A stretch of 64,000 bases of DNA, from assembly GCF_000379765.1 (NCBI RefSeq), contig NZ_KB903432.1:62427-126426 (forward strand), read 5' to 3'. How positions within the stretch are numbered: position 1 is the first letter of the stretch; the number at the start of each line of letters is the position of its first letter. Below the pieces are notes generated by a model. It had not been told where the DNA came from, searched no databases, and saw nothing but the letters and a program-made list of their open reading frames with translations. Positions 1 to 64,000 of the stretch are shown here, piece after piece. The translations under genes and the position numbers were made by a program. Source of the stretch: Flexithrix dorotheae DSM 6795 (GTDB lineage: Bacteria; Bacteroidota; Bacteroidia; Cytophagales; Flammeovirgaceae).

Positions 1-56
1 AGGTGCTTAGCTTTTTCTGATAGAAAATGTCTAAGGAAAGGTTATAAGTAACCTTG

Positions 57-122
57 TTTATTCAAAAATCTACAGGTGCAGTTTTGCTGCACCTGTTTCT
101 AAAAAATTTATTCAAAAATCTA
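57..122. repeat. 16-bp direct repeat flanking a hairpin
   Basis: TTTATTCAAAAATCTA occurs at 57-72 and again at 107-122, exactly 50 bp apart. The hairpin at 73-95 lies between the copies. The second copy is 14 bases upstream of the first gene's ATG. The function is unknown. It could be a local duplication or a regulatory site. Confidence 0.6.
73..100 (+). terminator. Hairpin terminator of an upstream gene
   Basis: CAGGTGCAG (73-81), a 5-base loop, then the perfect complement CTGCACCTG (87-95), followed by TTTCT. It probably ends transcription of a gene left of the window. The first 57 bases hold no recognisable gene, only a small AAGGTTA/TAACCTT inverted repeat at 38-55. Confidence 0.6.
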
Positions 123-135
123 AAATAAAAACACC

Positions 136-501
136 ATGAATAATCAGTCATTATTCCTAAGAATCATATTGCTTATTTTTATCATCGGTATCTCATATGC
201 CTGTAAATATGATGAAGTAGTAGAACCCGATACACCAGCTCTGGAGCCGGATGCCTGTGCGGAAATTGCCTTTTCTACGGACATCAAAACCATTATTGAA
301 ACCAGTTGTGCCCGATCGAACTGCCATGTAGCGGGTACCGGCTTACCCGACTTTACCAAGGATAGTAATATAAAGGCAAAAGCCAGTAGAATAAAGGCTC
401 GGACCGGTGCGAAGACCATGCCTCCTGCGGGACCACTTTCGCAAAGTGCCATCAATAAAATTGCCTGCTGGGTAGAAAATGGTGGTTCTGTAGATAATTA
501 A
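136..501 (+). CDS. Cytochrome c-like lipoprotein (CX4CH type)
   Basis: This 121-residue protein has a hydrophobic N-terminus ending in a lipobox (SYA-C23), so it should be a lipid-anchored envelope protein. The remainder resembles a small monohaem cytochrome c domain. It has Cys58, Cys63 and His64, and a downstream Met95-Pro-Pro that fits the usual Met axial ligand. The cysteines are separated by four residues (CARSNCH) instead of the standard two. Spacings of this kind occur in some cytochrome c-like domains of Bacteroidota and Planctomycetes, but haem attachment is not certain. It heads a run of four rightward genes with an OB-fold protein, YceI and a beta-barrel protein. The inferred role is periplasmic electron transfer or redox sensing. 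The fold assignment rests on the motifs only. Confidence 0.72.
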   Translation: MNNQSLFLRIILLIFIIGISYACKYDEVVEPDTPALEPDACAEIAFSTDIKTIIETSCARSNCHVAGTGLPDFTKDSNIKAKASRIKARTGAKTMPPAGPLSQSAINKIACWVENGGSVDN

Positions 502-553
502 GATTTTCAATTCAATCCCAACCATTATTTATTTTCACCCAAACCATTTCGCC

Positions 554-985
554 ATGAAAAATTTTCTAAAAAAATACTGGATCATTCCGGTGCTGCTCAT
601 CATTACCCTGATTGGTTTTTCAGCCTATATGTATAACAAACCCAGGAAAAATATCATTAATGCCGGGGTGAAATACAAGGTAAGTTCAAAAAAGCTTTTT
701 GCCGATTTTGAATCGAATGAGAACCAGGCCAATAAGCGATACCTGAACCAGGTGATTGAAGTAGCCGGGAATGTAAAAGAGGTCAGTAAAAACCCACAAG
801 GAGACTTTATTGTGGTGCTGGACTCGGATGGAGGGTTTGGAACCGTACGGGGTACTTTAATTAAAAATCAGAAAATTGTTATTGAAGAAATATTGCCTGG
901 AGATGCCATTACCCTAAAAGGTATTTGTACAGGAATGCTTCTGGATATCATTTTGGTAGACTGCTATGTAATGGAGAAAGTTTGA
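554..985 (+). CDS. Membrane-anchored OB-fold protein (tRNA_anti-like)
   Basis: The protein has 143 residues. One N-terminal membrane segment (about residues 9-27, after KNFLKKYW) is followed by a roughly 100-residue soluble domain. The pattern of that domain (YLNQVIEVAGNVKEV, a D/G turn, then ITLKGICTG) matches the OB-fold of the tRNA_anti-like family (PF12869) found in Bacteroidota envelope proteins. Nothing indicates real tRNA binding. It sits 52 bases after the cytochrome-like lipoprotein and 65 bases before yceI. Proteins of this family recur beside YceI and c-type cytochromes, which suggests a shared envelope function. Exact role unknown. Confidence 0.65.
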   Translation: MKNFLKKYWIIPVLLIITLIGFSAYMYNKPRKNIINAGVKYKVSSKKLFADFESNENQANKRYLNQVIEVAGNVKEVSKNPQGDFIVVLDSDGGFGTVRGTLIKNQKIVIEEILPGDAITLKGICTGMLLDIILVDCYVMEKV

Positions 986-1050
986 AAAAATGATAGAATA
1001 ACAACTCACACATTAAAATTAATTCATCCATTAACCAATCTCATTTTCTC

Positions 1051-1611
1051 ATGAAAATTTTAAAAATTTCGGGGGTTTTGGCCCTATTAATTGGTTTAGC
1101 ATCAACAAGCTTTGCCCAAAAATTTATCACAAAAAACGGACATACTTCTTTTTATTCAGAGGCACCTATGGAAAATATTGAGGCGCACAACAAAGAAGTG
1201 CTCAGTATCATAGATTTTGACAGCCATGAAATTGTCACCACTATGCTAATGAATGGATTCCAATTTAAAAAATCCTTAATGCAGGAGCACTTTAATGAAA
1301 AATATGTAGAATCTGATCAGTATCCCAAAGCCACATTTAAGGGAAAGTTTACCCCAAATGATGCCATTGATTTGAACAAAGATGGCAACTATGAACTAGC
1401 GGTAACCGGAGACTTAACCATTCACGGAGTCACCAAACCCATTGAAACAAAGGCCACTATTGAAGTGAAAAACGGAGTGGTGATTGGAAAGACAAATTTC
1501 AATGTAAAAGTGAAAGATTTTGACATTACCATTCCAAAAGTAGTGGTTGAAAATATCGCTGAAACGGTTTTGGTGACTTCTGATTTCACTTATTCACCCT
1601 ACAATAATTAA
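1051..1611 (+). CDS. YceI family periplasmic protein
   Basis: The protein has 186 residues with a clear signal peptide (cleavage after SFAQ, about residue 23). The rest fits the YceI beta-barrel lipocalin-like fold. It has the N-terminal ITKNGHTSFYSEAP strand, then a region around SDQYPKATFKGKF, and near the C-terminus GDLTIHGVTKPIE, which is the family's most recognisable signature. YceI proteins bind isoprenoid or other amphiphilic ligands and are linked to stress and respiratory quinone functions. It is the third gene of the 136-2556 cluster, 48 bases upstream of the DUF5777 barrel gene, and probably cotranscribed. Confidence 0.88.
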   Translation: MKILKISGVLALLIGLASTSFAQKFITKNGHTSFYSEAPMENIEAHNKEVLSIIDFDSHEIVTTMLMNGFQFKKSLMQEHFNEKYVESDQYPKATFKGKFTPNDAIDLNKDGNYELAVTGDLTIHGVTKPIETKATIEVKNGVVIGKTNFNVKVKDFDITIPKVVVENIAETVLVTSDFTYSPYNN

Positions 1612-1659
1612 GTACCCATGGTTCCAGAAGTATTTTGAAACCACAAAAATGTTAACAAA

Positions 1660-2556
1660 ATGGAAAGGTATTATAAAAAACTATTTCTCCTTTATATTTT
1701 CCTGATGATGATGATTCTCAAGGGATTTGCCCAGGAAGACGATTTGATGAAAATTCTGGAAACTGAAGGAGATGAAAAAAATCAGGTAAATTTTGCCACG
1801 GCAACTTTTAAAGGTACCCGGCTAATTCAGGGGCATTCTGTGGAAACACTTAGAGGAAATGCATTTCAGTTGCTTATTTCCCACCGATTCGGTAGAATTA
1901 ATGGCGGGGCTTACGAATTTTTTGGTTTAGATCAATCCAATGTGAGAATAGGACTGGAATATGGTCTTTCAGATAGACTGAATGTGGGAATTGGGAGAAA
2001 TTCTTATGAAAAAACCTATGATGGCTTTCTGAAATACAAAATATTAAGGCAAAGTTCAGGAGCCGCAAACCGACCTGTTTCCATGGTACTTTTTAGCAGT
2101 GTGGCCCTGAATACCTTAAAAAATGAAGACATTGATCCGGAAAGAGAAATTCCTTTTTCATCCAGACTTGCTTATACCGGGCAATTGTTGATTGCCCGAA
2201 AATTCAGTCCTGGTTTTTCGCTTCAAATCATGCCAACAATTGTGCATAGAAATGAAGTAACCGAAAGTGAAGGTTATAATGATTTGTATGCCCTGGGATT
2301 TGGAGGAAGAAAGAAAATTACCAAAAGCCTGGCGCTTAATGTAGAATATTATTACCGTATCAATGCTCCGGAAAATCCAGAATTACATAATTCCTTTTCT
2401 ATAGGATTCGATATTGAAACCGGTGGGCATGTTTTCCAATTGCATTTTACCAACTCCATTTCCATGGTGGAAAAAGGCTTCATCGGTGAAACCACCGGAG
2501 ATTGGGCCAATGGAGATATTCATTTTGGATTTAATATTTCCAGAACTTTTAACTAA
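1660..2556 (+). CDS. DUF5777 family outer-membrane beta-barrel protein
   Basis: The protein has 298 residues with a signal peptide (cleavage near GFAQ, residue 25). It is rich in alternating beta-strand patterns (RIGLEYGLSDRLNVGIG, ALNVEYYYRINAP, HFGFNISRTFN) and ends in a C-terminal aromatic-Asn strand. This matches the Bacteroidota DUF5777 barrels. The conserved opening TATFKGTRLIQGHSVE is visible at about residues 46-61. It is the last gene of the cytochrome/OB-fold/YceI cluster. The link with YceI and a cytochrome lipoprotein suggests a dedicated envelope redox or ligand module. No transported substrate can be named. Confidence 0.8.
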   Translation: MERYYKKLFLLYIFLMMMILKGFAQEDDLMKILETEGDEKNQVNFATATFKGTRLIQGHSVETLRGNAFQLLISHRFGRINGGAYEFFGLDQSNVRIGLEYGLSDRLNVGIGRNSYEKTYDGFLKYKILRQSSGAANRPVSMVLFSSVALNTLKNEDIDPEREIPFSSRLAYTGQLLIARKFSPGFSLQIMPTIVHRNEVTESEGYNDLYALGFGGRKKITKSLALNVEYYYRINAPENPELHNSFSIGFDIETGGHVFQLHFTNSISMVEKGFIGETTGDWANGDIHFGFNISRTFN

Positions 2557-2567
2557 CCAAAAACCAA

Positions 2568-2592
2568 TCCCTCTGCAAATGATGCAGAGGGA
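2568..2592 (+). terminator. Hairpin between DUF5777 gene and hemA-like gene
   Basis: TCCCTCTGCA (2568-2577), loop AATGA, then the perfect complement TGCAGAGGGA (2583-2592). No clean T-tract follows, so it may be an attenuator or mRNA-stability hairpin in the 5' leader of the hemA-like gene, not a simple terminator. Confidence 0.5.
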
Positions 2593-2621
2593 TAAAATTG
2601 TCAAAATTTCAAAAATTCACC

Positions 2622-3749
2622 ATGAATCGGTCATTAAAATTTTTATCCATTTCCCATCACTATACTACCTCCACAGAAAGGGCATTATTTCATCTTTCAG
2701 CTCAGGAAAAAATGGCATTACATGCAAGTATTCCCCTAATTTTCCCTGATGTGATTGGAATGCTGTTACTTTCTACCTGTAACAGAATGGAAATCTATTT
2801 TGAATCATCCACTACAAAAGCGGAGGATTTCATTCAATGGTTTTTAAAATTTAAAGAGATAGACAAAGGGGATGTAAATAAAAATATTTTTAAGTCAGCC
2901 AATGAGACAGAAAAAACCCTTCAGCATCTATTACTGGTTTCCAGCGGGCTGGATTCAGCTATAGTAGGTGATTTCCAGATTATTTCGCAAATTAAACAGG
3001 CTTATAAAGTGGCCATTAAAAATGGTTTGCAGGGGAAATTTCTAGAAAGATCCATGCAGGCCACTTTTAGACTGAACAAAAAAATTTCCAATGAAACCGC
3101 CTTTAGGGATGGTTCCCTTTCTACTGCTTATCAATCCCTGAAAAGTATTGAAGCCCATTTTGGCAAATCACAATTACTGAATAAAAAATTATTAATTATT
3201 GGCCTGGGAGATATTGGAAAAGCGGTAATTGAATATCTGGGAAAATTTCCATTTCAGGAAGTTTTTGTATGCAACAGGACCGTTTCCAAAGCTTATGAAA
3301 TTGCTCAAAACCATCAATTCCGGGTTTTGCCTTGGGAAGAAGTAGAAAGTAACAATGTAGCTATGTTTGATGCCATTATCACTGGAGTAAGTGAAAGGGC
3401 AGATTTATTACACAAACCAGTTTCCCAACCGAATGTAAATCCTGTTTGGGTGGATTTAGCCATGCCTGGAAATATAGCCAGTCACCTGACCGAAAAAAAT
3501 AACCAGAAAATTATCAATCTGGATCATTTAAAATCTGCAGCTTCAAAAACTGCTGAGGAAAGGAAGAAAGCTATTGGAGAAGTGAAAAAACTGATCGAAT
3601 TAGAACAAAAGAATTTCCTGGATTGGCATGAAAGCTACCTGCTGAGGCATAGAGAAGAGGAGAAAACCGGATTTGGCTTTCAATTAAAAGGCAATTTCTT
3701 ATTGTTTGAAAATAATGGAAAAATAAAAAATTCGGTTTGTTTAAATTAA
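2622..3749 (+). CDS. hemA: Glutamyl-tRNA reductase, short divergent form
   Basis: The protein reduces glutamyl-tRNA(Glu) to glutamate-1-semialdehyde, the first step of C5 haem biosynthesis. The opening LKFLSISHHYTTSTERALF and the catalytic motif LLLSTCNRMEIY (Cys53) identify the family. A Rossmann motif follows (LLIIGLGDIGKAVIEYLG). ATG 2622 is preferred over the in-frame TTG at 2598, because it gives the usual short lead before the first strand and the TTG lies directly after a hairpin. Two points are odd. The normally GExQI-like active-site segment reads GDFQIISQIKQAY. The protein is only 375 residues against the usual 400-430, so the C-terminal dimerisation domain is cut down. It is a functional but trimmed HemA or a specialised paralogue. 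No other haem gene lies nearby. Confidence 0.85.
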   Translation: MNRSLKFLSISHHYTTSTERALFHLSAQEKMALHASIPLIFPDVIGMLLLSTCNRMEIYFESSTTKAEDFIQWFLKFKEIDKGDVNKNIFKSANETEKTLQHLLLVSSGLDSAIVGDFQIISQIKQAYKVAIKNGLQGKFLERSMQATFRLNKKISNETAFRDGSLSTAYQSLKSIEAHFGKSQLLNKKLLIIGLGDIGKAVIEYLGKFPFQEVFVCNRTVSKAYEIAQNHQFRVLPWEEVESNNVAMFDAIITGVSERADLLHKPVSQPNVNPVWVDLAMPGNIASHLTEKNNQKIINLDHLKSAASKTAEERKKAIGEVKKLIELEQKNFLDWHESYLLRHREEEKTGFGFQLKGNFLLFENNGKIKNSVCLN

Positions 3750-3758
3750 AAACTAAAA

Positions 3759-3789
3759 AACTGCTTCCCTGAATTTCAGAGAAGCAGTT
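3759..3789 (+). terminator. Hairpin terminator after the hemA-like gene
   Basis: AACTGCTTC (3759-3767) pairs with GAAGCAGTT (3781-3789) around CCTGAATTTCAGA, ten bases after the stop codon. A second stem-loop, AAAAATCA (3805-3812) with TGATTTTT (3819-3826) and a T-run, lies just downstream and may back it up. Confidence 0.65.
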
Positions 3790-3804
3790 TCAAATATGAA
3801 AACG

Positions 3805-3828
3805 AAAAATCAGAACTGTGATTTTTTT
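3805..3828 (+). terminator. Second stem-loop with T-run after the hemA-like gene
   Basis: AAAAATCA / GAACTG / TGATTTTT followed by further T residues. This is a typical intrinsic terminator shape on the + strand. The palindrome may also slow antisense read-through from araA. Confidence 0.5.
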
Positions 3829-3920
3829 ACCTATGAATCCAAATATACATTGTTATTGATATAATTCATATCCTCATAAATAGGTATATTATGATGGAAT
3901 AAGGATGTTTCTATCCGATT

Positions 3921-5435
3921 TTATCCCATGAATCCATTGCTTAAATGGTAATATGCTTCATTCCACCTGATCTGGTTTTTAAAATCGCGAATATTGGTAT
4001 TTTTATCAATTACCAGAGTTTCTATGTCAAACATTTCAGCAAAATCTTCCAGGTATTCTGTGGTAAGCGATAAACTATAGCAGGTATGGTGAGCTCCCCC
4101 CGCCAAAATCCAGGCTTCAGCTGCTGTTTTTAGGTTAGGCATGGGATTCCATAAAGCTCTGGCTACGGGAAGTTTTGGTAAATCTTCTTTTACCTCTGTG
4201 GCCTCCACTTCATTAATCAACAACCTGAACCGATTGCCCATATCAATTATGGAAGCATTTAGGGCATTTCCTGCTGGTGCATTGAAAACTAACCTTACCG
4301 GGTCGGCCTTCCCTCCTATCGATAAGGGATGAATCTCACAATTTGGTTTTCCATCGGCAATGGACTCACAAATTTCCAACATGTGTGCTCCCAACACCTG
4401 CATTCCTCCCGGATTAAAATGATAGGTGTAATCCTCCATAAAAGAATTTCCACCTTTCAATCCGTTTCCCATCACTTTCATGGCCCGAACTAAAGCAGCG
4501 GTTTTCCAGTCCCCTTCTCCCCCAAATCCATAACCCTGAGCCATTAACCTTTGGGCGGCAATTCCCGGCAGTTGAGCCAGTCCATGAAGGTCTTCAAATG
4601 TATCGGTAAAACCTTTAAAGTTTCCTTCTTCCAAAAAAGCTTTTAAACCTAACTCTATTCTTGCAGCCTCTATAAGTGAATTTCTTTGCTCCCCTCCTTT
4701 CCTCAAATTGGCAGCCAATTGATAACTATCTTCATATTCAGCTATTAAGGTTTCTATTTCTAAATCTCCTATTTTATTCACATATTCAACCAAATCGCCA
4801 ATTCCATAGCCATTTACAGAAAATCCAAATTTAATTTCAGCAGCTACTTTATCTCCTTCGGTAACCGCCACCTGACGCATGTTGTCTCCAATCCTGGCAA
4901 ATTTGGCCCCCTGCCAGTCATATTTTGCGGCTGTCACTCTGGTCCACAAAGCTAATTGGGCAATTACTTCCATATTTTGCCAATGTCCTGCAATCACTTT
5001 TCGGTTGTTGCGCATTCTGGAATTGATAAATCCAAATTCCCTTCCCCCATGAGCCGACTGATTCAAATTCATAAAATCCATATCAATACTTTGCCAAGGA
5101 ATATCCTGATTAAACTGGGTATGTAAATGGCAAATCGGCTTTTGAAGAATATTTAGGCCGGAAATCCACATTTTTGCCGGGGAAAAAGTATGCATCCAGG
5201 CCACTATGCCTATACAGTTTTCAGTATTATTGGCCTCCTGGCAAAGCTTATAAATGGAATCCGGAGAAGTCATTACTGGTTTAAAAACCAGCCTAACCGG
5301 TAATTTCCCTGAACCCGAAATTTCTTCCACTATGGTTTTGGAATGTTCTGCTACCTGCTTTAAAGTTTCTTCTCCGTACAAGTGCTGACTTCCCGTTACA
5401 AACCAGACTTCATATTGTTTTAAATCCTGTAACAT
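3921..5435 (-). CDS. araA: L-arabinose isomerase
   Basis: This 504-residue cytoplasmic enzyme interconverts L-arabinose and L-ribulose. The length is normal for the family (about 500). The start [16 protein letters not shown] is diagnostic. Other family stretches are [46 protein letters not shown] and [19 protein letters not shown]. The last contains the active-site Glu region, and HLLEI-like and [12 protein letters not shown] segments follow. It is the third gene of a leftward araB-araD-araA operon, 36 bases after araD. No transporter or arabinosidase gene lies in the immediate neighbourhood. Confidence 0.97.
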
Positions 5436-5471
5436 TTTTAGTTATAATTCTTTAAATTTTTTAAAAGTTTT

Positions 5472-6173
5472 TTATGATTGTCCGTAATAAGCATTTTTCC
5501 CATGTTTCCGCTCATAATGCTTGTTGATAAGGGAATCCGGGAGCCTTGGCAGGTCTTTATTAATGCTTTCTGAATACATGGCCATTCGAGCCAACTCTTC
5601 TAAAACTGCACTATTATAAACTGCCTTTTCAGGTGTTTTTCCCCAGGTAAATGGCGCATGATTTGAAACCAAAACCATTTCCACTTCTTCATAAGAAAGC
5701 TTCTTTTCCTTAAAGGCCTTCATAATCTGAAAACCAGTCTGATATTCGTAATCCCCTTTTATCATCTCATCGTCCATTACCGGAGCGCATGGAATATCCT
5801 GTGTAAGATGATCGGCATGCGTAGTGCCATAAATGGGAATGTCCCGCTGTGCCTGTGCCCAAGCAGTAGCATGGGTACTGTGCGTGTGAACAATTCCACC
5901 AATATTTTCCCAATGCTTATATAAAAAGGCATGCGTTTTTGTATCGGAGGATGGCCTCATGGTTCCTTCTACAATATTGTTATCGAAGTCAACAATCACA
6001 ATATCTTCTGGCTGAAGGGATTCGTAAGCCACACCGCTTGGTTTGATGGCAAAAACTTCATTTTCCCGATCAACCGCACTGGCATTCCCAAAGGTAAATA
6101 ATACCAAACCCAGTTTGGGCAGTTGCATATTACAATCGTAGGCAATCTGTTTTAATTCCTGATATTTACTCAT
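5472..6173 (-). CDS. araD: L-ribulose-5-phosphate 4-epimerase
   Basis: This 233-residue class II aldolase-fold enzyme converts L-ribulose 5-phosphate to D-xylulose 5-phosphate, feeding the pentose phosphate pathway. Family features include FGNASAVDRENEVFAIKPSGV near residues 29-49 and the zinc ligand cluster THSTHATAWAQ. The IPIYGTTHADH segment and the late SNHAPFTWGKTPEKAVYNS segment also match. The length matches the E. coli enzyme (231). It lies 46 bases downstream of araB and 36 bases upstream of araA in the same operon. Confidence 0.96.
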   Translation of the reverse strand: MSKYQELKQIAYDCNMQLPKLGLVLFTFGNASAVDRENEVFAIKPSGVAYESLQPEDIVIVDFDNNIVEGTMRPSSDTKTHAFLYKHWENIGGIVHTHSTHATAWAQAQRDIPIYGTTHADHLTQDIPCAPVMDDEMIKGDYEYQTGFQIMKAFKEKKLSYEEVEMVLVSNHAPFTWGKTPEKAVYNSAVLEELARMAMYSESINKDLPRLPDSLINKHYERKHGKNAYYGQS

Positions 6174-6219
6174 TTTTATTTTTATAGTAAACCACTATCG
6201 GTTTGTATTGAGAATTAAT

Positions 6220-7893
6220 TTATGCTTTTGTATTTCCTTCAATAAATTTCCCCAGTTTTTGGTATTCCTTATATAAGGCAGCATATTTCGGAACATTAGC
6301 CGGGATAGGTTCATAAACCGCATCAAAACCACTTCCCATAGCCTTTTGAGCCTCTCCCACAGTTGCATGTATTCCCGAAGCAACAGCTGCAAACATGGCA
6401 GATCCTAAAGCACAGGTTTGCTCAGATGTGGCAACTTTTATCGGCATATTTAACACATCTGCCAGTACCTGCATGCCATATTTGGACTTTTTGGCTACAC
6501 CGCCCAGCGCGATTACTTGTTTGATTGGTACCCCTTCTTCCAGGAATCTCTCTACAATGGCTTTTGAGCCAAAGGCTGTAGCTTCTACCAAAGCCTTAAA
6601 AATTCCGGGTGCATCACTGCCCAGATTTAAACCCATGATGGCTCCTTTTAAAAGCTGGTTGGCATCGGGAGTCCTTCTGCCATTCATCCAGTCTACTGCG
6701 ACAATTTGTGAATCTTCGATGGCAATTTTAGATGCTTCTTCACTCAATTTGGGAATAAGTTGTCCTGCAGCCTCCTTAAGTAGTTTTTCTTTGGTTTCCT
6801 CATCAATTAAGCTGCTCTCATTTATTACGGAAAGAGGGTAACTAATCAGTTTTTTAAACCAGGCATAAATATCCCCGTAAGCCGATTGACCAGCCTCCAG
6901 ACCCAGCATTCCCGGCACTACTGAACCATCTACTTGTCCGCAAATTCCTTTTACCAGTTTATCGCTCATTTCCTCCATAGGAGCAATTAAAATATCACAG
7001 GTAGAAGTCCCTATTACTTTACTCAAGGTATATGACGCTATCTCCCCTCCTACTGCTCCAAAATGGGCATCATAAGCTCCAACTGCCACCACAACCTCTT
7101 CTGACAATCCCAGTAATTCCGCCCACTCTTTTGTCAGATTTCCTGCTGGCACATCACTGGTATAGGTTTCAGAAAAAAGATTTTCCCTTATCCCTCCCAG
7201 CAATGGATCAATTTTCTTAAAGAATTCATCTGGAGGAAGTCCGTCAAAGGATTCATGCCACATGGCTTTATGCCCTGCTGCACACCTACTCCTTTTCATG
7301 CTTTTCGGATTGGTATTTCCTGTGAGTACAGCCGGAATCCAGTCACAATGCTCCACCCAGGATTTTGCCGATTTCCTTACCGATTCATCTTCCCTGATTA
7401 CATGCAGAATTTTGGCCCAATACCATTCTGAAGAATAAATTCCTCCTTCAAATTTGGTATAATCTTCTCCTCCCCAGGTCCTTGCTACCTGATTTATTTC
7501 TCCAGCCTCCTTTGCAGCAGTATGGTCTTTCCACAGTACAAACATGGCATTTGGATTTTTTTCAAAACCATTGGTTAAGGCTAATGGCGTTCCTTTTTCG
7601 TTCACAGCTACTAGGGTCGAACCTGTTGTATCTATTGCAATCCCTTTTATGGCCTTTTTAACTTCCTCTGAGACACCTTCAAGGCAATTCTGTATAGTTT
7701 CCTTCAGACCATCCAGATAATCCTGAGGATGCTGTCTAAATTGGTTTTTCGAAGGATTACAATATAAGCCCTCTTTCCACTGTGGGTAATAAAATACTGA
7801 ATTTGCTTTTTCTTCTCCGTTTTGGGCATCTACAATTATTGATCTGACCGAATCTGTGCCGTAGTCCACCCCAATTACATAAGCTTTTTGCAT
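6220..7893 (-). CDS. araB: Ribulokinase
   Basis: This 557-residue FGGY-family kinase phosphorylates L-ribulose with ATP. The N-terminal phosphate-1 motif (VIGVDYGTDSVRSIIVDA, residues 5-22), the DHTAAKEA substrate region and the C-terminal nucleotide-binding segment ALGGVAKKSKYGMQVLADVLN are all present. The length is in the family range (550-570). It is the first gene of araBDA. The upstream region carries a -7 like element and a perfect inverted repeat (see the regulatory entry), but no ara regulator gene is nearby, so control must come from elsewhere. Confidence 0.96.
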   Translation of the reverse strand: MQKAYVIGVDYGTDSVRSIIVDAQNGEEKANSVFYYPQWKEGLYCNPSKNQFRQHPQDYLDGLKETIQNCLEGVSEEVKKAIKGIAIDTTGSTLVAVNEKGTPLALTNGFEKNPNAMFVLWKDHTAAKEAGEINQVARTWGGEDYTKFEGGIYSSEWYWAKILHVIREDESVRKSAKSWVEHCDWIPAVLTGNTNPKSMKRSRCAAGHKAMWHESFDGLPPDEFFKKIDPLLGGIRENLFSETYTSDVPAGNLTKEWAELLGLSEEVVVAVGAYDAHFGAVGGEIASYTLSKVIGTSTCDILIAPMEEMSDKLVKGICGQVDGSVVPGMLGLEAGQSAYGDIYAWFKKLISYPLSVINESSLIDEETKEKLLKEAAGQLIPKLSEEASKIAIEDSQIVAVDWMNGRRTPDANQLLKGAIMGLNLGSDAPGIFKALVEATAFGSKAIVERFLEEGVPIKQVIALGGVAKKSKYGMQVLADVLNMPIKVATSEQTCALGSAMFAAVASGIHATVGEAQKAMGSGFDAVYEPIPANVPKYAALYKEYQKLGKFIEGNTKA

Positions 7894-7922
7894 TGGTGAT
7901 AAGGTATTATGATGAATAAATT

Positions 7923-7948
7923 CAAATATAAGTGTAAATTATACACTT
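7923..7948 (-). promoter_or_regulatory. araBDA promoter element with overlapping operator candidate
   Basis: Read on the minus strand, TATATTTG (7923-7930) matches the Bacteroidota -7 consensus TAnnTTTG. Directly upstream is a perfect inverted repeat, AAGTGTA-N5-TACACTT on the plus strand at 7930-7948. A protein bound there would block the promoter spacer, which suggests repression relieved by arabinose. The identity of the regulator is inference. AraR-type repressors are known to control ara genes in Bacteroidota. Confidence 0.6.
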
Positions 7949-8155
7949 TTAAAAATGAAAAGCAAATTTACTCAATCAATTTACGGCAAAAATGTGGGGA
8001 TTAATAAGATTTTTATAAATAGAAAAACTAAAAAGAAGAATAAAAAAAAACCAAACAGATCATCATATCCATTTGAGTTTAAACCCTTTTAAATTGAAAT
8101 TAAGCTTAACTAGTATGGGTTCAATTGACCCAAAATAATTAAACCATTCATATAT

Positions 8156-8593
8156 TTATAATTCATCAAGAATCTCAGAGATTTTTATTTTTACATCACC
8201 TTTGTGATTATCTTTAAATTCCTCAATCAGATTCGACAAAATGACAAACATATCTACCCCGTAGGCCTCAGAAGTCTGTTTTAGGAATTTATGTTTGCTT
8301 ACCGGAATAGCCACCATCAGTTTTTTCTCTTTTTTGGTCTTTTCATCCAACACAAAGAAATCATAAATGGATTTTCCTCTTGATTTTTTTCTTACCCTTT
8401 TCTCTGGCGTTTCCTCCTCTTGAGCCGGTTCAACAGCCTTTGTTACTTTAGGAGTTTCGGCCTTGTTCTCATTAATAGAAAGAATTTCGTCTTCACTATC
8501 GGGAAGACTGTCCAGTGAATCCAGTTCTGATAAACTATTTGCCAGGTCATCCATACTGCCGAAAGGCGATACATCACTTTTTTTCTTAGCCAT
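8156..8593 (-). CDS. Ribbon-helix-helix ParB-like partition protein
   Basis: The protein has 145 residues. The first ~80 are acidic, low-complexity and probably disordered, with a basic KRVRKKSRGK patch at about residues 66-75. The C-terminal ~55 residues read as one ribbon-helix-helix unit. A strand (KKLMVAIPV) is followed by a helix (SKHKFLKQTSEAYG), a turn (VDM) and a second helix (FVILSNLIEEFKDNH). Its position directly downstream of parA in the same orientation (163-bp gap) fits the small centromere-binding partner of type Ib partition systems. A candidate operator, TAGTGAT-N4-ATCACTA, lies at 8612-8629 just upstream. The RHH fold is a pattern reading. The partition role is inferred from context. 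Confidence 0.68.
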   Translation of the reverse strand: MAKKKSDVSPFGSMDDLANSLSELDSLDSLPDSEDEILSINENKAETPKVTKAVEPAQEEETPEKRVRKKSRGKSIYDFFVLDEKTKKEKKLMVAIPVSKHKFLKQTSEAYGVDMFVILSNLIEEFKDNHKGDVKIKISEILDEL

Positions 8594-8611
8594 AATCTGA
8601 AGGGTTTATTA

Positions 8612-8629
8612 TAGTGATATCAATCACTA
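8612..8629. promoter_or_regulatory. Palindromic operator candidate upstream of the RHH gene
   Basis: TAGTGAT (8612-8618), spacer ATCA, ATCACTA (8623-8629). This perfect 7-bp inverted repeat is centred about 27 bases upstream of the RHH protein's start. Symmetric sites of this size suit a dimeric RHH repressor. Confidence 0.4.
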
Positions 8630-8692
8630 AAGGTCAATAAGTACCACTTTTTTAATATTGAGCAATTTCTTCTCATTGTCAATCCATTATGG

Positions 8693-8710
8693 TACATTTA
8701 AATACATTTA
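8693..8710. repeat. Two TACATTTA boxes, 10-bp period
   Basis: TACATTTA at 8693-8700 and 8703-8710, exactly one helical turn apart, lie between parA and the RHH gene. They resemble the TACATTCA boxes in the parA promoter region, which makes them candidate partition-protein binding sites. Confidence 0.45.
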
Positions 8711-8756
8711 AGGTTTCCCAATTACTTTCCTTAGTTAATAATCGAAAATTAAGTAA

Positions 8757-9533
8757 CTACTGAGCTACCAATTGTAATTTTTCTGTTTTCTGAATAAATT
8801 CTTCTTTCAGTTCTTTAAAATACTCGTCATTACTTTTATATATGGTAGACATTTGGTCATCATATTTGGCCACTCTTAATGGAATCATGGCATCCAGCAT
8901 TATCCCTCTGTTTTTGCTCATGGCTTCCACTAAAAACTGATTCTTCTTTTTGTTGGTCTTCTTATTCAGCACACCTAATATGGACATAGACAGCCCATTT
9001 TCCTCCCTTACTTTCTTAATTTTTCCAAGAATTTTAATGAAGTGAGCCGTAGAATCAATATCAAGCTCAGAAGCCACCATTGGGATCATAATGAGTTCAG
9101 TTCGCTGCAGCAGGTTAACAATCCCCTCCTGACGAATATTTCCCGGAACATCAATAAATATATAGTCCACCTTTCCATACCATGCCTTGATATAATCCAT
9201 CACATTTTTAGGATCACACTCAATTACAGTATAGATTTTTTTATCTATAGCTTTTGTTAATGTGTCTTCCATATCCTTTGCACTTTGCCCCTTTAGCTCA
9301 TCATAATTTATCCCCAGATTTCTGGAGAATAAAATCAGCTGTTCTTCAGAAGCCATAATTTGTCTGATTTCCTTCTTCCGCTTTTGTGCAATTGACCGCT
9401 GAAAATCTGCATCGAGAATTAAGATCTTTTTGCCATTCTCATATCTAAGCAAAGTAGATAGCATCACCGTAATAGTAGTTTTTCCTACTCCTCCTTTTTG
9501 GTTTGCCACTGAACAGATTATTGTCTTAGCCAT
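8757..9533 (-). CDS. parA: ParA-family partition ATPase
   Basis: This 258-residue Walker-type ATPase segregates low-copy replicons together with a centromere-binding partner. The deviant Walker A, NQKGGVGKTT (Lys13 and Lys18), begins right after a short first strand. There is therefore no N-terminal HTH domain, as in the small type Ib ParAs. A switch-like ILDADFQRS and the Walker B strand YIFIDVPGN follow. The -7 like TATATTTG on the minus strand at 9579-9586 lies 46 bases upstream of the ATG, between copies of TACATTCA. Location beside an iteron array and a Rep gene supports plasmid or chromid partition over chromosomal Soj function. Confidence 0.92.
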   Translation of the reverse strand: MAKTIICSVANQKGGVGKTTITVMLSTLLRYENGKKILILDADFQRSIAQKRKKEIRQIMASEEQLILFSRNLGINYDELKGQSAKDMEDTLTKAIDKKIYTVIECDPKNVMDYIKAWYGKVDYIFIDVPGNIRQEGIVNLLQRTELIMIPMVASELDIDSTAHFIKILGKIKKVREENGLSMSILGVLNKKTNKKKNQFLVEAMSKNRGIMLDAMIPLRVAKYDDQMSTIYKSNDEYFKELKEEFIQKTEKLQLVAQ

Positions 9534-9552
9534 TTAAATTAATGATTTAACG

Positions 9553-9664
9553 TACATTCATTAGAATTATATAATGTTCAAATATACATACATTCACCTA
9601 TACATCCAAACAATTGATTAAATAACTTAACATACACACAGAAAAACAGCTAAATGTACATTCA
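9553..9664. promoter_or_regulatory. parA promoter with TACATTCA boxes (candidate centromere/operator)
   Basis: TACATTCA occurs exactly at 9553-9560, 9589-9596 and 9657-9664. Near copies are TACATCCA at 9601-9608 and TACACACA at 9633-9640. A minus-strand TATATTTG (-7 type) at 9579-9586 sits between the first two copies, so a protein bound to the boxes would cover the parA promoter. Small ParA systems usually have their centromere and autoregulatory sites in this position. The assignment is inferred from position and repetition. Confidence 0.5.
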
Positions 9665-10328
9665 ACTATATTGCTGCACAGCTGTACAACAGTTATACTG
9701 TATGTATAATAAAATGTTAATTCTAATTAATATTTTATTATATTAATAGACATACAAACTAATGTTATAATGTTATAATGTTATAATGTTATAATGTTAT
9801 AATTAATGTAATTATTTGTTTACCAATTATTTATGGAAAATTAAATAAACAAAAAAAACTGAAATTATTAAACTTAAAAAAATATTAGAATACCAATTTT
9901 ATTGTTTTTAAAAAAAGTCCATTATAAATAGTAACAAAAAAACAAGGAGGTTTATAAGAATTGAAGCATTTAAATTTCCATTATAATGTTAAAAGCACAA
10001 CAACAAGATTGAAAACAACAGGGTTTATGTAGAAAATATTTAGAAATTATTAAAGATAATAATGAATTTATAGTAATTAAGTAAACTCATATTGAACAAA
10101 AAAATGAAGTGAAATAGTTAAAATTTTGCAAACCTATATTAAGTATATTAAACTGATATTTGCTTTATTTTTTAATAACAGACTTAATAATATTGATTGT
10201 AACAGTATTTTTTTTAGAAAAAAATCTGTTCAAGCTAATAAATTCTAATAGTTTTATAATTTATATTAATTATAGGGGGAAAAATTGGTTTGTAAGATTT
10301 TGATAACCAGATTGTTATAAGTGCAAAA
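9665..10328. other. Very AT-rich non-coding stretch (candidate DNA-unwinding region)
   Basis: Roughly 660 bases with almost no G or C and no open frame of note, between the partition boxes and the iterons. It contains the 8-bp tandem repeat at 9763-9802 and many A- and T-runs. AT-rich DNA beside iterons is the usual place for initial duplex opening in iteron replicons. No convincing DnaA box was found by eye. Confidence 0.55.
9763..9802. repeat. TGTTATAA x5 tandem repeat
   Basis: Five perfect head-to-tail copies of the octamer TGTTATAA occupy 9763-9802, inside the AT-rich part of the origin region. Short AT-rich tandem repeats are typical unwinding elements. Phase variation is unlikely, because no promoter or gene overlaps them. 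Confidence 0.85.
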
Positions 10329-10981
10329 AAATCAAAACTACACCCCTTTTTAGTCGTAACTACTCCCTATTATAGTCAGAACTACAACCCTTTTGGGTCA
10401 CAACTACATCCCAAGATAGTCATAAGGTATTCCCTTAGTCATTAGTACATCCCAAAATAGTCAAAACCAAGAGACTAGTCACAACTACATCCCAATTTAG
10501 TCAATAATACACCCTATGAAGTTTTTTTAGTATTTAGTCATAACTACACCCAATAATAGTCAGAACTACATCCTAAATGTTTATTTTGAGTCAGATTAGT
10601 CGGAAATACATCCCTTTTTAGTCATTAATACATCCCTATGTAAATAATGTTAGTGAAAATAGTCACAACTACATCCCAAAATAGTCAGAACTACATCCCT
10701 TTTGGTATTTTGAAGTCATTATAGTCAAAACTACACCCCTTTTTAGTCAGAACTACATCCTAAATGTTTATTATAAGTCAGATTAGTCAAAACTACACCC
10801 CATTTTAGTCATTAGTACATCCATTTGCTATTTTGACAATTTCCAAAATTGAAGCTTTTGGGGTTTCCAGAGATGGAAACCAGGAAATTATTTAGTCATA
10901 ACTACATCCCATTGTAGTCAATACTACATCCTATTGAGTGATTTGTTAGTCATAACTACATCCCATTGTAGTCAATATATT
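10329..10981 (+). repeat. Iteron array: ~23 copies of an 18-bp unit (candidate oriV)
   Basis: The unit TAGTCANAACTACATCCC recurs about 23 times, always in the same orientation. Well-formed copies start at 10351, 10373, 10395, 10417, 10436, 10476, 10498, 10535, 10557, 10597, 10619, 10660, 10682, 10722, 10744, 10784, 10806, 10893, 10915 and 10947. Weak or partial copies start near 10329, 10458 and 10969. Neighbours are mostly 22 bp apart, two helical turns. Such arrays are binding sites for plasmid Rep initiators, and the Rep gene starts 50 bases downstream. The last partial copy abuts a promoter-like TAGTTTTG (10993-11000), which suggests Rep autoregulation. Confidence 0.93.
10824..10892. other. 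Iteron-free gap with two hairpins inside the array
   Basis: The iteron array is interrupted here. The gap carries CAATTT-N3-AAATTG (837-851 of the 10 kb block, i.e. 10837-10851) and the perfect hairpin GGTTTCC-AGAGAT-GGAAACC (10862-10881). It may be a host-factor site or a priming hairpin. The role is speculative. Confidence 0.4.
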
Positions 10982-10992
10982 ATTCTTTTTGA

Positions 10993-11000
10993 TAGTTTTG
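10993..11000 (+). promoter_or_regulatory. Candidate -7 element of rep
   Basis: TAGTTTTG matches the Bacteroidota TAnnTTTG -7 consensus, 32 bases before the rep ATG. Iteron copies 22 and 23 lie just upstream, where the -33 element would be, so Rep binding should repress its own gene. No strong -33 TTTG is visible at ideal spacing. Confidence 0.4.
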
Positions 11001-11031
11001 TTTTGATCAAATTCACTTTTTTTGACTGCAT

Positions 11032-12009
11032 ATGGAAAATCTGGTAATTCATTATCCTAACAAACTGCTTAAAATAGAAACCCGCCAACAATTCAAACAA
11101 CTGTCTTTGTTTGATGAGAATGGGAATCTGAAAAGTGAATTTGCAGAAAATATCAATAAATCGATAGATAAAATTCTGCATTTGAATGAAAAGGATGGAA
11201 AGTATTCTATCGAGTTTCCCAATGATATTGACAAGATTCTGCCTGAAAATATTAAAAGTAAAGTAACTAAGGAACTCACAGCTACAGAAGTGAGAGTACT
11301 GACTGCGGTGGTGGGAATGGTTCAAAAAGCCAAGATGGAAGGCAGCCTAAAGTTTTATGAAGAAATTGAAAGAGCTTACTTTACCTTCAATTTATCGGAT
11401 CTGTATGAATCAGCCGGGGCTAAGAAAAATAGTGGAAAGTATAATCCCAAACAAAAAGAGCAGATCAGAGAGGCCTTACTCAGTTTACACAAAAAGGAAT
11501 TCATTGTTCCTAACAGGTATTATGACAACAAGAAGAAAACCTGGGTTCAGCGAATTTCTATTTTCCCATTGTTACAGATTCATGAGGTAGAGCAATTAGA
11601 GAATTTTGCGAATACCAAGAAAGGGGTGAAGTTTAAAATCACTGTAGCCGATTTTTTTATAGGCTATGAAAAGGAAAAAAGACAAAACTACTTTAATATC
11701 CCTTCGGATTTAAACCAAAGGCTAAGAAGGATCACCAGGGGAAGGCCAAATGCGGGTGTGGAATTATTTTTAAAATACCTCTATCAGGCCGTGCACTGTA
11801 CTAAAAATGATACGATAGAATACAATTACAACAGCCTTGTGGATATTATGCGGTTGGATAAATACATTGCCAATAATAATCACAAGCGAATCAGACCTGC
11901 AATCGAGAAGGCTTTTGATGCCGCCATTAAATTGGGAATCATAAAAACCTGGCTGGAAACTAAAAATAAGTGGGGAAGTGTGAAGTTCGTACTTGAAGTA
12001 AATAAATAG
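11032..12009 (+). CDS. Iteron-binding replication initiator (Rep_3/RepB-like)
   Basis: The protein has 325 residues. It resembles plasmid initiators with two winged-helix domains. The first (about residues 75-190) includes KELTATEVRVLTAVVGMVQ, a YFTFNLSDLYESAGA segment and QIREALLSLHKKEFIV. The second (about 205-325) includes YFNIPSDLNQRLRRITRGRPNAGVELFLKYLYQ and a C-terminal RIRPAIEKAFDAAIKLGIIKTW. This is the layout of RepE, pi and RepA proteins. The iteron array ends 50 bases upstream, which strongly supports the assignment. It is convergent with the 5-alpha-reductase-like gene, with only 21 bases between. Rep assignment is good; the exact subfamily is uncertain. Confidence 0.85.
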   Translation: MENLVIHYPNKLLKIETRQQFKQLSLFDENGNLKSEFAENINKSIDKILHLNEKDGKYSIEFPNDIDKILPENIKSKVTKELTATEVRVLTAVVGMVQKAKMEGSLKFYEEIERAYFTFNLSDLYESAGAKKNSGKYNPKQKEQIREALLSLHKKEFIVPNRYYDNKKKTWVQRISIFPLLQIHEVEQLENFANTKKGVKFKITVADFFIGYEKEKRQNYFNIPSDLNQRLRRITRGRPNAGVELFLKYLYQAVHCTKNDTIEYNYNSLVDIMRLDKYIANNNHKRIRPAIEKAFDAAIKLGIIKTWLETKNKWGSVKFVLEVNK

Positions 12010-12030
12010 AGTGGGGGAGAAGATCATAGA

Positions 12031-12783
12031 TCAGAAAATATAGGGAATCAGTATTTTTCTGTTTGTGGGGTAGTCCGCGAAATTTTCTCTATACCATTTA
12101 TGATTTTGAATAGCTCTTGGCAGCAAGTTGCCCATAGTAAAAATAAAAAATGCCAAACCGGCTGGTGACCAGGTTAAAATTGCCCAACCGCCCCATTCCA
12201 GAATTTCTCCAAAATAGTGAGGGTTAGATATTTTAGAGAAAAGTCCCCCATAAGGAATCTTGTAATCCTTTTCCTGATTTGTCCTCAAATTTTTAAGAAT
12301 ATTATCGGATTGCTTATTGATGAAATATCCCAAAATGAAAATAAAAAGGCCGGCTAAAAAATTGGGGCTATAAAGCCATGAAACCGGATAAGTTTTGTTA
12401 AGGAAAACATCATATCCATTAATAAAGCCATTGATATAATTAAAGGTGAGGGCGAAAAGTACCAATAGAAAGGGAAAATCTTTGTTTTTGCCCCTCATTT
12501 GAAATGGATAGATAAAGGTTCGGTGGAAATAATGACTTTGCCAGATAATCAAAAAGATAATTAAAACCGGATTTTCCCAACCTTTTCCAAGAAGGAAAAA
12601 TGCAGAAATGATTAAAAAGGCTGGAAACTCCATAATTAACCAGGCAAATTTGGCTTTTAACCCAATTCCCCAACCCGGCCTGATAAACTTTCCATAAGGT
12701 GCGGAAATCATCATTAAACTTCCGAATGCAATGACTGCAAATGCCAATTCAACAAAAAGTAGATTTTGAAACAGGGAATGCAT
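12031..12783 (-). CDS. Steroid 5-alpha-reductase-like membrane enzyme
   Basis: This 250-residue integral membrane protein has about six hydrophobic segments. The C-terminal third carries the family signature: YGGLFSKISNPHYFGEILEW, then a membrane span, then PRAIQNHKWYRENF and PTNRKILIPYIF. The order and residues recall the C-terminus of eukaryotic SRD5A-type 3-oxo-5-alpha-steroid 4-dehydrogenases (NADPH-binding region). Related methyltransferases of the isoprenylcysteine type share the fold but not this exact ending. The bacterial substrate is unknown and may be a sterol, bile acid, hopanoid or polyprenol enone. It ends 21 bases from the rep stop codon and precedes no obvious partner. The DUF5009 gene lies 36 bases upstream in the same direction, so the two may be cotranscribed. 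Confidence 0.82.
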   Translation of the reverse strand: MHSLFQNLLFVELAFAVIAFGSLMMISAPYGKFIRPGWGIGLKAKFAWLIMEFPAFLIISAFFLLGKGWENPVLIIFLIIWQSHYFHRTFIYPFQMRGKNKDFPFLLVLFALTFNYINGFINGYDVFLNKTYPVSWLYSPNFLAGLFIFILGYFINKQSDNILKNLRTNQEKDYKIPYGGLFSKISNPHYFGEILEWGGWAILTWSPAGLAFFIFTMGNLLPRAIQNHKWYRENFADYPTNRKILIPYIF

Positions 12784-12819
12784 TGTTAAAAAAGTTTATC
12801 ATGGGTTTAGTCGGGGAAA

Positions 12820-13938
12820 TTAAATTTTAAAGAATATTTTCCTGGTAAAAAGCCAGTAACATAAATACCATTCAATTGCCAGGGTAGAAAAGGCTGTGAG
12901 TAATTTTTGGATACTTTCACCTGCTCCTAAAAATTGTAAAAATCCTCCAGTGAAAATTTCCACAAATCCATTGAGCCATTGGTGCCCGGCTGTTTCGCAG
13001 AACATGTAAATGAAAATAGAGTTCATGCCAACTATGCTAAAAATCCAGACAAATTTTTTCCAGCCTTTGATGTCAATCAGCCAATAGCACAAAGCCAGGG
13101 CAACAAGGCACCAACCCCCTGAGGCCAAAACAAAAGAAGATGTACATATTCGCTTAATAATAGGAGTGAAGCCGGAAAAATCGAGGAAATAACCCAATAT
13201 AAGGGCAGCAATACCAAATAGAACCAGGGTTTTTATTTTTTGGCCGGGAATTTTATCGGATTGTAAAACTTTTCCTGCCAAAACTCCCCAAATGGTATGG
13301 GCCGCAGTAGGAATACAATTGATGGCGACCCATCCTCCGGAATTGATTTTACCCATTAAAACCATATCCATAAAAGAACCAAAATTTTCTCCCTTTACAA
13401 AAGGCTGATCAAATCCTTCAATACCTGAGAACCTATACAATAACTCGGTAAGAATAATTAGTCCAATGGAGATCAGCAGCTGAATTTTAATGGGTAATTC
13501 AATGATAAGGTAGGCAATGAGAATAGTTACTGAAAGTTGTGTAAGTACGTTCCATAGTTCCCATACTAAAGCCTGTTTATAGCCGCAGTGCAAAATAACC
13601 CCAAAGAAGAAAAGGATGATACATCTTTTAACAATATGAGTAGTGATTTTCTTTCGTTTTGCAGGATATTTGGTTCTTTTAGAGACGGAAAAGACCATGG
13701 CCACTCCAACAATAAACATGAAAAAAGGCTGGATTAAATCCCAAAAACGAAGGCCATTCCAGGCATGATGATGAAATTGTTCGCCAAGGTGAAAAATTAG
13801 AGAGTTTTCGGGGGCTATTTCTGTCCAGTAATTGTAAAGCCGGGTACTTTCCCCTACTAATAAAAACATGGTTAAACCCCTGAAAAAATCAAGGGATAGA
13901 AGTCGTTTGTTTGTTGTTGTATCCATTATATTAAGCAC
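12820..13938 (-). CDS. DUF5009 / HGSNAT-like membrane acyltransferase homologue
   Basis: This 372-residue polytopic protein has about ten membrane segments. The opening RLLSLDFFRGLTMFLLVGES and the following RFWDLIQPFFMFIVGVAM are characteristic of the DUF5009 / heparan-alpha-glucosaminide N-acetyltransferase group. In this group a membrane His transfers acetyl groups to sugars across the membrane. The HLGEQFHHHAWNG segment supplies candidate histidines. An alternative start lies at the MDTTT codon four residues in. It sits upstream of the 5-alpha-reductase-like gene on the same strand. The likely role is acetylation of an exported glycan or cell-wall sugar, but the substrate is not visible. 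Confidence 0.78.
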   Translation of the reverse strand: MLNIMDTTTNKRLLSLDFFRGLTMFLLVGESTRLYNYWTEIAPENSLIFHLGEQFHHHAWNGLRFWDLIQPFFMFIVGVAMVFSVSKRTKYPAKRKKITTHIVKRCIILFFFGVILHCGYKQALVWELWNVLTQLSVTILIAYLIIELPIKIQLLISIGLIILTELLYRFSGIEGFDQPFVKGENFGSFMDMVLMGKINSGGWVAINCIPTAAHTIWGVLAGKVLQSDKIPGQKIKTLVLFGIAALILGYFLDFSGFTPIIKRICTSSFVLASGGWCLVALALCYWLIDIKGWKKFVWIFSIVGMNSIFIYMFCETAGHQWLNGFVEIFTGGFLQFLGAGESIQKLLTAFSTLAIEWYLCYWLFTRKIFFKI

Positions 13939-14254
13939 TTTTCTGCTGTACCAGCCAATATAATGAGAAATATCCTAAAATAAATTTTCTAATCACAAAA
14001 AGAGATTTTACAATGTGTACAATGGGTTTTTGCTGAAAAATTATGGACCAGGTTGCCAGGAAATTCTAATTCTAGCTAGAGAAAGAGAAAATAAATAGTT
14101 TTTTATTAAAAGGAAAATAGGTACTTAACTGCATTTTTTAAGCATAAAAAAGCATCAGAAAATGATTTTTCAAATTTTTTAATTAATTAGCGGAAGATAC
14201 TGTTTTGCAAATAATTTCAATTCCAAGTTTTCAATTTTTTCAACTTAAACCCAA
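13939..14254. other. Intergenic stretch, divergent promoters only
   Basis: This 316-base AT-rich gap lies between the leftward DUF5009 gene and a rightward lipoprotein gene. No repeat, RNA gene or open frame of interest was seen. It presumably holds both promoters. Confidence 0.4.
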
Positions 14255-14965
14255 ATGATGAAATACTTAAACCTGAAAATTTTACCACTAATATTTATGG
14301 TAATTTTGTTTTGTAGTTGCTCAAAAGATGATGGTGGTCTTGCCGTAAAATTTGAAGCAACTATTGACAGTTTGATGATTGCGAATAGTTCACTTCAGTC
14401 AGATCTTGCAGAAAAGGAGGGGCTAATTGCCAGCAACCAAAACAAACTAGATAGTCTTGCGGCTTATTACCATTCCCAAATAGAAGCTATGGAGGACAAA
14501 AAAGCTTTGACTCCAACCGAAAAAAAATTTTCCCAGCTGGTATTTCAAATAAACAATGCGATTTCCAGGGTTCAGGATTCAAAAAAAACGGATGAAATAT
14601 TATCATTTTTCAATGATCAATATACTACCAATATTGTAGAGATTTCTATTTCCAATGAAGTAAATGTAAAAAGAGGAGCAACCAAGACTTTTCCCGAACA
14701 GCTTCAGTTTTTTATAGATAATTCCCATTTAATCACCCTGAAAACCAAGTTAAAAAAGATATTAAAAGTGGAAGTTCGAAATGATGAATTGGGTGTATTG
14801 CTTTATTTAAACGAAACTAATGCAGTAAAGGCCAATGGGGATAAATTGAGATATGAATCTCTTGTCCAAATTGTGGCTAAAAATTTCAATGGCGTATGGA
14901 AAATTGGCAATTATTCTTCCATCATGCTTACCGATGTGGGGGAATTGCCAAAATTAGAGAATTAA
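14255..14965 (+). CDS. Coiled-coil lipoprotein, unknown function
   Basis: The protein has 236 residues. The lipobox LFCSC at about residues 19-23 marks an envelope lipoprotein. Residues ~30-80 form a likely coiled coil (FEATIDSLMIANSSLQSDLAEKEG and on). The C-terminal ~140 residues are mixed alpha/beta with a VEVRNDELGVLLYLNETNAV segment and end in NYSSIMLTDVGELPKLEN. I do not recognise the family. A strong terminator follows at 14972-15017, so it is a single-gene transcription unit. Neighbours give no functional hint. Confidence 0.72.
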   Translation: MMKYLNLKILPLIFMVILFCSCSKDDGGLAVKFEATIDSLMIANSSLQSDLAEKEGLIASNQNKLDSLAAYYHSQIEAMEDKKALTPTEKKFSQLVFQINNAISRVQDSKKTDEILSFFNDQYTTNIVEISISNEVNVKRGATKTFPEQLQFFIDNSHLITLKTKLKKILKVEVRNDELGVLLYLNETNAVKANGDKLRYESLVQIVAKNFNGVWKIGNYSSIMLTDVGELPKLEN

Positions 14966-14971
14966 ACTGGA

Positions 14972-15017
14972 AAAATTTGGGGTGATTGAATCAAGATTCT
15001 ACACCCCAAATTTTTTT
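14972..15017 (+). terminator. Strong intrinsic terminator
   Basis: AAATTTGGGGTG (14973-14984) pairs with CACCCCAAATTT (15002-15013) and runs into a T-tract. It ends the coiled-coil lipoprotein gene and sits just before the enolase-superfamily gene. Confidence 0.85.
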
Positions 15018-15060
15018 ATATCTTTCAAAATAAACCATTTCAGGTAAAACTAAATTGAAA

Positions 15061-16467
15061 ATGAAAAAGACAAATAACAGAAGAAACTTCATTAAAAAAG
15101 CAGGAACAATTGCCGGTGCTTCTCTTACAGGCTTTCCTAACCTTTCCTTTTCTACTATGAATACAAATACAGTCAAAAAATCGATAAAAATAGCCAAGGT
15201 AGGATCTGAGTTCGAAAGAGAGCCATTAATCCGGCCATATGGTTTTAAAGGTGGCTTAATCACTAAAGTATGGCAGGTGGTGAATTACCTGGAATCTGAT
15301 TCGGGCATTCACAAAATTGGACTGGGTACACAAAGTGTGTTGTGGTCCGATTCAAGGGTTTTTGCCAAATATACCGAAAATGGTGGCAATGCCCTGATGT
15401 ATGCCATGACTGAATATGCTTTACAGTTGATTAAGGGGCAATCCTTCACCTCACCTGTTGAATTGTTGGACAGCATTTTGGATGAGGTTTATGCATATGG
15501 GAAAAAAATTACAGGAGTTTCCGAATTGTATAAAACATTTGCCCTCAATTCACTGGTAGGAGTGGATAATGCAGCATGGTTGCTTTATGCTGCTGAAAAT
15601 AACATCACCAATTTTGATGACATGATTCCCGAGGATTTTCGGCCTGCTCTTTCTCATAAACATGAAAAAGTAGCCAGTATTCCTTCCTTTGGATATGCTG
15701 CTACTATGGATGAATTGAAAGACATGGCTGAAAAGGGGTATTTTATTATGAAAATTAAATTGGGCCATCCTGGAAGTCAGGCTGAAATGCTTGAAAAGGA
15801 TATGGAATTCCTCACCAATATTCATAAAACCATAGGGCATTATGAAACTCCAATTACCAAATCGGGGAAAATGCCCTATTATTTTGACCCAAATGGCCGG
15901 TATGAAAAGAAAGAAACCTTTTTGAAACTCCTGGATCATGCTAAAAAACTGGGAATGTTTGAGCAGATTGCGGTGATTGAGGAGCCATTTCCCAATGAAA
16001 ATGAGGATAGGGTAGACGATATGGGAATTATCGTAGCAGCTGACGAAAGTGCCCATACTGAGGAAGATGCCAAAATCAGGATAGAGCAAGGGTATGGGGC
16101 AATTGTTTTAAAGGCCATCGCTAAAACCCTGAGTATGACTATGAAAATTGCCCAGTTGGCTCATGAAAATAATGTTAGGTGCTTTTGTGCAGATTTAACA
16201 GTAAATCCTATTTTACTGGATTGGAACAAAAATGTGGCAGCCAGACTGGCTCCACTTGGAGTTATGGATATTGGCCTACAGGAAGCCAATGGACATCAGA
16301 ATTACACAAATTGGGACAAAATGAAGACTTACAGCCCGGCTAATGGGAAGTCTTGGACAATCGCCAAAGATGGTGTATTTCCCACCGGGAAAGAATTCTA
16401 TAAGCAAAGCGGGGGAATTTTTATGCCTTCTCCGCATTATGAGGAAATGTTTAAATTGAATCGATAG
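15061..16467 (+). CDS. Tat-exported enolase-superfamily enzyme (MR/MLE type)
   Basis: The protein has 468 residues from ATG 15061. An in-frame TTG at 15055 would add two residues and is less likely. The N-terminus NNRRNFIKKAG plus an Ala/Gly-rich stretch is a twin-arginine signal, so the enzyme should fold in the cytoplasm and be exported. The barrel domain shows the KxK catalytic-type motif (YFIMKIKLGHPG), a VIEEPF glutamate and an AADES motif. This fits mandelate racemase/muconate lactonising relatives, which abstract a proton alpha to a carboxylate. Substrate unknown; sugar acids or dipeptides are possible. It is a lone gene between two terminators. Confidence 0.82.
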   Translation: MKKTNNRRNFIKKAGTIAGASLTGFPNLSFSTMNTNTVKKSIKIAKVGSEFEREPLIRPYGFKGGLITKVWQVVNYLESDSGIHKIGLGTQSVLWSDSRVFAKYTENGGNALMYAMTEYALQLIKGQSFTSPVELLDSILDEVYAYGKKITGVSELYKTFALNSLVGVDNAAWLLYAAENNITNFDDMIPEDFRPALSHKHEKVASIPSFGYAATMDELKDMAEKGYFIMKIKLGHPGSQAEMLEKDMEFLTNIHKTIGHYETPITKSGKMPYYFDPNGRYEKKETFLKLLDHAKKLGMFEQIAVIEEPFPNENEDRVDDMGIIVAADESAHTEEDAKIRIEQGYGAIVLKAIAKTLSMTMKIAQLAHENNVRCFCADLTVNPILLDWNKNVAARLAPLGVMDIGLQEANGHQNYTNWDKMKTYSPANGKSWTIAKDGVFPTGKEFYKQSGGIFMPSPHYEEMFKLNR

Positions 16468-16489
16468 GTTTTCAAAAAAAATCAAATAT

Positions 16490-16532
16490 GAAAGTAAAAT
16501 GTAGAAGTTTCTAACTTCTGTATTTTACTTTC
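16490..16532. terminator. Long bidirectional hairpin
   Basis: The 18-base arm at 16490-16507 pairs with 16515-16532 with two imperfect positions, around a short loop. It lies between convergent genes (the enolase-family gene and the leftward barrel gene) and can stop transcription from both sides. Confidence 0.6.
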
Positions 16533-16607
16533 ACTTTTACGGAGCTTTCTGGTTACAAATGACTTTTTTGCACTCACTGTAGGGATAAATAAAAATAACA
16601 CCCAGTA

Positions 16608-17825
16608 TCAAAATGATAATCCAGTAGTAATACTTAAAAAATTGGTTTTTGACTTCACTATTTCAGAATATTCTGAGGGATTTCCTCCGCCATCTACTAA
16701 AGTCCAGTGATTCCAATGTTTTCCCCCATAATTTTCATACCTTCCTTGTATAAAAAGATTCATTTTTTTGGTAAGCTTATAGGATAATTCAATCCCGGTT
16801 ATCAGCCCGATCTGATGTTGTCTTTCCTGAATCGCACTTCTATTCTGCTTTTTTGGGACCATACCTTCATCCTCAAAGCTTCTCCATTTATTATAACTGA
16901 AACCCAGCTGAAAAGAAGGTTTAATTCTTTTTGAAGGAGCAATTGTATATTTAAGCAGAAAAGGTAATTTTAGATATTTAATGTTTATTCCTGAAGAATC
17001 AGTAGAATAATTTGCCCTTGAAAACATAGCTTCAACCTGAAAACTGAATTTATTACTTATATAGGGATCCATTATATTTAGCATCATTCCAAAAGTTAAG
17101 CTGTTTCCTTTAGAAAAGTCGCTATTCAACCCTTTTATATACTTATTGCCAGAAAATGAAATAGTTGATGTAGTATAGCCAGTAAAAAATCCATAAGTTA
17201 TTTTTGGGAAATGTTTATTTTTAGCATACACCAGACATTCATATTCAGAGCAAACATCATTGTGATAATATTCTGCAGTTTTAATTAGGGAATTCTTATC
17301 TAAACTGAGGGATTTGAGACGATTCAATGTCGCTGGACTTTCTCTAAAAAGATACTTTAGTGCACCAACATATTCTTTTTGCCTTTTAATGTAAACTTTT
17401 CCGTCATTTTCTATTTGAACCTCTGTGTTTTTAAGTTCATGAAGTTCACCTTTTTCATCACTAATTAAATAATGATTTTTTTTATCTTTAAAATAAGAAT
17501 AAACATCCACTACACCATCAATTAAAAGTTCAACAAAATAGGTGTTTTCTATTCCCTTTTCATTAATTGGTAAAGCAACAAAATAATAAGAGTCATCAAA
17601 TCTAAAGGCCTTGATATCATTAGGAGAATACTCAGTAAAATGGTCTTCATTATTTGGTTTAAAACGGCATTTATTTAAGTTCTTCAAACTAAGATCATAA
17701 TCGATAAGGCCATATATAGTTTCATCACTTTTTGTGATAATATACCCACTTGGATATTCGGTTTGTGCTAGGCTCTGTTCAAATAAAAGGACAATTAATA
17801 AAAAGAAGAAAATTAAATTTTTCAA
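16608..17825 (-). CDS. Outer-membrane beta-barrel protein, Bacteroidota type
   Basis: The protein has 405 residues with a signal peptide (cleavage after SLAQ, residue 21). The first half (about 22-200) is a soluble region starting YPSGYIITKSDETIYGLIDYD, a theme found in many Cytophagales proteins of unknown function. The second half alternates beta strands (KFSFQVEAMFSRANY, KPSFQLGFSYNKW, MNLFIQGRYENYGG) and ends FLSITTGLSF, typical of an outer-membrane PorT-like barrel. No partner gene is adjacent. A structural, sensor or adhesion role is possible but unproven. Confidence 0.7.
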   Translation of the reverse strand: MKNLIFFFLLIVLLFEQSLAQTEYPSGYIITKSDETIYGLIDYDLSLKNLNKCRFKPNNEDHFTEYSPNDIKAFRFDDSYYFVALPINEKGIENTYFVELLIDGVVDVYSYFKDKKNHYLISDEKGELHELKNTEVQIENDGKVYIKRQKEYVGALKYLFRESPATLNRLKSLSLDKNSLIKTAEYYHNDVCSEYECLVYAKNKHFPKITYGFFTGYTTSTISFSGNKYIKGLNSDFSKGNSLTFGMMLNIMDPYISNKFSFQVEAMFSRANYSTDSSGINIKYLKLPFLLKYTIAPSKRIKPSFQLGFSYNKWRSFEDEGMVPKKQNRSAIQERQHQIGLITGIELSYKLTKKMNLFIQGRYENYGGKHWNHWTLVDGGGNPSEYSEIVKSKTNFLSITTGLSF

Positions 17826-18110
17826 GTGTTAATTATTTTAATTGAATTTAAATTTTAATTATCAATTAGGTTAACGACTATTTAAATTAAGATAGTCTCC
17901 AAATCGTGTCAAAAATAAAGTGCGTTATATTCAATACTTAAAAAACTTTTCTTTGAGGATTCCTTTAATTAATAGTTTATAATATATTCAAAGGTTGTAT
18001 ACAGTTTTTTTAAAATGTATTATAGGGGGTACTTATAATAAACTTTTAGGTTTATCTTTATTAATACTGAAAGTTAAAATAATATTCCCCATCAGTTCAA
18101 ATAAATAATC

Positions 18111-18515
18111 ATGACCAGAAAAGAAAGACTTCAATTTTGTGGCGTTTGCCTTAATCGAAAAATGGATCTTCAGAAAGGCTTGCTTTGTGGGCTTACCATG
18201 CAGCAGGCAACTTTTGAGGATAATTGTACAGATTTCAAATTAGATGAAGCGGAAAAATCCAGGAAAGAAAGAATTGCGATGGAGGCTCAGCAATCAGAGG
18301 ATGATGGAGATTTTTTTGCTCCGGAAAAATCAGGTCTAAAGAAAGGTATCTTCGGTGGAGTATTGATGATGGTAATTGCCCTGGTGTGGTTTTTTGTAGG
18401 ATTAGCAGGTGATGTGATATTCTATTATCCACCAATATTATTTGTTATTGGTCTGATAGGGTTTATCAGAGGTATATTTCAGGGAAATATTAATGGGGAA
18501 AAATCAAAGACCTAA
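18111..18515 (+). CDS. Small Cys-motif membrane protein, unknown function
   Basis: The protein has 134 residues. Residues 1-42 hold a cysteine set (FCGVC, a later LLCGLT and NCTDF) that could bind a metal. A charged linker follows, then two membrane segments at about residues 80-124 (KGIFGGVLMMVIALVWFFVGLAG and IFYYPPILFVIGLIGFIRGIF). I do not recognise a named family, although similar Cys-headed two-span proteins are common in Bacteroidota. It is monocistronic, with a strong terminator directly downstream at 18538. Confidence 0.68.
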   Translation: MTRKERLQFCGVCLNRKMDLQKGLLCGLTMQQATFEDNCTDFKLDEAEKSRKERIAMEAQQSEDDGDFFAPEKSGLKKGIFGGVLMMVIALVWFFVGLAGDVIFYYPPILFVIGLIGFIRGIFQGNINGEKSKT

Positions 18516-18537
18516 GATTTTTTTGTATTGATTCTGC

Positions 18538-18570
18538 TGTTTCGCCATTGGAAATGGCGAAACATTTTTT
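18538..18570 (+). terminator. Strong intrinsic terminator
   Basis: TGTTTCGCCATT (18538-18549), loop GGA, then AATGGCGAAACA (18553-18564) followed by six T. It ends the small Cys-motif membrane protein gene. Confidence 0.9.
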
Positions 18571-18594
18571 ATGAGTCAAGTAGATTAAAAATCC

Positions 18595-18631
18595 TGCGAT
18601 GCAAATACGGAATTTCAAATTCCGAATCGCA
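18595..18631. repeat. Nested inverted repeat between terminator and recQ
   Basis: TGCGAT...ATCGCA encloses CGGAATT-TCA-AATTCCG within 37 bases. It lies downstream of recQ (leftward) and may act as its terminator or as a transcript-end stabiliser. Confidence 0.5.
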
Positions 18632-18665
18632 TTGAAAGCATAGATGGATAGCATAGCTTCAAACC

Positions 18666-20786
18666 TTAACTGACACGCTGGCTTTTCAGATAACTCAAAA
18701 TCACCCTGATTTTCCCGTATTCCAATTCTCCGGAGTGATAGTCGAAGTAGGGTTTTAGGGCATCTAGAAAGCCTAATTCCTCAGTGGCTATTTCCATTTT
18801 TTTTATTTCATCCACTGAAACTAATTCATGAATGTCTATCATTTTTCCATCCTCAATTAATTTGGCGAGATGGGAGTAAATGGTGGTAGGTTGCACTCCT
18901 CTTTCAATGGCAATTTCCTCTACACTTTTCCCATCTTGGTACATGGAAAGTGTGATTTTATAGGTATCTCCTTTTTGCTTTGGTGTGGGGTTGTATTTGG
19001 TAATTACCTTTAGAAAAGCTTCTCCATATTGGCTGGCTTTATGTTCTCCAACCCCGGTTACACCTAAAAACTCGTGCATAGAATTGGGCAACTTTTCACA
19101 CATATCTCTCAGACTGGCATCTCCAAAAATCACAAATGCTGGAACGCCTTGAGAATCAGCAATTTCCTTTCTGAGGACGCGCAATTCTTCGAATAAAGTA
19201 GGATTAAAAGCAGATTTGGAAGCAGTAGGCTCTACTTTAACTTGTTTTTGTTCTTCCTGTCTTTCCTTAATGGTTTCCGGTGTAACTAAACGAACCGATT
19301 TACCTTCAAATAAAATATCCTTGCTTAGTCGGGTAAGCTTTAAATTATAATGGTCTTTATAATCCAGCTCAATGATGCCTTGTTGTATAAACTGTTGAAT
19401 GAATAGCATCCAGGCAAAATTGGTGGTTTGTCTCCCTGCACCAAACGTTTTTATTTTTGAAAATCCATGATCTTTTACGGCCTGAGAGTAAGTTCCCTTT
19501 AAGATATCAATTAAGGTGGTAATGCCCACCTTTTCCTTAGTCCTTACCATGGCAGAAAGTGCCATTTGTGCCAATGTAGTTCCATCAAAATACTTTGGAG
19601 GGTTTTTACAGACATCACAGTTCCCACAATCTTTTTCAGGAATTTCACTGAAGTAAGTCATCAAAACTTTCCTACGGCAAACCTGGGATTCGGCAAATTC
19701 CTGCATCCTGTCCAGTTTGGCCATCTGTATTCTCCGGTAAGCATCATCATTAATTTCCTCCATAAAACCCACATGGGTTTGTACATCCCGGTAGCTGTAA
19801 AAGAGGATGGTTTCTGAAGGAAGTCCGTCACGGCCGGCCCGACCTATTTCCTGATAATAACTTTCCAGATTGCCAGGCATATTGTTGTGGATCACAAATC
19901 GAACGTCAGGTTTATCGATTCCCATCCCAAAGGCAATTGTGGCACAAATTATATCAAGTTCGCCCTGAATAAAATCTTCCTGGGTTTTGTGTCTTGTTAA
20001 ATTATCCAGTCCGGCATGGTAAAAATCTGCTTTCATCCCAATATCCTGAAGTTTTACCGCTAAATCTTCAGTAGCTTTTCTGCTACTGCAATAAATTATA
20101 CCACTTTTCCCCTGATGTTTTTCAACAATACGTCTTATTTGTTCCCATTTCTTTCTGCCAGGAAGCACTGCCAGTGATAGGTTTGGCCTGTCGAAAGAAG
20201 CAATAAAATATTTGGGCTGATTCAATTTTAACAAAGCACCAATATCTGAACGAACAGCTTTATCTGCAGTAGCAGTAAGTGCCACCACCGGGATTTGAGG
20301 GAAAGTATCTTTTAGGATATAAAGTTTTTTGTATTCCGGGCGGAAATGATGCCCCCAACTGCTGACACAATGCGCCTCATCTATAGCAAATAGTGAAATT
20401 TTCAGAATACTGAGGTAATTCAGGAAATTGCTGGAAAACAGTTTTTCCGGGGAAACATATAGTAATTTGATTTCCCCATTTTCCAGTTTTGTTCGAATAT
20501 CTCCTTCCTGTTTTACCGTTAGGCTGGAATTGATAAAAGCTGCCGAAATACCATTCGATCTCAAACTTTGCACCTGGTCCTGCATGAGGGCTATTAAAGG
20601 GGAAATTACTACCGTAAGTCCATCCTTTACTAATGCGGGAATCTGATAACAGATAGATTTTCCGCCACCAGTTGGCATGAGTACTACCGCATCTTTATCC
20701 TGAAGGATATGTTCAATAATTTCCTTTTGCTGAGGTCTGAATTGTCCATATCCAAAATGCTTTTGTAGTACCTGTTCGAGAATCAT
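18666..20786 (-). CDS. recQ: RecQ ATP-dependent DNA helicase
   Basis: This 706-residue 3'-5' superfamily 2 helicase acts in recombination and replication-fork repair. It has Walker A MPTGGGKSICYQIPA (about residues 38-52), FAIDEAHCVSSWG for the DEAH box, and the motif VI stretch YYQEIGRAGRDGLPSE. The zinc-binding CRRKVLMTYF...CGNCDVC of the RQC region, an HRDC-like segment at about 525-605 and a C-terminal HTH-like extension follow. One oddity: the aromatic-rich loop reads WGHHFRPEY where WGHDFRPEY is usual (an Asp to His change, checked on the DNA). The gene stands alone, with a small TTTGGGA/TCCCAAA palindrome at 20803-20821 just upstream. Confidence 0.95.
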   Translation of the reverse strand: MILEQVLQKHFGYGQFRPQQKEIIEHILQDKDAVVLMPTGGGKSICYQIPALVKDGLTVVISPLIALMQDQVQSLRSNGISAAFINSSLTVKQEGDIRTKLENGEIKLLYVSPEKLFSSNFLNYLSILKISLFAIDEAHCVSSWGHHFRPEYKKLYILKDTFPQIPVVALTATADKAVRSDIGALLKLNQPKYFIASFDRPNLSLAVLPGRKKWEQIRRIVEKHQGKSGIIYCSSRKATEDLAVKLQDIGMKADFYHAGLDNLTRHKTQEDFIQGELDIICATIAFGMGIDKPDVRFVIHNNMPGNLESYYQEIGRAGRDGLPSETILFYSYRDVQTHVGFMEEINDDAYRRIQMAKLDRMQEFAESQVCRRKVLMTYFSEIPEKDCGNCDVCKNPPKYFDGTTLAQMALSAMVRTKEKVGITTLIDILKGTYSQAVKDHGFSKIKTFGAGRQTTNFAWMLFIQQFIQQGIIELDYKDHYNLKLTRLSKDILFEGKSVRLVTPETIKERQEEQKQVKVEPTASKSAFNPTLFEELRVLRKEIADSQGVPAFVIFGDASLRDMCEKLPNSMHEFLGVTGVGEHKASQYGEAFLKVITKYNPTPKQKGDTYKITLSMYQDGKSVEEIAIERGVQPTTIYSHLAKLIEDGKMIDIHELVSVDEIKKMEIATEELGFLDALKPYFDYHSGELEYGKIRVILSYLKSQRVS

Positions 20787-20902
20787 TTGGCGGAGATTAA
20801 AATTTGGGAATAAATCCCAAAATTAAGGAATTTATTTTTTCTCCTGAGTCTTCATTAAATTAAATTCCGAAACCAAAAATCAAAGCATAGGAAAGATGGA
20901 AA

Positions 20903-22135
20903 TCAGGTCCATTTTCGGATTACGGATTCAAAAGTTAATCCCTGGACAATAAGGGAAAGCAATACTACGGTGTAGGTAACAGCCAGGATAAGATCCTTTT
21001 CAGTTCCTGTATCCAGGGAAAGCGCCAGGGCGATGGAAATCCCACCTTTCAATCCTCCCCAGGTCATGATCCGCAGGGAATTTGGTTCAAATGTCTTTTT
21101 AAAACCCAAAAGATAAGAAGGAAAAGCCAGGGAAATATACCGTCCAACTATCAGAAGCAGCATGGAAACCAGCCCAATGATGACAAAATACAAATTGAAA
21201 GGAATAAGCACCAATTCCAGCCCGATTAATACAAATAGGATGGCATTTAGAATTTCATCTATCATTTCCCAAAATTTGTTGACATAATCCAGTGTGATTT
21301 TTGACATGGCACTTTCCTTACCTACATTACCAATAAGTAAACCTGCCATTACCATGGCCAGTGGGCCCGAAACGTGTATGGCACTGGCGAGGGCATAGCC
21401 ACCCATTACCACCGCTAAAGTGATTAAAACTTCAGTTTTATAGTGGTCAATTGATTTCATGGCTTTTAGCCCGATATAACCCAATAACAAACCTAAAATC
21501 ACCCCACCAAAAACTTCTACGGCAAACAATTGTCCTATATCCAGGGCATCTACATTTCCCATTCCTTTCCTGGCAATTTCCAGTATGGTAAGGAAAATTA
21601 CTACGCCAACACCATCATTAAAAAGAGACTCTCCTGTAATTTTTATTTCTAATGATTTTGGCGCATTGGCTTTTTTCATAATGCCCAATACTGCTATAGG
21701 ATCGGTTGGGGAAATTAGTGCACCGAAAAGCAAGCAATATATAAAATCGATAGGTTGCTCAAAAAGGACCAAAAGGTAATAAAGTCCTGCTCCTGATAAA
21801 AATGTGGAAATGATTACTCCAATGGTGGCAAAAGATAAAATGGGCCATTTGGAGGCTTTAAGTTTCTCCAGATCAGTATGTAAGGCTCCGGCAAAAAGCA
21901 GAAAACTCAAAAGAATTTCCAAAAGGAATTCAGAGAAATTAATGACTTCAAGGTGCCTGATTACCATTTCATAAAAACCAGGAGAAGATGCACCTACAAT
22001 TTGCACAATCACCGATAATATCAATCCGGCAATCATTAAATTGATGGTGGTAGGCATTTTCAGGGTTTTCTGGTTGAGAAAGGTGAAAATGGCTGATATA
22101 ACGATAATTGTTGAAAAAATTTCAAATAGCTCCAT
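20903..22135 (-). CDS. CPA1-family Na+(K+)/H+ antiporter
   Basis: This 410-residue polytopic inner-membrane protein has about 12 membrane segments. Its sequence GALISPTDPIAVLGIMKK followed by ITGESLFNDGVGVVIFLT contains the conserved TDP and ND ion-binding motifs of NhaP/CPA1 exchangers. It ends directly after the last span and lacks the cytoplasmic tail of longer relatives. The expected role is pH and sodium homeostasis. It lies between recQ and the OYE operon on the same strand, with no sign of a shared function. Confidence 0.9.
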   Translation of the reverse strand: MELFEIFSTIIVISAIFTFLNQKTLKMPTTINLMIAGLILSVIVQIVGASSPGFYEMVIRHLEVINFSEFLLEILLSFLLFAGALHTDLEKLKASKWPILSFATIGVIISTFLSGAGLYYLLVLFEQPIDFIYCLLFGALISPTDPIAVLGIMKKANAPKSLEIKITGESLFNDGVGVVIFLTILEIARKGMGNVDALDIGQLFAVEVFGGVILGLLLGYIGLKAMKSIDHYKTEVLITLAVVMGGYALASAIHVSGPLAMVMAGLLIGNVGKESAMSKITLDYVNKFWEMIDEILNAILFVLIGLELVLIPFNLYFVIIGLVSMLLLIVGRYISLAFPSYLLGFKKTFEPNSLRIMTWGGLKGGISIALALSLDTGTEKDLILAVTYTVVLLSLIVQGLTFESVIRKWT

Positions 22136-22212
22136 ACTGAAAAATCAAATTTGGCTGCTATAATGATTATTTTTTGGCTTATTTACAAATGATTAGGATG
22201 AAATTGGCCAAT

Positions 22213-22247
22213 TAAAAAAAGCCTCTCCCGAATCGGGAAAGGCTTTT
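22213..22247 (-). terminator. Intrinsic terminator of the OYE gene
   Basis: On the minus strand, AAAAGCCTTTCCCG pairs with CGGGAGAGGCTTTT (one mismatch) and runs into T residues. It lies 77 bases after the stop codon of the leftward OYE gene. Confidence 0.85.
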
Positions 22248-22323
22248 GAAGCTAAAGTCAGATTAAACATGAATGTTTTTTGTCCGGAGGCTAATTTCCT
22301 GAATCCCTCCTATTAAAAATGCC

Positions 22324-23418
22324 TTAAGCGTAACTTTCATCCAGTACAGGATAGTCCGTATAGCCTTCTGCCCCTCCTCCATAAAATTTCTCCTGATTGG
22401 CCTCATTTAAGGGGGCATCCAGTTCAAATCTTTTTGGTAAATCAGGATTGGCAATGAATGGTACACCATAGGCTACCAATTCGGCTGTTCCATTTTTTAG
22501 AATTTCCTCACCATTGGTTTTGTTATATCCACCATTCACAATTCTAATCCCATCAAATAAATCTCCATAGTAACCTGAAACATCCTGAATTAATTCCGGG
22601 TGATCATCAATTGGCGCTAATGGGTTGATGAGATGGAGATAAGCCAGATTGTACGCATTAAGTTTTTGAATCACATAGGTAAAAAGAGCTCTGGAATTGG
22701 AATCACCCATATTATTGACAACTCCACTTGGGGAAAGTCTTAAACCTATATGTTCATTATCCCAGGCATCTATTGCCTCATCCAAAATCTGGAACAGGAA
22801 TCTGGCCCTGTTTTCAATGCTTCCTCCGTATTCATCGGTTCTTTTATTGGAGATATCCTGCAGAAATTGATCGATCAGGTAACCATTTGCTCCATGAATT
22901 TCCACTCCGTCAAATCCTGCAGCTTTGGCATTTTCAACCGATTTTCTAAAGTCTTTTACTATAGCTTTAATCTCTGAAATTTCTAAAGCACGAGGTGTTT
23001 CAAAATCTACAAATCCCTGAGGGGTAAATGCTTTTCCTTCTGGTTTTACCGCAGAAGGGGCCACAGGTTTTGCCCCATTATGGTAAACCGGATGGGAAAT
23101 TCTACCCACATGGAAAACTTGTAAAAATATTTTACCACCAGCTTCATGAACGGTTGAAGTTATTTTTTTCCATCCTTCAACTTGTTCTTCATTATGAATT
23201 CCAGGAGTCCATGGATAACCAATTCCCTGTGCTGAGACTTGAGTAGCTTCTGTAATAATTAATCCTGTCCCTGCACGCTGTTGGTAATACTCTGCCATAA
23301 GGTCGTTGGGAATTCTGGATTCTCCAGCTCGGCTTCTCGTCATTGGAGCCATCACGATTCTATTTTGCAAATCGATAGGACCTAGCTTAAATTTATTAAA
23401 TAATAACGGATTGCTCAT
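22324..23418 (-). CDS. Old Yellow Enzyme-type alkene reductase
   Basis: This 364-residue FMN-dependent flavoprotein uses NAD(P)H to reduce activated C=C bonds, nitroesters or quinones. The N-terminus LFNKFKLGPIDLQNRIVMAPMTR is the OYE opening. VEIHGANGYLIDQFLQD has the substrate-binding His-x-x-Asn pair, and GGSIENRARFLF and YGVPFIANPDLPKR complete the family pattern. An exact copy of the TetR operator TGACCAGTCGTCTAT sits 33-47 bases upstream, so it belongs to the same regulon as the next two genes. It is probably a detoxification enzyme for reactive electrophiles, like NemA. Confidence 0.95.
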   Translation of the reverse strand: MSNPLLFNKFKLGPIDLQNRIVMAPMTRSRAGESRIPNDLMAEYYQQRAGTGLIITEATQVSAQGIGYPWTPGIHNEEQVEGWKKITSTVHEAGGKIFLQVFHVGRISHPVYHNGAKPVAPSAVKPEGKAFTPQGFVDFETPRALEISEIKAIVKDFRKSVENAKAAGFDGVEIHGANGYLIDQFLQDISNKRTDEYGGSIENRARFLFQILDEAIDAWDNEHIGLRLSPSGVVNNMGDSNSRALFTYVIQKLNAYNLAYLHLINPLAPIDDHPELIQDVSGYYGDLFDGIRIVNGGYNKTNGEEILKNGTAELVAYGVPFIANPDLPKRFELDAPLNEANQEKFYGGGAEGYTDYPVLDESYA

Positions 23419-23447
23419 CTGATTTTTGATTTTTTGGTATGATTAAT

Positions 23448-23465
23448 ATTTGACCAGTCGTCTAT
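23448..23465 (-). promoter_or_regulatory. TetR operator copy 1 (OYE promoter)
   Basis: TGACCAGTCGTCTAT at 23451-23465 (minus strand ATAGACGACTGGTCA). A -7 like AAATATTAAT lies directly downstream on the minus strand. The 15-bp core is identical to two other copies in this locus. Confidence 0.85.
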
Positions 23466-23475
23466 TATTAGGCAA

Positions 23476-24225
23476 TTAAACCTGAGTAAAACCACCGTCA
23501 GCTACCAATTCAGTTCCTGTAACATAACTAGAGTCTGAAGCTGCAAGGAATAAAGCTGCTTTGGCAATTTCATCAGCTACTCCAAATCTATTCAAAGGAA
23601 CGCTTTGTTGGATTTGTTGGGCAAACCCATTTAATTCTTCCTCTGACATGCCCATTTTATCATAAATTGGAGTCTCAATTGGACCAGGACTGATGGCATT
23701 TACCCTGATATTTCTATGAGCTGCTTCCGAAGCAAAAGTTCTTGCCAATGATCTGACTGCGGCTTTTGTTGCGGCATAAACACTAGAGCCAGGCAGACCT
23801 TTCGTATTAACTCCTGAAGTAGTCAAAATTACGGATGCGCCATCATTTAACAAGGGTAATAATTTTTGGTAAGTGAAAAATAACCCTTTAAAATTAATAT
23901 TGATTAAGTCATCAAATGTATCTTCAGGTAAAGCTTCAGCCGGGAAAAATTTAGCAATTCCGGCATTTAGGAAAAGGATATCGATTTTCCCTATAGAAAC
24001 CTCAATATAATCCTTTAGCCTTTCAATATCAGCCAATTTTGAAGTATCTGATTTTAAGGTGATTACATTTTCTCCCAATTCCTTTTTGGCATTGGCCAGA
24101 TTTTCTTCCGATCTTCCTGTAATCAATACTTTAGCTCCCTGAGCTATAAATGTCTTAGCGGTTGCCAGTCCGATTCCGGTACTTCCACCGGTAATTACTG
24201 CGATTTTGTTTTCTAATTTGCTCAT
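23476..24225 (-). CDS. SDR-family NAD(P)-dependent oxidoreductase
   Basis: This 249-residue classical short-chain dehydrogenase/reductase has the cofactor motif ITGGSTGIGLATAKTF near residues 11-26, FLNAG, and the catalytic Ser...YAATKAA (Tyr and Lys) at about residues 150-160. An AISPGPIETPI loop and the C-terminal VTGTELVADGGF follow. The substrate is not evident. It lies between the TetR gene and the OYE gene on the same strand and carries its own copy of the shared operator 31-45 bases upstream. The inferred role is carbonyl or quinone reduction in a common electrophile response. Confidence 0.94.
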   Translation of the reverse strand: MSKLENKIAVITGGSTGIGLATAKTFIAQGAKVLITGRSEENLANAKKELGENVITLKSDTSKLADIERLKDYIEVSIGKIDILFLNAGIAKFFPAEALPEDTFDDLININFKGLFFTYQKLLPLLNDGASVILTTSGVNTKGLPGSSVYAATKAAVRSLARTFASEAAHRNIRVNAISPGPIETPIYDKMGMSEEELNGFAQQIQQSVPLNRFGVADEIAKAALFLAASDSSYVTGTELVADGGFTQV

Positions 24226-24252
24226 GATTTTGATTTAGTTTGAGATTTAAAT

Positions 24253-24272
24253 ATATGACCAGTCGTCTATAA
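24253..24272 (-). promoter_or_regulatory. TetR operator copy 2 (SDR promoter)
   Basis: TGACCAGTCGTCTAT at 24256-24270, with TATATTTA (-7 like) immediately downstream on the minus strand and TTTTG further upstream. Identical in core to the other two copies. Confidence 0.87.
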
Positions 24273-24288
24273 AACGACAAAATTTTTT

Positions 24289-24882
24289 TTACTTTAAAAG
24301 ATATTCAAGAATAAATTTTTCATAAATATCCATAGCTTTTGGACTTTGATCCGCTTTTACCCGCATGATTGCTCCACGCCAGCTATTGTCTATAAAATTA
24401 GCGAGTTCATCAATGTCAAAAACATTCCTTATTTCTCCTTTTTCCACACCTTCTTGAAGACATTTTTTCAAGGGAATTAATCCATTTTCAATTTTATTTC
24501 TGATGAGCTGACCAAGTTTTTCGTTGACATCCGCCAACTCCTCACACATATTGCTCACAAAGCATCCTCTCTTACAATTTAATTTTTCCTTAATAAAATA
24601 TTTCCTTTTTTGAATCATTGTTCTGATCCTTTCAAAAGGACTAATAGATTGATCGGAAAGTAAATCAAATTCCCATTTTCGGTTAATTGCATCATAATGG
24701 TTGATAGCCTCCATCACAAAATCCTCTTTGCTTGAGAAATAAGCATAGAAGGAACCCTTGGGAACGCCAGCAGCATTCACAATTTCCTGGATACCCGTGC
24801 CATTGTAACCTTTCTCCCACATAATTTCTGTCCCTTTCTCCAGCACTTCCAGACGTTTCTCTTCTGTTTTTGCTCGTCTCAT
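24289..24882 (-). CDS. TetR/AcrR-family repressor of the OYE-SDR locus
   Basis: The protein has 197 residues. The N-terminal HTH is clear: IVNAAGVPKGSFYAYFSSKEDFV at about residues 27-50. The C-terminal domain is all-helical and contains KLNCKRGCFVSNMCEEL, whose cysteines could sense thiol-reactive electrophiles as in NemR-type regulators. It is first in a leftward set with the SDR and OYE genes, and the identical operator sits in its own promoter only 14 bases before the ATG. Repression with autoregulation is therefore well supported. The inducing ligand is not known. Confidence 0.93.
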   Translation of the reverse strand: MRRAKTEEKRLEVLEKGTEIMWEKGYNGTGIQEIVNAAGVPKGSFYAYFSSKEDFVMEAINHYDAINRKWEFDLLSDQSISPFERIRTMIQKRKYFIKEKLNCKRGCFVSNMCEELADVNEKLGQLIRNKIENGLIPLKKCLQEGVEKGEIRNVFDIDELANFIDNSWRGAIMRVKADQSPKAMDIYEKFILEYLLK

Positions 24883-24892
24883 GGTGTCTAAA

Positions 24893-24912
24893 ATATGACC
24901 AGTCGTCTATAT
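24893..24912 (-). promoter_or_regulatory. TetR operator copy 3 (own promoter)
   Basis: TGACCAGTCGTCTAT at 24896-24910. On the minus strand a TTGACA lies 17 bases before TATTTT, with the operator filling that spacer. This is the layout expected for negative autoregulation. Confidence 0.88.
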
Positions 24913-25071
24913 TGTCAAGTAATTCTAGGGATTATTTTTTATAATTACTATAAATTATTGATTATTAGTCATTTAAATTTGATTTAGTCATAGACTGAGT
25001 ATTTCAGCCCTGACAGATAAAGTCTTTCGGGGTGGAATAAAATTCCCAAAGTAATGGATGAACTTTCCTGA

Positions 25072-26748
<1,677 letters not shown>

Positions 26749-26765
26749 GTAAATAAAACTTTTTA

Positions 26766-26806
26766 TAAAAAAACCTCCTGTCCAATTAATGGCAGGAGGT
26801 TTTTTT
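26766..26806. terminator. Bidirectional terminator
   Basis: AAAAAACCTCCTG pairs with CAGGAGGTTTTTT around a 12-base loop (26768-26805). It lies between the convergent ABC-F and VWA genes and has T-runs on both strands. Confidence 0.88.
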
Positions 26807-26810
26807 GGTA

Positions 26811-28340
26811 TCAGATATCTTGTAATTGTGCTGCTTTTTTAATCATTTCTAAAAATTCGAGCTCTATATCTTTGTCTTTATTTACCAAAGGTTCAGTGAA
26901 TTCAAGCAAATCACGATAAGTCAAATTTTCTTTAAAGGAAGAATTTCTGAGTAATAGCCCGAATCCGGCAACCGAACAGGAAAATTTAAAATCTCTGGAA
27001 GCGGCTTCAAATGTTTTTGGCTGGTGAACAATATTGTGTGTTATTAAAGTGCTTTTGTCGTTATCTAATGGTTTATACCTGAATTTTATATGTCCTAATT
27101 CATTAATTCCATTTCCTGTTTTGAGAACTTTCTCCTGGTACTTCAAATCTATTCCGGAAGAATGAGTTTTATTTGCAGGAACAATCTCGTAAATAGCTGT
27201 AACAGTATGCCCGGCACCCAATTCTCCCGCATCTTTTTTATCATTTTCAAAATCTTTGTTTTGGAGTTGTCTGTTTTCATAGCCAATTAAACGGTAGGTA
27301 GAAACAAATTTTGGATTAAATTCGATTTGTATTTTTACATCTTTAGCTATGGCATACATGTTTGCCCTGAAGTCCTGGGAAAATACTTTTTTAGCCTCTC
27401 TCTGGTCATCAATGTAAAAATAGTTGCCATTCCCTGCATTACTGATCGCTTCCATTCTACCATCCTTCAAATTCCCCATTCCAAATCCACAAACAGTTAA
27501 AAAAACGCCACTTTCCCGCTTTTCTTGAATTAGCTTTAATAGGCCTTTTTCTGAAGTAATTCCCACATTAAAATCTCCATCAGAAGCCAGAATCACCCTG
27601 TTATTTCCATTAGGCATAAAGTTTTCCTTAGCCACTTTGTAAGCCAAATGAATTCCTTCCCCTCCAGCAGTTGATCCACCAGCCTCCAGTCTGTTGATGG
27701 CGTCATAAATTTCTGTTTTTTTGTGAGCAGGAGTAGAGGGAAGTACTAATCCCGCTGCCCCGGCATAAACAACCAGAGCAACTCTATCATTTTCATTAAG
27801 GTTTTCCAACAGAATATTTAATGATTTTTTGACTAATGGCAACTTATTCGACATTTCCATAGAACCGGAAACATCAATGAGGAAAACCAGATTACTAGGT
27901 TTCATTTCATCATCTTTAAGCCTTTTGCCCTGTAAGCCAATTTGTAACAATTGATTTCCCGGATTCCATGGACAATCGGCCGATTCAGTAATAATATTGA
28001 AGGGATGCTCTTCTTTTGGTTGAGGATAATTATAATCGAAATAATTAATCATTTCTTCAATTCTGACTGCATTTGCAGGAGGTAACTGTCCGCTAAAAAT
28101 AAATCTTCTGATATTCGTATAAGCTGCATTATCTACATCGATGGAAAATGTAGATAGGGGCTGATCCAGAGAATTTCTGAAAGGATGCTCCACGATGGCA
28201 TTATATTCTTCATCATTAGAGGACCAATAATCTTCTTCTTCCAGGGAAACATTTTCCATGTAATAATTACCTCCGCCATGTTGACAGGAAACCACAAGTA
28301 TTAGCCCGAAAATCAAAGAAATTATGTTTCTAATTATCAT
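26811..28340 (-). CDS. VWA-domain lipoprotein (YfbK-like)
   Basis: The protein has 509 residues. The lipobox VVSC19 marks a surface or periplasmic lipoprotein. The N-terminal ~150 residues contain LSTFSIDVDNAAYTNIRRFI and EEMINYFDYNYP, conserved in YfbK-type proteins. The VWA domain starts near residue 165 with the metal-binding FLIDVSGSMEMSNKL and continues with ASDGDFNVGI. The last ~130 residues resemble the DUF3520-type C-terminal domain. Such proteins bind partners through the MIDAS metal site, but the ligand is unknown. It is divergent from the 28556 membrane-protein gene, with 215 bases between them. Confidence 0.88.
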   Translation of the reverse strand: MIIRNIISLIFGLILVVSCQHGGGNYYMENVSLEEEDYWSSNDEEYNAIVEHPFRNSLDQPLSTFSIDVDNAAYTNIRRFIFSGQLPPANAVRIEEMINYFDYNYPQPKEEHPFNIITESADCPWNPGNQLLQIGLQGKRLKDDEMKPSNLVFLIDVSGSMEMSNKLPLVKKSLNILLENLNENDRVALVVYAGAAGLVLPSTPAHKKTEIYDAINRLEAGGSTAGGEGIHLAYKVAKENFMPNGNNRVILASDGDFNVGITSEKGLLKLIQEKRESGVFLTVCGFGMGNLKDGRMEAISNAGNGNYFYIDDQREAKKVFSQDFRANMYAIAKDVKIQIEFNPKFVSTYRLIGYENRQLQNKDFENDKKDAGELGAGHTVTAIYEIVPANKTHSSGIDLKYQEKVLKTGNGINELGHIKFRYKPLDNDKSTLITHNIVHQPKTFEAASRDFKFSCSVAGFGLLLRNSSFKENLTYRDLLEFTEPLVNKDKDIELEFLEMIKKAAQLQDI

Positions 28341-28555
28341 AGTTAAATAGGTTTTAATGATTTTAATTTACTTTCTCCAAACCTATCTTTGAGCATCCAA
28401 AATCCTTTGTAAGGCGCTTGTAAAGCATTTGTAAATAGAACTACAATTATTTTACAAGTCCGGAATGATAAAAAAATGTAATTTTAGGAAAAGGAATTTA
28501 ATCAGCTGAGGATCCCATCTATTTCCTTTCTATATTTGGTCAGCCCGATTGTTAC

Positions 28556-29467
28556 ATGAATTCAGAAGATTTAATATTTTTTTCCCGATTAAAAGATGAA
28601 ATTTCCCAAAAGCTCAGGGAAACCTTTCCGCATTATCCGGAAGACTTGAGCACATGGAAAGGGCAGGAAATTTCAAATTTTCAGGAAGATTTAATGGAGA
28701 AAGCAGGTGGAAGAATAAGTGAGAAATGGTTTTATACCCATTTGAAAGGAAATAATAATCAACTTCCCCGAATTGATATTCTTAATCTATTGTGTCAGTA
28801 TTGTGGGTATGAAGATTGGAGAGATTTTAAAGTTAGAAATCAAAAAATCAGTAAGCGTAATAGGCATGTATTTCCCTGGAAATTTGGGGTGGTAATAGGG
28901 CTAATTTTCGTGGTATCAATAGCCATTTATCTTTTCCCTTCTAAAAAGAAATATCAATTTTGTTTTGTGGATGAGTTTACCCAGGAAGCGGTTAATCCTT
29001 CTTCAGTGGAGGTGTTATTAATTCAAAATAAAGAATCGCCTTTGTGGCTTCATGCAGATGAGAACAGCTGCGTAGCAATAGAAACCAGAGAAGAGAAAAT
29101 TCAGTTCATTGTAAGGGCAAGCTATTATTTATCTGATACCATAACCAGAGTTTTTAAGGAGGATTTTCCATATGAAAAAATCAAATTGAAAACGAATGAA
29201 TATGCGCAAATGATTCATTATTTTTCTCATTCCAGGATTGAAGACTGGAAAAAAAGAAGAAAACAATTGGATGAAATCTTTGCAGATAATGCCCGAATCT
29301 ATCAGGTAATTTCCACCAGTGGTGTTGGAATTGAATTATATAACAAAGAAGAATTTATTGACAAACTGACCATGCCACTGAAAAGTCTTAAGGAAATAGA
29401 AGTGCTGGAAACAATTTATACAGGAAACCGGATTTCAGTATTAAAGTTTACTCAACTCAATGAATAA
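28556..29467 (+). CDS. Single-span membrane protein with helical N-domain, unknown
   Basis: The protein has 303 residues. Residues 1-95 form a helical cytoplasmic region (RISEKWFYTHLKG, then RIDILNLLCQYCGYEDWRDF), a pattern seen at the N-terminus of several uncharacterised Bacteroidota sensor-like proteins. One membrane span follows at about 108-128, and then an external domain of ~170 residues without a recognised fold. The topology suggests signalling between envelope and cytoplasm. Its stop overlaps the next lipoprotein gene's start by 8 bases, so the two are translationally coupled. Confidence 0.7.
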   Translation: MNSEDLIFFSRLKDEISQKLRETFPHYPEDLSTWKGQEISNFQEDLMEKAGGRISEKWFYTHLKGNNNQLPRIDILNLLCQYCGYEDWRDFKVRNQKISKRNRHVFPWKFGVVIGLIFVVSIAIYLFPSKKKYQFCFVDEFTQEAVNPSSVEVLLIQNKESPLWLHADENSCVAIETREEKIQFIVRASYYLSDTITRVFKEDFPYEKIKLKTNEYAQMIHYFSHSRIEDWKKRRKQLDEIFADNARIYQVISTSGVGIELYNKEEFIDKLTMPLKSLKEIEVLETIYTGNRISVLKFTQLNE

Positions 29468-30089
29468 ATTTTTCAATACATATTATCTGATCTTAGGGAT
29501 TTTACTGTTCTCGTGTGCTGCTAAAGATGAAGGAGACAGGAATATCTTTTTTGAGAGGAATATGAAACAGGAATTGATCAGTGAATTGGAAAGTGAATTT
29601 AATTCAGACAGGATTTCCAATAATCAAATTATGGGATTTAAGGTAAAAGGGGAACAAAAGGTAAAAGATTTTACGGATTATATTGAAATTATGTCCAATC
29701 CGGATTATCCTGAATTATTTATCAGAAAGGCAAAAGAAGAGGCCAAGCATCTCTTTAAAATAGATAGTAAATATATTTCCAATCAAAATAATTTTGAGGT
29801 TTCCATGGAGGAATTTATTGATGTACAAACATCAATAAATTTAGATGCTGCTGATATAGAGTTAGAATGGCTAAGTGAAAGTCAGGCTTTGAGTTCGGAA
29901 GGTAAATTGGGCATAATTCAGGCTGTAATCAAGACGGAAGAATTGGATAGTCCAGACCAAATTTTCACTTTTAATTTTAATATTTATGTTTTGAAAATTC
30001 CCAAGAAGTTCGGTGAGCAAATTTCAGAGGTGTGGGAAGTAAAACTTGGAAATCTGGAATTTGTAGCTCGCGAAATAATAAAGGAGTAA
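29460..30089 (+). CDS. Lipoprotein, unknown function
   Basis: The protein has 209 residues. The lipobox LLFSC (Cys at about residue 19) marks a lipoprotein. The rest is mostly charged helix and beta, with no cysteines or recognised domain. It overlaps the upstream membrane-protein gene by 8 bases and is followed 75 bases later by a large MscS channel gene in the same direction. These three genes may work as a membrane-stress unit. That is inference from gene order only. Confidence 0.7.
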   Translation: MNKFFNTYYLILGILLFSCAAKDEGDRNIFFERNMKQELISELESEFNSDRISNNQIMGFKVKGEQKVKDFTDYIEIMSNPDYPELFIRKAKEEAKHLFKIDSKYISNQNNFEVSMEEFIDVQTSINLDAADIELEWLSESQALSSEGKLGIIQAVIKTEELDSPDQIFTFNFNIYVLKIPKKFGEQISEVWEVKLGNLEFVAREIIKE

Positions 30090-30164
30090 AAACCCTCTTA
30101 AAAAACTTCACATAAAACTCACTTTTGTGTAATTTGTGACTTGATTGTACATTTTTTTAATTAA

Positions 30165-32648
30165 ATGAAAAACTACCTCTATTTATCAGCTACTATCATT
30201 TTTTTAATTCTCATCAGGGCTAATTCTGCCTTTAGTTTCCAGGAGGTTCAGCAGGATACTACCAAGGTAATCGAGGAAAATAAAAATGTAATACCTGGTT
30301 CTGCCATCACGCTTGAAGCTGCCGAAACCAGTAATTTTATCAGGAAAAGTGCTGAAAACATTAAGCAAAATAATCAGATTCCTGTTTTTGTTGTTTTGGT
30401 GGATTCTTTAAAGAGGGTGAAAAAGGAGGCACTTGATCTGGAAGCTGCTGATTCTGTTTCCAATCTATCGATAAGGGAGTTGGACAGTAAGCAAAAATCA
30501 TGGACTCTTATTGGTAGAAAAGCCACAGATGTTCAGAAAATGATTTCTTCCTATATCCAGAAACTTGAAAAGGAAAAAGAAGAATTAACTAAAGTCAAAA
30601 ACCGATGGGTGGAAACCAGGAATGCCTATGGTGAAAAAGAATTATCGGAGGCCCTTGCAGCACGGCTGGATACCACCCTTTTGGAAATTGATACCCTTGA
30701 GCAATTTGAGAACCTTAAACTGGATTCCACATTCAAATTATTGGACGAATTATCCCAGATTTCTATTGAAGTTGATAATAGAATAAACCTTTACAGGGAT
30801 GCGCTAATCGGGAACCAGGGAAAACTATTCCAAATTCAGGATGTGGGTTTTATTGAAAAATTTAGAGAACCTGAAGATTCAATTTCTTTCAGGCTTCAAA
30901 TGAAATACTATTTTAAAGATTCCAAAGCTGAATTTGAAAAGTATTACATCGTTGAAAAACAACTTTTTGAAATTCATCTTATCATTACCCTGATTTTGTT
31001 GGCTATTACCTTAACTGCCTTATTTGTACAACGAAAAAGAGCGGAAGAACCGAAAGAAAATTATTTAAGATTATTCCAGAAAATTGTAAGACGACCATTT
31101 TCTACTACAATTATCTTAAGCATTTTTGTAGCAATATTTCTATATCCCTCCCCCCCTGATTTATTGCTAAAGGCGATTGCTTTTTTATCGGTAATACCTT
31201 TGGTTGTCATTCTCCTCAAACTATTTCCAAAGAGATATTATCCCTATATTTTAACATTAGCAGGATTATACTGCCTGTTAATAATTGATGACATGACGAT
31301 TCCCGGAACCCGTGATTCAAGGATTTTATTATTTGTGATGAATGTAATTGAATTTGTGGCTCTGTCATTTTTTATTTTTAGGAAGGAAGGACAAAATGAA
31401 AAAGGAGCATATCGATTTTATATCATATTCTCAGTATATCTGCATTTCCTTTTTTCAATTGTTGGATTAATGGCCAATTACCTTGGCGCCACTCAGCTCG
31501 CCAAACTAATTACTTTTTCAATGGTGAGAATTGCCTACAACGGTTTGGCATTTTATGCAGGTGCAATTGTGGTGAGTTCGATATTCACCATTTTATTTAG
31601 AGGAGGATGGATTAAAGTTTTTAACTCCATAAAAAACAATAATGACATCATCGTTCGCAAACTGGCAAGTGTTACTAAATTGTTCTTCTTCATTTTATGG
31701 ATGCGGTCTGTGCTTAGAATTTACGGAGTGGAGACCATTTTTGTAGAAGGTTTTTTAGAGTTTTTCTATACTTCCTATGAATTTGGAACTGCAAGTATTT
31801 CTGTGGCCAATGTTTTTTCCTTTGTTTTTACCATTTGGCTTTCGGTTTTCATAACCAGAATCATCAGGGCGATTCTGGAAGATGAAATTTTAGACAGGCT
31901 CACCCTTCCGATTGGAGTACCCAACACCGTTTCTATGATGGTGCGTTATTCCCTGATTACGTTAGGGTTTTTTCTGGCAGTAGCCGCAGCAGGGATTGAA
32001 TTAACCAGTTTGAGCATCATTTTCGGAGCTTTTAGTGTGGGTATTGGCTTTGGGCTTCAGAATATATTTAATAACCTGGTTTCGGGTATTATTCTGGCAT
32101 TTGAGCGTCCTATCAAACTTGGGGACACGGTAGAAGTCGGCAACCTGATAGGAACAGTAAAAAGTATGGGTATGCGATCGAGCAATGTTCGAACTTTTGA
32201 AGGAGCGGAAGTCATTGTACCCAATGGTCAATTGATCTCAAAAGAAGTGGTCAACTGGACCCTTTCCGATCAACACAGGAGGATTGAAATTATGGTAAGA
32301 GTCTCTCATGATTCCGATCCACATGAGGTTTATGAAATTCTCCTTAAAATAATTTCCAACCATCAGTTTGTATTGCTAAACCCTAATCCAGGGGTTTATT
32401 TCCAGGAAATCACTGAAGATGCGCTGCATTTCCGTCTGCTTTTCTGGACCAGTAATTTTGGAGAGTGGATAAGAATAAGAAGTGATATTTATTTTTCCAT
32501 TTTCGATGAATTAAAAACCAGAGGAGTAAAAGTTCACTTTCCACAAAGAGAACTTTCCATCCGAACAGTGGAAACGAATGGAGTTCAGAAAATTCAAAAG
32601 CCCATGGAGGAAAAAACGGAAAAACAAAAAGAGGAAGAAAATGAATAA
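30165..32648 (+). CDS. Large mechanosensitive channel (MscS family, multi-span)
   Basis: The protein has 827 residues. A signal peptide (about 1-26) is followed by a periplasmic coiled-coil region to ~260 and then roughly ten membrane spans. The MscS core starts with the pore-lining helix SLSIIFGAFSVGIGFGLQNIFNNLVSG (about 615-640) and continues with the beta domain ERPIKLGDTVEVGNLIGTV and VPNGQLISKEVVNW. Length and layout recall the multi-span MscM/MscK-like channels that release solutes on hypo-osmotic shock. The charged tail ends in a Lys/Glu-rich stretch. It is the last gene of the 28556-32648 run. Confidence 0.92.
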   Translation: MKNYLYLSATIIFLILIRANSAFSFQEVQQDTTKVIEENKNVIPGSAITLEAAETSNFIRKSAENIKQNNQIPVFVVLVDSLKRVKKEALDLEAADSVSNLSIRELDSKQKSWTLIGRKATDVQKMISSYIQKLEKEKEELTKVKNRWVETRNAYGEKELSEALAARLDTTLLEIDTLEQFENLKLDSTFKLLDELSQISIEVDNRINLYRDALIGNQGKLFQIQDVGFIEKFREPEDSISFRLQMKYYFKDSKAEFEKYYIVEKQLFEIHLIITLILLAITLTALFVQRKRAEEPKENYLRLFQKIVRRPFSTTIILSIFVAIFLYPSPPDLLLKAIAFLSVIPLVVILLKLFPKRYYPYILTLAGLYCLLIIDDMTIPGTRDSRILLFVMNVIEFVALSFFIFRKEGQNEKGAYRFYIIFSVYLHFLFSIVGLMANYLGATQLAKLITFSMVRIAYNGLAFYAGAIVVSSIFTILFRGGWIKVFNSIKNNNDIIVRKLASVTKLFFFILWMRSVLRIYGVETIFVEGFLEFFYTSYEFGTASISVANVFSFVFTIWLSVFITRIIRAILEDEILDRLTLPIGVPNTVSMMVRYSLITLGFFLAVAAAGIELTSLSIIFGAFSVGIGFGLQNIFNNLVSGIILAFERPIKLGDTVEVGNLIGTVKSMGMRSSNVRTFEGAEVIVPNGQLISKEVVNWTLSDQHRRIEIMVRVSHDSDPHEVYEILLKIISNHQFVLLNPNPGVYFQEITEDALHFRLLFWTSNFGEWIRIRSDIYFSIFDELKTRGVKVHFPQRELSIRTVETNGVQKIQKPMEEKTEKQKEEENE

Positions 32649-32697
32649 TAAACCTGGCACAATCATGCGATTATGCCTTGTAGACCCATTTTTATTC

Positions 32698-33816
32698 CTA
32701 ATACAGATACCAAAAAGCTCTATTATGGATATCGTTGTTTAGATATTCTTTCGAGAAGTTATTAGAATAATATTCCACAGGTTTTTCCTCAAATTTTTCC
32801 TTATTCTGATTTAAATATTCAATTGTTTTTTCAAAACCCAACGGATAAAAAACCATTTCGGCATCAAATCCACACCAGGTATCGAAATCTGCTAATTTTG
32901 CTTCCATTATCAAATCTAAATCTTGGGATGATTTATTTTTACTTGCAAAATAACTAAACATTAAAAGATCTTCACACATTATATCATTTCCCGATTTTCT
33001 ATAATCTATAGCTTTTCTTAATAGAAATCTTGAAAAATTTTCATTTCTATAGTTTTTGATAAAATCAATAAATTCATTTCTCAATTTACCATCCAGCAAT
33101 AATTGCTCGAAATCATGATCACTAATTTCTCCATTATTCAGGTATGTTAATTGTAAATTTTGAATTTCTTCTGAGATGAAATTTTCTTTAATGGAAAATT
33201 TACTCTTCAATGTTGCTCCTATCTCAACAATTGATTCATTAATAACAAAAAAGTTATCTTTATCACCTTCAAGATTTTCTTTTTGCTTTTTTACAAAAGA
33301 AGTAATATCAATAATTTTCTTGATATAATCCGAGTTAAATTTTTTTAGTTTTTCTCCTTTTATTCCTATTTGAATGGCTCTTCTTTCTAATTTGTCACCA
33401 TGAGGATTATGATCCGGGTCCCATTGAATTCTTACTTCACTTTTTGCAAGTTTTTCCTTCCAGGATTCTTTGTTTGTGTATTTTTTATTTTTGAAACTTG
33501 AATACACACCTTCCTTAAGTAAATCACAAAACCCTTCTTTGGACATCTTAATGGCTAATATTCTTTCTTGATTGGGTTTAGTTGCCCATCCGGCTCGATA
33601 CATCATCCACAAGAAGTTTGGTTTAATCCATGTCATTCTGGAAAAACTATATGAGTTGCCCCCAAACTTTTGATTTGAAACTGCATAATCAGCTATTTGG
33701 TCATTAAAGGCTTGGTACACAATTATGGAATCACCTGTTTCTTGGCCGAGAATCCAATTTCCTTTTTGTGGTAACCCTCTTTCGTATCTACTGTATGGGA
33801 TTGTTTCTAAATTCAT
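32698..33816 (-). CDS. DUF4291 protein with extra C-terminal domain
   Basis: The protein has 372 residues. Residues ~1-190 match DUF4291: VYQAFNDQIADYAVSNQKF, SRMTWIKPNFLWMMYRAGWATK, IQWDPDHNPHGDKLERRAIQIG and DITSFVKKQKE. Typical DUF4291 proteins end about there. Here a further ~180 residues follow, with a helical region and a conserved-looking FDTWCGFDAEMVFYPLGFEKTIEYL. I do not recognise this second part. The fusion may couple the (uncharacterised) DUF4291 activity to a recognition domain. It is a single leftward gene with no obvious partner. Confidence 0.75.
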   Translation of the reverse strand: MNLETIPYSRYERGLPQKGNWILGQETGDSIIVYQAFNDQIADYAVSNQKFGGNSYSFSRMTWIKPNFLWMMYRAGWATKPNQERILAIKMSKEGFCDLLKEGVYSSFKNKKYTNKESWKEKLAKSEVRIQWDPDHNPHGDKLERRAIQIGIKGEKLKKFNSDYIKKIIDITSFVKKQKENLEGDKDNFFVINESIVEIGATLKSKFSIKENFISEEIQNLQLTYLNNGEISDHDFEQLLLDGKLRNEFIDFIKNYRNENFSRFLLRKAIDYRKSGNDIMCEDLLMFSYFASKNKSSQDLDLIMEAKLADFDTWCGFDAEMVFYPLGFEKTIEYLNQNKEKFEEKPVEYYSNNFSKEYLNNDIHNRAFWYLY

Positions 33817-34030
33817 TTTTATTCTTAGCTCAAAACTGGTTTAATGGTTACACTTGGAGCTAAAAATTAAATTGAAAATTTACATCAAAGTTCTTTGACT
33901 GTGTGATTTTAGCTTTAAATGTTTTTTAGAAAGTTATTTTGTAAACACTACGAAGATAGGACCTTCAGTCTTTTAATTTCAACTAAATATTAAGGCCCAT
34001 GTGGGCCTTGTACTCATGATCTTCAATAAA

Positions 34031-35053
34031 TTATCCTTCCTTTTCTTCCAATCTACCATCTGCATGTTTGGCAAACCGGCCTTGTTCCCGGGGGTGCACA
34101 TGATCGTGTTCTGGCCAGGGCCAGCCCCCAAATTGAGTTTGTTGAAAATCCATCATGGCCTGCTGAATTTCAGCCTGATAATTCATTACAAAAGGGCCAT
34201 ACTGGGCAACTGGTTCCCCTATAGGTTTGCCTTGTAATAGTAAAAGAAAACTTTCTTCTTCCCCGTTTTCAATAGTTACCTCAGCGGTGGAAACCAACTC
34301 CACACCGTGATAAGGGGCAATTGACTCTCCTTCTATTTTCAGGTTATTTCCAATATAAGAATAGACCGTGCGGTTAATGTCATTCTTACTGGCTGGAATT
34401 TTCCATTTAGCTCCATTTTCCATTTTTATGATCCAAATACCCACTTCATTTTTAGGATCAGCCGCCCAGGAATCCGGGGCAGGTTCGGGAGCTTGTAAAT
34501 CGCCAATTTTTCCGGCTATAATGTCTACGGAAATCTTTTTCCCATTTTCATCGGTAGCCTCATAAGTTGGAATCGTATCTCCCCAAAGCATGGCAAAATG
34601 GGGTTCAGCCATTTTTTTAGCCTGGGGAAGATTTAGCCAGATTTGAAATAATTCCAATGGATTACCATTTTCCTTATTCAGTAAAGGAAACATTTCTGAA
34701 TGTTGAACACCTTTCCCCGCAGTCATCCACTGCACATCCCCGTTCCCAAATCTTCCGGCTGCTCCCAGAGAATCGGAATGGTCTACTAGTCCCTTTTTCA
34801 CAATGGTAACTGTTTCAAAGCCCCGGTGAGGGTGGGCGGGAAAGCCCGGTACTTTTGTACCATGATACATTCGCCAGCCATCTTTTACCACAAAATCGTT
34901 TCCCAAATGCCTTCCTGATAATGAGGCATCAGGACCCATTTCATCATTTCCTGAAGGATAGAGATCTGCATGATGCACACAAAAAAGAAAGGGATCGCTG
35001 GTTTCCCAGGGAAAGCCAAGTGGTTTAATTTTTTTTATAGCCTTTGAACTCAT
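34031..35053 (-). CDS. Pirin-family bicupin protein
   Basis: The protein has 340 residues. The N-terminal cupin carries the pirin metal-binding segment [21 protein letters not shown] and [11 protein letters not shown]. The C-terminal half forms the second barrel, ending with [28 protein letters not shown], the usual pirin tail. Pirins bind Fe and act as quercetinases, redox sensors or transcription cofactors. The length is somewhat above the family norm (~290) because of a C-terminal extension with HEHDHVHP-like histidines. It is monocistronic. Confidence 0.93.
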
Positions 35054-35333
35054 GGTTAATTTTGGTTAGAAAGGAGTGACTAAATTTAAAGTTAATTTAT
35101 ACAACCAAAATTGAAAGAACAAGTTCAGGGAAATTTGATTTTTCAGCAATGTTGAAAAAATAACATCCACTTTCCTGATAATTAGTGATACGATCGCCTT
35201 TCTCGAGCATGCTTCTTTCAAAGAGGAAGGTAAAGGAGAAGATCCGGCAATGAAATTGAGGATTTTGAATGGTCGAATTGTAATCAATTGAACACCTACT
35301 TATAGCCAATTGATTAAAAGCTTCTTATGTTAT

Positions 35334-35371
35334 TTTTTGGTACTTTTGACTTGACTCAAAAGTACCAAAAA
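35334..35371. repeat. Perfect 16-bp-arm palindrome (possible dispersed element)
   Basis: TTTTTGGTACTTTTGA (35334-35349), spacer CTTGAC, then the exact complement TCAAAAGTACCAAAAA (35356-35371). Similar GGTACTTTTG/CAAAAGTACC palindromes are familiar from intergenic DNA of Bacteroidota. Only one copy is in this window. It may be a REP-like dispersed element or a bidirectional terminator. Confidence 0.7.
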
Positions 35372-35606
35372 CTCAAGACTGTGGACAAATTCTTAACGCA
35401 ATTTGACCAAGGTCATTAATATTGATTAAGTTACTGATTAATAAATGCTTGCGAGTTTTTTCTTTTCATTTTGAATTAAAAATATTTTTGTCAGTTGTTT
35501 AAATCCCAAAAACCTCAGGTTAAGTAGTAATTTAAAATTAATTGTGTGTTATCTTGGCATAAAAGACTGATAGAGAGATTACTTTTTCTCGGAAATAATA
35601 GTATCT

Positions 35607-35640
35607 GGTGTGGAGCACCCGGTGTGGAGCACTGGTGCTT
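35607..35640. repeat. GGTGTGGAGCAC tandem repeat with hairpin
   Basis: GGTGTGGAGCAC occurs at 35607-35618 and 35621-35632 (14-bp period), ending in AGCAC-TG-GTGCT. It lies directly at the 3' end of the leftward membrane-protein gene and may serve as its terminator. Confidence 0.6.
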
Positions 35641-35641
35641 A

Positions 35642-36403
35642 TCAGGCTGTGGCTCCAATTTTTTGTTTTCCTTTTTTCATAGAAAATAATTGTTTGAGGG
35701 AGAAAAAATGCATGGAATAAGCGAGCGGAACCAATAACCCTGGCAGCCAGATGATGGGAAAAGTGGCTACAATCACATTGGAAGGTTCATTCATAAAATA
35801 GCGGAAAGGCAAAGGCATAGACAAGATGGCCATAGCCACAATATTAAATAAAAGTGCTAGTCCCAAAAAATTATAAATAATGGCCAGGTTAATATTCATT
35901 CGTCCATTTCCAAAACAAATGTATGCGAATATGGGCCCGGTAATTCCTGCAATTACATCCCAATTTCTGCCCTCAAAAGTCAAATGAATGGGGAATAGAT
36001 TGTCTATAAATAACATCCAAAGCAGAATTTCCACAAAAACCCGGAAGCTCTGAATATACAGGAGCCAGGCTGGAGGAACTGTTTGAAGGAATTGTGAAAA
36101 TTTTTTAGAGAATACTAAAGCTAGAATAATTGCCAGAGGAACAAAAAGATTGATAAACAGCTTTGGTGGCATAGATTCGAAATCTGAGAAAAATCCCAGC
36201 CAGGCTAAAGTTCCGGAAATTGCAGCCCACCCAATGATTATAGCTGCAGTCCTGAAAAGAATAGTTTTTCGCTTATTGCTTTCAGTTCGATCGCGAATTA
36301 AAACTTTATTCAATCCCCAAAGGACAATGGAAATGCAGGCAATAGTCAGAAAAATGAATCCTAATTGTGTGATGAAGTACATATTGCTATGGTTTTTTTC
36401 CAA
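35642..36403 (-). CDS. Polytopic membrane protein, unknown function
   Basis: The protein has 253 residues with about seven membrane segments, starting FITQLGFIFLTIACISIVLWGL and ending in a basic KKGKQK tail. No charged or motif-rich loop points to a transporter or enzyme. Families of this shape (six or seven spans, GPIFAYICFGNGRMN loop) occur widely in Bacteroidota without function. It is the second gene after the AraC regulator gene (64 bases apart, same strand), so it may be co-expressed with it. An internal Met at residue 8 is an alternative start. Confidence 0.66.
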   Translation of the reverse strand: MEKNHSNMYFITQLGFIFLTIACISIVLWGLNKVLIRDRTESNKRKTILFRTAAIIIGWAAISGTLAWLGFFSDFESMPPKLFINLFVPLAIILALVFSKKFSQFLQTVPPAWLLYIQSFRVFVEILLWMLFIDNLFPIHLTFEGRNWDVIAGITGPIFAYICFGNGRMNINLAIIYNFLGLALLFNIVAMAILSMPLPFRYFMNEPSNVIVATFPIIWLPGLLVPLAYSMHFFSLKQLFSMKKGKQKIGATA

Positions 36404-36467
36404 ATATGTGGCAATTGAAATTAAGGATTGATGACCAATATTGCTAATTTTTAAATTTGAATAACAA

Positions 36468-37331
36468 TTACTCCTGATACTTTTTCCTATATTCTCTTGG
36501 CGTACAATTGCATATCAGTTTAAAAGCAGCATTAAATCTTCCGATAGAATTGAAACCCGATTCGAAAGCGATAGAGGTAATTTTTTCTCTGGTCACAGAA
36601 AGCATTCTTTGTGCATTTAATACCCTTTGCTTAATGACATATTTATTCAGCGTAGTACCAAAGGCTTTTTTAAAAATAGCATTGGCATAATCTGGATGTA
36701 AACCGATATATGCCGCAATATCAGCTGTAGTGATGGAGTTAGCATAATTTTTAGCAATGAATATTGCCATTTTTTCCACTGAGGAAATAGCAGCCTGGTT
36801 AATACTTTTAAGTTGGGAGTGTGGTTTTTCAAAACCTCCGGAGTCCAGTGCAAATCGTTTTAATCTTCCCTGAATTTCCAGTGTGGCAATTTCTTTTCGT
36901 TGATGGTCACTACTTTTAAAATCATTCACCCAGTTTTGAAAAATGTAATGATCATATTCCCAACCGGCATCTGAATTTGGAATTTGGATTTCACCTTTGA
37001 TGAGTTTATCCACAAAAGATTCCGGGAAATTCCATTCCATAAATTGTCTGAGCGGAATGGTACAAACAAAATAATGGGTATTTTCTTCAAAATCTATGAT
37101 CTGATGGGGAACAAGTGCCCAGAATAGAATCAGTCGTTTTTCCGGAATTTTTATTTTCTGATCATTAACCAGATAGGTAATTGAACCCTTCGGAAAAAAA
37201 TTCAGCTCAATTTCATTATGCCTGTCGGGTTTATCCATGATGCTTGGAGTCCAAAGGCTACAAGCCATTCCATATGGTTTTAGCTCAGGCCTGTTTCTAT
37301 CAAATTGCTGAATAATCTCGGTAATTGGCAT
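36468..37331 (-). CDS. AraC-family transcriptional regulator
   Basis: The protein has 287 residues. The N-terminal ~150 form a cupin-like effector domain (EIELNFFPKGSITYLVNDQKI). The C-terminal ~100 carry two HTH motifs: TTADIAAYIGLHPDYANAIFKKAFGTTLNKYV and EKITSIAFESGFNSIGRFNAAFK, ending TPREYRKKYQ. It is divergent from the three DUF1593 genes with only 77 bases between, so it probably controls them. The effector may be a nucleoside, sugar or plant-derived compound. The 35642 membrane-protein gene lies downstream. Confidence 0.9.
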   Translation of the reverse strand: MPITEIIQQFDRNRPELKPYGMACSLWTPSIMDKPDRHNEIELNFFPKGSITYLVNDQKIKIPEKRLILFWALVPHQIIDFEENTHYFVCTIPLRQFMEWNFPESFVDKLIKGEIQIPNSDAGWEYDHYIFQNWVNDFKSSDHQRKEIATLEIQGRLKRFALDSGGFEKPHSQLKSINQAAISSVEKMAIFIAKNYANSITTADIAAYIGLHPDYANAIFKKAFGTTLNKYVIKQRVLNAQRMLSVTREKITSIAFESGFNSIGRFNAAFKLICNCTPREYRKKYQE

Positions 37332-37408
37332 ATTTTAGTAAAATTTCAGGTGGTTTATGCTTAAAATCGAGTCTAAATTTAAGCCTTAAATTAGAATAAA
37401 CGCGAAAT

Positions 37409-38842
37409 ATGAAATTGAAAAAAATGCTTTTTATGGCAGTGCTATTTCTTTTTGGAGCTGAAATAGCCAATTGCCAGGTTGTTGAAACATCTGGAAAACA
37501 TCGGGTATTGGTATTGACGGATATTGAAAATGAGCCCGATGATGCGGAATCCCTTGTCCGGTTTTTAGTGTATAGCAATCACTTCGATGTAGAAGGGTTG
37601 GTAGCCACTACTTCCACTCATTTGAGAAATAAAATTGCCGATTGGCGTATTCATGAAATTGTGGATGCTTATGGTAAAGTAAGGGATAACCTGGAAAAGC
37701 ACGAGCAGGGTTTTCCTACTTATCAATATTTGAAAGAGCGGATAAAAAAAGGAATACCTGAATATGGGTTGGCAGGAGTAGGAGAGGGGAAGGATTCTGA
37801 AGGTTCTGACTGGCTAATTTCCGTAGTAGATAAAAATGATGAAAGGCCTGTTTGGGTAAGTATTTGGGGTGGGGCAAATGTACTTGCGCAATCCCTGTGG
37901 AAAGTGAGGCAAACCAGAACGCAGGAAGAGCTTGAGGAATTTGTTTCCAAAATCAGGGTTTATACTATTTCCGATCAGGATGATTCTGGTTTTTGGATTA
38001 GAAAGGAGTTCCCAAATCTTTTCTATATTGTAAGCCCGGGCGAGAATTACCGGCATGCTACCTGGTCGGGGATTTCCGGAGAACCTCAGTACGGATTTGC
38101 CTCCGGAGCGGATACTACCCTGGTGCAAAATCCATGGCTTAGGGAAAATATTATGGAGAACCACGGCCCACTTGGAGCGGAATATCCTGAGGTAGAATAT
38201 GCCATGGAAGGGGATACGCCTAGTTTTTTCTCCTTAATTAATAATGGTTTGAATGTAGCCGAAAAACCTAATTTTGGCGGTTGGGGAGGCAGATATGAAT
38301 TGTATCAGCCACGATTTTTGGCTTACAGACAACTGGAAGATAAAGAACAGGAACCACGCCCAATCTGGACGGACGCCATGGATGAAGTAGTGGGAATTGA
38401 TGGCAGGGTTTATATCGATAACCACGCCTCTATTTGGAGATGGCGGGAAGCTTATCAACATGATTTTGCCGCCAGAATCGACTGGACCATTTCCGATGTT
38501 AAGGAAGCAAATCATCCACCGGTCCCTCAAATTGAAGAAAAGGAAAGCTATAAAGTAAATACCGGATCCTCCATTTCCTTTGATGCATCCGTAAGTACTG
38601 ATCCTGATGGTGATCAATTAACTTATAATTGGATTCATTACCCGGAGCCGGGAAATTACCACAATGTAAACTGGAGACCATTAAAGTTTGAGGGAACACA
38701 AACTTCAAAGTTGAAAATGATTGTCCCCGATTATGTGAAGATTGAAACACCTCAGACAACTCACCTTATATTGGAAGTTACGGATAATGGAAATCCTTCA
38801 CTAACCAGATACAAAAGGATCATTGTAACGATAATGCCTTAA
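37409..38842 (+). CDS. DUF1593 nucleoside-hydrolase-like protein, copy 1
   Basis: The protein has 477 residues with a signal peptide (cleavage near ANCQ). The nucleoside-hydrolase-like domain (about 28-360) opens with VLVLTDIENEPDDAESLVRF, matching the Asp-rich metal site, and has VSIWGGANVLAQSL, YTISDQDDSGFWIR and EGDTPSFFSLI. Residues ~385-477 are an Ig/cadherin-like Sde182 C-terminal domain (SFDASVSTDPDGDQLTYNW, VTDNGNPSLTRYKR). The family was first seen beside cellulolytic genes. Its real substrate is unsettled. It is the first of three tandem homologues, 18 bases before copy 2, and divergent from AraC. Confidence 0.9.
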   Translation: MKLKKMLFMAVLFLFGAEIANCQVVETSGKHRVLVLTDIENEPDDAESLVRFLVYSNHFDVEGLVATTSTHLRNKIADWRIHEIVDAYGKVRDNLEKHEQGFPTYQYLKERIKKGIPEYGLAGVGEGKDSEGSDWLISVVDKNDERPVWVSIWGGANVLAQSLWKVRQTRTQEELEEFVSKIRVYTISDQDDSGFWIRKEFPNLFYIVSPGENYRHATWSGISGEPQYGFASGADTTLVQNPWLRENIMENHGPLGAEYPEVEYAMEGDTPSFFSLINNGLNVAEKPNFGGWGGRYELYQPRFLAYRQLEDKEQEPRPIWTDAMDEVVGIDGRVYIDNHASIWRWREAYQHDFAARIDWTISDVKEANHPPVPQIEEKESYKVNTGSSISFDASVSTDPDGDQLTYNWIHYPEPGNYHNVNWRPLKFEGTQTSKLKMIVPDYVKIETPQTTHLILEVTDNGNPSLTRYKRIIVTIMP

Positions 38843-38860
38843 TTTTAAATTTAAGTCCAA

Positions 38861-40306
38861 ATGAAAAAATATACTGGCCAGTTTTTATTAGTTCTACTAC
38901 TAATTTCATTGAATTTTAATCCGGAAAATTTATTTGCTCAATCCATTGAGAAAAACAGGGTAATTATTTTAACAGATATTGAAGCGGATCCTGACGATAC
39001 TCAGTCTCTAGTGCGGCTACTTTTATATGCCAATGAAATTGATATAAAAGGAATAGTAGCTACCACTTCCTGCTGGCATAAAAACAGGATAGATCCGGAA
39101 TCTATTCGAAAGGTTATTCGTGCCTATGGAAAAGTGCAGCCGAATTTATTGAAGCATGCACCTGGTTTTCCGGAAGAGGAAACTTTATTAGGATTAGTAA
39201 AGGACGGCCTGCCGGAATACGGGATGCTAGGTGTAGGAGATGGAAAAGATTCAGAAGGTTCCGACTGGATTTTAAAAGAACTGGAAGAACAGGATGATCG
39301 TCCACTTTGGATTTCAGTTTGGGGAGGCGTAAATACATTGGCACAAACACTGGATAAAATTAAGAAAACAAAATCAAAGGCAGAGGCCAAAAAATTGATG
39401 GCAAAACTCCGGGTTTATACCATTTCTGATCAGGATGATAGTGGAATTTGGATTAGAAATAATTTTCCTGATTTATTTTATATCGTAAGTCCCGGAGATG
39501 ATTATGGAAGTGCCACCTGGAATGGCATAAATAGTTATGTGAAGGGCATAGATAATGAATCAATCAGCAATGAGTGGATCGCCCAGCATATTCAACAAGA
39601 CCATGGTCCATTGGGAGCGGTTTATCCCGATGTGGCCTGGGGGGTAGAAGGAGATACTCCGGCTTTTTTATCTTTGATACCCAATGGGCTGAATGCATCG
39701 GAACACCCTGAATGGGGAGGTTGGGGTGGCCGCTACGAACACTATAAACCAGATTTTTCGAAACAAAAAAAAGGAAGATCAGGGGTGCCGTTTGAGTCTG
39801 AAACTAGGGCCATCTGGACTAATGCAGTTGATCATTATACCCCTTATGTTCCGAAATCCTATGGACGGACAGTTGGAAAAGATACGGTTAGCTTCGAAAA
39901 TAACAAAGTATCATTATGGCGATGGAGAGATGATTTTCAAAATGATTTTGCCGCCCGAATGGACTGGTGTACAAAAGCTTATGAAGAGGCCAATCATCCA
40001 CCAGTTCCGGTTTTAATGCATCCTGAGGAAATTACTGTAAAATCAGGAGAAGGTTTTGATTTGGATGCTTTTGATTCTACTGATCCGGACGGAGATAATT
40101 TGAGTTTTTTGTGGTTTAGTTATCCGGAAGCCGGTTCTTATCCAAAAAGAATCGAAATTTCAGCTGAAAATGTACATGGTGTTTATGTAACGGCCCCGGA
40201 GGTTAAGCAAAAAGAAACGATCCATTTTATTCTAAAAGTTTCGGATAAAGGAACCCCCGTTTTGTCAAGATATAAGCGGGTGATTGTAAATGTAATGCCT
40301 AAATAA
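38861..40306 (+). CDS. DUF1593 nucleoside-hydrolase-like protein, copy 2
   Basis: The protein has 481 residues with a signal peptide (cleavage near LFAQ). It is a clear paralogue of copy 1, with the same domain order: VIILTDIEADPDDTQSLVRLL, ISVWGGVNTLAQTL, YTISDQDDSGIWIR, EGDTPAFLSLI, then a C-terminal DAFDSTDPDGDNLSFLW and VSDKGTPVLSRYKR. It keeps all the metal-site acidic residues of copy 1. It follows by 18 bases and precedes copy 3 by 11, so all three are one transcription unit. Secreted or periplasmic hydrolysis of a glycosidic or nucleoside-like compound is inferred. Confidence 0.9.
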   Translation: MKKYTGQFLLVLLLISLNFNPENLFAQSIEKNRVIILTDIEADPDDTQSLVRLLLYANEIDIKGIVATTSCWHKNRIDPESIRKVIRAYGKVQPNLLKHAPGFPEEETLLGLVKDGLPEYGMLGVGDGKDSEGSDWILKELEEQDDRPLWISVWGGVNTLAQTLDKIKKTKSKAEAKKLMAKLRVYTISDQDDSGIWIRNNFPDLFYIVSPGDDYGSATWNGINSYVKGIDNESISNEWIAQHIQQDHGPLGAVYPDVAWGVEGDTPAFLSLIPNGLNASEHPEWGGWGGRYEHYKPDFSKQKKGRSGVPFESETRAIWTNAVDHYTPYVPKSYGRTVGKDTVSFENNKVSLWRWRDDFQNDFAARMDWCTKAYEEANHPPVPVLMHPEEITVKSGEGFDLDAFDSTDPDGDNLSFLWFSYPEAGSYPKRIEISAENVHGVYVTAPEVKQKETIHFILKVSDKGTPVLSRYKRVIVNVMPK

Positions 40307-40317
40307 AATCAATACCA

Positions 40318-41331
40318 ATGATTAAAAAGATATTCATTTTTACGCTGATTTTCCTGGTTTCCATAATTTGTAATGCCCAAAAGCCAAGTGTATTCATCCT
40401 CACTGATATTAATCTGGTGGGTGGTGATCCTGATGACAGGCAATCTTTGATTCATGTTTTGTGGTATGCTAATGAATTGAATATAAGGGGAGTTGTTCCC
40501 GATTACTGGAATGGGAAAAGTCAGGAAGCCTGCCAGGAAACTATAGAAATTTATGCAAAGGATTTTGTGAGCTATGGTTTTAAGAAAAAGGGTTATCCTG
40601 AACCGGAGCAGGTAGAAAAATTAATCGCGAAGGATGAAAATGATGCCATTGAAAGACTGAAAAATGAAGCTGAAAATTCGGAATCGCCATTGTATGTATT
40701 GGTTTGGGGACAAATGATTACCCTAAAAAAAGCACTTTTCACTTATCCCGAAATCTCCTCAAAAATCAGGGTACTATCAATTGGCACAGGCTTAAAATAC
40801 GGACCAAAAGACGAAGTTCCCGGAAAAGATTGTACAGTTTCGAATTGGAATGGAAAGGGTAGAGATGAGATTTATAAGGATCCAAGATTTCAACAAATGT
40901 GGTGGCTGGAAAGTAACTGGACCTATAATGGCATGTTTATGGGCGAAGAACCGGAACAAATGTTTGAACAACTTCAGGCTTATGGGAAAATGGGTAAGCA
41001 TATTAAAACTGTGACAAAAAATCATTCCTGGGCACATTATTTCCGTGTGGGTGACACCCCTACGGTGTTATATTTAATCGACCCAAATCACAATCCCGAT
41101 CTTCCGGAAGAAAGTAGCTGGGCCGGCAAATTTAAAAAGCCATTTCCCCATTCCCGGCCCAATTATTTTACCGATGATAATGGGGAAATAGAATGGGATT
41201 ATGCAGATCCCTGCAAAACCTGGGGAAACCTGAAGGAAATGTATGCTTACAATAAAAGTACTTTACATTCCAGAAGAGCCGAAATGTATGAAAGTCTGTT
41301 GGAAAAATTGAATTCGCTTTATGGGAAATAA
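40318..41331 (+). CDS. DUF1593-like protein, copy 3, single domain
   Basis: The protein has 337 residues with a signal peptide (cleavage near CNAQ). The N-terminal hydrolase-like domain is kept (VFILTDINLVGGDPDDRQSLIHVLWYAN, VLVWGQMITLKKALF, VGDTPTVLYLI). A Gly-Gly insertion precedes the PDD, the SDQDDSG motif is replaced (RVLSIGTGLKYG), and the Sde182 C-terminal domain is absent. It is therefore a divergent, shorter member, perhaps with another substrate. It ends 26 bases from the convergent mscS gene. The hairpin CTAAGG...CCTTAG (41345-41374) overlaps that gene's 3' end. Confidence 0.85.
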   Translation: MIKKIFIFTLIFLVSIICNAQKPSVFILTDINLVGGDPDDRQSLIHVLWYANELNIRGVVPDYWNGKSQEACQETIEIYAKDFVSYGFKKKGYPEPEQVEKLIAKDENDAIERLKNEAENSESPLYVLVWGQMITLKKALFTYPEISSKIRVLSIGTGLKYGPKDEVPGKDCTVSNWNGKGRDEIYKDPRFQQMWWLESNWTYNGMFMGEEPEQMFEQLQAYGKMGKHIKTVTKNHSWAHYFRVGDTPTVLYLIDPNHNPDLPEESSWAGKFKKPFPHSRPNYFTDDNGEIEWDYADPCKTWGNLKEMYAYNKSTLHSRRAEMYESLLEKLNSLYGK

Positions 41332-41357
41332 ATGGTAAAAATACCTAAGGGGGGAAT

Positions 41358-42356
41358 TTAATTCACCTCCTTAGGATCAATAATTCCCTGGCTGATTAAT
41401 TCCCGCATCACAATTTCGGTCATGTCACTTTTGAAGGCAAATTCGTAGCGAATATCCATCACATAGGCTTTCAGCCTCATTTTCAGGTACGATCTTCTTT
41501 CTTTTACTTCATTAAAAAAAAGAACCGCTATAGGCTTATCCAGAAAAATAAACCGGGAAACTTTGGCGGCCTCGGTAGCTATACTTCTTACTTTTTCGGT
41601 ATCTACCGTAATGGGGAGATAGAGTTCGGCCACCACCTGGCAGTTGGATTCTCCCGCATTGGAGTTGGAAAGGGACTGATTCATTAGTTCCCCGTTGGGA
41701 ATACTGACAATAGAATCATCAGCAGTTACGATTCTGGTGGATCGCAGTCCTATTCCAATTACTTCTCCGTAATAACTTCCTACTTCAATTTTATCCCCTA
41801 CCAAAAATGGCCGGTCAATGAGAATAACAACTCCACCAAAGATATTTTTTAGAATATCCTGTGAGGCAAAACCCACAGCTACTCCAATGGAAGCTGAAAA
41901 AGCAATTAATGTGGCGAGTGGAGGCTGAAATATGCCTTCTACTATTATAATTGTGAAAATTATCCAGGAGACCAACCTGACGATAGGAATAGTACTTTTT
42001 ATCGTAACCCTGTGTAAGGCGCTTCTCTCTGCCCAGGCCTCCAGTGCCTTCCGGATCATTCTAATGACAAAGAAAGTAATTAGAAGGAAAACAATTGTCC
42101 AAAATATCTTATTGAAGGAAAAAATGTTTTCAATTTTGGGTGGCTCCAGAATTTTTTCCCGCAGCTTTTCCTTATCCGCCCTGCTTTCATTGGCCTCCCT
42201 TTGTAAAGTATCGAGCTTAGAAATAATTACGGAAAGGCTGTCGTTTTTACTGATTTTTTCCTGAACAGAATCTGCAGGATTTTGGGAAAAAACCTGGTAG
42301 ACCAGCCCAAAGGAAAGCAGTAAAAAACAATATATCTTTAAATTTTTCTTCAACAT
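41358..42356 (-). CDS. Small mechanosensitive channel (MscS family)
   Basis: The protein has 332 residues. It has a signal peptide (about 1-24), a coiled-coil stretch to ~75, two or three membrane spans, then the MscS pore helix and beta domain. The latter reads LIAFSASIGVAVGFASQDILKNIFGG, then IDRPFLVGDKIEVGSYYGEV and SIPNGELMNQSLSN, ending in the alpha/beta C-domain. It is the second gene of a two-gene leftward operon, only 12 bases after the 1013-residue P-loop protein gene. An ATPase so close to an MscS gene suggests joint action. It is convergent with the DUF1593 cluster. Confidence 0.93.
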   Translation of the reverse strand: MLKKNLKIYCFLLLSFGLVYQVFSQNPADSVQEKISKNDSLSVIISKLDTLQREANESRADKEKLREKILEPPKIENIFSFNKIFWTIVFLLITFFVIRMIRKALEAWAERSALHRVTIKSTIPIVRLVSWIIFTIIIVEGIFQPPLATLIAFSASIGVAVGFASQDILKNIFGGVVILIDRPFLVGDKIEVGSYYGEVIGIGLRSTRIVTADDSIVSIPNGELMNQSLSNSNAGESNCQVVAELYLPITVDTEKVRSIATEAAKVSRFIFLDKPIAVLFFNEVKERRSYLKMRLKAYVMDIRYEFAFKSDMTEIVMRELISQGIIDPKEVN

Positions 42357-42368
42357 TTTAATCTCCGC

Positions 42369-45300
42369 TTAATAAATAAGGTTTTTGGCTTTTAGCAAGA
42401 TAACTATCTGGCTGTATAGCAGTGGATTGATAAAATAATGGTCATTTTTATAAATAATCAAACCATCATCAAAAAGCAGGGTGAATTCCTGCCGCACAGT
42501 TTCCTTCCCCTGATTAAGTATTCGCGCATAGTTCTCCTGTGTAAGCCCATCGTGAATCAATAATGCATGCAACAAAAATATTTTCTTGGTGGAAAGGGCA
42601 TTCAAAAAGCTAAAATCAAGATTCCTTAAAGTAGAAATATTAATGGTATCTTCCAGGATTTCCTCTGTTGATCTCATCCAGAAAATTAGGGCCAGGCTGA
42701 TATTACTTCCTGTAAACTTATTCAGGAATGAAAAATAATCTTCCTTTAAATAAGCCTGACTTTCTTCCTGATCCATTTTGGCTAATTTCTTTCCGGAAAT
42801 AACTAATGGATCTGGTTTATAAAAGATATTATACCCACTCATTTTATGTCTTTTCAGAATGATGTCCGCAATTTTTTGTGAAGTCAGTTCTTTGAGCCTG
42901 ATGGTATAACCGAAATAATCACTGATGTCTAAAGCTTTATCCAGATAATTCCAGGCGTAAACCGTACAGGTACAAATCCAAAAATGCTTTTTGTTGGTTT
43001 TTGACATCAATTCCACAAAATATTTTATCCCGATAAAACCTCCTACCATCCTTAAGAACAGATTTTGAATGTCTTCCATCCGAATGATCATTTTTTCATT
43101 ATAATCATTCAGGTAAGCAATTAAATCTTCCAGGTTTGTGAAATTTCCATCGGGAAAAGCCTCCTGAAAAAACTGAAGAAATTCCTCTTTGTTGGTTATT
43201 TGTCTGGAAACTGTTAATGCTTTTACCGAAAATTTTTCATTGTATTTTTTTAAAAATGAATTGACAACAGTAGTGTTCCCGCTTCCTTTTTCACCGATGA
43301 CTACACTGGGCACGTATCTGTACAGCTGCCAATTGTCAAAAGCCAGTTTTAGCGCTGCAGTTTCTTCTTCTCGGGTATCTACCAGAATACTATCGGTAAT
43401 GGAGTCACTTTTAAAAAGACGTTGGTAAACGTATGGAAGTCTGGCAGTAGCCTCTTCCGTAGCCGCAAGGTAATCGGATATTTCGGTACTGATTTTAGAG
43501 GCTCCTTTTGACAGCCCGATTAATTCCTTAAACCATTCATACCGTTCGCTCAAATATTCCAGCCCTTCCCGGGAAGATTTGATAATTTGTGGAATCAGGT
43601 TTTTGATGTAAGCAATAGTCTCTTTCCTGACCGCTTTAGCTTTGTTGATCGCTTTGGCTTTGGTAATGACTATTTTGAGCTTGAAAATATTCTCTGTATT
43701 GGTAAAGGAAATGATTTTGTTCACAAAACCCAGAAGCCCTTCGCCTAATTCCTGAGCAAAAATTTCTTCAGATTGAATAAGGTCCTCTTTAATATCTTCC
43801 GTTCTTGCCAATGCCCTTTTCAATCCATCTTCGGCAATTTCTTTTCCTTTTGCCAGCTGGTAATCGGGAGTGGTAGAATTTTCAATGGCAGTGGCCAGGT
43901 TGTAGTCGGCTATGCTATCCAGTTCTCCAATTTCCTGTATCAGTTTATTTACCGTCTGTAATAATCTTGCCTTTACTTTTTTACTGACTTTAAGTAAGGA
44001 AGGCAAACTTTCAAAGTTGATTAATTCGTGCGGAGAAATCTTGGAAAATTCTTTATCAGAGATACTTTTGTCATATTTTGCCAGACTTGTAAGGGTACGA
44101 TTTTTTTTCATGCCCTGCACCTGGTTTTCAATCTCCAATTCAATCTGCCCTACCATTTTGGGAAAATCCTGCTCCAGTAAAGCCCGGGTAGCAGCAGGAA
44201 GGTTTTTATTGGTCAGTTCCTGCTCAATAAGCGATTTTTCCTGAGTTAATAATTGGTTAAAAGTTTTGACTCCTTTGCCTTTAAAATTTTGGACTTTTGC
44301 AATTAAATCATTGAAAAAGGTTTCAATTTGCTCTAATTGAGGAATTACATTGTCATTTACTTTTTTATTATAGATACCCTTTTGTTCATAATAAGTATCT
44401 ACCACATTAAACACAAGATGATAAAGGTCCAGGTCTAGCCGCCAGTCTTCATAAAGAGTAAAAAGAGTATTATTCCATCCTTCCAGTTCACTATTGTATT
44501 CTTTTTTTAGTGAGTTTTTCAGCCTGTTAATGGCCCTGTCTGAAAATTTCCGTTTTGATAATTCAAGGGTACCAACCCGATCAATTGCCGAAAAATATTT
44601 TTGTTCTATTTTCTCAAAAGCACTACTCAGGTATTTGGGAAGATCTTTTTTCTGATCTTCTAATTTCCCGGATAGTAGGTTAAATTTTTCGGCCAAAGCA
44701 TTTAAATCAACAGGATCCCATTCATCAAAATTATTGGCGATGGAGAGGTCGATAAAACTTTTGTTTAGACCTGACAAACTCTCCCAAACAGACAAATTGG
44801 TACTGTTAATACTCAAATAAATATCCTTGATGAGTACCTTAAGCTCAGTCATCATTGCACCATAGAAATAATAATATGCGATATTTCTCATCGGAACCTG
44901 ATGTCGCCAGCGTTTGGGAGGTTTTGTTTTTCTTTTAAATAGTTTCCGAAAGCTATTCGAAACTTTTCCAGGGAATTTAGAGAAATAATACCTGGTTTTT
45001 TTTATCCTTTTTGCCCCTTTAAGGAGAAAGGAATCTTCTTTTTGAGGATAAAATCTTTCCTTTCCCTGTAAAAGGGTAATATCTTTTATAATATACGAAT
45101 TGGTATATCCTTCGAACTGATTGATGAATTCCTTAAAATTTTCATCAAAATCATTTTTTTCCAATTGACCATAACAGCCATCAATATGGGCTGAAAAATC
45201 ATCCTGAAGCTGAATGAGTTCATTCACTATTTCAATCAGCGCTTTTTCTTTAATGTGCCTGGAAATATTCCTTTCACGATTTTGGAAAATTTGGCAACAC

Positions 45301-45410
45301 TTTTTGATAAAGGAGATTTGTTCATCAAGTCGCTGTTCAAAAACAGGAATGAAGTACGAATTCAGTAATTGGAAGGAATTCTCGCTTATTTTTCGAATGC
45401 TTTCACCCAT
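42369..45410 (-). CDS. Large P-loop ATPase with coiled coils and C-terminal HTH
   Basis: The protein has 1013 residues. About 1-690 are long helices, many coiled-coil, with a basic patch (FRKLFKRKTKPPKRWRHQ) at ~155-172 and no membrane span except possibly weak ones. A P-loop region starts near residue 700: SVVIGEKGSGNTTVVNSFLKKY. The invariant Lys of GxxGxGK[ST] is Asn here (codon AAC, checked). A Walker-B-like MIIRMEDIQNLF lies ~70 residues later. The C-terminal ~150 residues form a winged-helix-like region. The overall plan (long helical sensor, P-loop core, wHTH) resembles STAND/AAA regulators. It is followed 12 bases later by an mscS gene. Confidence 0.75.
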   Translation of the reverse strand: MGESIRKISENSFQLLNSYFIPVFEQRLDEQISFIKKCCQIFQNRERNISRHIKEKALIEIVNELIQLQDDFSAHIDGCYGQLEKNDFDENFKEFINQFEGYTNSYIIKDITLLQGKERFYPQKEDSFLLKGAKRIKKTRYYFSKFPGKVSNSFRKLFKRKTKPPKRWRHQVPMRNIAYYYFYGAMMTELKVLIKDIYLSINSTNLSVWESLSGLNKSFIDLSIANNFDEWDPVDLNALAEKFNLLSGKLEDQKKDLPKYLSSAFEKIEQKYFSAIDRVGTLELSKRKFSDRAINRLKNSLKKEYNSELEGWNNTLFTLYEDWRLDLDLYHLVFNVVDTYYEQKGIYNKKVNDNVIPQLEQIETFFNDLIAKVQNFKGKGVKTFNQLLTQEKSLIEQELTNKNLPAATRALLEQDFPKMVGQIELEIENQVQGMKKNRTLTSLAKYDKSISDKEFSKISPHELINFESLPSLLKVSKKVKARLLQTVNKLIQEIGELDSIADYNLATAIENSTTPDYQLAKGKEIAEDGLKRALARTEDIKEDLIQSEEIFAQELGEGLLGFVNKIISFTNTENIFKLKIVITKAKAINKAKAVRKETIAYIKNLIPQIIKSSREGLEYLSERYEWFKELIGLSKGASKISTEISDYLAATEEATARLPYVYQRLFKSDSITDSILVDTREEETAALKLAFDNWQLYRYVPSVVIGEKGSGNTTVVNSFLKKYNEKFSVKALTVSRQITNKEEFLQFFQEAFPDGNFTNLEDLIAYLNDYNEKMIIRMEDIQNLFLRMVGGFIGIKYFVELMSKTNKKHFWICTCTVYAWNYLDKALDISDYFGYTIRLKELTSQKIADIILKRHKMSGYNIFYKPDPLVISGKKLAKMDQEESQAYLKEDYFSFLNKFTGSNISLALIFWMRSTEEILEDTINISTLRNLDFSFLNALSTKKIFLLHALLIHDGLTQENYARILNQGKETVRQEFTLLFDDGLIIYKNDHYFINPLLYSQIVILLKAKNLIY

Positions 45411-45723
45411 CTCCTTTTTTATATAATTTCAGTTTTTATCTTTTTAAAAATGCTTAGGCATTTTATCGCAAAATTGGAATACGCTTAATTATGGTATCCG
45501 TCACATTTATACAGTCGAAACTTTAAAAATTCCTCTGAATGCCTTTCAAATAATCCTTAAAAAGGATTTCTCAATAAATATATAAAAAATGAGAAAAAAA
45601 AGGGTTGGTACTACTTTGTTAAGGAACGAATGATTATTTGAAAAATCTGGGAGGATAATTTGTATAAAAGGTTTAAAGAGAAGGATTTAACAGGGGAGGA
45701 GATAAGCCCTATCACTAATTCCA

Positions 45724-45776
45724 TTAGCCTGAAAAACCATAAACCAGGTAACTCATTATATTTATGATCAGGCTAA
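45724..45776. repeat. TTAGCCTGA/TCAGGCTAA inverted repeat
   Basis: TTAGCCTGA (45724-45732) and its perfect complement TCAGGCTAA (45768-45776) enclose 35 bases. It lies next to the larger palindrome, downstream of tolC. Confidence 0.5.
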
Positions 45777-45781
45777 AAAAT

Positions 45782-45907
45782 AAACTACATTACACCTGGA
45801 AATTCCGATGATAGATTTTGATTTTCAGTTTGTTCTGTTATCAAACAAACTTCATCTATTTCTAAAGTACAGACGCTTCGCAAGCTGTACCAGGTATAAT
45901 GTAGTTT
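45782..45907. mobile_element. 126-bp MITE-like palindromic element
   Basis: Terminal inverted repeats of 18 bp, AAACTACATTACACCTGG (45782-45799) and CCAGGTATAATGTAGTTT (45890-45907), match in 17 of 18 positions. Internal palindromic pieces (GTTTGTT...AACAAAC, GCTT-CGC-AAGC type) suggest the whole element can fold. There is no open frame and no clear target-site duplication. It could be a non-autonomous transposon or a structured RNA. Only one copy is present in the window. Confidence 0.55.
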
Positions 45908-45950
45908 TTAAATGACTTATAAAGCCAAGGAATTATTTTTTAAATCAACA

Positions 45951-47234
45951 TTAAATTTTTCCTGTAACACGGTTGTATTCTGCCAATGAGGAAAAGTAAT
46001 GCCATCTAGACTCTAAAACTGAATTATATGCCTGCAGCCAGTTAAATTGAGCATCTAATAATTCAATAATGGGCGTAAGACCTTCCTGATATCTGTCTCT
46101 GATTAATTCATAATTTTCATTTGCTTTTTCTAAAGAAGACTCAGTTAAATTAATTCCTGCTATGGATTCCTCAAGTTGGAAAAAGGCTGAAGAAACTTCA
46201 AGAGAAATTTGATCTTGCAAATCTTCCATTTCCAAAAGGGAGGACTCATAATTGATTTGCTGCATACCCACGTCATGTCGTTTTTTACCCCATTCCACTA
46301 AAGGCACGGAAATAGTCACATAGGCAGCAGCGTTAAATATGGGGTCAGGATCAAGTAAATCGGTATTTGGCGCACCCCAAATAGGCCTGAAGTTCAATAA
46401 TATTTGCGGTGTATAGGTAGATTTTGCCAGCTTTATATTGTTGCTGTAAATATTACTCATATCCTTTTGGATGGATACTTCCGGACGTTCCGCCAACACA
46501 TTATCAATACCTTCTATTGTGGGTAATGAAAAATCTCCATAAATCTGATCGCTTTCTACAGTGATATCCTGGTTAATTTCATTTCCAACAATTCTATTTA
46601 ATTCCATCAGGCTAATTTCATGCATAGTCCTGCTTTTATGAATTAGCAGCATGGCTTCATTTTGCTTTACTTCTGTCATAAGCAGATCATTTCTGGAAAC
46701 CAGCCCGGTTTCAACCTTATCCCCAACTACTTTTACAAGTTCATCCAATAGTGTTTTATACTGAGTGGCAATATTGAAAGCTTCCTTTGACCACACAGAT
46801 TTCCAGAATTTCAATTCTGTTTGGTAAAGTAATTCATCCGTAGTCAGAGCTAAATTACTTCCAGCTATGTTTTTTTCCTGTTTGGCATTCTCAGTATTTA
46901 ACTGAACCCTACCTCCAGAGTAAATATTCTGAGATATTTTCACTCCTACATCATAAATATGAGAAGTACCACTAAAGCTTTGTCCATCCAGGTTAATAGT
47001 CATTGGGTCGGCCAGGTACTTATATCCGGCATCAGCAGAAATGGAAGGATATAAGTCACTGGTTTTGGATTTAACATTTTCCTCTGACCTTTTAAGTTGG
47101 TTGTCAGCTATTTTAATTTTAGCATTATTTTCAACGGCAAGTTTTCTGCATACATCCAGTGTAAGGGTTTCTTGTCCATTTACTTCTATGCCAATAATGA
47201 AAATTAAGGTCGTAAGAACGATTTGAAATTTCAT
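45951..47234 (-). CDS. TolC-family outer-membrane efflux protein
   Basis: The protein has 427 residues with a signal peptide (cleavage near VNGQ, about residue 20) and no lipobox. It has long amphipathic helices with the family repeats (LTLDVCRKLAVENNAKIKIADNQ, LYPSISADAGYKY, ISQNIYSGGRVQLNTENAKQ, RYQEGLTPIIELLDAQ). It forms the outer-membrane channel of a tripartite pump. It is third in the leftward adaptor-RND-TolC operon (33 bases after the RND gene). The 126-bp palindrome lies downstream. Confidence 0.93.
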   Translation of the reverse strand: MKFQIVLTTLIFIIGIEVNGQETLTLDVCRKLAVENNAKIKIADNQLKRSEENVKSKTSDLYPSISADAGYKYLADPMTINLDGQSFSGTSHIYDVGVKISQNIYSGGRVQLNTENAKQEKNIAGSNLALTTDELLYQTELKFWKSVWSKEAFNIATQYKTLLDELVKVVGDKVETGLVSRNDLLMTEVKQNEAMLLIHKSRTMHEISLMELNRIVGNEINQDITVESDQIYGDFSLPTIEGIDNVLAERPEVSIQKDMSNIYSNNIKLAKSTYTPQILLNFRPIWGAPNTDLLDPDPIFNAAAYVTISVPLVEWGKKRHDVGMQQINYESSLLEMEDLQDQISLEVSSAFFQLEESIAGINLTESSLEKANENYELIRDRYQEGLTPIIELLDAQFNWLQAYNSVLESRWHYFSSLAEYNRVTGKI

Positions 47235-47267
47235 AATGAAACAATTATATCTTTAAATTATAAATAA

Positions 47268-50200
47268 TTATTTTTTTGGAGGTTTCACCTTATAGAATAC
47301 CACATACAATGCGGGTACCACAATGATTGTCAATAGGGTAGCTGCAAACAGACCTCCCATAATTGATGCAGCCATACCACCAAACATAGGATCAGGTAAA
47401 AGAGGCATCATTCCAAGTATTGTAGTTCCTGCAGCCATTGACACAGGCATTACACGAGATCTTGTTGCTGTTTTTATCGAATCATATTGAGAATTCCCTT
47501 CAGCCAGCTCCAGGTTAACCTGGTCTATAAGTACAATGGCATTTTTGATTACCATACCAATCAGTCCTAAAACACCCAGAATGGCAAAGAATCCAAATGG
47601 TGTTCCTGTGATGAGCAATGCCCCGGTAATTCCAATCATGATAAAGGGAACTGTCAGCATGATTAGAATTGGTTTTTTAAAACTGTTGAAAAGTACGGTA
47701 AGGATCATCAAAATAATGAATACCATGATAGGCAGTTTCTCAGCTATAGCCCCCTGGGTTCTTGCCTGCATACGGTACATTCCGTCATACATCATGGAAT
47801 AACCATCCGGAAGTTCAATTTGCTCCATCAAAGGGAAAAGCTTTGCTTCTAACTCCGGAGACTCAATCCCAGGTAATGGATCACACTGAGCGGAAAGTCC
47901 ACGTTGTCTGTCAAACCTTTTGATCACAAAATTTTTCCAGTCAAAATCCTGACGCTCAGTCACCTGATTCAGTAAAACGGCACTTCCTGAATTTGAAAAT
48001 ACCGGAATGTTGCCCATGTTGGCAAGATTGATATGGCCAAAATTTTCATCTTTCATCAAAATGGTGATGCTTTTATCTTTCTCTCGGTAATCACCTACAG
48101 GTACCCCATTAGTAATGGTTCGCATAGAAAAGGCCATACTTTCCTTGGTTACTCCCAATAACTGTCCTCTGTTTTGGGAATAAATGGGTTCCCATACAGG
48201 AATTTTTTCCCCCCAGCTATCCCGCACGTTATGCGCAAGGGGTTCTTTTCGCATAATTTCCTTAGCTTGTTTTGCCAGACCTCTTAGTACATTGGCATCT
48301 GGACCTTTAAACATCACTTCAATCTCTGCATCCGGAAGAGGCGAAACCTTAAAGTTTTGGAGCACAGGCAAAGCACCTGGTAAATTTTCTTTTATAAACT
48401 CTCCAAGTTCAGTCTGTACCAATCCGGAATCCTCTGGTTTTTTGGTTTCTACCAGAATATTGGCAAAATTAGGTAGAGGTCCGAAGCTGGTAGAGGCCAG
48501 GTAATATCTTAAAGGAGAAGCACCCAATGTGACAGAAACCTGCTTTACATCATCACGGGAAAGCAAATAATCTTCAATAATTTTAATATCAGCCTCTGTT
48601 TTATAAATAGAAGTTCCCGTTTGCAACCAATAATCCACTTTGAAATAAGGCTTATTAATAGCCGGGAAAAAGCTTCTTTTGGTCTGGTTAAATGCAGCTA
48701 AAGACAGGATAAATATCCCTACAATTATGGCTATTGTCATAAATGGTTTAGCCAGGATTGTTCCAAGGAATTTGTCAAACCAATTGTAAAATTTATTGTC
48801 ATAAGGATCTTTTCCCTGTTCCGGCTTGACTTTTAAAAGAAACTCACCATATACTGTTGTTTGGGAAAGGGCGAATATCCAACTCAGAAATAAGGATATA
48901 GCCAAAACTATAAAGAGAGGTTTGATCACTTCAGCAGCGTTTGATCCTGCAAGGTATAGTGGCAAAAAGGAAGAAATGGCTATGATAGTAGCCCCCAATA
49001 ATCCCCATTGAGGAATGGTTGCTCCATCTATGAGAGCTTTCTTTATTGGCACCCCTTTTTTCATGGCTACCATGGCATTGTCAGTAACAACAATGGCATT
49101 GTCCACCAGAATTCCCATGGCAATGATAAAGGCAGCTAATGATGTCCTGTGAAGGCTTTCATTGATAAAGATCATTACCATTAAAGTACCAAGGATGGCA
49201 AATAAAAGACTCGTACCAATCAGAATACCAGCCCTTACTCCCATAGTCAACATGAGTAGAGCCACCACTATCACAATAGAAATGATAAGATTTAGAATGA
49301 AATTAGCATTCGCTTCATCTGCAATCTGATCTTCGAAGTAAATACCTTCTATTTCAATACCTATTGGAATTTGCCCTTGTACAATGCGCAACTGCTCCTG
49401 TACCAATTTTCCAACTGCTACCACATTGGCATCAATTGGGGTAGATATACCCATCCCAATGGCAGGCTTTCCATTAAATCGCATTTTGGTGATTGGAGGA
49501 TCAAGATAACCTTTGGTGATAGTGGAAATATCTCCCAGCCGAAACTGTTTATTATTAGGTCCGTTTATGATCACGTTCCCGATATCCTCTACATTTCTAA
49601 AATCCCCTTCTGCCTTGATTTTCAATTGTAAATCCCCTGCACGAAGGTCTCCCGTATTAATGAGAACATTTTGGGATTGAAGGGCCTGGGAGATTAAATT
49701 TGGGGATATTCCCAGGTTGGACAAACGTTCCTGAGATATCATGATATTGACCACTTCCCGCTGTTCACCAAAAAGAGAAACTTTAGATACTCCTGTAATC
49801 GGCACAAGCATTTTCTTGATGAAGTTGGCATAATCCCTAAGTTCGCTATAGGTATACCCATCTTCAGCTACCACAGCGAAATAAAGGCCGAAAACATCTC
49901 CAAAATCATCATTGATATCCACACGTGAGGCTCCGGGGGGAAGTTTGGCCTCAGCCGATTTTACTTTTCTTCTTAATTCGTCCCAAAGTTGGGGCATGTC
50001 ATCATTTTTATAATATTCGTACATGTTGACGAATATTTTTGACATCCCGTAATAGGATTCAGATCTCAGGAATTCTACTCCTCTTGCACCCTGTACTTCC
50101 CGTTCAATTACCTCGGTGATTAATTCTTCCACTTCTTCCGGAGTGGCACCCGGATATTGTGTGGTGAGCACCGCAATTTTAATTACAAAAGGGGCATCTT

Positions 50201-50312
50201 CTTTTTTTCCAAGTGTATTATACCCTACAATTCCGAGTACAAAAACAAATATCATAATCATGTGGATAACATATTTGTTATCCAGTGAATACTTCGCAAT
50301 GTTCATAGCCAA
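47268..50312 (-). CDS. RND efflux permease (system 1)
   Basis: This 1014-residue inner-membrane proton-driven pump has 12 spans in two homologous halves. The porter domain opening PFVIKIAVLTTQYPGATPEEVEELI is normal for the family. TM4 reads GILVDNAIVVTDNA, with Asn in the second position of the usual Asp-Asp relay pair, as in a fair number of non-AcrB RND proteins. TM10 keeps the Lys (IGMVIKNAIVLIDQ). The substrate cannot be predicted. The ATG directly follows the adaptor's stop codon (no gap). It belongs to a three-gene operon with no regulator gene beside it. Confidence 0.94.
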   Translation of the reverse strand: MAMNIAKYSLDNKYVIHMIMIFVFVLGIVGYNTLGKKEDAPFVIKIAVLTTQYPGATPEEVEELITEVIEREVQGARGVEFLRSESYYGMSKIFVNMYEYYKNDDMPQLWDELRRKVKSAEAKLPPGASRVDINDDFGDVFGLYFAVVAEDGYTYSELRDYANFIKKMLVPITGVSKVSLFGEQREVVNIMISQERLSNLGISPNLISQALQSQNVLINTGDLRAGDLQLKIKAEGDFRNVEDIGNVIINGPNNKQFRLGDISTITKGYLDPPITKMRFNGKPAIGMGISTPIDANVVAVGKLVQEQLRIVQGQIPIGIEIEGIYFEDQIADEANANFILNLIISIVIVVALLMLTMGVRAGILIGTSLLFAILGTLMVMIFINESLHRTSLAAFIIAMGILVDNAIVVTDNAMVAMKKGVPIKKALIDGATIPQWGLLGATIIAISSFLPLYLAGSNAAEVIKPLFIVLAISLFLSWIFALSQTTVYGEFLLKVKPEQGKDPYDNKFYNWFDKFLGTILAKPFMTIAIIVGIFILSLAAFNQTKRSFFPAINKPYFKVDYWLQTGTSIYKTEADIKIIEDYLLSRDDVKQVSVTLGASPLRYYLASTSFGPLPNFANILVETKKPEDSGLVQTELGEFIKENLPGALPVLQNFKVSPLPDAEIEVMFKGPDANVLRGLAKQAKEIMRKEPLAHNVRDSWGEKIPVWEPIYSQNRGQLLGVTKESMAFSMRTITNGVPVGDYREKDKSITILMKDENFGHINLANMGNIPVFSNSGSAVLLNQVTERQDFDWKNFVIKRFDRQRGLSAQCDPLPGIESPELEAKLFPLMEQIELPDGYSMMYDGMYRMQARTQGAIAEKLPIMVFIILMILTVLFNSFKKPILIMLTVPFIMIGITGALLITGTPFGFFAILGVLGLIGMVIKNAIVLIDQVNLELAEGNSQYDSIKTATRSRVMPVSMAAGTTILGMMPLLPDPMFGGMAASIMGGLFAATLLTIIVVPALYVVFYKVKPPKK

Positions 50313-51389
50313 TTAATTTTGTATGGTTGAAAGTAATTTTACCTTTTGATTTTCGGTGAGTAAATTCCCACCGGCTGTCACCACTGTTTCTCCCTGAGAA
50401 ACTCCGGATAAAATCACAATCATATCCTGATCAGCCAAAGGTCCTAACTTAACCGACCTTTTTTGAACAACAAGCGAATCAGGTTCTACTACCCATACAT
50501 ATTTATCTTCATTTTCCCCTTCCTCAAAAACCGAAGTTAAAGGCAAAACAAAATTATTATCTCCTGAAGCCTGTTCCTGTTCGGATTTTTTTAGTACAAC
50601 CTGAACATTACAGCTCATACCAGGAGCAATTTTATACTGATTGTCATTTGAATTCTTATGCCTAAGTACAATAGTTACCGGGATACCTGCACTTCCTACC
50701 GATTTCTTTTCAACTTCTTTCATATCAGCTTCAAATTGCTTGTCTGGATAAACATCGAAGGTGACCAGGAAATAATCGTAATTCCGATAACTGGCTGCCA
50801 GCATATCCGGAACAGAAAATTTCACTTCTAAAGCAGATAAATCGAGCAGTGTAACTATGGTTTGACCAATGGAAACTCTTTCGTTATTCTCCACCAGTTT
50901 TTGATCAACAAATGCATCAAAAGGGGCAATCAAACGAGTATCAGCCATGGCATTTTGTGCGGCTTCAAAGGCTGATCTGGCTTCCAGAAATGCGGCAAGT
51001 TTTTGGTCGTATTCATTTTGCGAAACGGCATTTCGGGCTAGTAGGGTTTCAAACCGTTCTTTTTCAGATTTAGCCTGAATGTATCTTCCTTCTTTTGCGG
51101 AAAGATCGACCCGAAAATCCCGGGAATCAATTTCAGCGATTAACTGACCTTTTTTTACCCTTTGGCCCTGAACAACATTCAGTTTTACCAGTGGGCCGGA
51201 AACTCTAAAGGCCATTTCAACAGTTTGTACTTCCTGAGAAACACCCGGAAATTTTGCATCCGAAAGTTGTTCTACAGAGGTAATCGTTTGGGTTCTTACC
51301 GGTCGAATGATTTGTTCTTCCTTGGTTTCTTCTTTACACCCTGACAATAATAATAATAGTATTGAGGCAGATAGAAAAAAGTATTTCAT
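50313..51389 (-). CDS. RND periplasmic adaptor (HlyD/AcrA-like), system 1
   Basis: This 358-residue lipoprotein (LLLLSGC17 lipobox) shows the MFP layout. A beta-barrel start is followed by a lipoyl half (VVQGQRVKKGQLIAEIDSRDF), a helical hairpin (KEGRYIQAKSEKERFETLLARNAVSQNEYDQ), a second lipoyl half (DTRLIAPFDAFVDQKLVENNERVSIGQ) and a C-terminal barrel. It links the permease to TolC. It is the first gene of the operon. A ~600-base gap upstream separates it from a divergent DUF4136 gene. Confidence 0.93.
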   Translation of the reverse strand: MKYFFLSASILLLLLSGCKEETKEEQIIRPVRTQTITSVEQLSDAKFPGVSQEVQTVEMAFRVSGPLVKLNVVQGQRVKKGQLIAEIDSRDFRVDLSAKEGRYIQAKSEKERFETLLARNAVSQNEYDQKLAAFLEARSAFEAAQNAMADTRLIAPFDAFVDQKLVENNERVSIGQTIVTLLDLSALEVKFSVPDMLAASYRNYDYFLVTFDVYPDKQFEADMKEVEKKSVGSAGIPVTIVLRHKNSNDNQYKIAPGMSCNVQVVLKKSEQEQASGDNNFVLPLTSVFEEGENEDKYVWVVEPDSLVVQKRSVKLGPLADQDMIVILSGVSQGETVVTAGGNLLTENQKVKLLSTIQN

Positions 51390-51986
51390 TATAGTGGTTT
51401 TATTTAAAGTTAGCTTAATTTTAGTGGATAATTCTTTGGTTAATTAGTAAGCTTACTCAAAGTTCATATTAAATTTAAAATTGGTAAAAAGGGTCATAGA
51501 CGCCCTGAAGTTGCGACAATTAAATTGTAAATACAAATATTCAAAGCATTAGTTTCAGGCAGTCTTTTGAGTGCAATTGTTCAGTATTATTCAAATATTT
51601 GTATTCGATAAAAAATCAGTTTAACTGCTTTAATGTCAGTTATTGATGCTCTTTGAATTGATTTTATTCACATTGATATTACCTGCGATTTATCAATAAA
51701 AAAATTATTTTCCAAAATGTTTCTGGAATTGATTTAAGATGGGAAAATCATAGATTGTCTGTTGGGTTGCTTTTTTTAGCTTTTTTAGATGTGTGTTAAA
51801 GGGAAGTTTTTCGATATGATTATTATTCCAACATTTATTTTTTATGGCTTTGGACAAACAATTGGAAAATTGTCAAATCAATATAAGTTTGCAATAAAAT
51901 TAAATTTCATTTCGGATAAACTAAAAATCCCGGAATGAAATAAGTGATTTAATATGGTATAATTTAACTATTTTTCAATTCAAACT
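51390..51986. other. 597-base divergent intergenic region
   Basis: Between the leftward pump operon and the rightward DUF4136 gene. It contains the palindrome ACAATT-A-AATTGT (51516-51528) and a 12-bp inverted repeat, AATACAAATATT (51530-51541) with AATATTTGTATT (51594-51605). Either could be a regulator binding site. No RNA gene or open frame of note was seen. Confidence 0.45.
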
Positions 51987-52595
51987 ATGAAAACTTTAAA
52001 GATGAAAATTGTATCTTTTTTAAGTATTCTCCTTTTCTTGTTTTCCTGTCAGCCAGAGGGAGCAGAATACTATGAAGATCTGGATTTGGTTTACACAAAC
52101 TATGATGATGAATTTAATTTTTCTAACAAAGGGACTTATTCAATTCCCGATAGAATTGTAAAAATTGAAGGAGAGCTGGGTGATGGCCAATTGCCAGAGT
52201 TTGTGAAGGAACCTTTTGCTACTCAAATGCTCCAACAGATGGAAAGTAATATGTCTGCTTTAGGCTGGACGAAAGTGGAAGATCCTGTCAACGCTGATGT
52301 AGCCTTATTTCCTGCCGTGTGGACAAATACCTCATATTATTATTGGTACAATTACTGGTGCTGGTATTACCCCTATTATTGTGGCTGGGGTTGGTATTAT
52401 CCTCCTGTAGTGTCTTCGGTTACCACTGGTACGCTGGTTATGACAATGGTAGCTGATGGTGATGAATATGTAGAACCTCATCAGGTGTGGACTGGTCTTG
52501 GAAATGGCGTTGTTTCAGGTGCATATAACACTACCCGTGTGACAAAAGCCATTGATCAGGCATTTGAGCAATCCCCTTACCTACAAGTTAATTAA
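51987..52595 (+). CDS. DUF4136-family lipoprotein
   Basis: The protein has 202 residues. The lipobox LFLFSC (Cys at about residue 21) is followed by DLDLVYTNYDDEFNFSNKGTYSIPDRI, the normal DUF4136 start (tubular lipoproteins with mixed alpha/beta fold). A short, striking region near residues 112-138 is built almost only of Tyr, Trp, Gly, Cys and Pro. It may be a flexible or aromatic-stacking surface loop. The family has no assigned function. It is followed 28 bases later by an outer-membrane barrel gene on the same strand. Confidence 0.85.
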   Translation: MKTLKMKIVSFLSILLFLFSCQPEGAEYYEDLDLVYTNYDDEFNFSNKGTYSIPDRIVKIEGELGDGQLPEFVKEPFATQMLQQMESNMSALGWTKVEDPVNADVALFPAVWTNTSYYYWYNYWCWYYPYYCGWGWYYPPVVSSVTTGTLVMTMVADGDEYVEPHQVWTGLGNGVVSGAYNTTRVTKAIDQAFEQSPYLQVN

Positions 52596-52623
52596 GTTAT
52601 TCATTTAAAAAAGGATATAAAAA

Positions 52624-53223
52624 ATGAAAAAATTTATTGCAATAGCAGTATTAGTGATAACGGCCTCTTTTCAAAATGCCTATTGCCAGCAAGCTGATTA
52701 TTTCTCAATTCAATATGCAGTTAGCTTTGGAACAGGAGATCTTGGTGATTTTATATCAAAGCCTAGTTTCCGTGGGGGATTATTAGAATATCGAAAAGCC
52801 GTTAAAGACAATCTTCTTGTAGGAGTTGATGCTGGCTGGAATGTTTTATATGAAAAAAAGGATTATGACTCTTATACAGCGGGAACTGAAACTTTATCCG
52901 GAATTCAGTACAGAACCCAGAATGAGATTCCATTGTTAATTGCTGCGGACTACTTTTTTTCTGTAGATCAGCCATTCAAACCCTATGGTGGTCTGGGAAT
53001 CGGAACCCTGTATTCAGAAAGGACTACAGATATGGGGACCTGGAGAATTGAAGAAAACCCCTGGCACTTTGCCTTGAAGCCAGAGGTAGGATTTTTGTAC
53101 GAAATATCCTACAGCACTTCTTTTAAGTTAGCAGCTAAATACTATCATGGTTTTCAGGCAGGTGAATTGAGTGAACCTCAGGGCTATATTTCGATAAGTA
53201 CAGGTATTGCTATCCATTTGTAG
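52624..53223 (+). CDS. Small outer-membrane beta-barrel protein
   Basis: The protein has 199 residues with a signal peptide (cleavage after YCQQ, about residue 22). It has alternating strands (YFSIQYAVSFGTGDLG, LLVGVDAGWNVLYE, KPYGGLGIGTLYSER, FALKPEVGFLYEISYSTSFKLAAKYYHGF) and a last strand ISISTGIAIHL, typical of an eight-stranded OmpW/OmpA-like barrel. It is probably in one unit with the DUF4136 gene. The substrate or partner is not recognisable. Confidence 0.8.
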   Translation: MKKFIAIAVLVITASFQNAYCQQADYFSIQYAVSFGTGDLGDFISKPSFRGGLLEYRKAVKDNLLVGVDAGWNVLYEKKDYDSYTAGTETLSGIQYRTQNEIPLLIAADYFFSVDQPFKPYGGLGIGTLYSERTTDMGTWRIEENPWHFALKPEVGFLYEISYSTSFKLAAKYYHGFQAGELSEPQGYISISTGIAIHL

Positions 53224-53490
53224 AACAAGCCTCTTCATGTTTTCATCCATTAAGTGTACCATAATTTTTTCCTGGTGCATTTAATGGATATCTTGAATTT
53301 TCATCTCATTTTCCAAAGGTTTTACAATCTCACCTTTAAAGACAATTTAAAAATTTTTTGTCTCAGGACTGTAAAATAACATTGTGAAAAATGATTTTTA
53401 TAGTTAATTGTTCCCGCATTTTCGAGTATTTCCATTAATTTTAACTTTTAATTTAAGTGATTTTTATTAACCTTTTTCCTCCACATAACT

Positions 53491-54156
53491 ATGGAACTCA
53501 TCAAAATCTATCAGGGCAATGTTATTACGGCTTATGATCTGTATGAATTTTTGGAGATTAAAACCAAGTTTTCCATGTGGATTTCCCGAAACCTACTTAC
53601 CGATTTTGAGGAAGATAAAGACTTTTTCCCATTTTTGGGACAAAGTACCGGAGGGCGGCAAAGGAAGGATTATTACCTGACGATTAACACGGGAAAAAAA
53701 CTGGCCATGATGGCCAAAACTCCCAAAGGTGATCAGGCAAGAGCGTACTTTATCAAATGCGAGGAAACCTTATTGGCCATAAGGGACAATAAGCGACTGG
53801 AAGGTTTTATGAAACTGGAAACGACTAAAAGTCGGTTAAAAGATCATGTGTTGGAGATAGGAGGGAAGGAAAATGATTATATCGAAATAGATTATGCAGG
53901 TCGGAAAATATTCTTTAATGGTGAACCCATGCCCGACAATGAACTACCACTTGTGTTGATAAAGGGAAGGGATTTTGCCACAGAAATGACCAATGAAGGC
54001 TTAAAATCGGCAGGAATAGCCGACCTGGAAACAGCCAAAGAATTGAATAAAATTAACCATAGAGATGTCCGGGAAATATTGAAGGCAAATACAGGACAGT
54101 TACCAGAAAAATTGAAACTTGAAAAGCCTATTGATCCTAAACAACCAGAAGAATAA
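53491..54156 (+). CDS. AntA/AntB antirepressor-like protein
   Basis: The protein has 221 residues. Residues ~1-95 match the AntA/AntB-type domain of phage antirepressors: ITAYDLYEFLEIKTKFSMWISRNLL, FLGQSTGGRQRKDYYLTINTGKKLAMMAKTPKGDQARAYFIKCEE. The C-terminal ~120 residues are less clear, with EIGGKENDYIEIDYAGRKIFFNGEPM. No other phage genes (integrase, head, tail, repressor) lie nearby, so it is a solitary relic or a domesticated regulator. It is convergent with the second pump operon, with 17 bases between the ends. Confidence 0.82.
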   Translation: MELIKIYQGNVITAYDLYEFLEIKTKFSMWISRNLLTDFEEDKDFFPFLGQSTGGRQRKDYYLTINTGKKLAMMAKTPKGDQARAYFIKCEETLLAIRDNKRLEGFMKLETTKSRLKDHVLEIGGKENDYIEIDYAGRKIFFNGEPMPDNELPLVLIKGRDFATEMTNEGLKSAGIADLETAKELNKINHRDVREILKANTGQLPEKLKLEKPIDPKQPEE

Positions 54157-54173
54157 TATTGAATTTTTATCCT

Positions 54174-55577
54174 CTAATTTTGGCTATTGGTTGCTTCATC
54201 TCGATTGATCCAGCCACCACCAAGGGCTTTGTATAATTTAATGTAGGCATTTAAAAATTCCCTGTAGGTTTGGGAGGCTACCAGCTCTGCATCAAATTTG
54301 GACCGGTCCGATTCTAAAACTTCCAGATAACTGGTTACTCCACCATTATAACGATCAAGGGAAAGTGAAGCGGCATTTTGAGCGGCCTCCATTCTTTTTT
54401 GAGTGGCCACTAATTCTTCTTTATAGGTTTCAATTTCAATAAGGGAATTCTCTACTTCGCTTACAGCGGTAATCACAGCCTGCTGATAATTGTAGCGCGC
54501 CTGTTGCGTCCTGGCTTTCTCAATTTCTACCCTTCTTTTGTTTTTCCCAATATTGATAAGCGGGGCTGCCAGAGAACCGCCCACTCCCCACACAAAGTTT
54601 CCGGTGGTAAAGGAGGTCCCATTTCCAGCGATTCCAATCAGACCGTTGAGTCCAATAGCAGGAAACCGCTGCGCTTCGGCTATTCCTATTCGGGCATTCT
54701 GAGCGACTAAAAAATATTCCGCCTCTAATACATCCGGCCTTCTGGCAATCAATTGGGAAGGAAAGCCAATTGGGATAGAATCAGGAAGTTTCTGGGCATA
54801 AATTCCCGGAGTTTCAATGGTTGCAGGAAACCTGCCTAAAAGCACATTAAGCGAATTCTCGGTGAGTCTTGCTGAACGTTTGAAGGCTGGAATAGCCGCC
54901 TGAGCAATAGCTTCCTGAATCTGAGCCTGATTGAGGTCAATTTCCGGAATATAACCTTCGGAAAATTTCTCCTGAATAATCCTTAAAGACTCTCTCCTTG
55001 ATTCAAGGGTTCTCTGTGCGATTAATAATCTTTGATTGAAATCCAACAGGGTAAAGTAGTTGATGGTTACTTCCGTAATTAAAGCCATCATTATGGCACG
55101 ATAACCAAACTCGGAAGCGACCATTTCGGCCCGGGCAGCTTCATTTGCTCTTCTGAATTTTCCCCAAAAATCAATTTCCCAATTCAAAGGAGTATTTGCG
55201 CTAAAAATATGCAAAGGGTCCTCATTTGTTTCCCCAAGTCCCTGTACCAGCTGATTGGTAAAATTATAATTCACGCTTCCATTAACTTTTGGATACATAT
55301 CAGCTCTGGTAAAACCCACTATGCTTCTGGCTTCTTCAATTCTGGTAGCCGCAATTAAGGCATTCTGGTTATTGACAATTGCCGAATCAATCAGTTCATT
55401 TAATACTCCATCATTAAAAATTTTCCACCAGGAAAGGTTTAAAACAGAATCGGCAACTGTACCTCCATATTTATAAGCCGAAGGCAGATTGGACTCAGGT
55501 TTTTGGTAATTTGGGCCCATCATGCAAGCCGACATACTACCTAAAACTATGAAGAATATGAGTAAAGATTTTTTCAT
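54174..55577 (-). CDS. Outer-membrane efflux lipoprotein (OprM/NodT-like), system 2
   Basis: The protein has 467 residues. The lipobox SMSAC18 is followed by MMGPNYQKPESNLPSAYKYG, the classic NodT/OprM opening. Two OEP repeats follow (LNWEIDFWGKFRRANEAARAEM; LDRYNGGVTSYLEVLESDRSKFDAE), with PAIGLNGLIGIAGNG in between. It forms the outer-membrane exit duct of pump system 2 and lies 57 bases after the RND gene. It is convergent with the AntA/AntB-like gene. Confidence 0.95.
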   Translation of the reverse strand: MKKSLLIFFIVLGSMSACMMGPNYQKPESNLPSAYKYGGTVADSVLNLSWWKIFNDGVLNELIDSAIVNNQNALIAATRIEEARSIVGFTRADMYPKVNGSVNYNFTNQLVQGLGETNEDPLHIFSANTPLNWEIDFWGKFRRANEAARAEMVASEFGYRAIMMALITEVTINYFTLLDFNQRLLIAQRTLESRRESLRIIQEKFSEGYIPEIDLNQAQIQEAIAQAAIPAFKRSARLTENSLNVLLGRFPATIETPGIYAQKLPDSIPIGFPSQLIARRPDVLEAEYFLVAQNARIGIAEAQRFPAIGLNGLIGIAGNGTSFTTGNFVWGVGGSLAAPLINIGKNKRRVEIEKARTQQARYNYQQAVITAVSEVENSLIEIETYKEELVATQKRMEAAQNAASLSLDRYNGGVTSYLEVLESDRSKFDAELVASQTYREFLNAYIKLYKALGGGWINRDEATNSQN

Positions 55578-55634
55578 TAAAAATGCTATTTTAATAAGGC
55601 TATAAAAACCTGAATATTAATCTCCGGCCATTCA

Positions 55635-58600
55635 TCAGGGCGCTGAAATTCCCCCTCCTGCTAATTTGTCTCTCTTCTTTTCGTAATTTGCCAGTTTTCC
55701 AATCAGCACGAACAACATCGGGTAGAGAAACACACCAAGAATAGTGGCTAATCCCATTCCTCCCAATAGTGCCATTCCCATCACTTTTCTGGCTTCCGCT
55801 CCAGAACCGGTTGCTACCACCAGTGGAAAAACCCCAAGAATAAAGGAAAAGGCTGTCATCAGTATTGGCCTGAACCTGGATTTTGCAGCCTTGATTGCTG
55901 CATCAAATAAGCTCAGTCCTTTTTTAAATTCATCGTTAGCAAACTCAACAATAAGAATGGCATTTTTTGCAGCCATACCAATAAGCATTACAAAGGATAC
56001 CTGTGCAAAAATGTTATTCTCGAAAGTGGGGCTGAAAATTCTGGCTGCCCATAAAGCGAACAAAGCACCAAAAATGGCAAAAGGCGTTCCCAGTAAAATG
56101 CTAAAAGGCAGTGTCCAGCTTTCGTATTGAGCAGATAGAATCAGGAATACAAAAACCAGGGAAAAGGTTAAAATAATGCCCAAAGACCCAGAGGCCTTTT
56201 TCTCCTGAAAGGACATGGCATTCCAGGAAAAACTCATGTCCTGCGGTAAAACTTCAGCAGCAACTTCTTCCAATGCAGTCATGGCCTGGGCTGAAGTAAA
56301 GCCCGGCCCCGGAGCTCCAGTAACTTCTACTGATCGGAAAAGGTTAAATCTGTTGGTATAATCCGGACCAGAAATAGGAGAAACTGTGGCAATGGTGGCC
56401 AGCGGAACCATATCCCCATTTATATTCCTAATGAAAAAGTTGTTGATTTGCTTTTCGTCTACTCTGTAGGCTGGTTCTGCCTGTATATAAGTTTTGTACA
56501 ATCGGCCGAAACGCGTGAAGTCATTGACATAGGCTCCACCCATAAATGCACCAACTGTGGTATATAAATCGTTAAGCCGAACACCAAGTTTTAAGGCTTT
56601 TTCCTTGTCAATATCCATAAACCGCTGTGGTACGTTTGCCTGAAAAGTGGTGAAGGCTGTGCCAATTTCCGGGCGAGCATTGGCTGCCTGAATAAACTTC
56701 ATGGTATTTTGAGCCAGATAATCGGGATCATTTCCCCCTTTGTCCTGAATCATAATACTGAATCCTGATCCATTTCCGAGTCCTGGAATTGCCGGAGGCC
56801 CAAAGGCAAAAGCCTGTGCCCCTTTAATTTTCATGGCTAATTGCATATTTACTTTTTGAACAACTTCCCGGGCCGTCAATTCTCTGTCTCCCCAGTCTTT
56901 CAGGGTAACAAACATAAACCCATTGTTGGAAGACATTGCTCCGGAAAGCAAACTGAAGCCTGTTGCTGTAGTTACATACTCTATTTCAGGAGTACTCATC
57001 AGAATGGCTTCTATATCTTTTGAGATAACATCCGACCTTTGCAGGGAAGCGGCATTTGGCAATTGAACATTCACGAAAAAATAACCCATATCCTCTTCTG
57101 GAATAAAACCTCCGGGAACTAGTTTGCCGAATATTCCTGCACCAATGGTAAGTAATACGATGAAAATTACAGACCTTTTAATTTTTCTGGTAACCACATT
57201 GGTCACACTCATATAAGAGTCCGTGGATTTTCCCATCCATTTGTTAAACTTACCAAAAAACCATCCCAATGGTCCCCCATAAGTTTCAGGTTCTTTTAGC
57301 AGAATTGAACAAAGTGCCGGACTTAATGTCAGGGCATTTACCGAAGAAACAATTACCGAAACCACTATGGTAATCGCAAATTGCTGATAAAGTAATCCTG
57401 TAATTCCAGCCATACCAGCTACAGGAATAAACACGGCTATTAGAACTAATGTAGTAGCAATTACCGGAGCTGTTACTTTAGCCATAGCATCCATGGTAGC
57501 TTCTTTGGTTTTCATGCCATTGGCAATATTAACCTGAACTGCCTCTACCACCACAATGGCATCATCTACCACAATACCAATGGCCAGAACCAGTCCGAGC
57601 AGGGAAAGTACATTAATGGTAAATCCAAGCAGTGGAAAAAACATAAATGCACCAATTAGGGATACCGGGATGGCCAGTGTTGGAATTAAGGTGGCTCTCC
57701 AATCCTGTATAAAAATAAATACTACCAGCACTACCAGCACAAGGGCTATAATTAAAGTCACCACAATATCTTTGATTCCGGCTGTAATGGGTAAGGTGGA
57801 ATCTAGGGAAACATCATATTTTACACTTTCGGGAAATTTTTCCTTCAAAGTTTCCATTTCCGCCTTTACTTTTTCAGCCAGTTCTACTGCATTGGAACCC
57901 GGAGCCTGATATAGGGCAATTATAGAACAAGTCTCTTCATTCAGTCTGGTAAAGGCATTATAAGTTTCTACCCCTAATTTGATAGTAGCGATATCCTTTA
58001 ATTTTACCTGAGAGCCATCCGGGAGAATCCTTACCACAATTTCCCCGAATGCTTCCGGGGAGTTAAACCTTTCGGGAAGTCGAACGGTGTAGGTAAATTC
58101 AGTTCCAGGAGGAGCAGGTTCAGCCCCAAACTTTCCACCCGGAACGATAATATTTTGTTCATTAATTACCCCTAAAATTTCAGGAACAGTAATCCCCATT
58201 TTGGATAATAAATCCGGTTTTATCCAAATCCGCATAGAATAATCAGAAGCTCCCATTACCTGAACTCTACCCACGCCTTTTATCCTGGCCAGTTGATCTT
58301 TAATATTAATAAGGGCATAGTTTCCTAAAAAATCCTGGTCATATCTTCCATCAGATGTAAGTGTGACCAGCATTAAAATATTGGGAAGGGATTTTTCAGT
58401 TGTAACCCCGTATTTTTTTACAGCTTCAGGAAGTTTTGCTGTGGCAGCGGAAACCCTGTTTTGGGCCAATACGGTGTTCATATCCGGATCCGTGCCCACA
58501 TCGAATGAAACATCTATGACCATGGTGCCATCATTGGCATTTGTAGACTTCATGTAAATCATGTTATCTACACCATTTATTTGTTGCTCAAGTGGTGTTG

Positions 58601-58820
58601 CCACAGATTCCTCCACATTCACGGCATTGGCCCCGGTATAAGTAGCTCGTACCTGGACAATTGGAGGGGTTAGATTTGGGTATTGTTCAATTGGTAAACC
58701 AATTAGTGATACAAGACCGACAATGACAATTACAATGGCAATTACCATTGCAACAATAGGTCTCCTTACAAAAAAATTACCACCCATTCTTTTAGTTTGT
58801 TTCTTAGATTTTCCTTTCAA
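55635..58820 (-). CDS. AcrB-type (HAE1) RND efflux permease, system 2
   Basis: The protein has 1061 residues, the normal AcrB length. Canonical motifs are IGLPIEQYPNLTPPIVQVRATYTGA, the TM4 proton relay GIVVDDAIVVVEAV with both Asp, and TM10 GMAAKNAILIVEFANDEF. The start is ambiguous. ATG 58820 overlaps the adaptor gene by 17 bases, while Met at residue 12 (58787), beginning MGGNFFVRRPIVA, looks more like a normal AcrB start and leaves a short gap. Drug or solvent export is the family role. It is the middle gene of the adaptor-RND-OprM operon. Confidence 0.96.
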   Translation of the reverse strand: MKGKSKKQTKRMGGNFFVRRPIVAMVIAIVIVIVGLVSLIGLPIEQYPNLTPPIVQVRATYTGANAVNVEESVATPLEQQINGVDNMIYMKSTNANDGTMVIDVSFDVGTDPDMNTVLAQNRVSAATAKLPEAVKKYGVTTEKSLPNILMLVTLTSDGRYDQDFLGNYALINIKDQLARIKGVGRVQVMGASDYSMRIWIKPDLLSKMGITVPEILGVINEQNIIVPGGKFGAEPAPPGTEFTYTVRLPERFNSPEAFGEIVVRILPDGSQVKLKDIATIKLGVETYNAFTRLNEETCSIIALYQAPGSNAVELAEKVKAEMETLKEKFPESVKYDVSLDSTLPITAGIKDIVVTLIIALVLVVLVVFIFIQDWRATLIPTLAIPVSLIGAFMFFPLLGFTINVLSLLGLVLAIGIVVDDAIVVVEAVQVNIANGMKTKEATMDAMAKVTAPVIATTLVLIAVFIPVAGMAGITGLLYQQFAITIVVSVIVSSVNALTLSPALCSILLKEPETYGGPLGWFFGKFNKWMGKSTDSYMSVTNVVTRKIKRSVIFIVLLTIGAGIFGKLVPGGFIPEEDMGYFFVNVQLPNAASLQRSDVISKDIEAILMSTPEIEYVTTATGFSLLSGAMSSNNGFMFVTLKDWGDRELTAREVVQKVNMQLAMKIKGAQAFAFGPPAIPGLGNGSGFSIMIQDKGGNDPDYLAQNTMKFIQAANARPEIGTAFTTFQANVPQRFMDIDKEKALKLGVRLNDLYTTVGAFMGGAYVNDFTRFGRLYKTYIQAEPAYRVDEKQINNFFIRNINGDMVPLATIATVSPISGPDYTNRFNLFRSVEVTGAPGPGFTSAQAMTALEEVAAEVLPQDMSFSWNAMSFQEKKASGSLGIILTFSLVFVFLILSAQYESWTLPFSILLGTPFAIFGALFALWAARIFSPTFENNIFAQVSFVMLIGMAAKNAILIVEFANDEFKKGLSLFDAAIKAAKSRFRPILMTAFSFILGVFPLVVATGSGAEARKVMGMALLGGMGLATILGVFLYPMLFVLIGKLANYEKKRDKLAGGGISAP

Positions 58821-59955
58821 ATTCCTGCACCATAGGATTTATTTTCATGCCGGGCCTTACCTTTTGTAATCCTTCAAGTACAATTTTTTCTCCGGCTTTT
58901 AATCCTTTTCTGATCTCCCACATGTTGCCAATTTTTTCACCAATTTCAACCTGGCGTGATTCAATGATATTCTCAGCGTTCACCACAGTCACGGAATAAA
59001 GTCCCTGAAGTTCGGTAATGCATCTTTGGGGAATCAAAATGCCTTTATATTCAGTGACCAGGGCTTTTATTCTGGCGTATTGTCCAGGTCTTACTATTTT
59101 CTCAGGGTTTGGGAATGAGGCCTGTAGCATCATGGTGCCCGTTTCAGGATTTACCTGCCTGTCTGCAAAATCAAGATGGCCTTTAAATTCGTGCACAGAA
59201 TTATCCGCCAGAATTAATTCCAGGTTTTCTTCAGTTTCTTTTCCTTTTTCAGTATACTCCAAATTTCTTTGTACCCTTTCATATCGGGAAAAACCGAGGT
59301 ACTGGGCTTCAGTAATTGAAAATCTGACCTGAATGGTATCTACTCTGGAAACTGTGTTTAATACAACCGGGTTTGGTTCTCTTCCTACAAAATCACCCTC
59401 CTTAGCCTTGGTCATTCCAATAATACCGTTGATAGGAGAGTAAATTCTGGTGTATCCCATTTCAATTTTAGCCAGTCTAACACCAGCTTTTGCAGCTTCT
59501 ACCTCGGCCTGAGAGGCCTCAAATTTAGCTACAGCCGCATCCAGATCACTTTTACTTACTGCATTTTTTTCAGCAAGTGGCCTTATTCTCTTAAGATCAG
59601 CGTCTGTTTTCACCAGATTGGTTTGGGCTTGGGCCAGTCGGCTTTCCTGTTCAGCAACTTTGGCCTGAAAGGGTTGGGCATCAATGGTATAGAGCAATTG
59701 ATTTTTCTTTACTCTGGAACCTTCCTGAAAATGTCGGCTTTCCAAAAAACCTTCTACTCTGGCCCTGATTTGAATATCGTAGTAACCAAAGGTCTGGCCT
59801 ATCATCTCCACATAATATGGGATGTTTTCTTCGGCAACCTGCACCACAGGGATATCTATGATGGGAGCTTCCTTTTTATCGGAATTTTCGGTACAGGTAG
59901 TAGTAGTAATGGTAAGAGTAGCTAAAAAAAATACTACCCAATAAAAATTTTTCAT
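58804..59955 (-). CDS. RND periplasmic adaptor (AcrA-like lipoprotein), system 2
   Basis: The protein has 383 residues. The signal/lipobox region TLTITTTTCT places Cys at about residue 21. The usual MFP domains follow (VEMIGQTFGYYDIQIRARVEGFL, FQEGSRVKKNQLLYTIDAQPFQAKVAEQ, a helical hairpin, YSPINGIIGMTKAKEGDFVG, then the beta-barrel). It bridges the permease and OprM-like channel. It is divergent from the AraC regulator at 60110, with ~154 bases between, so that regulator probably controls the operon. Confidence 0.95.
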   Translation of the reverse strand: MKNFYWVVFFLATLTITTTTCTENSDKKEAPIIDIPVVQVAEENIPYYVEMIGQTFGYYDIQIRARVEGFLESRHFQEGSRVKKNQLLYTIDAQPFQAKVAEQESRLAQAQTNLVKTDADLKRIRPLAEKNAVSKSDLDAAVAKFEASQAEVEAAKAGVRLAKIEMGYTRIYSPINGIIGMTKAKEGDFVGREPNPVVLNTVSRVDTIQVRFSITEAQYLGFSRYERVQRNLEYTEKGKETEENLELILADNSVHEFKGHLDFADRQVNPETGTMMLQASFPNPEKIVRPGQYARIKALVTEYKGILIPQRCITELQGLYSVTVVNAENIIESRQVEIGEKIGNMWEIRKGLKAGEKIVLEGLQKVRPGMKINPMVQEFERKI

Positions 59956-60109
59956 AAGTGCAAAGTTGGTATTGCTTTTACAATTATAGAAATCTTATTG
60001 ATTTTTAAAAGTTTTTGCCATAAATAATCAAAATAATTAAATTAATTAAAATTACTTTAAATAAAAGTTTCATGTATTAATTATACAGGATAATTAGCAT
60101 ATTTAAAAA

Positions 60110-61078
60110 ATGGTCCTTACTCAGTTTCCAAACCTTCATTGGCTCAAAAAGCAGATTCAGGAAAATTTCAATGATCAGCTTTCTTCTAATGGAAGGATTC
60201 TTCCTCAAAAAGGCTGGCCAACGGTGTTACTCAATGTTAAAACTAAAGCCGCAGAAAGAAATCAGGTAAAAGGACCTTTATCCTTATTTATGAATTTAAA
60301 GGGAAAAAGTGTAGTACAGGTGGAAAACAAAAGTGTGGAGATTCCTGAAAACTGTTTTTTTATTTCCAATAACCGGCAATATTATTCTCTGGGAATTGAA
60401 GAAGAGGTGGAAACTTTCAATATTCATTTGGGGGATAATTTTTTAAACAGGGTAAGTTCCGGGTTTGCCAATTCTCCGGAATTCCTACTAGATAATGGGG
60501 ATGGTTGCCCAATTCCTCAGTTTAATTTCCACAACAAGCTTTATTTTAAAACAACTCAATTTCAGGAAATTATAGAGAAAATCTATGCCTTGGGAAAAGA
60601 GGGTTTACTTTCCAACTTGCAACTGGAAGAATTGCTGGTGGAATTGGCTTTGCATTTACAAATACAGGAAAACAATTTGAAGGAAAGCATTGCGCAAATT
60701 CCCACTATAAAAAAATCTACCCGGGAAGAATTGAAGAAAAAGCTATTTTTGGCTACCGACTATCTGTATAGTTTTTATAATTCTAATATCTCTCTGGAAG
60801 AATTGGCACAAGTGGCGGGTATTTCCAAATACCACTTCCTAAGGCTTTTCAAAATAGTTTTCGGAGAATCGCCTCACCAGATGCTCACAGCAATCAGGAT
60901 AAAAAAGGCTGAAGAAAAATTAATTTACTCCAGCCTTTCCATCAATGAAATTGCCTGGCTAATTGGCATGGAAAATTCCAGTTCCTTTTCCCGTTTGTTT
61001 CGCAAATTTCATAAAATTTATCCCTCAAAATTCAGAGAAAAATATAGGAACTTACCTCAGGCAGCGCAGGGGAACTAA
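60110..61078 (+). CDS. AraC-family regulator of pump system 2
   Basis: The protein has 322 residues. The N-terminal ~200 are a cupin-like effector domain (VQVENKSVEIPENCFFISNNRQYY). The C-terminal ~100 are a clear AraC double HTH: ISLEELAQVAGISKYHFLRLFKIVFGESPHQML and SINEIAWLIGMENSSSFSRLFRKFHKIYPSKF. It is divergent from the RND operon, the usual place for its regulator. Its 3' end overlaps the BRO-like gene on the opposite strand by 27 bases. Confidence 0.92.
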   Translation: MVLTQFPNLHWLKKQIQENFNDQLSSNGRILPQKGWPTVLLNVKTKAAERNQVKGPLSLFMNLKGKSVVQVENKSVEIPENCFFISNNRQYYSLGIEEEVETFNIHLGDNFLNRVSSGFANSPEFLLDNGDGCPIPQFNFHNKLYFKTTQFQEIIEKIYALGKEGLLSNLQLEELLVELALHLQIQENNLKESIAQIPTIKKSTREELKKKLFLATDYLYSFYNSNISLEELAQVAGISKYHFLRLFKIVFGESPHQMLTAIRIKKAEEKLIYSSLSINEIAWLIGMENSSSFSRLFRKFHKIYPSKFREKYRNLPQAAQGN

Positions 61079-61786
61079 TTTTCTTTCCAATGGCATTTCT
61101 TCTGGTTTAAAAGGACGGATTATTTTTCTTATATCTGCATTCAGCGATTTATAAGTTTGATTGATATCCCTTTCACCTCTTATTTTCCTTTTTTCTATGA
61201 GAAATTCGGTTACGGTAATTACAAATGATTTTGCGGCCAGCAACAGGCTGTTTAAAGACGGATTTAAATCGTCATTTTTCCTCAATTCAAATAGCTGATG
61301 TGGATCTCCATTGAATAGGGCGAGGTCGCCATTTTTAAGAATTCGTCTGCTTCCAGGACCATTTACGCCAGAAAGTTTAAGGGAATATTTGAACCATCTT
61401 TCTGAAGACTCAAGGAAAATGACCTTACTTTCCCGATAATAATCTTCCTTTTGCATGGGCAATTCCCTGTCTGAATCTTCCAGCCATTTCAGAAAATCCG
61501 GATTGGATTCAGATGACAATAAAGCAATTATAATCCGTAAGGAGGTTTTTTCGGCAAAATCAACTGAAATGATTTTTTCATCCAGTGTCTGAAAAATCTT
61601 TTTGATCCATCTCAAATCTTTATTGCGATGTTTCATCCTTTTCCAATACCGGTCAGGAAAATGCAGTGTACTGATGGCTCCAATGACATCGGCTACTGAA
61701 TAATACCATCTTTCATTTTCCCACAATTTTCTGATCACTTTTTTTTCAAAGATGGCACTTTCGGTTAATTGTTTTCTACTGTTCAT
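61052..61786 (-). CDS. BRO/phage antirepressor-like protein
   Basis: The protein has 244 residues. Residues ~10-60 match the BRO-N type pattern (KVIRKLWENERWYYSVADVIGAIS, then PDRYWKRMKHRN). BRO-N domains occur in phage and viral antirepressors and in DNA-damage-related proteins. The rest has no recognised domain. It has no accompanying phage genes. Its 3' end overlaps the convergent AraC gene by 27 bases. Together with the AntA/AntB-like gene it brackets pump system 2. A solitary, possibly domesticated regulator. Confidence 0.75.
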   Translation of the reverse strand: MNSRKQLTESAIFEKKVIRKLWENERWYYSVADVIGAISTLHFPDRYWKRMKHRNKDLRWIKKIFQTLDEKIISVDFAEKTSLRIIIALLSSESNPDFLKWLEDSDRELPMQKEDYYRESKVIFLESSERWFKYSLKLSGVNGPGSRRILKNGDLALFNGDPHQLFELRKNDDLNPSLNSLLLAAKSFVITVTEFLIEKRKIRGERDINQTYKSLNADIRKIIRPFKPEEMPLERKLVPLRCLR

Positions 61787-62091
61787 TTTAAATGATTTAG
61801 GGTGATAAAAAAATAAAACAGCAGCCTTAAATTCAGGAAATACCAGTAAGGCAAAACCTGTAGCAGATTATGGTAAAATTAATTTTGAGTTGATAAATAG
61901 GAGTAGACTGAAATGTGGAAAGAAATTAAGTTTGATTGGAGACTTTTGTATTTGGAGGAAAAGGGAAAATCTTCCTGTGAGTGTAGCCATTTGATCCTTC
62001 AAAGATAGAAGAAAATGCACAAATTCCGGATGTGGTTTTCTATTTTTGTTTCACTTTTGCAATATTAGAATAATTCAAATAAAATAAATAA
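61787..62091. other. 305-base divergent intergenic region
   Basis: It lies between the leftward BRO-like gene and the rightward TlpA-like gene. It is AT-rich, without repeats or open frames that I can identify. It presumably holds both promoters. Confidence 0.35.
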
Positions 62092-63486
62092 ATGCAATTT
62101 AAAAAGAGGCTGCAACTGTTTTTCCTGGGAATCATTTTTATAATTTTTGGATGTGATGCTACCAAAACTATTGAAGATGGAAACGCGCTGGATATTACCC
62201 TCAATTCCGGGAGGAATAAAAAACTTTATTTATATGGGTATTATGGTGAACAGGTAAATTTAGTAGATTCTTTGGTCACTGATGCCCAAGGTCATGTGTA
62301 TAAAAAATTATCTGATGAAGTAAAACCAGGGATGTACCAGCTCAGATTTCCTGATGGAAAATTCATCAAGATCATTTTAAATAATGAAAAAGTGGCTTTG
62401 CAGACTGAGATGGTAAATCCGGGAGGAGCGCTTGTTTTCACTGAATCTGTGGAGAATCAGAAACTGAGAAAGTATTTCACCGAATTGGGAACTACCAGAG
62501 GACAGCTGGTTTCCCTATCCAAGTTCTTGTTGGACAATGAGCCTGACGCAAAGGATTATGCAACATCTTTGGCCAAATTTCAGGATCTGCAACAGAAAGA
62601 AAACCAGGCGTATGCTGCCTTATTTAATGGATACGAACAGTTATTGGCGGCAAGATATACTGCTTTTGCCAACCGGCCAGTTTATGATCCCGGCCAAAAC
62701 GGGAAGCTGGATTTTGAGCAGTTTTTGCAAAAAGAGTATTGGAAAGGAAAAGATTTTTCCGATTCTACCCTGCTGAATACCGATGCCTTTACCACACTTT
62801 ACCTCAATTTCCTGGGCAATTTTCAAAATCGTTCTCTAAGTAAAGAGGAACAGGATGAAAATTTTAAAAAAGGGGTAGACATCATTTTGAAGAAAGCCGG
62901 AGTAAATAATGAGGTATTTGCCTATTCGGTAAGCTTTTTAGTGGATTGCTTCGTGAAATTAAAATCGAAGGAAGTTTTGGCACATATTGGTGAAAACTAT
63001 TTACCCTTTGTTTCCTGCACGGACGAATCCCTCATTTCCGATCTTACGGATAGAATAGGTCAGTTTGAAAAAGCTAATGTGGGGAAAATTGCACCCAATT
63101 TTAACCTTCCGGATTTATCCGGAAAAATGGTAGGTTTAAATGATTTGAAAAAAGATCAAAAATTAATTTTCTTTTGGAAAAGTTCCTGTTCACACTGTAA
63201 AGAGTTTATCTTAAAACTTAATGAATTTGGTAAACAAAACAAGCAGAAACTTTCCGGAATTGATGTCCTGAGTATTTCCCTTGATGAAGATAAAAGTGAA
63301 TGGGAAAACTTTATCCATAAAAATCCAAACTCATGGACAAATTGCCTTGCAGACGGAAGTTGGAATAGTGAAGTGGCTCAGGATTATAATGTTTTCAATA
63401 CCCCTACAATTTTGCTTTTGGATAAGGAAAATACTATTATCGGAAAACCAAAAGACTTTGTGGAACTGGCGATGCTTTTGAAATAG
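62092..63486 (+). CDS. TlpA-like thioredoxin lipoprotein (DUF4369 N-domain)
   Basis: The protein has 464 residues. A lipobox (IIFGC, about residue 20) anchors it outside the inner membrane. Residues ~30-115 resemble DUF4369, followed by a helical region. The C-terminal ~135 form a thioredoxin domain: APNFNLPDLSGKMVGLNDLKK and the active site C366-S-H-C369 in FFWKSSCSHCKEF, then a cis-Pro region NTPTILLLD. Such Bacteroidota proteins act in periplasmic disulfide reduction, often for cytochrome maturation or oxidative stress. It is a lone gene. An 18-bp tandem repeat begins at its stop codon. Confidence 0.92.
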   Translation: MQFKKRLQLFFLGIIFIIFGCDATKTIEDGNALDITLNSGRNKKLYLYGYYGEQVNLVDSLVTDAQGHVYKKLSDEVKPGMYQLRFPDGKFIKIILNNEKVALQTEMVNPGGALVFTESVENQKLRKYFTELGTTRGQLVSLSKFLLDNEPDAKDYATSLAKFQDLQQKENQAYAALFNGYEQLLAARYTAFANRPVYDPGQNGKLDFEQFLQKEYWKGKDFSDSTLLNTDAFTTLYLNFLGNFQNRSLSKEEQDENFKKGVDIILKKAGVNNEVFAYSVSFLVDCFVKLKSKEVLAHIGENYLPFVSCTDESLISDLTDRIGQFEKANVGKIAPNFNLPDLSGKMVGLNDLKKDQKLIFFWKSSCSHCKEFILKLNEFGKQNKQKLSGIDVLSISLDEDKSEWENFIHKNPNSWTNCLADGSWNSEVAQDYNVFNTPTILLLDKENTIIGKPKDFVELAMLLK

Positions 63487-63522
63487 TGATTGGTGATTAG
63501 GATTTAGTGATTGGTGATTAGG
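63484..63522 (+). repeat. 18-bp direct repeat at the stop codon
   Basis: TAGTGATTGGTGATTAGG occurs at 63484-63501 and 63505-63522 (21-bp period). The first copy begins with the TlpA-like gene's TAG stop. Tandem repeats of GTGATTGG/GATTAG type are frequent in intergenic DNA of Bacteroidota. Function unknown. Confidence 0.8.
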
Positions 63523-63596
63523 GGTTGGTTTTAGTTTCTGCTGGTTCGCAATATTAAGTTTACTAATTTGAATCAAATTAAAGAAATAGAAAATAA

Positions 63597-64000
63597 ATGC
63601 TTAACAAGATACCATTATATAAAATAGAAGGGGAGGATGGCCTGGATGGTATTTTCAGACTTTTTCAATTGAAAGGAGAAAGGATGACAAATGATAATCT
63701 TCCCTCGGCATCCTTTCCTACCAATAGTCCCCATAAGCATAATTTTTTCGAAATCTTTATATTCACAGAAGGTTCAGGGAATCATATCCTGGATTTTGTA
63801 CAGCACGATATTCATCCCAAAAGTGTTCATGTGGTTTCTCCCGGGCAAACTCACCTGATTGCAGGGGGAAAAGGATGTAATGGATATATTCTGGCTTTCA
63901 ACCGGGAATTCCATGCTTTTTATTTCAGGGAATTACCCGGCCTGCTCAATGTTTCCTTTTTTCATCAATATGATATTAACCCAATCCTGAATCTGAGCAA
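63597..64000 (+). CDS. AraC-family regulator, N-terminal part (runs off the end)
   Basis: An open frame from ATG 63597 continues to the window edge without a stop (134 complete codons plus two bases). It starts MLNKIPLYKIEGEDGLDG. The stretch SPHKHNFFEIFIFTEGSGNHILDF, followed by IHPKSVHVVSPGQTHLIAGGKG, is the cupin-like effector domain of AraC regulators. The HTH part lies beyond the window. No target gene is visible. Confidence 0.82.
   Translation, partial: MLNKIPLYKIEGEDGLDGIFRLFQLKGERMTNDNLPSASFPTNSPHKHNFFEIFIFTEGSGNHILDFVQHDIHPKSVHVVSPGQTHLIAGGKGCNGYILAFNREFHAFYFRELPGLLNVSFFHQYDINPILNLS

Follow-up and report, generated by a model that had tools for sequence, protein, structure and literature searches.

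Why should a gene for a large P-loop ATPase be located directly ahead of a gene for a mechanosensitive-type channel? Known MscS channels are opened by membrane tension and are textbook passive safety valves, and we know of no described ATPase partner for them. In the window, a 64,000-nucleotide stretch of the Flexithrix dorotheae DSM 6795 genome, the two genes, both on the minus strand, are separated by 12 bases, a spacing that the initial annotation had stated and the open reading frame (ORF) calls confirm. The first gene of the pair (42369..45410), identified from its ORF, predicted structure, and relatives, begins with ATG and encodes a protein of 1013 residues. The second gene (41358..42356), which also begins with ATG, encodes a 332-residue MscS-family channel with a signal-like N-terminus, three more hydrophobic segments, and a beta domain, as indicated by the ORF, Pfam, PDB, and hydropathy. 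The 12-nt spacer (42357..42368, minus strand), GCGGAGATTAAA, contains a ribosome-site-like GGAG ahead of the MscS start. Searches of the locus gave no Rfam match at the gathering threshold and no promoter- or terminator-like sites above the level of shuffled sequence, and no salt-transporter gene lies beside the window pair. We consider it rather probable that the pair forms one machine for ion and osmotic balance, with the flow of ions under the control of the AAA+ protein.

The large protein can be divided into an N-terminal helical region (approximately residues 1–640; 43491..45410, minus strand), delimited from hydropathy and the secondary structure of the model, an ORC/Cdc6/TnsC-like AAA+ domain with its lid (approximately residues 656–935; 42606..43445, minus strand), assigned by structure comparison, and a C-terminal winged-helix region (approximately residues 936–1013; 42372..42605, minus strand), assigned from the model and weak sequence matches to winged-helix regulators. 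The predicted full-length structure (pLDDT 86.3, pTM 0.65) has long helices up to residue 630–640, followed by the P-loop core and the winged helix, and bears out the domain plan proposed earlier from the sequence. The AAA+ domain, lid, and winged helix are present in a model with a pLDDT of 90.6 and a pTM of 0.88. Hydropathy indicates no membrane helix in the large protein (the maximum over 19 residues is 1.4, and no segment exceeds 1.6), and the absence of transmembrane segments means that it lacks an N-terminal SLC12-type permease. Sequence searches of the PDB returned weak AAA+, winged-helix, and coiled-helix matches only, the Pfam matches were to AAA models and all below cut-off, and a scan of the genome contigs with the window large protein as a single query found no relative. 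A mixed profile lacked any stretch of sufficient conservation for scanning. The best Foldseek matches are AAA+ proteins of the ORC/Cdc6/TnsC type. The AAA+ core and winged helix are shared with these initiator-type ATPases at VIA Z scores of approximately 14–16 (Orc 7jgr_G: 16.2, rmsd 7.4, 276 aligned; TnsC 7mbw_A: 14.8, rmsd 3.9, 257 aligned), whereas the 640-residue helical region, the membrane-channel partner, and, in the window, the loss of the Walker A lysine set the AAA+ protein of the pair apart.

The Walker A motif of the window protein, GEKGSGNT (residues 706–713; 43272..43295, minus strand), has Asn712 in place of the catalytic lysine, which gives substance to a variant P-loop that had only been hinted at. 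The Walker B motif, MIIRMED (residues 774–780; 43071..43091, minus strand), contains the acidic pair Glu779 and Asp780. Because an asparagine stands for the Walker A lysine, the sequence suggests that the window protein may not hydrolyse ATP, and this version may thus be a nucleotide-bound or nucleotide-independent regulator. The lysine is kept in 64 of 74 scored stand-alone ATPases with MscS downstream, and the window protein is among the ten that lack it. When MscS is encoded upstream of a stand-alone ATPase, the lysine is missing from 11 of 13 sequences (present in two), eight of which have arginine. It occurs in seven of eight SLC12-fused and all seven exchanger-fused sequences. In 105 of 107 sequences, at least one residue of the Walker B pair is acidic.

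The product of the second gene was correctly recognised as an MscS protein: the beta domain PF00924 is matched with an E value of 7e-19 (68.1 bits; curated cut-off 20.2). The C-terminal MscS domain PF21082 reaches 20.2 bits against a cut-off of 21. The channel shares the beta domain, the pore signature of TM3, and PDB matches with the MscS/MscK family of E. coli (MscS, MscK, YnaI), and the matched structures are MscK, MscS, MscM, and YnaI, at 6e-15 to 4e-13. The Gly/Ala-rich pore helix TM3, SIGVAVGFASQDILKNIFGG, and the beta domain (together 41658..41918, minus strand) were located from Pfam and the pore-signature consensus, which in 76 stand-alone partners reads AS.GIAVGFAsQDILkNiFGG.

When relatives were sought by the ATPase alone, an adjoining MscS-family gene was found in 112 of 121 distinct loci, as expected for the two-gene system that had been proposed. 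These loci comprise the window, L012–L020, L005, and 110 loci from L051–L128 and L141–L192 (L187 included), counted after the removal of those sharing identical last 250 ATPase residues; L145 and L154, which hold overlapping stretches of the protein and come from a single MAG, could represent the same gene. The MscS genes of L109, L110, L115, L187, and L189 were recognised by six-frame translation, not by ORF calls. Of the nine other loci, five are cut by contig ends (L116, L119, L123, L145, and L180) and four have no recognised adjacent MscS: L125 and L126 encode a membrane protein of 185 or 187 residues where MscS is expected, L005 has another gene next to the ATPase and a contig end 244 bases on, and the fourth is L183. 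The gap to a downstream MscS gene is mostly between -11 and +14 nucleotides. The adjacency occurs more often than by chance, because MscS is the next same-strand ORF for only 22 of 1012 non-ATPase ORFs from L051–L128 and L141–L192, and PF00924 has 12 matches in the 9.5 Mb Flexithrix genome.

The reverse search gave a similar picture. The window MscS has a match at E 1e-40 or better in 64 of 395 genomes of the phylum, one in each, and all 64 belong to the 76 genomes (own genome included) with an ATPase-profile match at E 1.3e-18 or better; so every genome with a close MscS match carries the AAA+ gene. At a threshold of 0.001, the profile matches 151 of the 395 genomes; weak matches (E 1e-6 to 1e-3), mostly to the first 143 profile positions, resemble other AAA proteins and were dropped. 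Coordinates place the two genes side by side in 62 of the 64 genomes and on separate contigs in two (G376 and G466). The concern, raised together with the call for a genome search, that the genes might rarely be neighbours thus fails in both directions.

The window MscS belongs to a clade of its own within the MscS family. This single clade (support 0.92) includes 89 of 92 stand-alone partners, all except L019, L124, and L127, and excludes the ten other MscS proteins of the Flexithrix genome. It occurs in records named for several phyla with the gene order mostly preserved, and the pairing is old. Species of Polaribacter, Aquimarina, and Fodinibius, which are marine or halophilic, are among the carriers of the pair. 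A Balneola-type lineage has kept the pair with an ATPase of only about 300–450 residues, so not every pair requires the helical part. Distance matrices of MscS and ATPase correlate with r of 0.77, a value reached by none of 999 permutations, although two genes inherited vertically on a common species tree would show such a correlation without any contact between their products. The two could also be functionally separate osmotic-stress genes that are merely co-transcribed, since we infer the interaction of the proteins, and their rates of evolution are unequal: between the window and Aquimarina (L178), MscS is 69% identical and the ATPase C-terminus 35%. Nevertheless, the partnership with one MscS clade across records of several phyla, in mostly constant order, and the change of the pore signature of the partner with the fusion class of the ATPase make such independence highly improbable.

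These fusions connect the ATPase to salt transport. A second ATPase copy elsewhere in the Flexithrix genome (L017) has an N-terminal SLC12-type permease (PF00324 6e-45; SLC12 model below cut-off) and a C-terminal ATPase, and L053 encodes the same kind of fusion (PF00324 5e-48; SLC12 above cut-off). Some relatives of the ATPase thus carry a domain of the SLC12 cation-chloride cotransporters (NKCC/KCC and prokaryotic homologues), whereas the window large protein is devoid of a transporter domain. In L100, a Na_H_Exchanger domain detected by Pfam is fused to a C-terminal ATPase, and the gene order is exchanger-ATPase, MscS, TrkH, TrkA; Pfam support for the exchanger N-terminus comes from L100 only, and it was negative in Pfam for L105, L112, and L183. 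L112, assigned to the exchanger-fused class by hand, has the order TrkA, TrkH, ATPase, MscS. An exchanger gene follows the pair in L124, with genes of the same BLAST cluster in L125–L127, and L172 and L174 have an SLC12-type permease gene close to the pair. Transporter genes or domains were checked with Pfam in L017, L053, L100, L112 (Trk), L124, L172, and L174. A salt-transporter gene is fused or at most six ORFs away in only 18 of 109 distinct loci, a count that is partly circular because the transporter profiles came from some of the loci then counted (SLC12: L015, L016, L017, and L020; exchanger: L100, L101, L102, L104, L105, and the L124–L127 cluster; TrkH and TrkA: their own clusters). 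The MscS pore signature, kept by the stand-alone, window-type partners, is lost in partners of the fused ATPase classes.

The initial annotation had left the choice between osmotic control and defence open; the fusion of the ATPase module to SLC12-type and Na+/H+-exchanger transporters and its linkage to TrkH/TrkA tip it towards ion or osmotic control. The AAA+ fold lies near those of loaders and remodelers (ORC, TnsC, RFC, and NSF), and the tight gene pair with a single client family would also suit a factor for the assembly, quality control, or turnover of MscS, or of the SLC12-type and exchanger transporters in relatives, that does no gating. We regard this role as unlikely, because a permanent C-terminal fusion to transporters better fits a standing regulatory subunit than a cycling remodeler, as does the loss of the Walker A lysine in some members.

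If the AAA+ protein is instead a regulator of ion flow, it would be cytosolic and sense a signal of the state of the cell through its long helical region; candidate signals are ionic strength, crowding, turgor transmitted through the membrane, or a bound nucleotide. It would then govern ion flow through the MscS-family pore encoded by the second gene. Some relatives have the AAA+ module fused to a cation-chloride cotransporter of SLC12 type or to a Na+/H+ exchanger. Because the module joins these transporters together with an MscS-like partner that lacks the pore signature, the AAA+/MscS pair seems to serve generally as a unit that controls salt transport. The physical contact, gating, signal, and direction of ion flow that we infer could be combined in a more specific, tentative proposal, which we hold to be possible: a new class of AAA+-controlled ion-flux machines, in which the docking of an ORC-like AAA+ protein opens or closes an MscS-type ring. 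In the course of evolution, this control unit would have been transferred to cation-chloride cotransporters and Na+/H+ exchangers, the MscS partner becoming a pore-less adaptor. In TrkH/TrkA and KtrB/KtrA, a cytosolic nucleotide-binding ring controls the ion path. The analogy concerns the way of working only, although TrkH and TrkA genes are part of some AAA+/MscS operons; TrkA is a Rossmann RCK protein, the fold of which is unrelated to that of the AAA+ protein of the pair.

A widely conserved gene pair links a single MscS clade to an AAA+ protein, which in other branches is joined to SLC12-type or exchanger transporters, and this suggests active control of such pores in many bacteria. If the docking proposal is true, the pair would be the first known case of a bacterial channel of the mechanosensitive type that an AAA+ protein controls directly, and would parallel the regulated volume control that SLC12 transporters exert in animals. 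In agreement with the earlier remark that no such system was known, no description of the AAA+/MscS pair was found in full-text searches of open-access literature, although some of these searches yielded chiefly medical papers, for example on mesenchymal stem cells, and had little power; in part of the text of a review of cation-chloride cotransporter evolution (PMC4301019) the word 'ATPase' does not occur. An unstudied gene family gains a testable role, and those who study transporters gain bacterial cotransporters of which an AAA+ domain is an integral part.

The pair also resembles a defence system, and a STAND-like abortive infection was considered, in which the large protein would sense phage and open the MscS pore, whereupon the cell dies. 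The plan of a sensor and a pore fits this scheme, and the large protein has a P-loop, a helical region, and a winged helix in common with STAND NTPases (NLR, MNS, and Avs-like). The STAND-type assignment made earlier holds to the extent that 2qen, CED-4, and plant NLRs are present in the Foldseek list (E 4e-6 to 9e-4), but they rank below the ORC/Cdc6/TnsC proteins, and no STAND NTPase model of Pfam is above cut-off for the window large protein. Among relatives, nSTAND1 falls slightly short in L183 (26.7 bits; cut-off 27.1), and lower nSTAND matches, below cut-off, occur in L017, L053, L105, and L112. BREX BrxC is among the fold matches. In L058, the product of a small downstream ankyrin gene matches MzaA, a model of the anti-phage system MZA, with 93.6 bits, far short of the cut-off of 800. 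However, the model of the large protein terminates in the winged helix and has no C-terminal superstructure-forming sensor repeats. A defence role is not supported, because PADLOC gave no match for the pair (the best was an RtcR-like model for the large protein, E 0.0065, with none for MscS) and none at 1e-5 for nine genes beside or near it. Together with the transporter fusions, this makes abortive infection very unlikely, and annotators of defence systems may treat the pair as a look-alike to exclude from catalogues. PADLOC matched 38 families in 42 other ORFs of the window; one RecQ helicase ORF (TIGR01389 above cut-off) matches 29 families and accounts for the strong DpdF and PsyrT matches. 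Weaker matches, among those listed, include PDC-S13, mad3, and AriA, recorded for the window as a whole with no ORF assigned. A defence island at the window, as the initial annotation had suggested looking for, was accordingly rejected. In a well-sampled family, which gave most of the loci, the pair is flanked by housekeeping genes, namely uridine kinase, an amidase-like gene, RecQ, type III pantothenate kinase, and an RsmI-like gene, and the uridine kinase and amidase-like families are present in 37 of the 78 fetched loci.

The gene pair lies on the minus strand and consists of an open reading frame for a 1013-residue protein (45410-42369), followed after 12 bases by a 332-residue MscS-family reading frame (42356-41358), as described in the initial annotation. 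The MscS assignment is supported by PF00924 (68.1 bits against a cut-off of 20.2), and the nearest solved structures are those of MscK, MscS, MscM, and YnaI (6e-15 to 4e-13). The MscS protein has a signal-like start and three more hydrophobic segments. The large protein has only AAA matches in Pfam, all below cut-off, nothing useful in NCBIfam, and no predicted membrane segment. Its AlphaFold2 model (41 aligned sequences, mean pLDDT 86.3, pTM 0.65) is built of long helices up to approximately residue 630, beyond which lie an AAA+ core and a winged helix, the same layout that had been read from the sequence. The C-terminal 388 residues were also modelled separately (pLDDT 90.6, pTM 0.88). The top structural matches are ORC/Cdc6 and TnsC (VIA Z of about 14-16), with archaeal Orc2 found by Foldseek at 3.6e-7. 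The suggested STAND-type plan holds insofar as STAND proteins (2qen, CED-4, and NLRs) are present in the Foldseek list, but they are outranked by the ORC/Cdc6-type and TnsC matches.

The position of the Walker A lysine is occupied by asparagine in the window protein; "ATPase" accordingly denotes the family, and the activity of this copy is only putative. Among the rows of the wider set with a residue at this position, 57 of 86 have lysine and 16 arginine. Lysine is present in 64 of 74 scored rows of stand-alone ATPases, which lack a fused transporter, with MscS downstream; where MscS is upstream, 2 of 13 stand-alone rows have lysine and 8 arginine. The Walker B acid is retained in 105 of 107 rows.

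The pair is a real, widely conserved system built from known parts. A whole-protein search matched 9 of 147 related genomes at 11 places, 10 of which adjoin an MscS-like gene, the exception being locus L005. Of 395 genomes sampled from the phylum, 76 are strongly matched (E 1.3e-18 or better) by profile A1, which was made from the C-terminal domain of the large protein. When named genomes, many of them MAGs, were scanned, 52 loci came up, among them loci in records labelled as Balneolaceae (Gracilimonas, Balneola, Fodinibius/Aliifodinibius, and Rhodohalobacter), Aquimarina, Polaribacter, Splendidivirga, Bacteroidales, Marinilabiliales, KSB1, Calditrichaeota, Gemmatimonadetes, Ignavibacteria, Desulfatitalea, Bacteriovoracia, Alcanivorax, and Gallionella. 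The loci were collected without reference to MscS. An ATPase reading frame was called in 129 loci (78/78 of L051-L128 and 51/52 of L141-L192), and 117 of these have a neighbouring MscS frame on the same strand, 104 downstream and 13 upstream. After duplicates were removed, the window group added, and misses rechecked in six frames, the search for the pair that the initial annotation had proposed places MscS beside the ATPase at 112 of 121 distinct loci; five are cut by contig ends and four are without MscS. For comparison, an MscS match follows 22 of 1012 other reading frames of L051-L128 and L141-L192, a rate inflated by extra MscS genes close to some pairs.

In one Balneola-type lineage (L067-L071, L074, L082, and L091), the pair is kept with an ATPase gene of only about 300-450 residues, which has lost the helical N-terminus and retained the AAA+ domain. 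In L057, the pair is followed by a peptidase M49-like gene; its cluster, c10, is present in 14 of 78 fetched loci, as is c9, the cluster of an ankyrin-like gene from L058.

With the window MscS as the query (E 1e-40, best five candidates per genome scored), 64 of the same 395 genomes were matched once apiece, and all 64 are among the 76 genomes strongly matched by the ATPase profile. The two genes are adjacent by coordinates in 62; in genomes G376 and G466 they are on different contigs, the one with the ATPase ending at that point. In the 12 ATPase genomes that lack an MscS match at this threshold, the ATPase is of the permease-fused, exchanger-type, or short divergent class (L053, L100-L102, L104-L106, L112, and L124-L127). 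The MscS partners of stand-alone ATPases form one clade in 89 of 92 cases (FastTree support 0.92), which excludes ten other MscS proteins of the window genome; outside it are L019, L124, L127, and the 15 MscS proteins paired with fused ATPases. In the window partner, 31% of positions differ from the Aquimarina (L178) and Polaribacter (L182) partners, against 70% or more for the other MscS proteins of the window genome. Across 107 pairs, the ATPase distances correlate with those of MscS (r 0.77; none of 999 permutations reached this value, the highest being 0.23), although vertical descent alone would raise r too.

Eight distinct loci encode proteins of about 1700 residues that join an N-terminal permease of the SLC12 type to a C-terminal ATPase. 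PF00324 is above cut-off in both L017 and L053, SLC12 is above it in L053 and below it in L017, and the other six permeases were assigned by our own profile or by resemblance. In the ATPase tree, these fusions group on a single branch (support 0.87). L017 is a second copy in the window genome, and an MscS-like gene adjoins it. In L015, the gene just upstream of the fusion (339-1160) is an additional MscS-like one that encodes PF05552 helices. A second fusion group, of about 1500 residues, has an N-terminal Na+/H+-exchanger domain (Pfam on L100, 7e-19; no Pfam match to the domain in L105, L112, or L183). In L100, the fusion is followed by MscS, TrkH, and TrkA; L101, L102, and L104-L106 contain the same gene clusters, and the order in L112 is TrkA, TrkH, ATPase, MscS. 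L124-L127 have a shorter ATPase, a small membrane-protein gene, and then an exchanger gene, identified by Pfam on L124 and by a shared BLAST cluster in the others. The small membrane proteins of L125 (3372-3929, 185 residues) and L126 (3372-3935, 187 residues), the former without a match in Pfam, are perhaps degenerate MscS partners without the beta domain. L172 and L174 have a stand-alone pair whose gene run also includes a separate SLC12-type permease gene, with the SLC12 C-terminus above cut-off in L174 and below in L172; in both, a glycosyltransferase-like gene, recognized by eye, is located between the permease gene and the pair, and two further L172 genes encode conserved mechanosensitive TM helices (PF05552). 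A salt transporter is fused or at most six reading frames away at 18 of 109 distinct loci, a count that uses our own profiles and is partly circular.

The TM3 pore consensus of 76 downstream stand-alone partners is AS.GIAVGFAsQDILkNiFGG. This signature is gone in the partners of the SLC12-fused (8) and exchanger-fused (7) ATPases and in the three most divergent partners, in which the mean alanine plus glycine content over 24 columns is 2.9, 2.6, and 3.0, respectively; the values are 6.3 and 8.5 for stand-alone partners and 7.7 for the ten other MscS proteins. The loss in the fused classes suggests that ions would pass through MscS itself in the stand-alone system, whereas in the fused systems they would pass through the transporter, with the MscS remnant as an adaptor. 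The most likely, putative mechanism is control of the MscS ring by the AAA+ protein.

The initial annotation had weighed osmotic control against defence. An ion or osmotic role is well supported by association, and a passage of one report describes Balneolaceae as abundant in hypersaline soils (PMC9909488), which fits an osmotic role. That the pair is a defence system is unlikely: PADLOC gave no match for the two proteins (best E 0.0065 for the large one) or, at 1e-5, for nine genes beside or near the window pair. Among the Balneolaceae neighbours, genes for uridine kinase, a RecQ-family protein, and type III pantothenate kinase exceed NCBIfam cut-offs, and amidase-like and RsmI-like genes stay under them; of 78 fetched loci, 37 contain the uridine kinase cluster and 37 the amidase-like one. 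Pointing the other way, the small ankyrin gene downstream of the pair in L058 is matched by the anti-phage MzaA model, far below its cut-off; it also matches ankyrin-effector models, likewise far below cut-off. No paper describing the pair was found in the open-access full-text literature, in agreement with the earlier statement that no described system with this pair is known, and the AAA+/MscS pair is apparently new to the literature.

The window also encodes, about 9 kb from the pair, a second MscS-family protein of 827 residues (30165-32648, plus strand), the best NCBIfam match of which is MscK, below cut-off; a profile A1 search found no ATPase of the family beside it. The pair itself is flanked by Sde182-like hydrolase genes and efflux parts. 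Three tandem genes (37409-41331, plus strand) include a second and third with Sde182 nucleoside-hydrolase-like domains and a first that looks alike, and in L012, from a genome of the same genus, the pair is followed by two genes of similar appearance. On the minus strand, an efflux-type cluster (45951-51389) has OEP and HlyD-type membrane-fusion genes flanking a gene that is RND-like by eye, and a second such cluster (54174-59955) includes an efflux outer-membrane protein.
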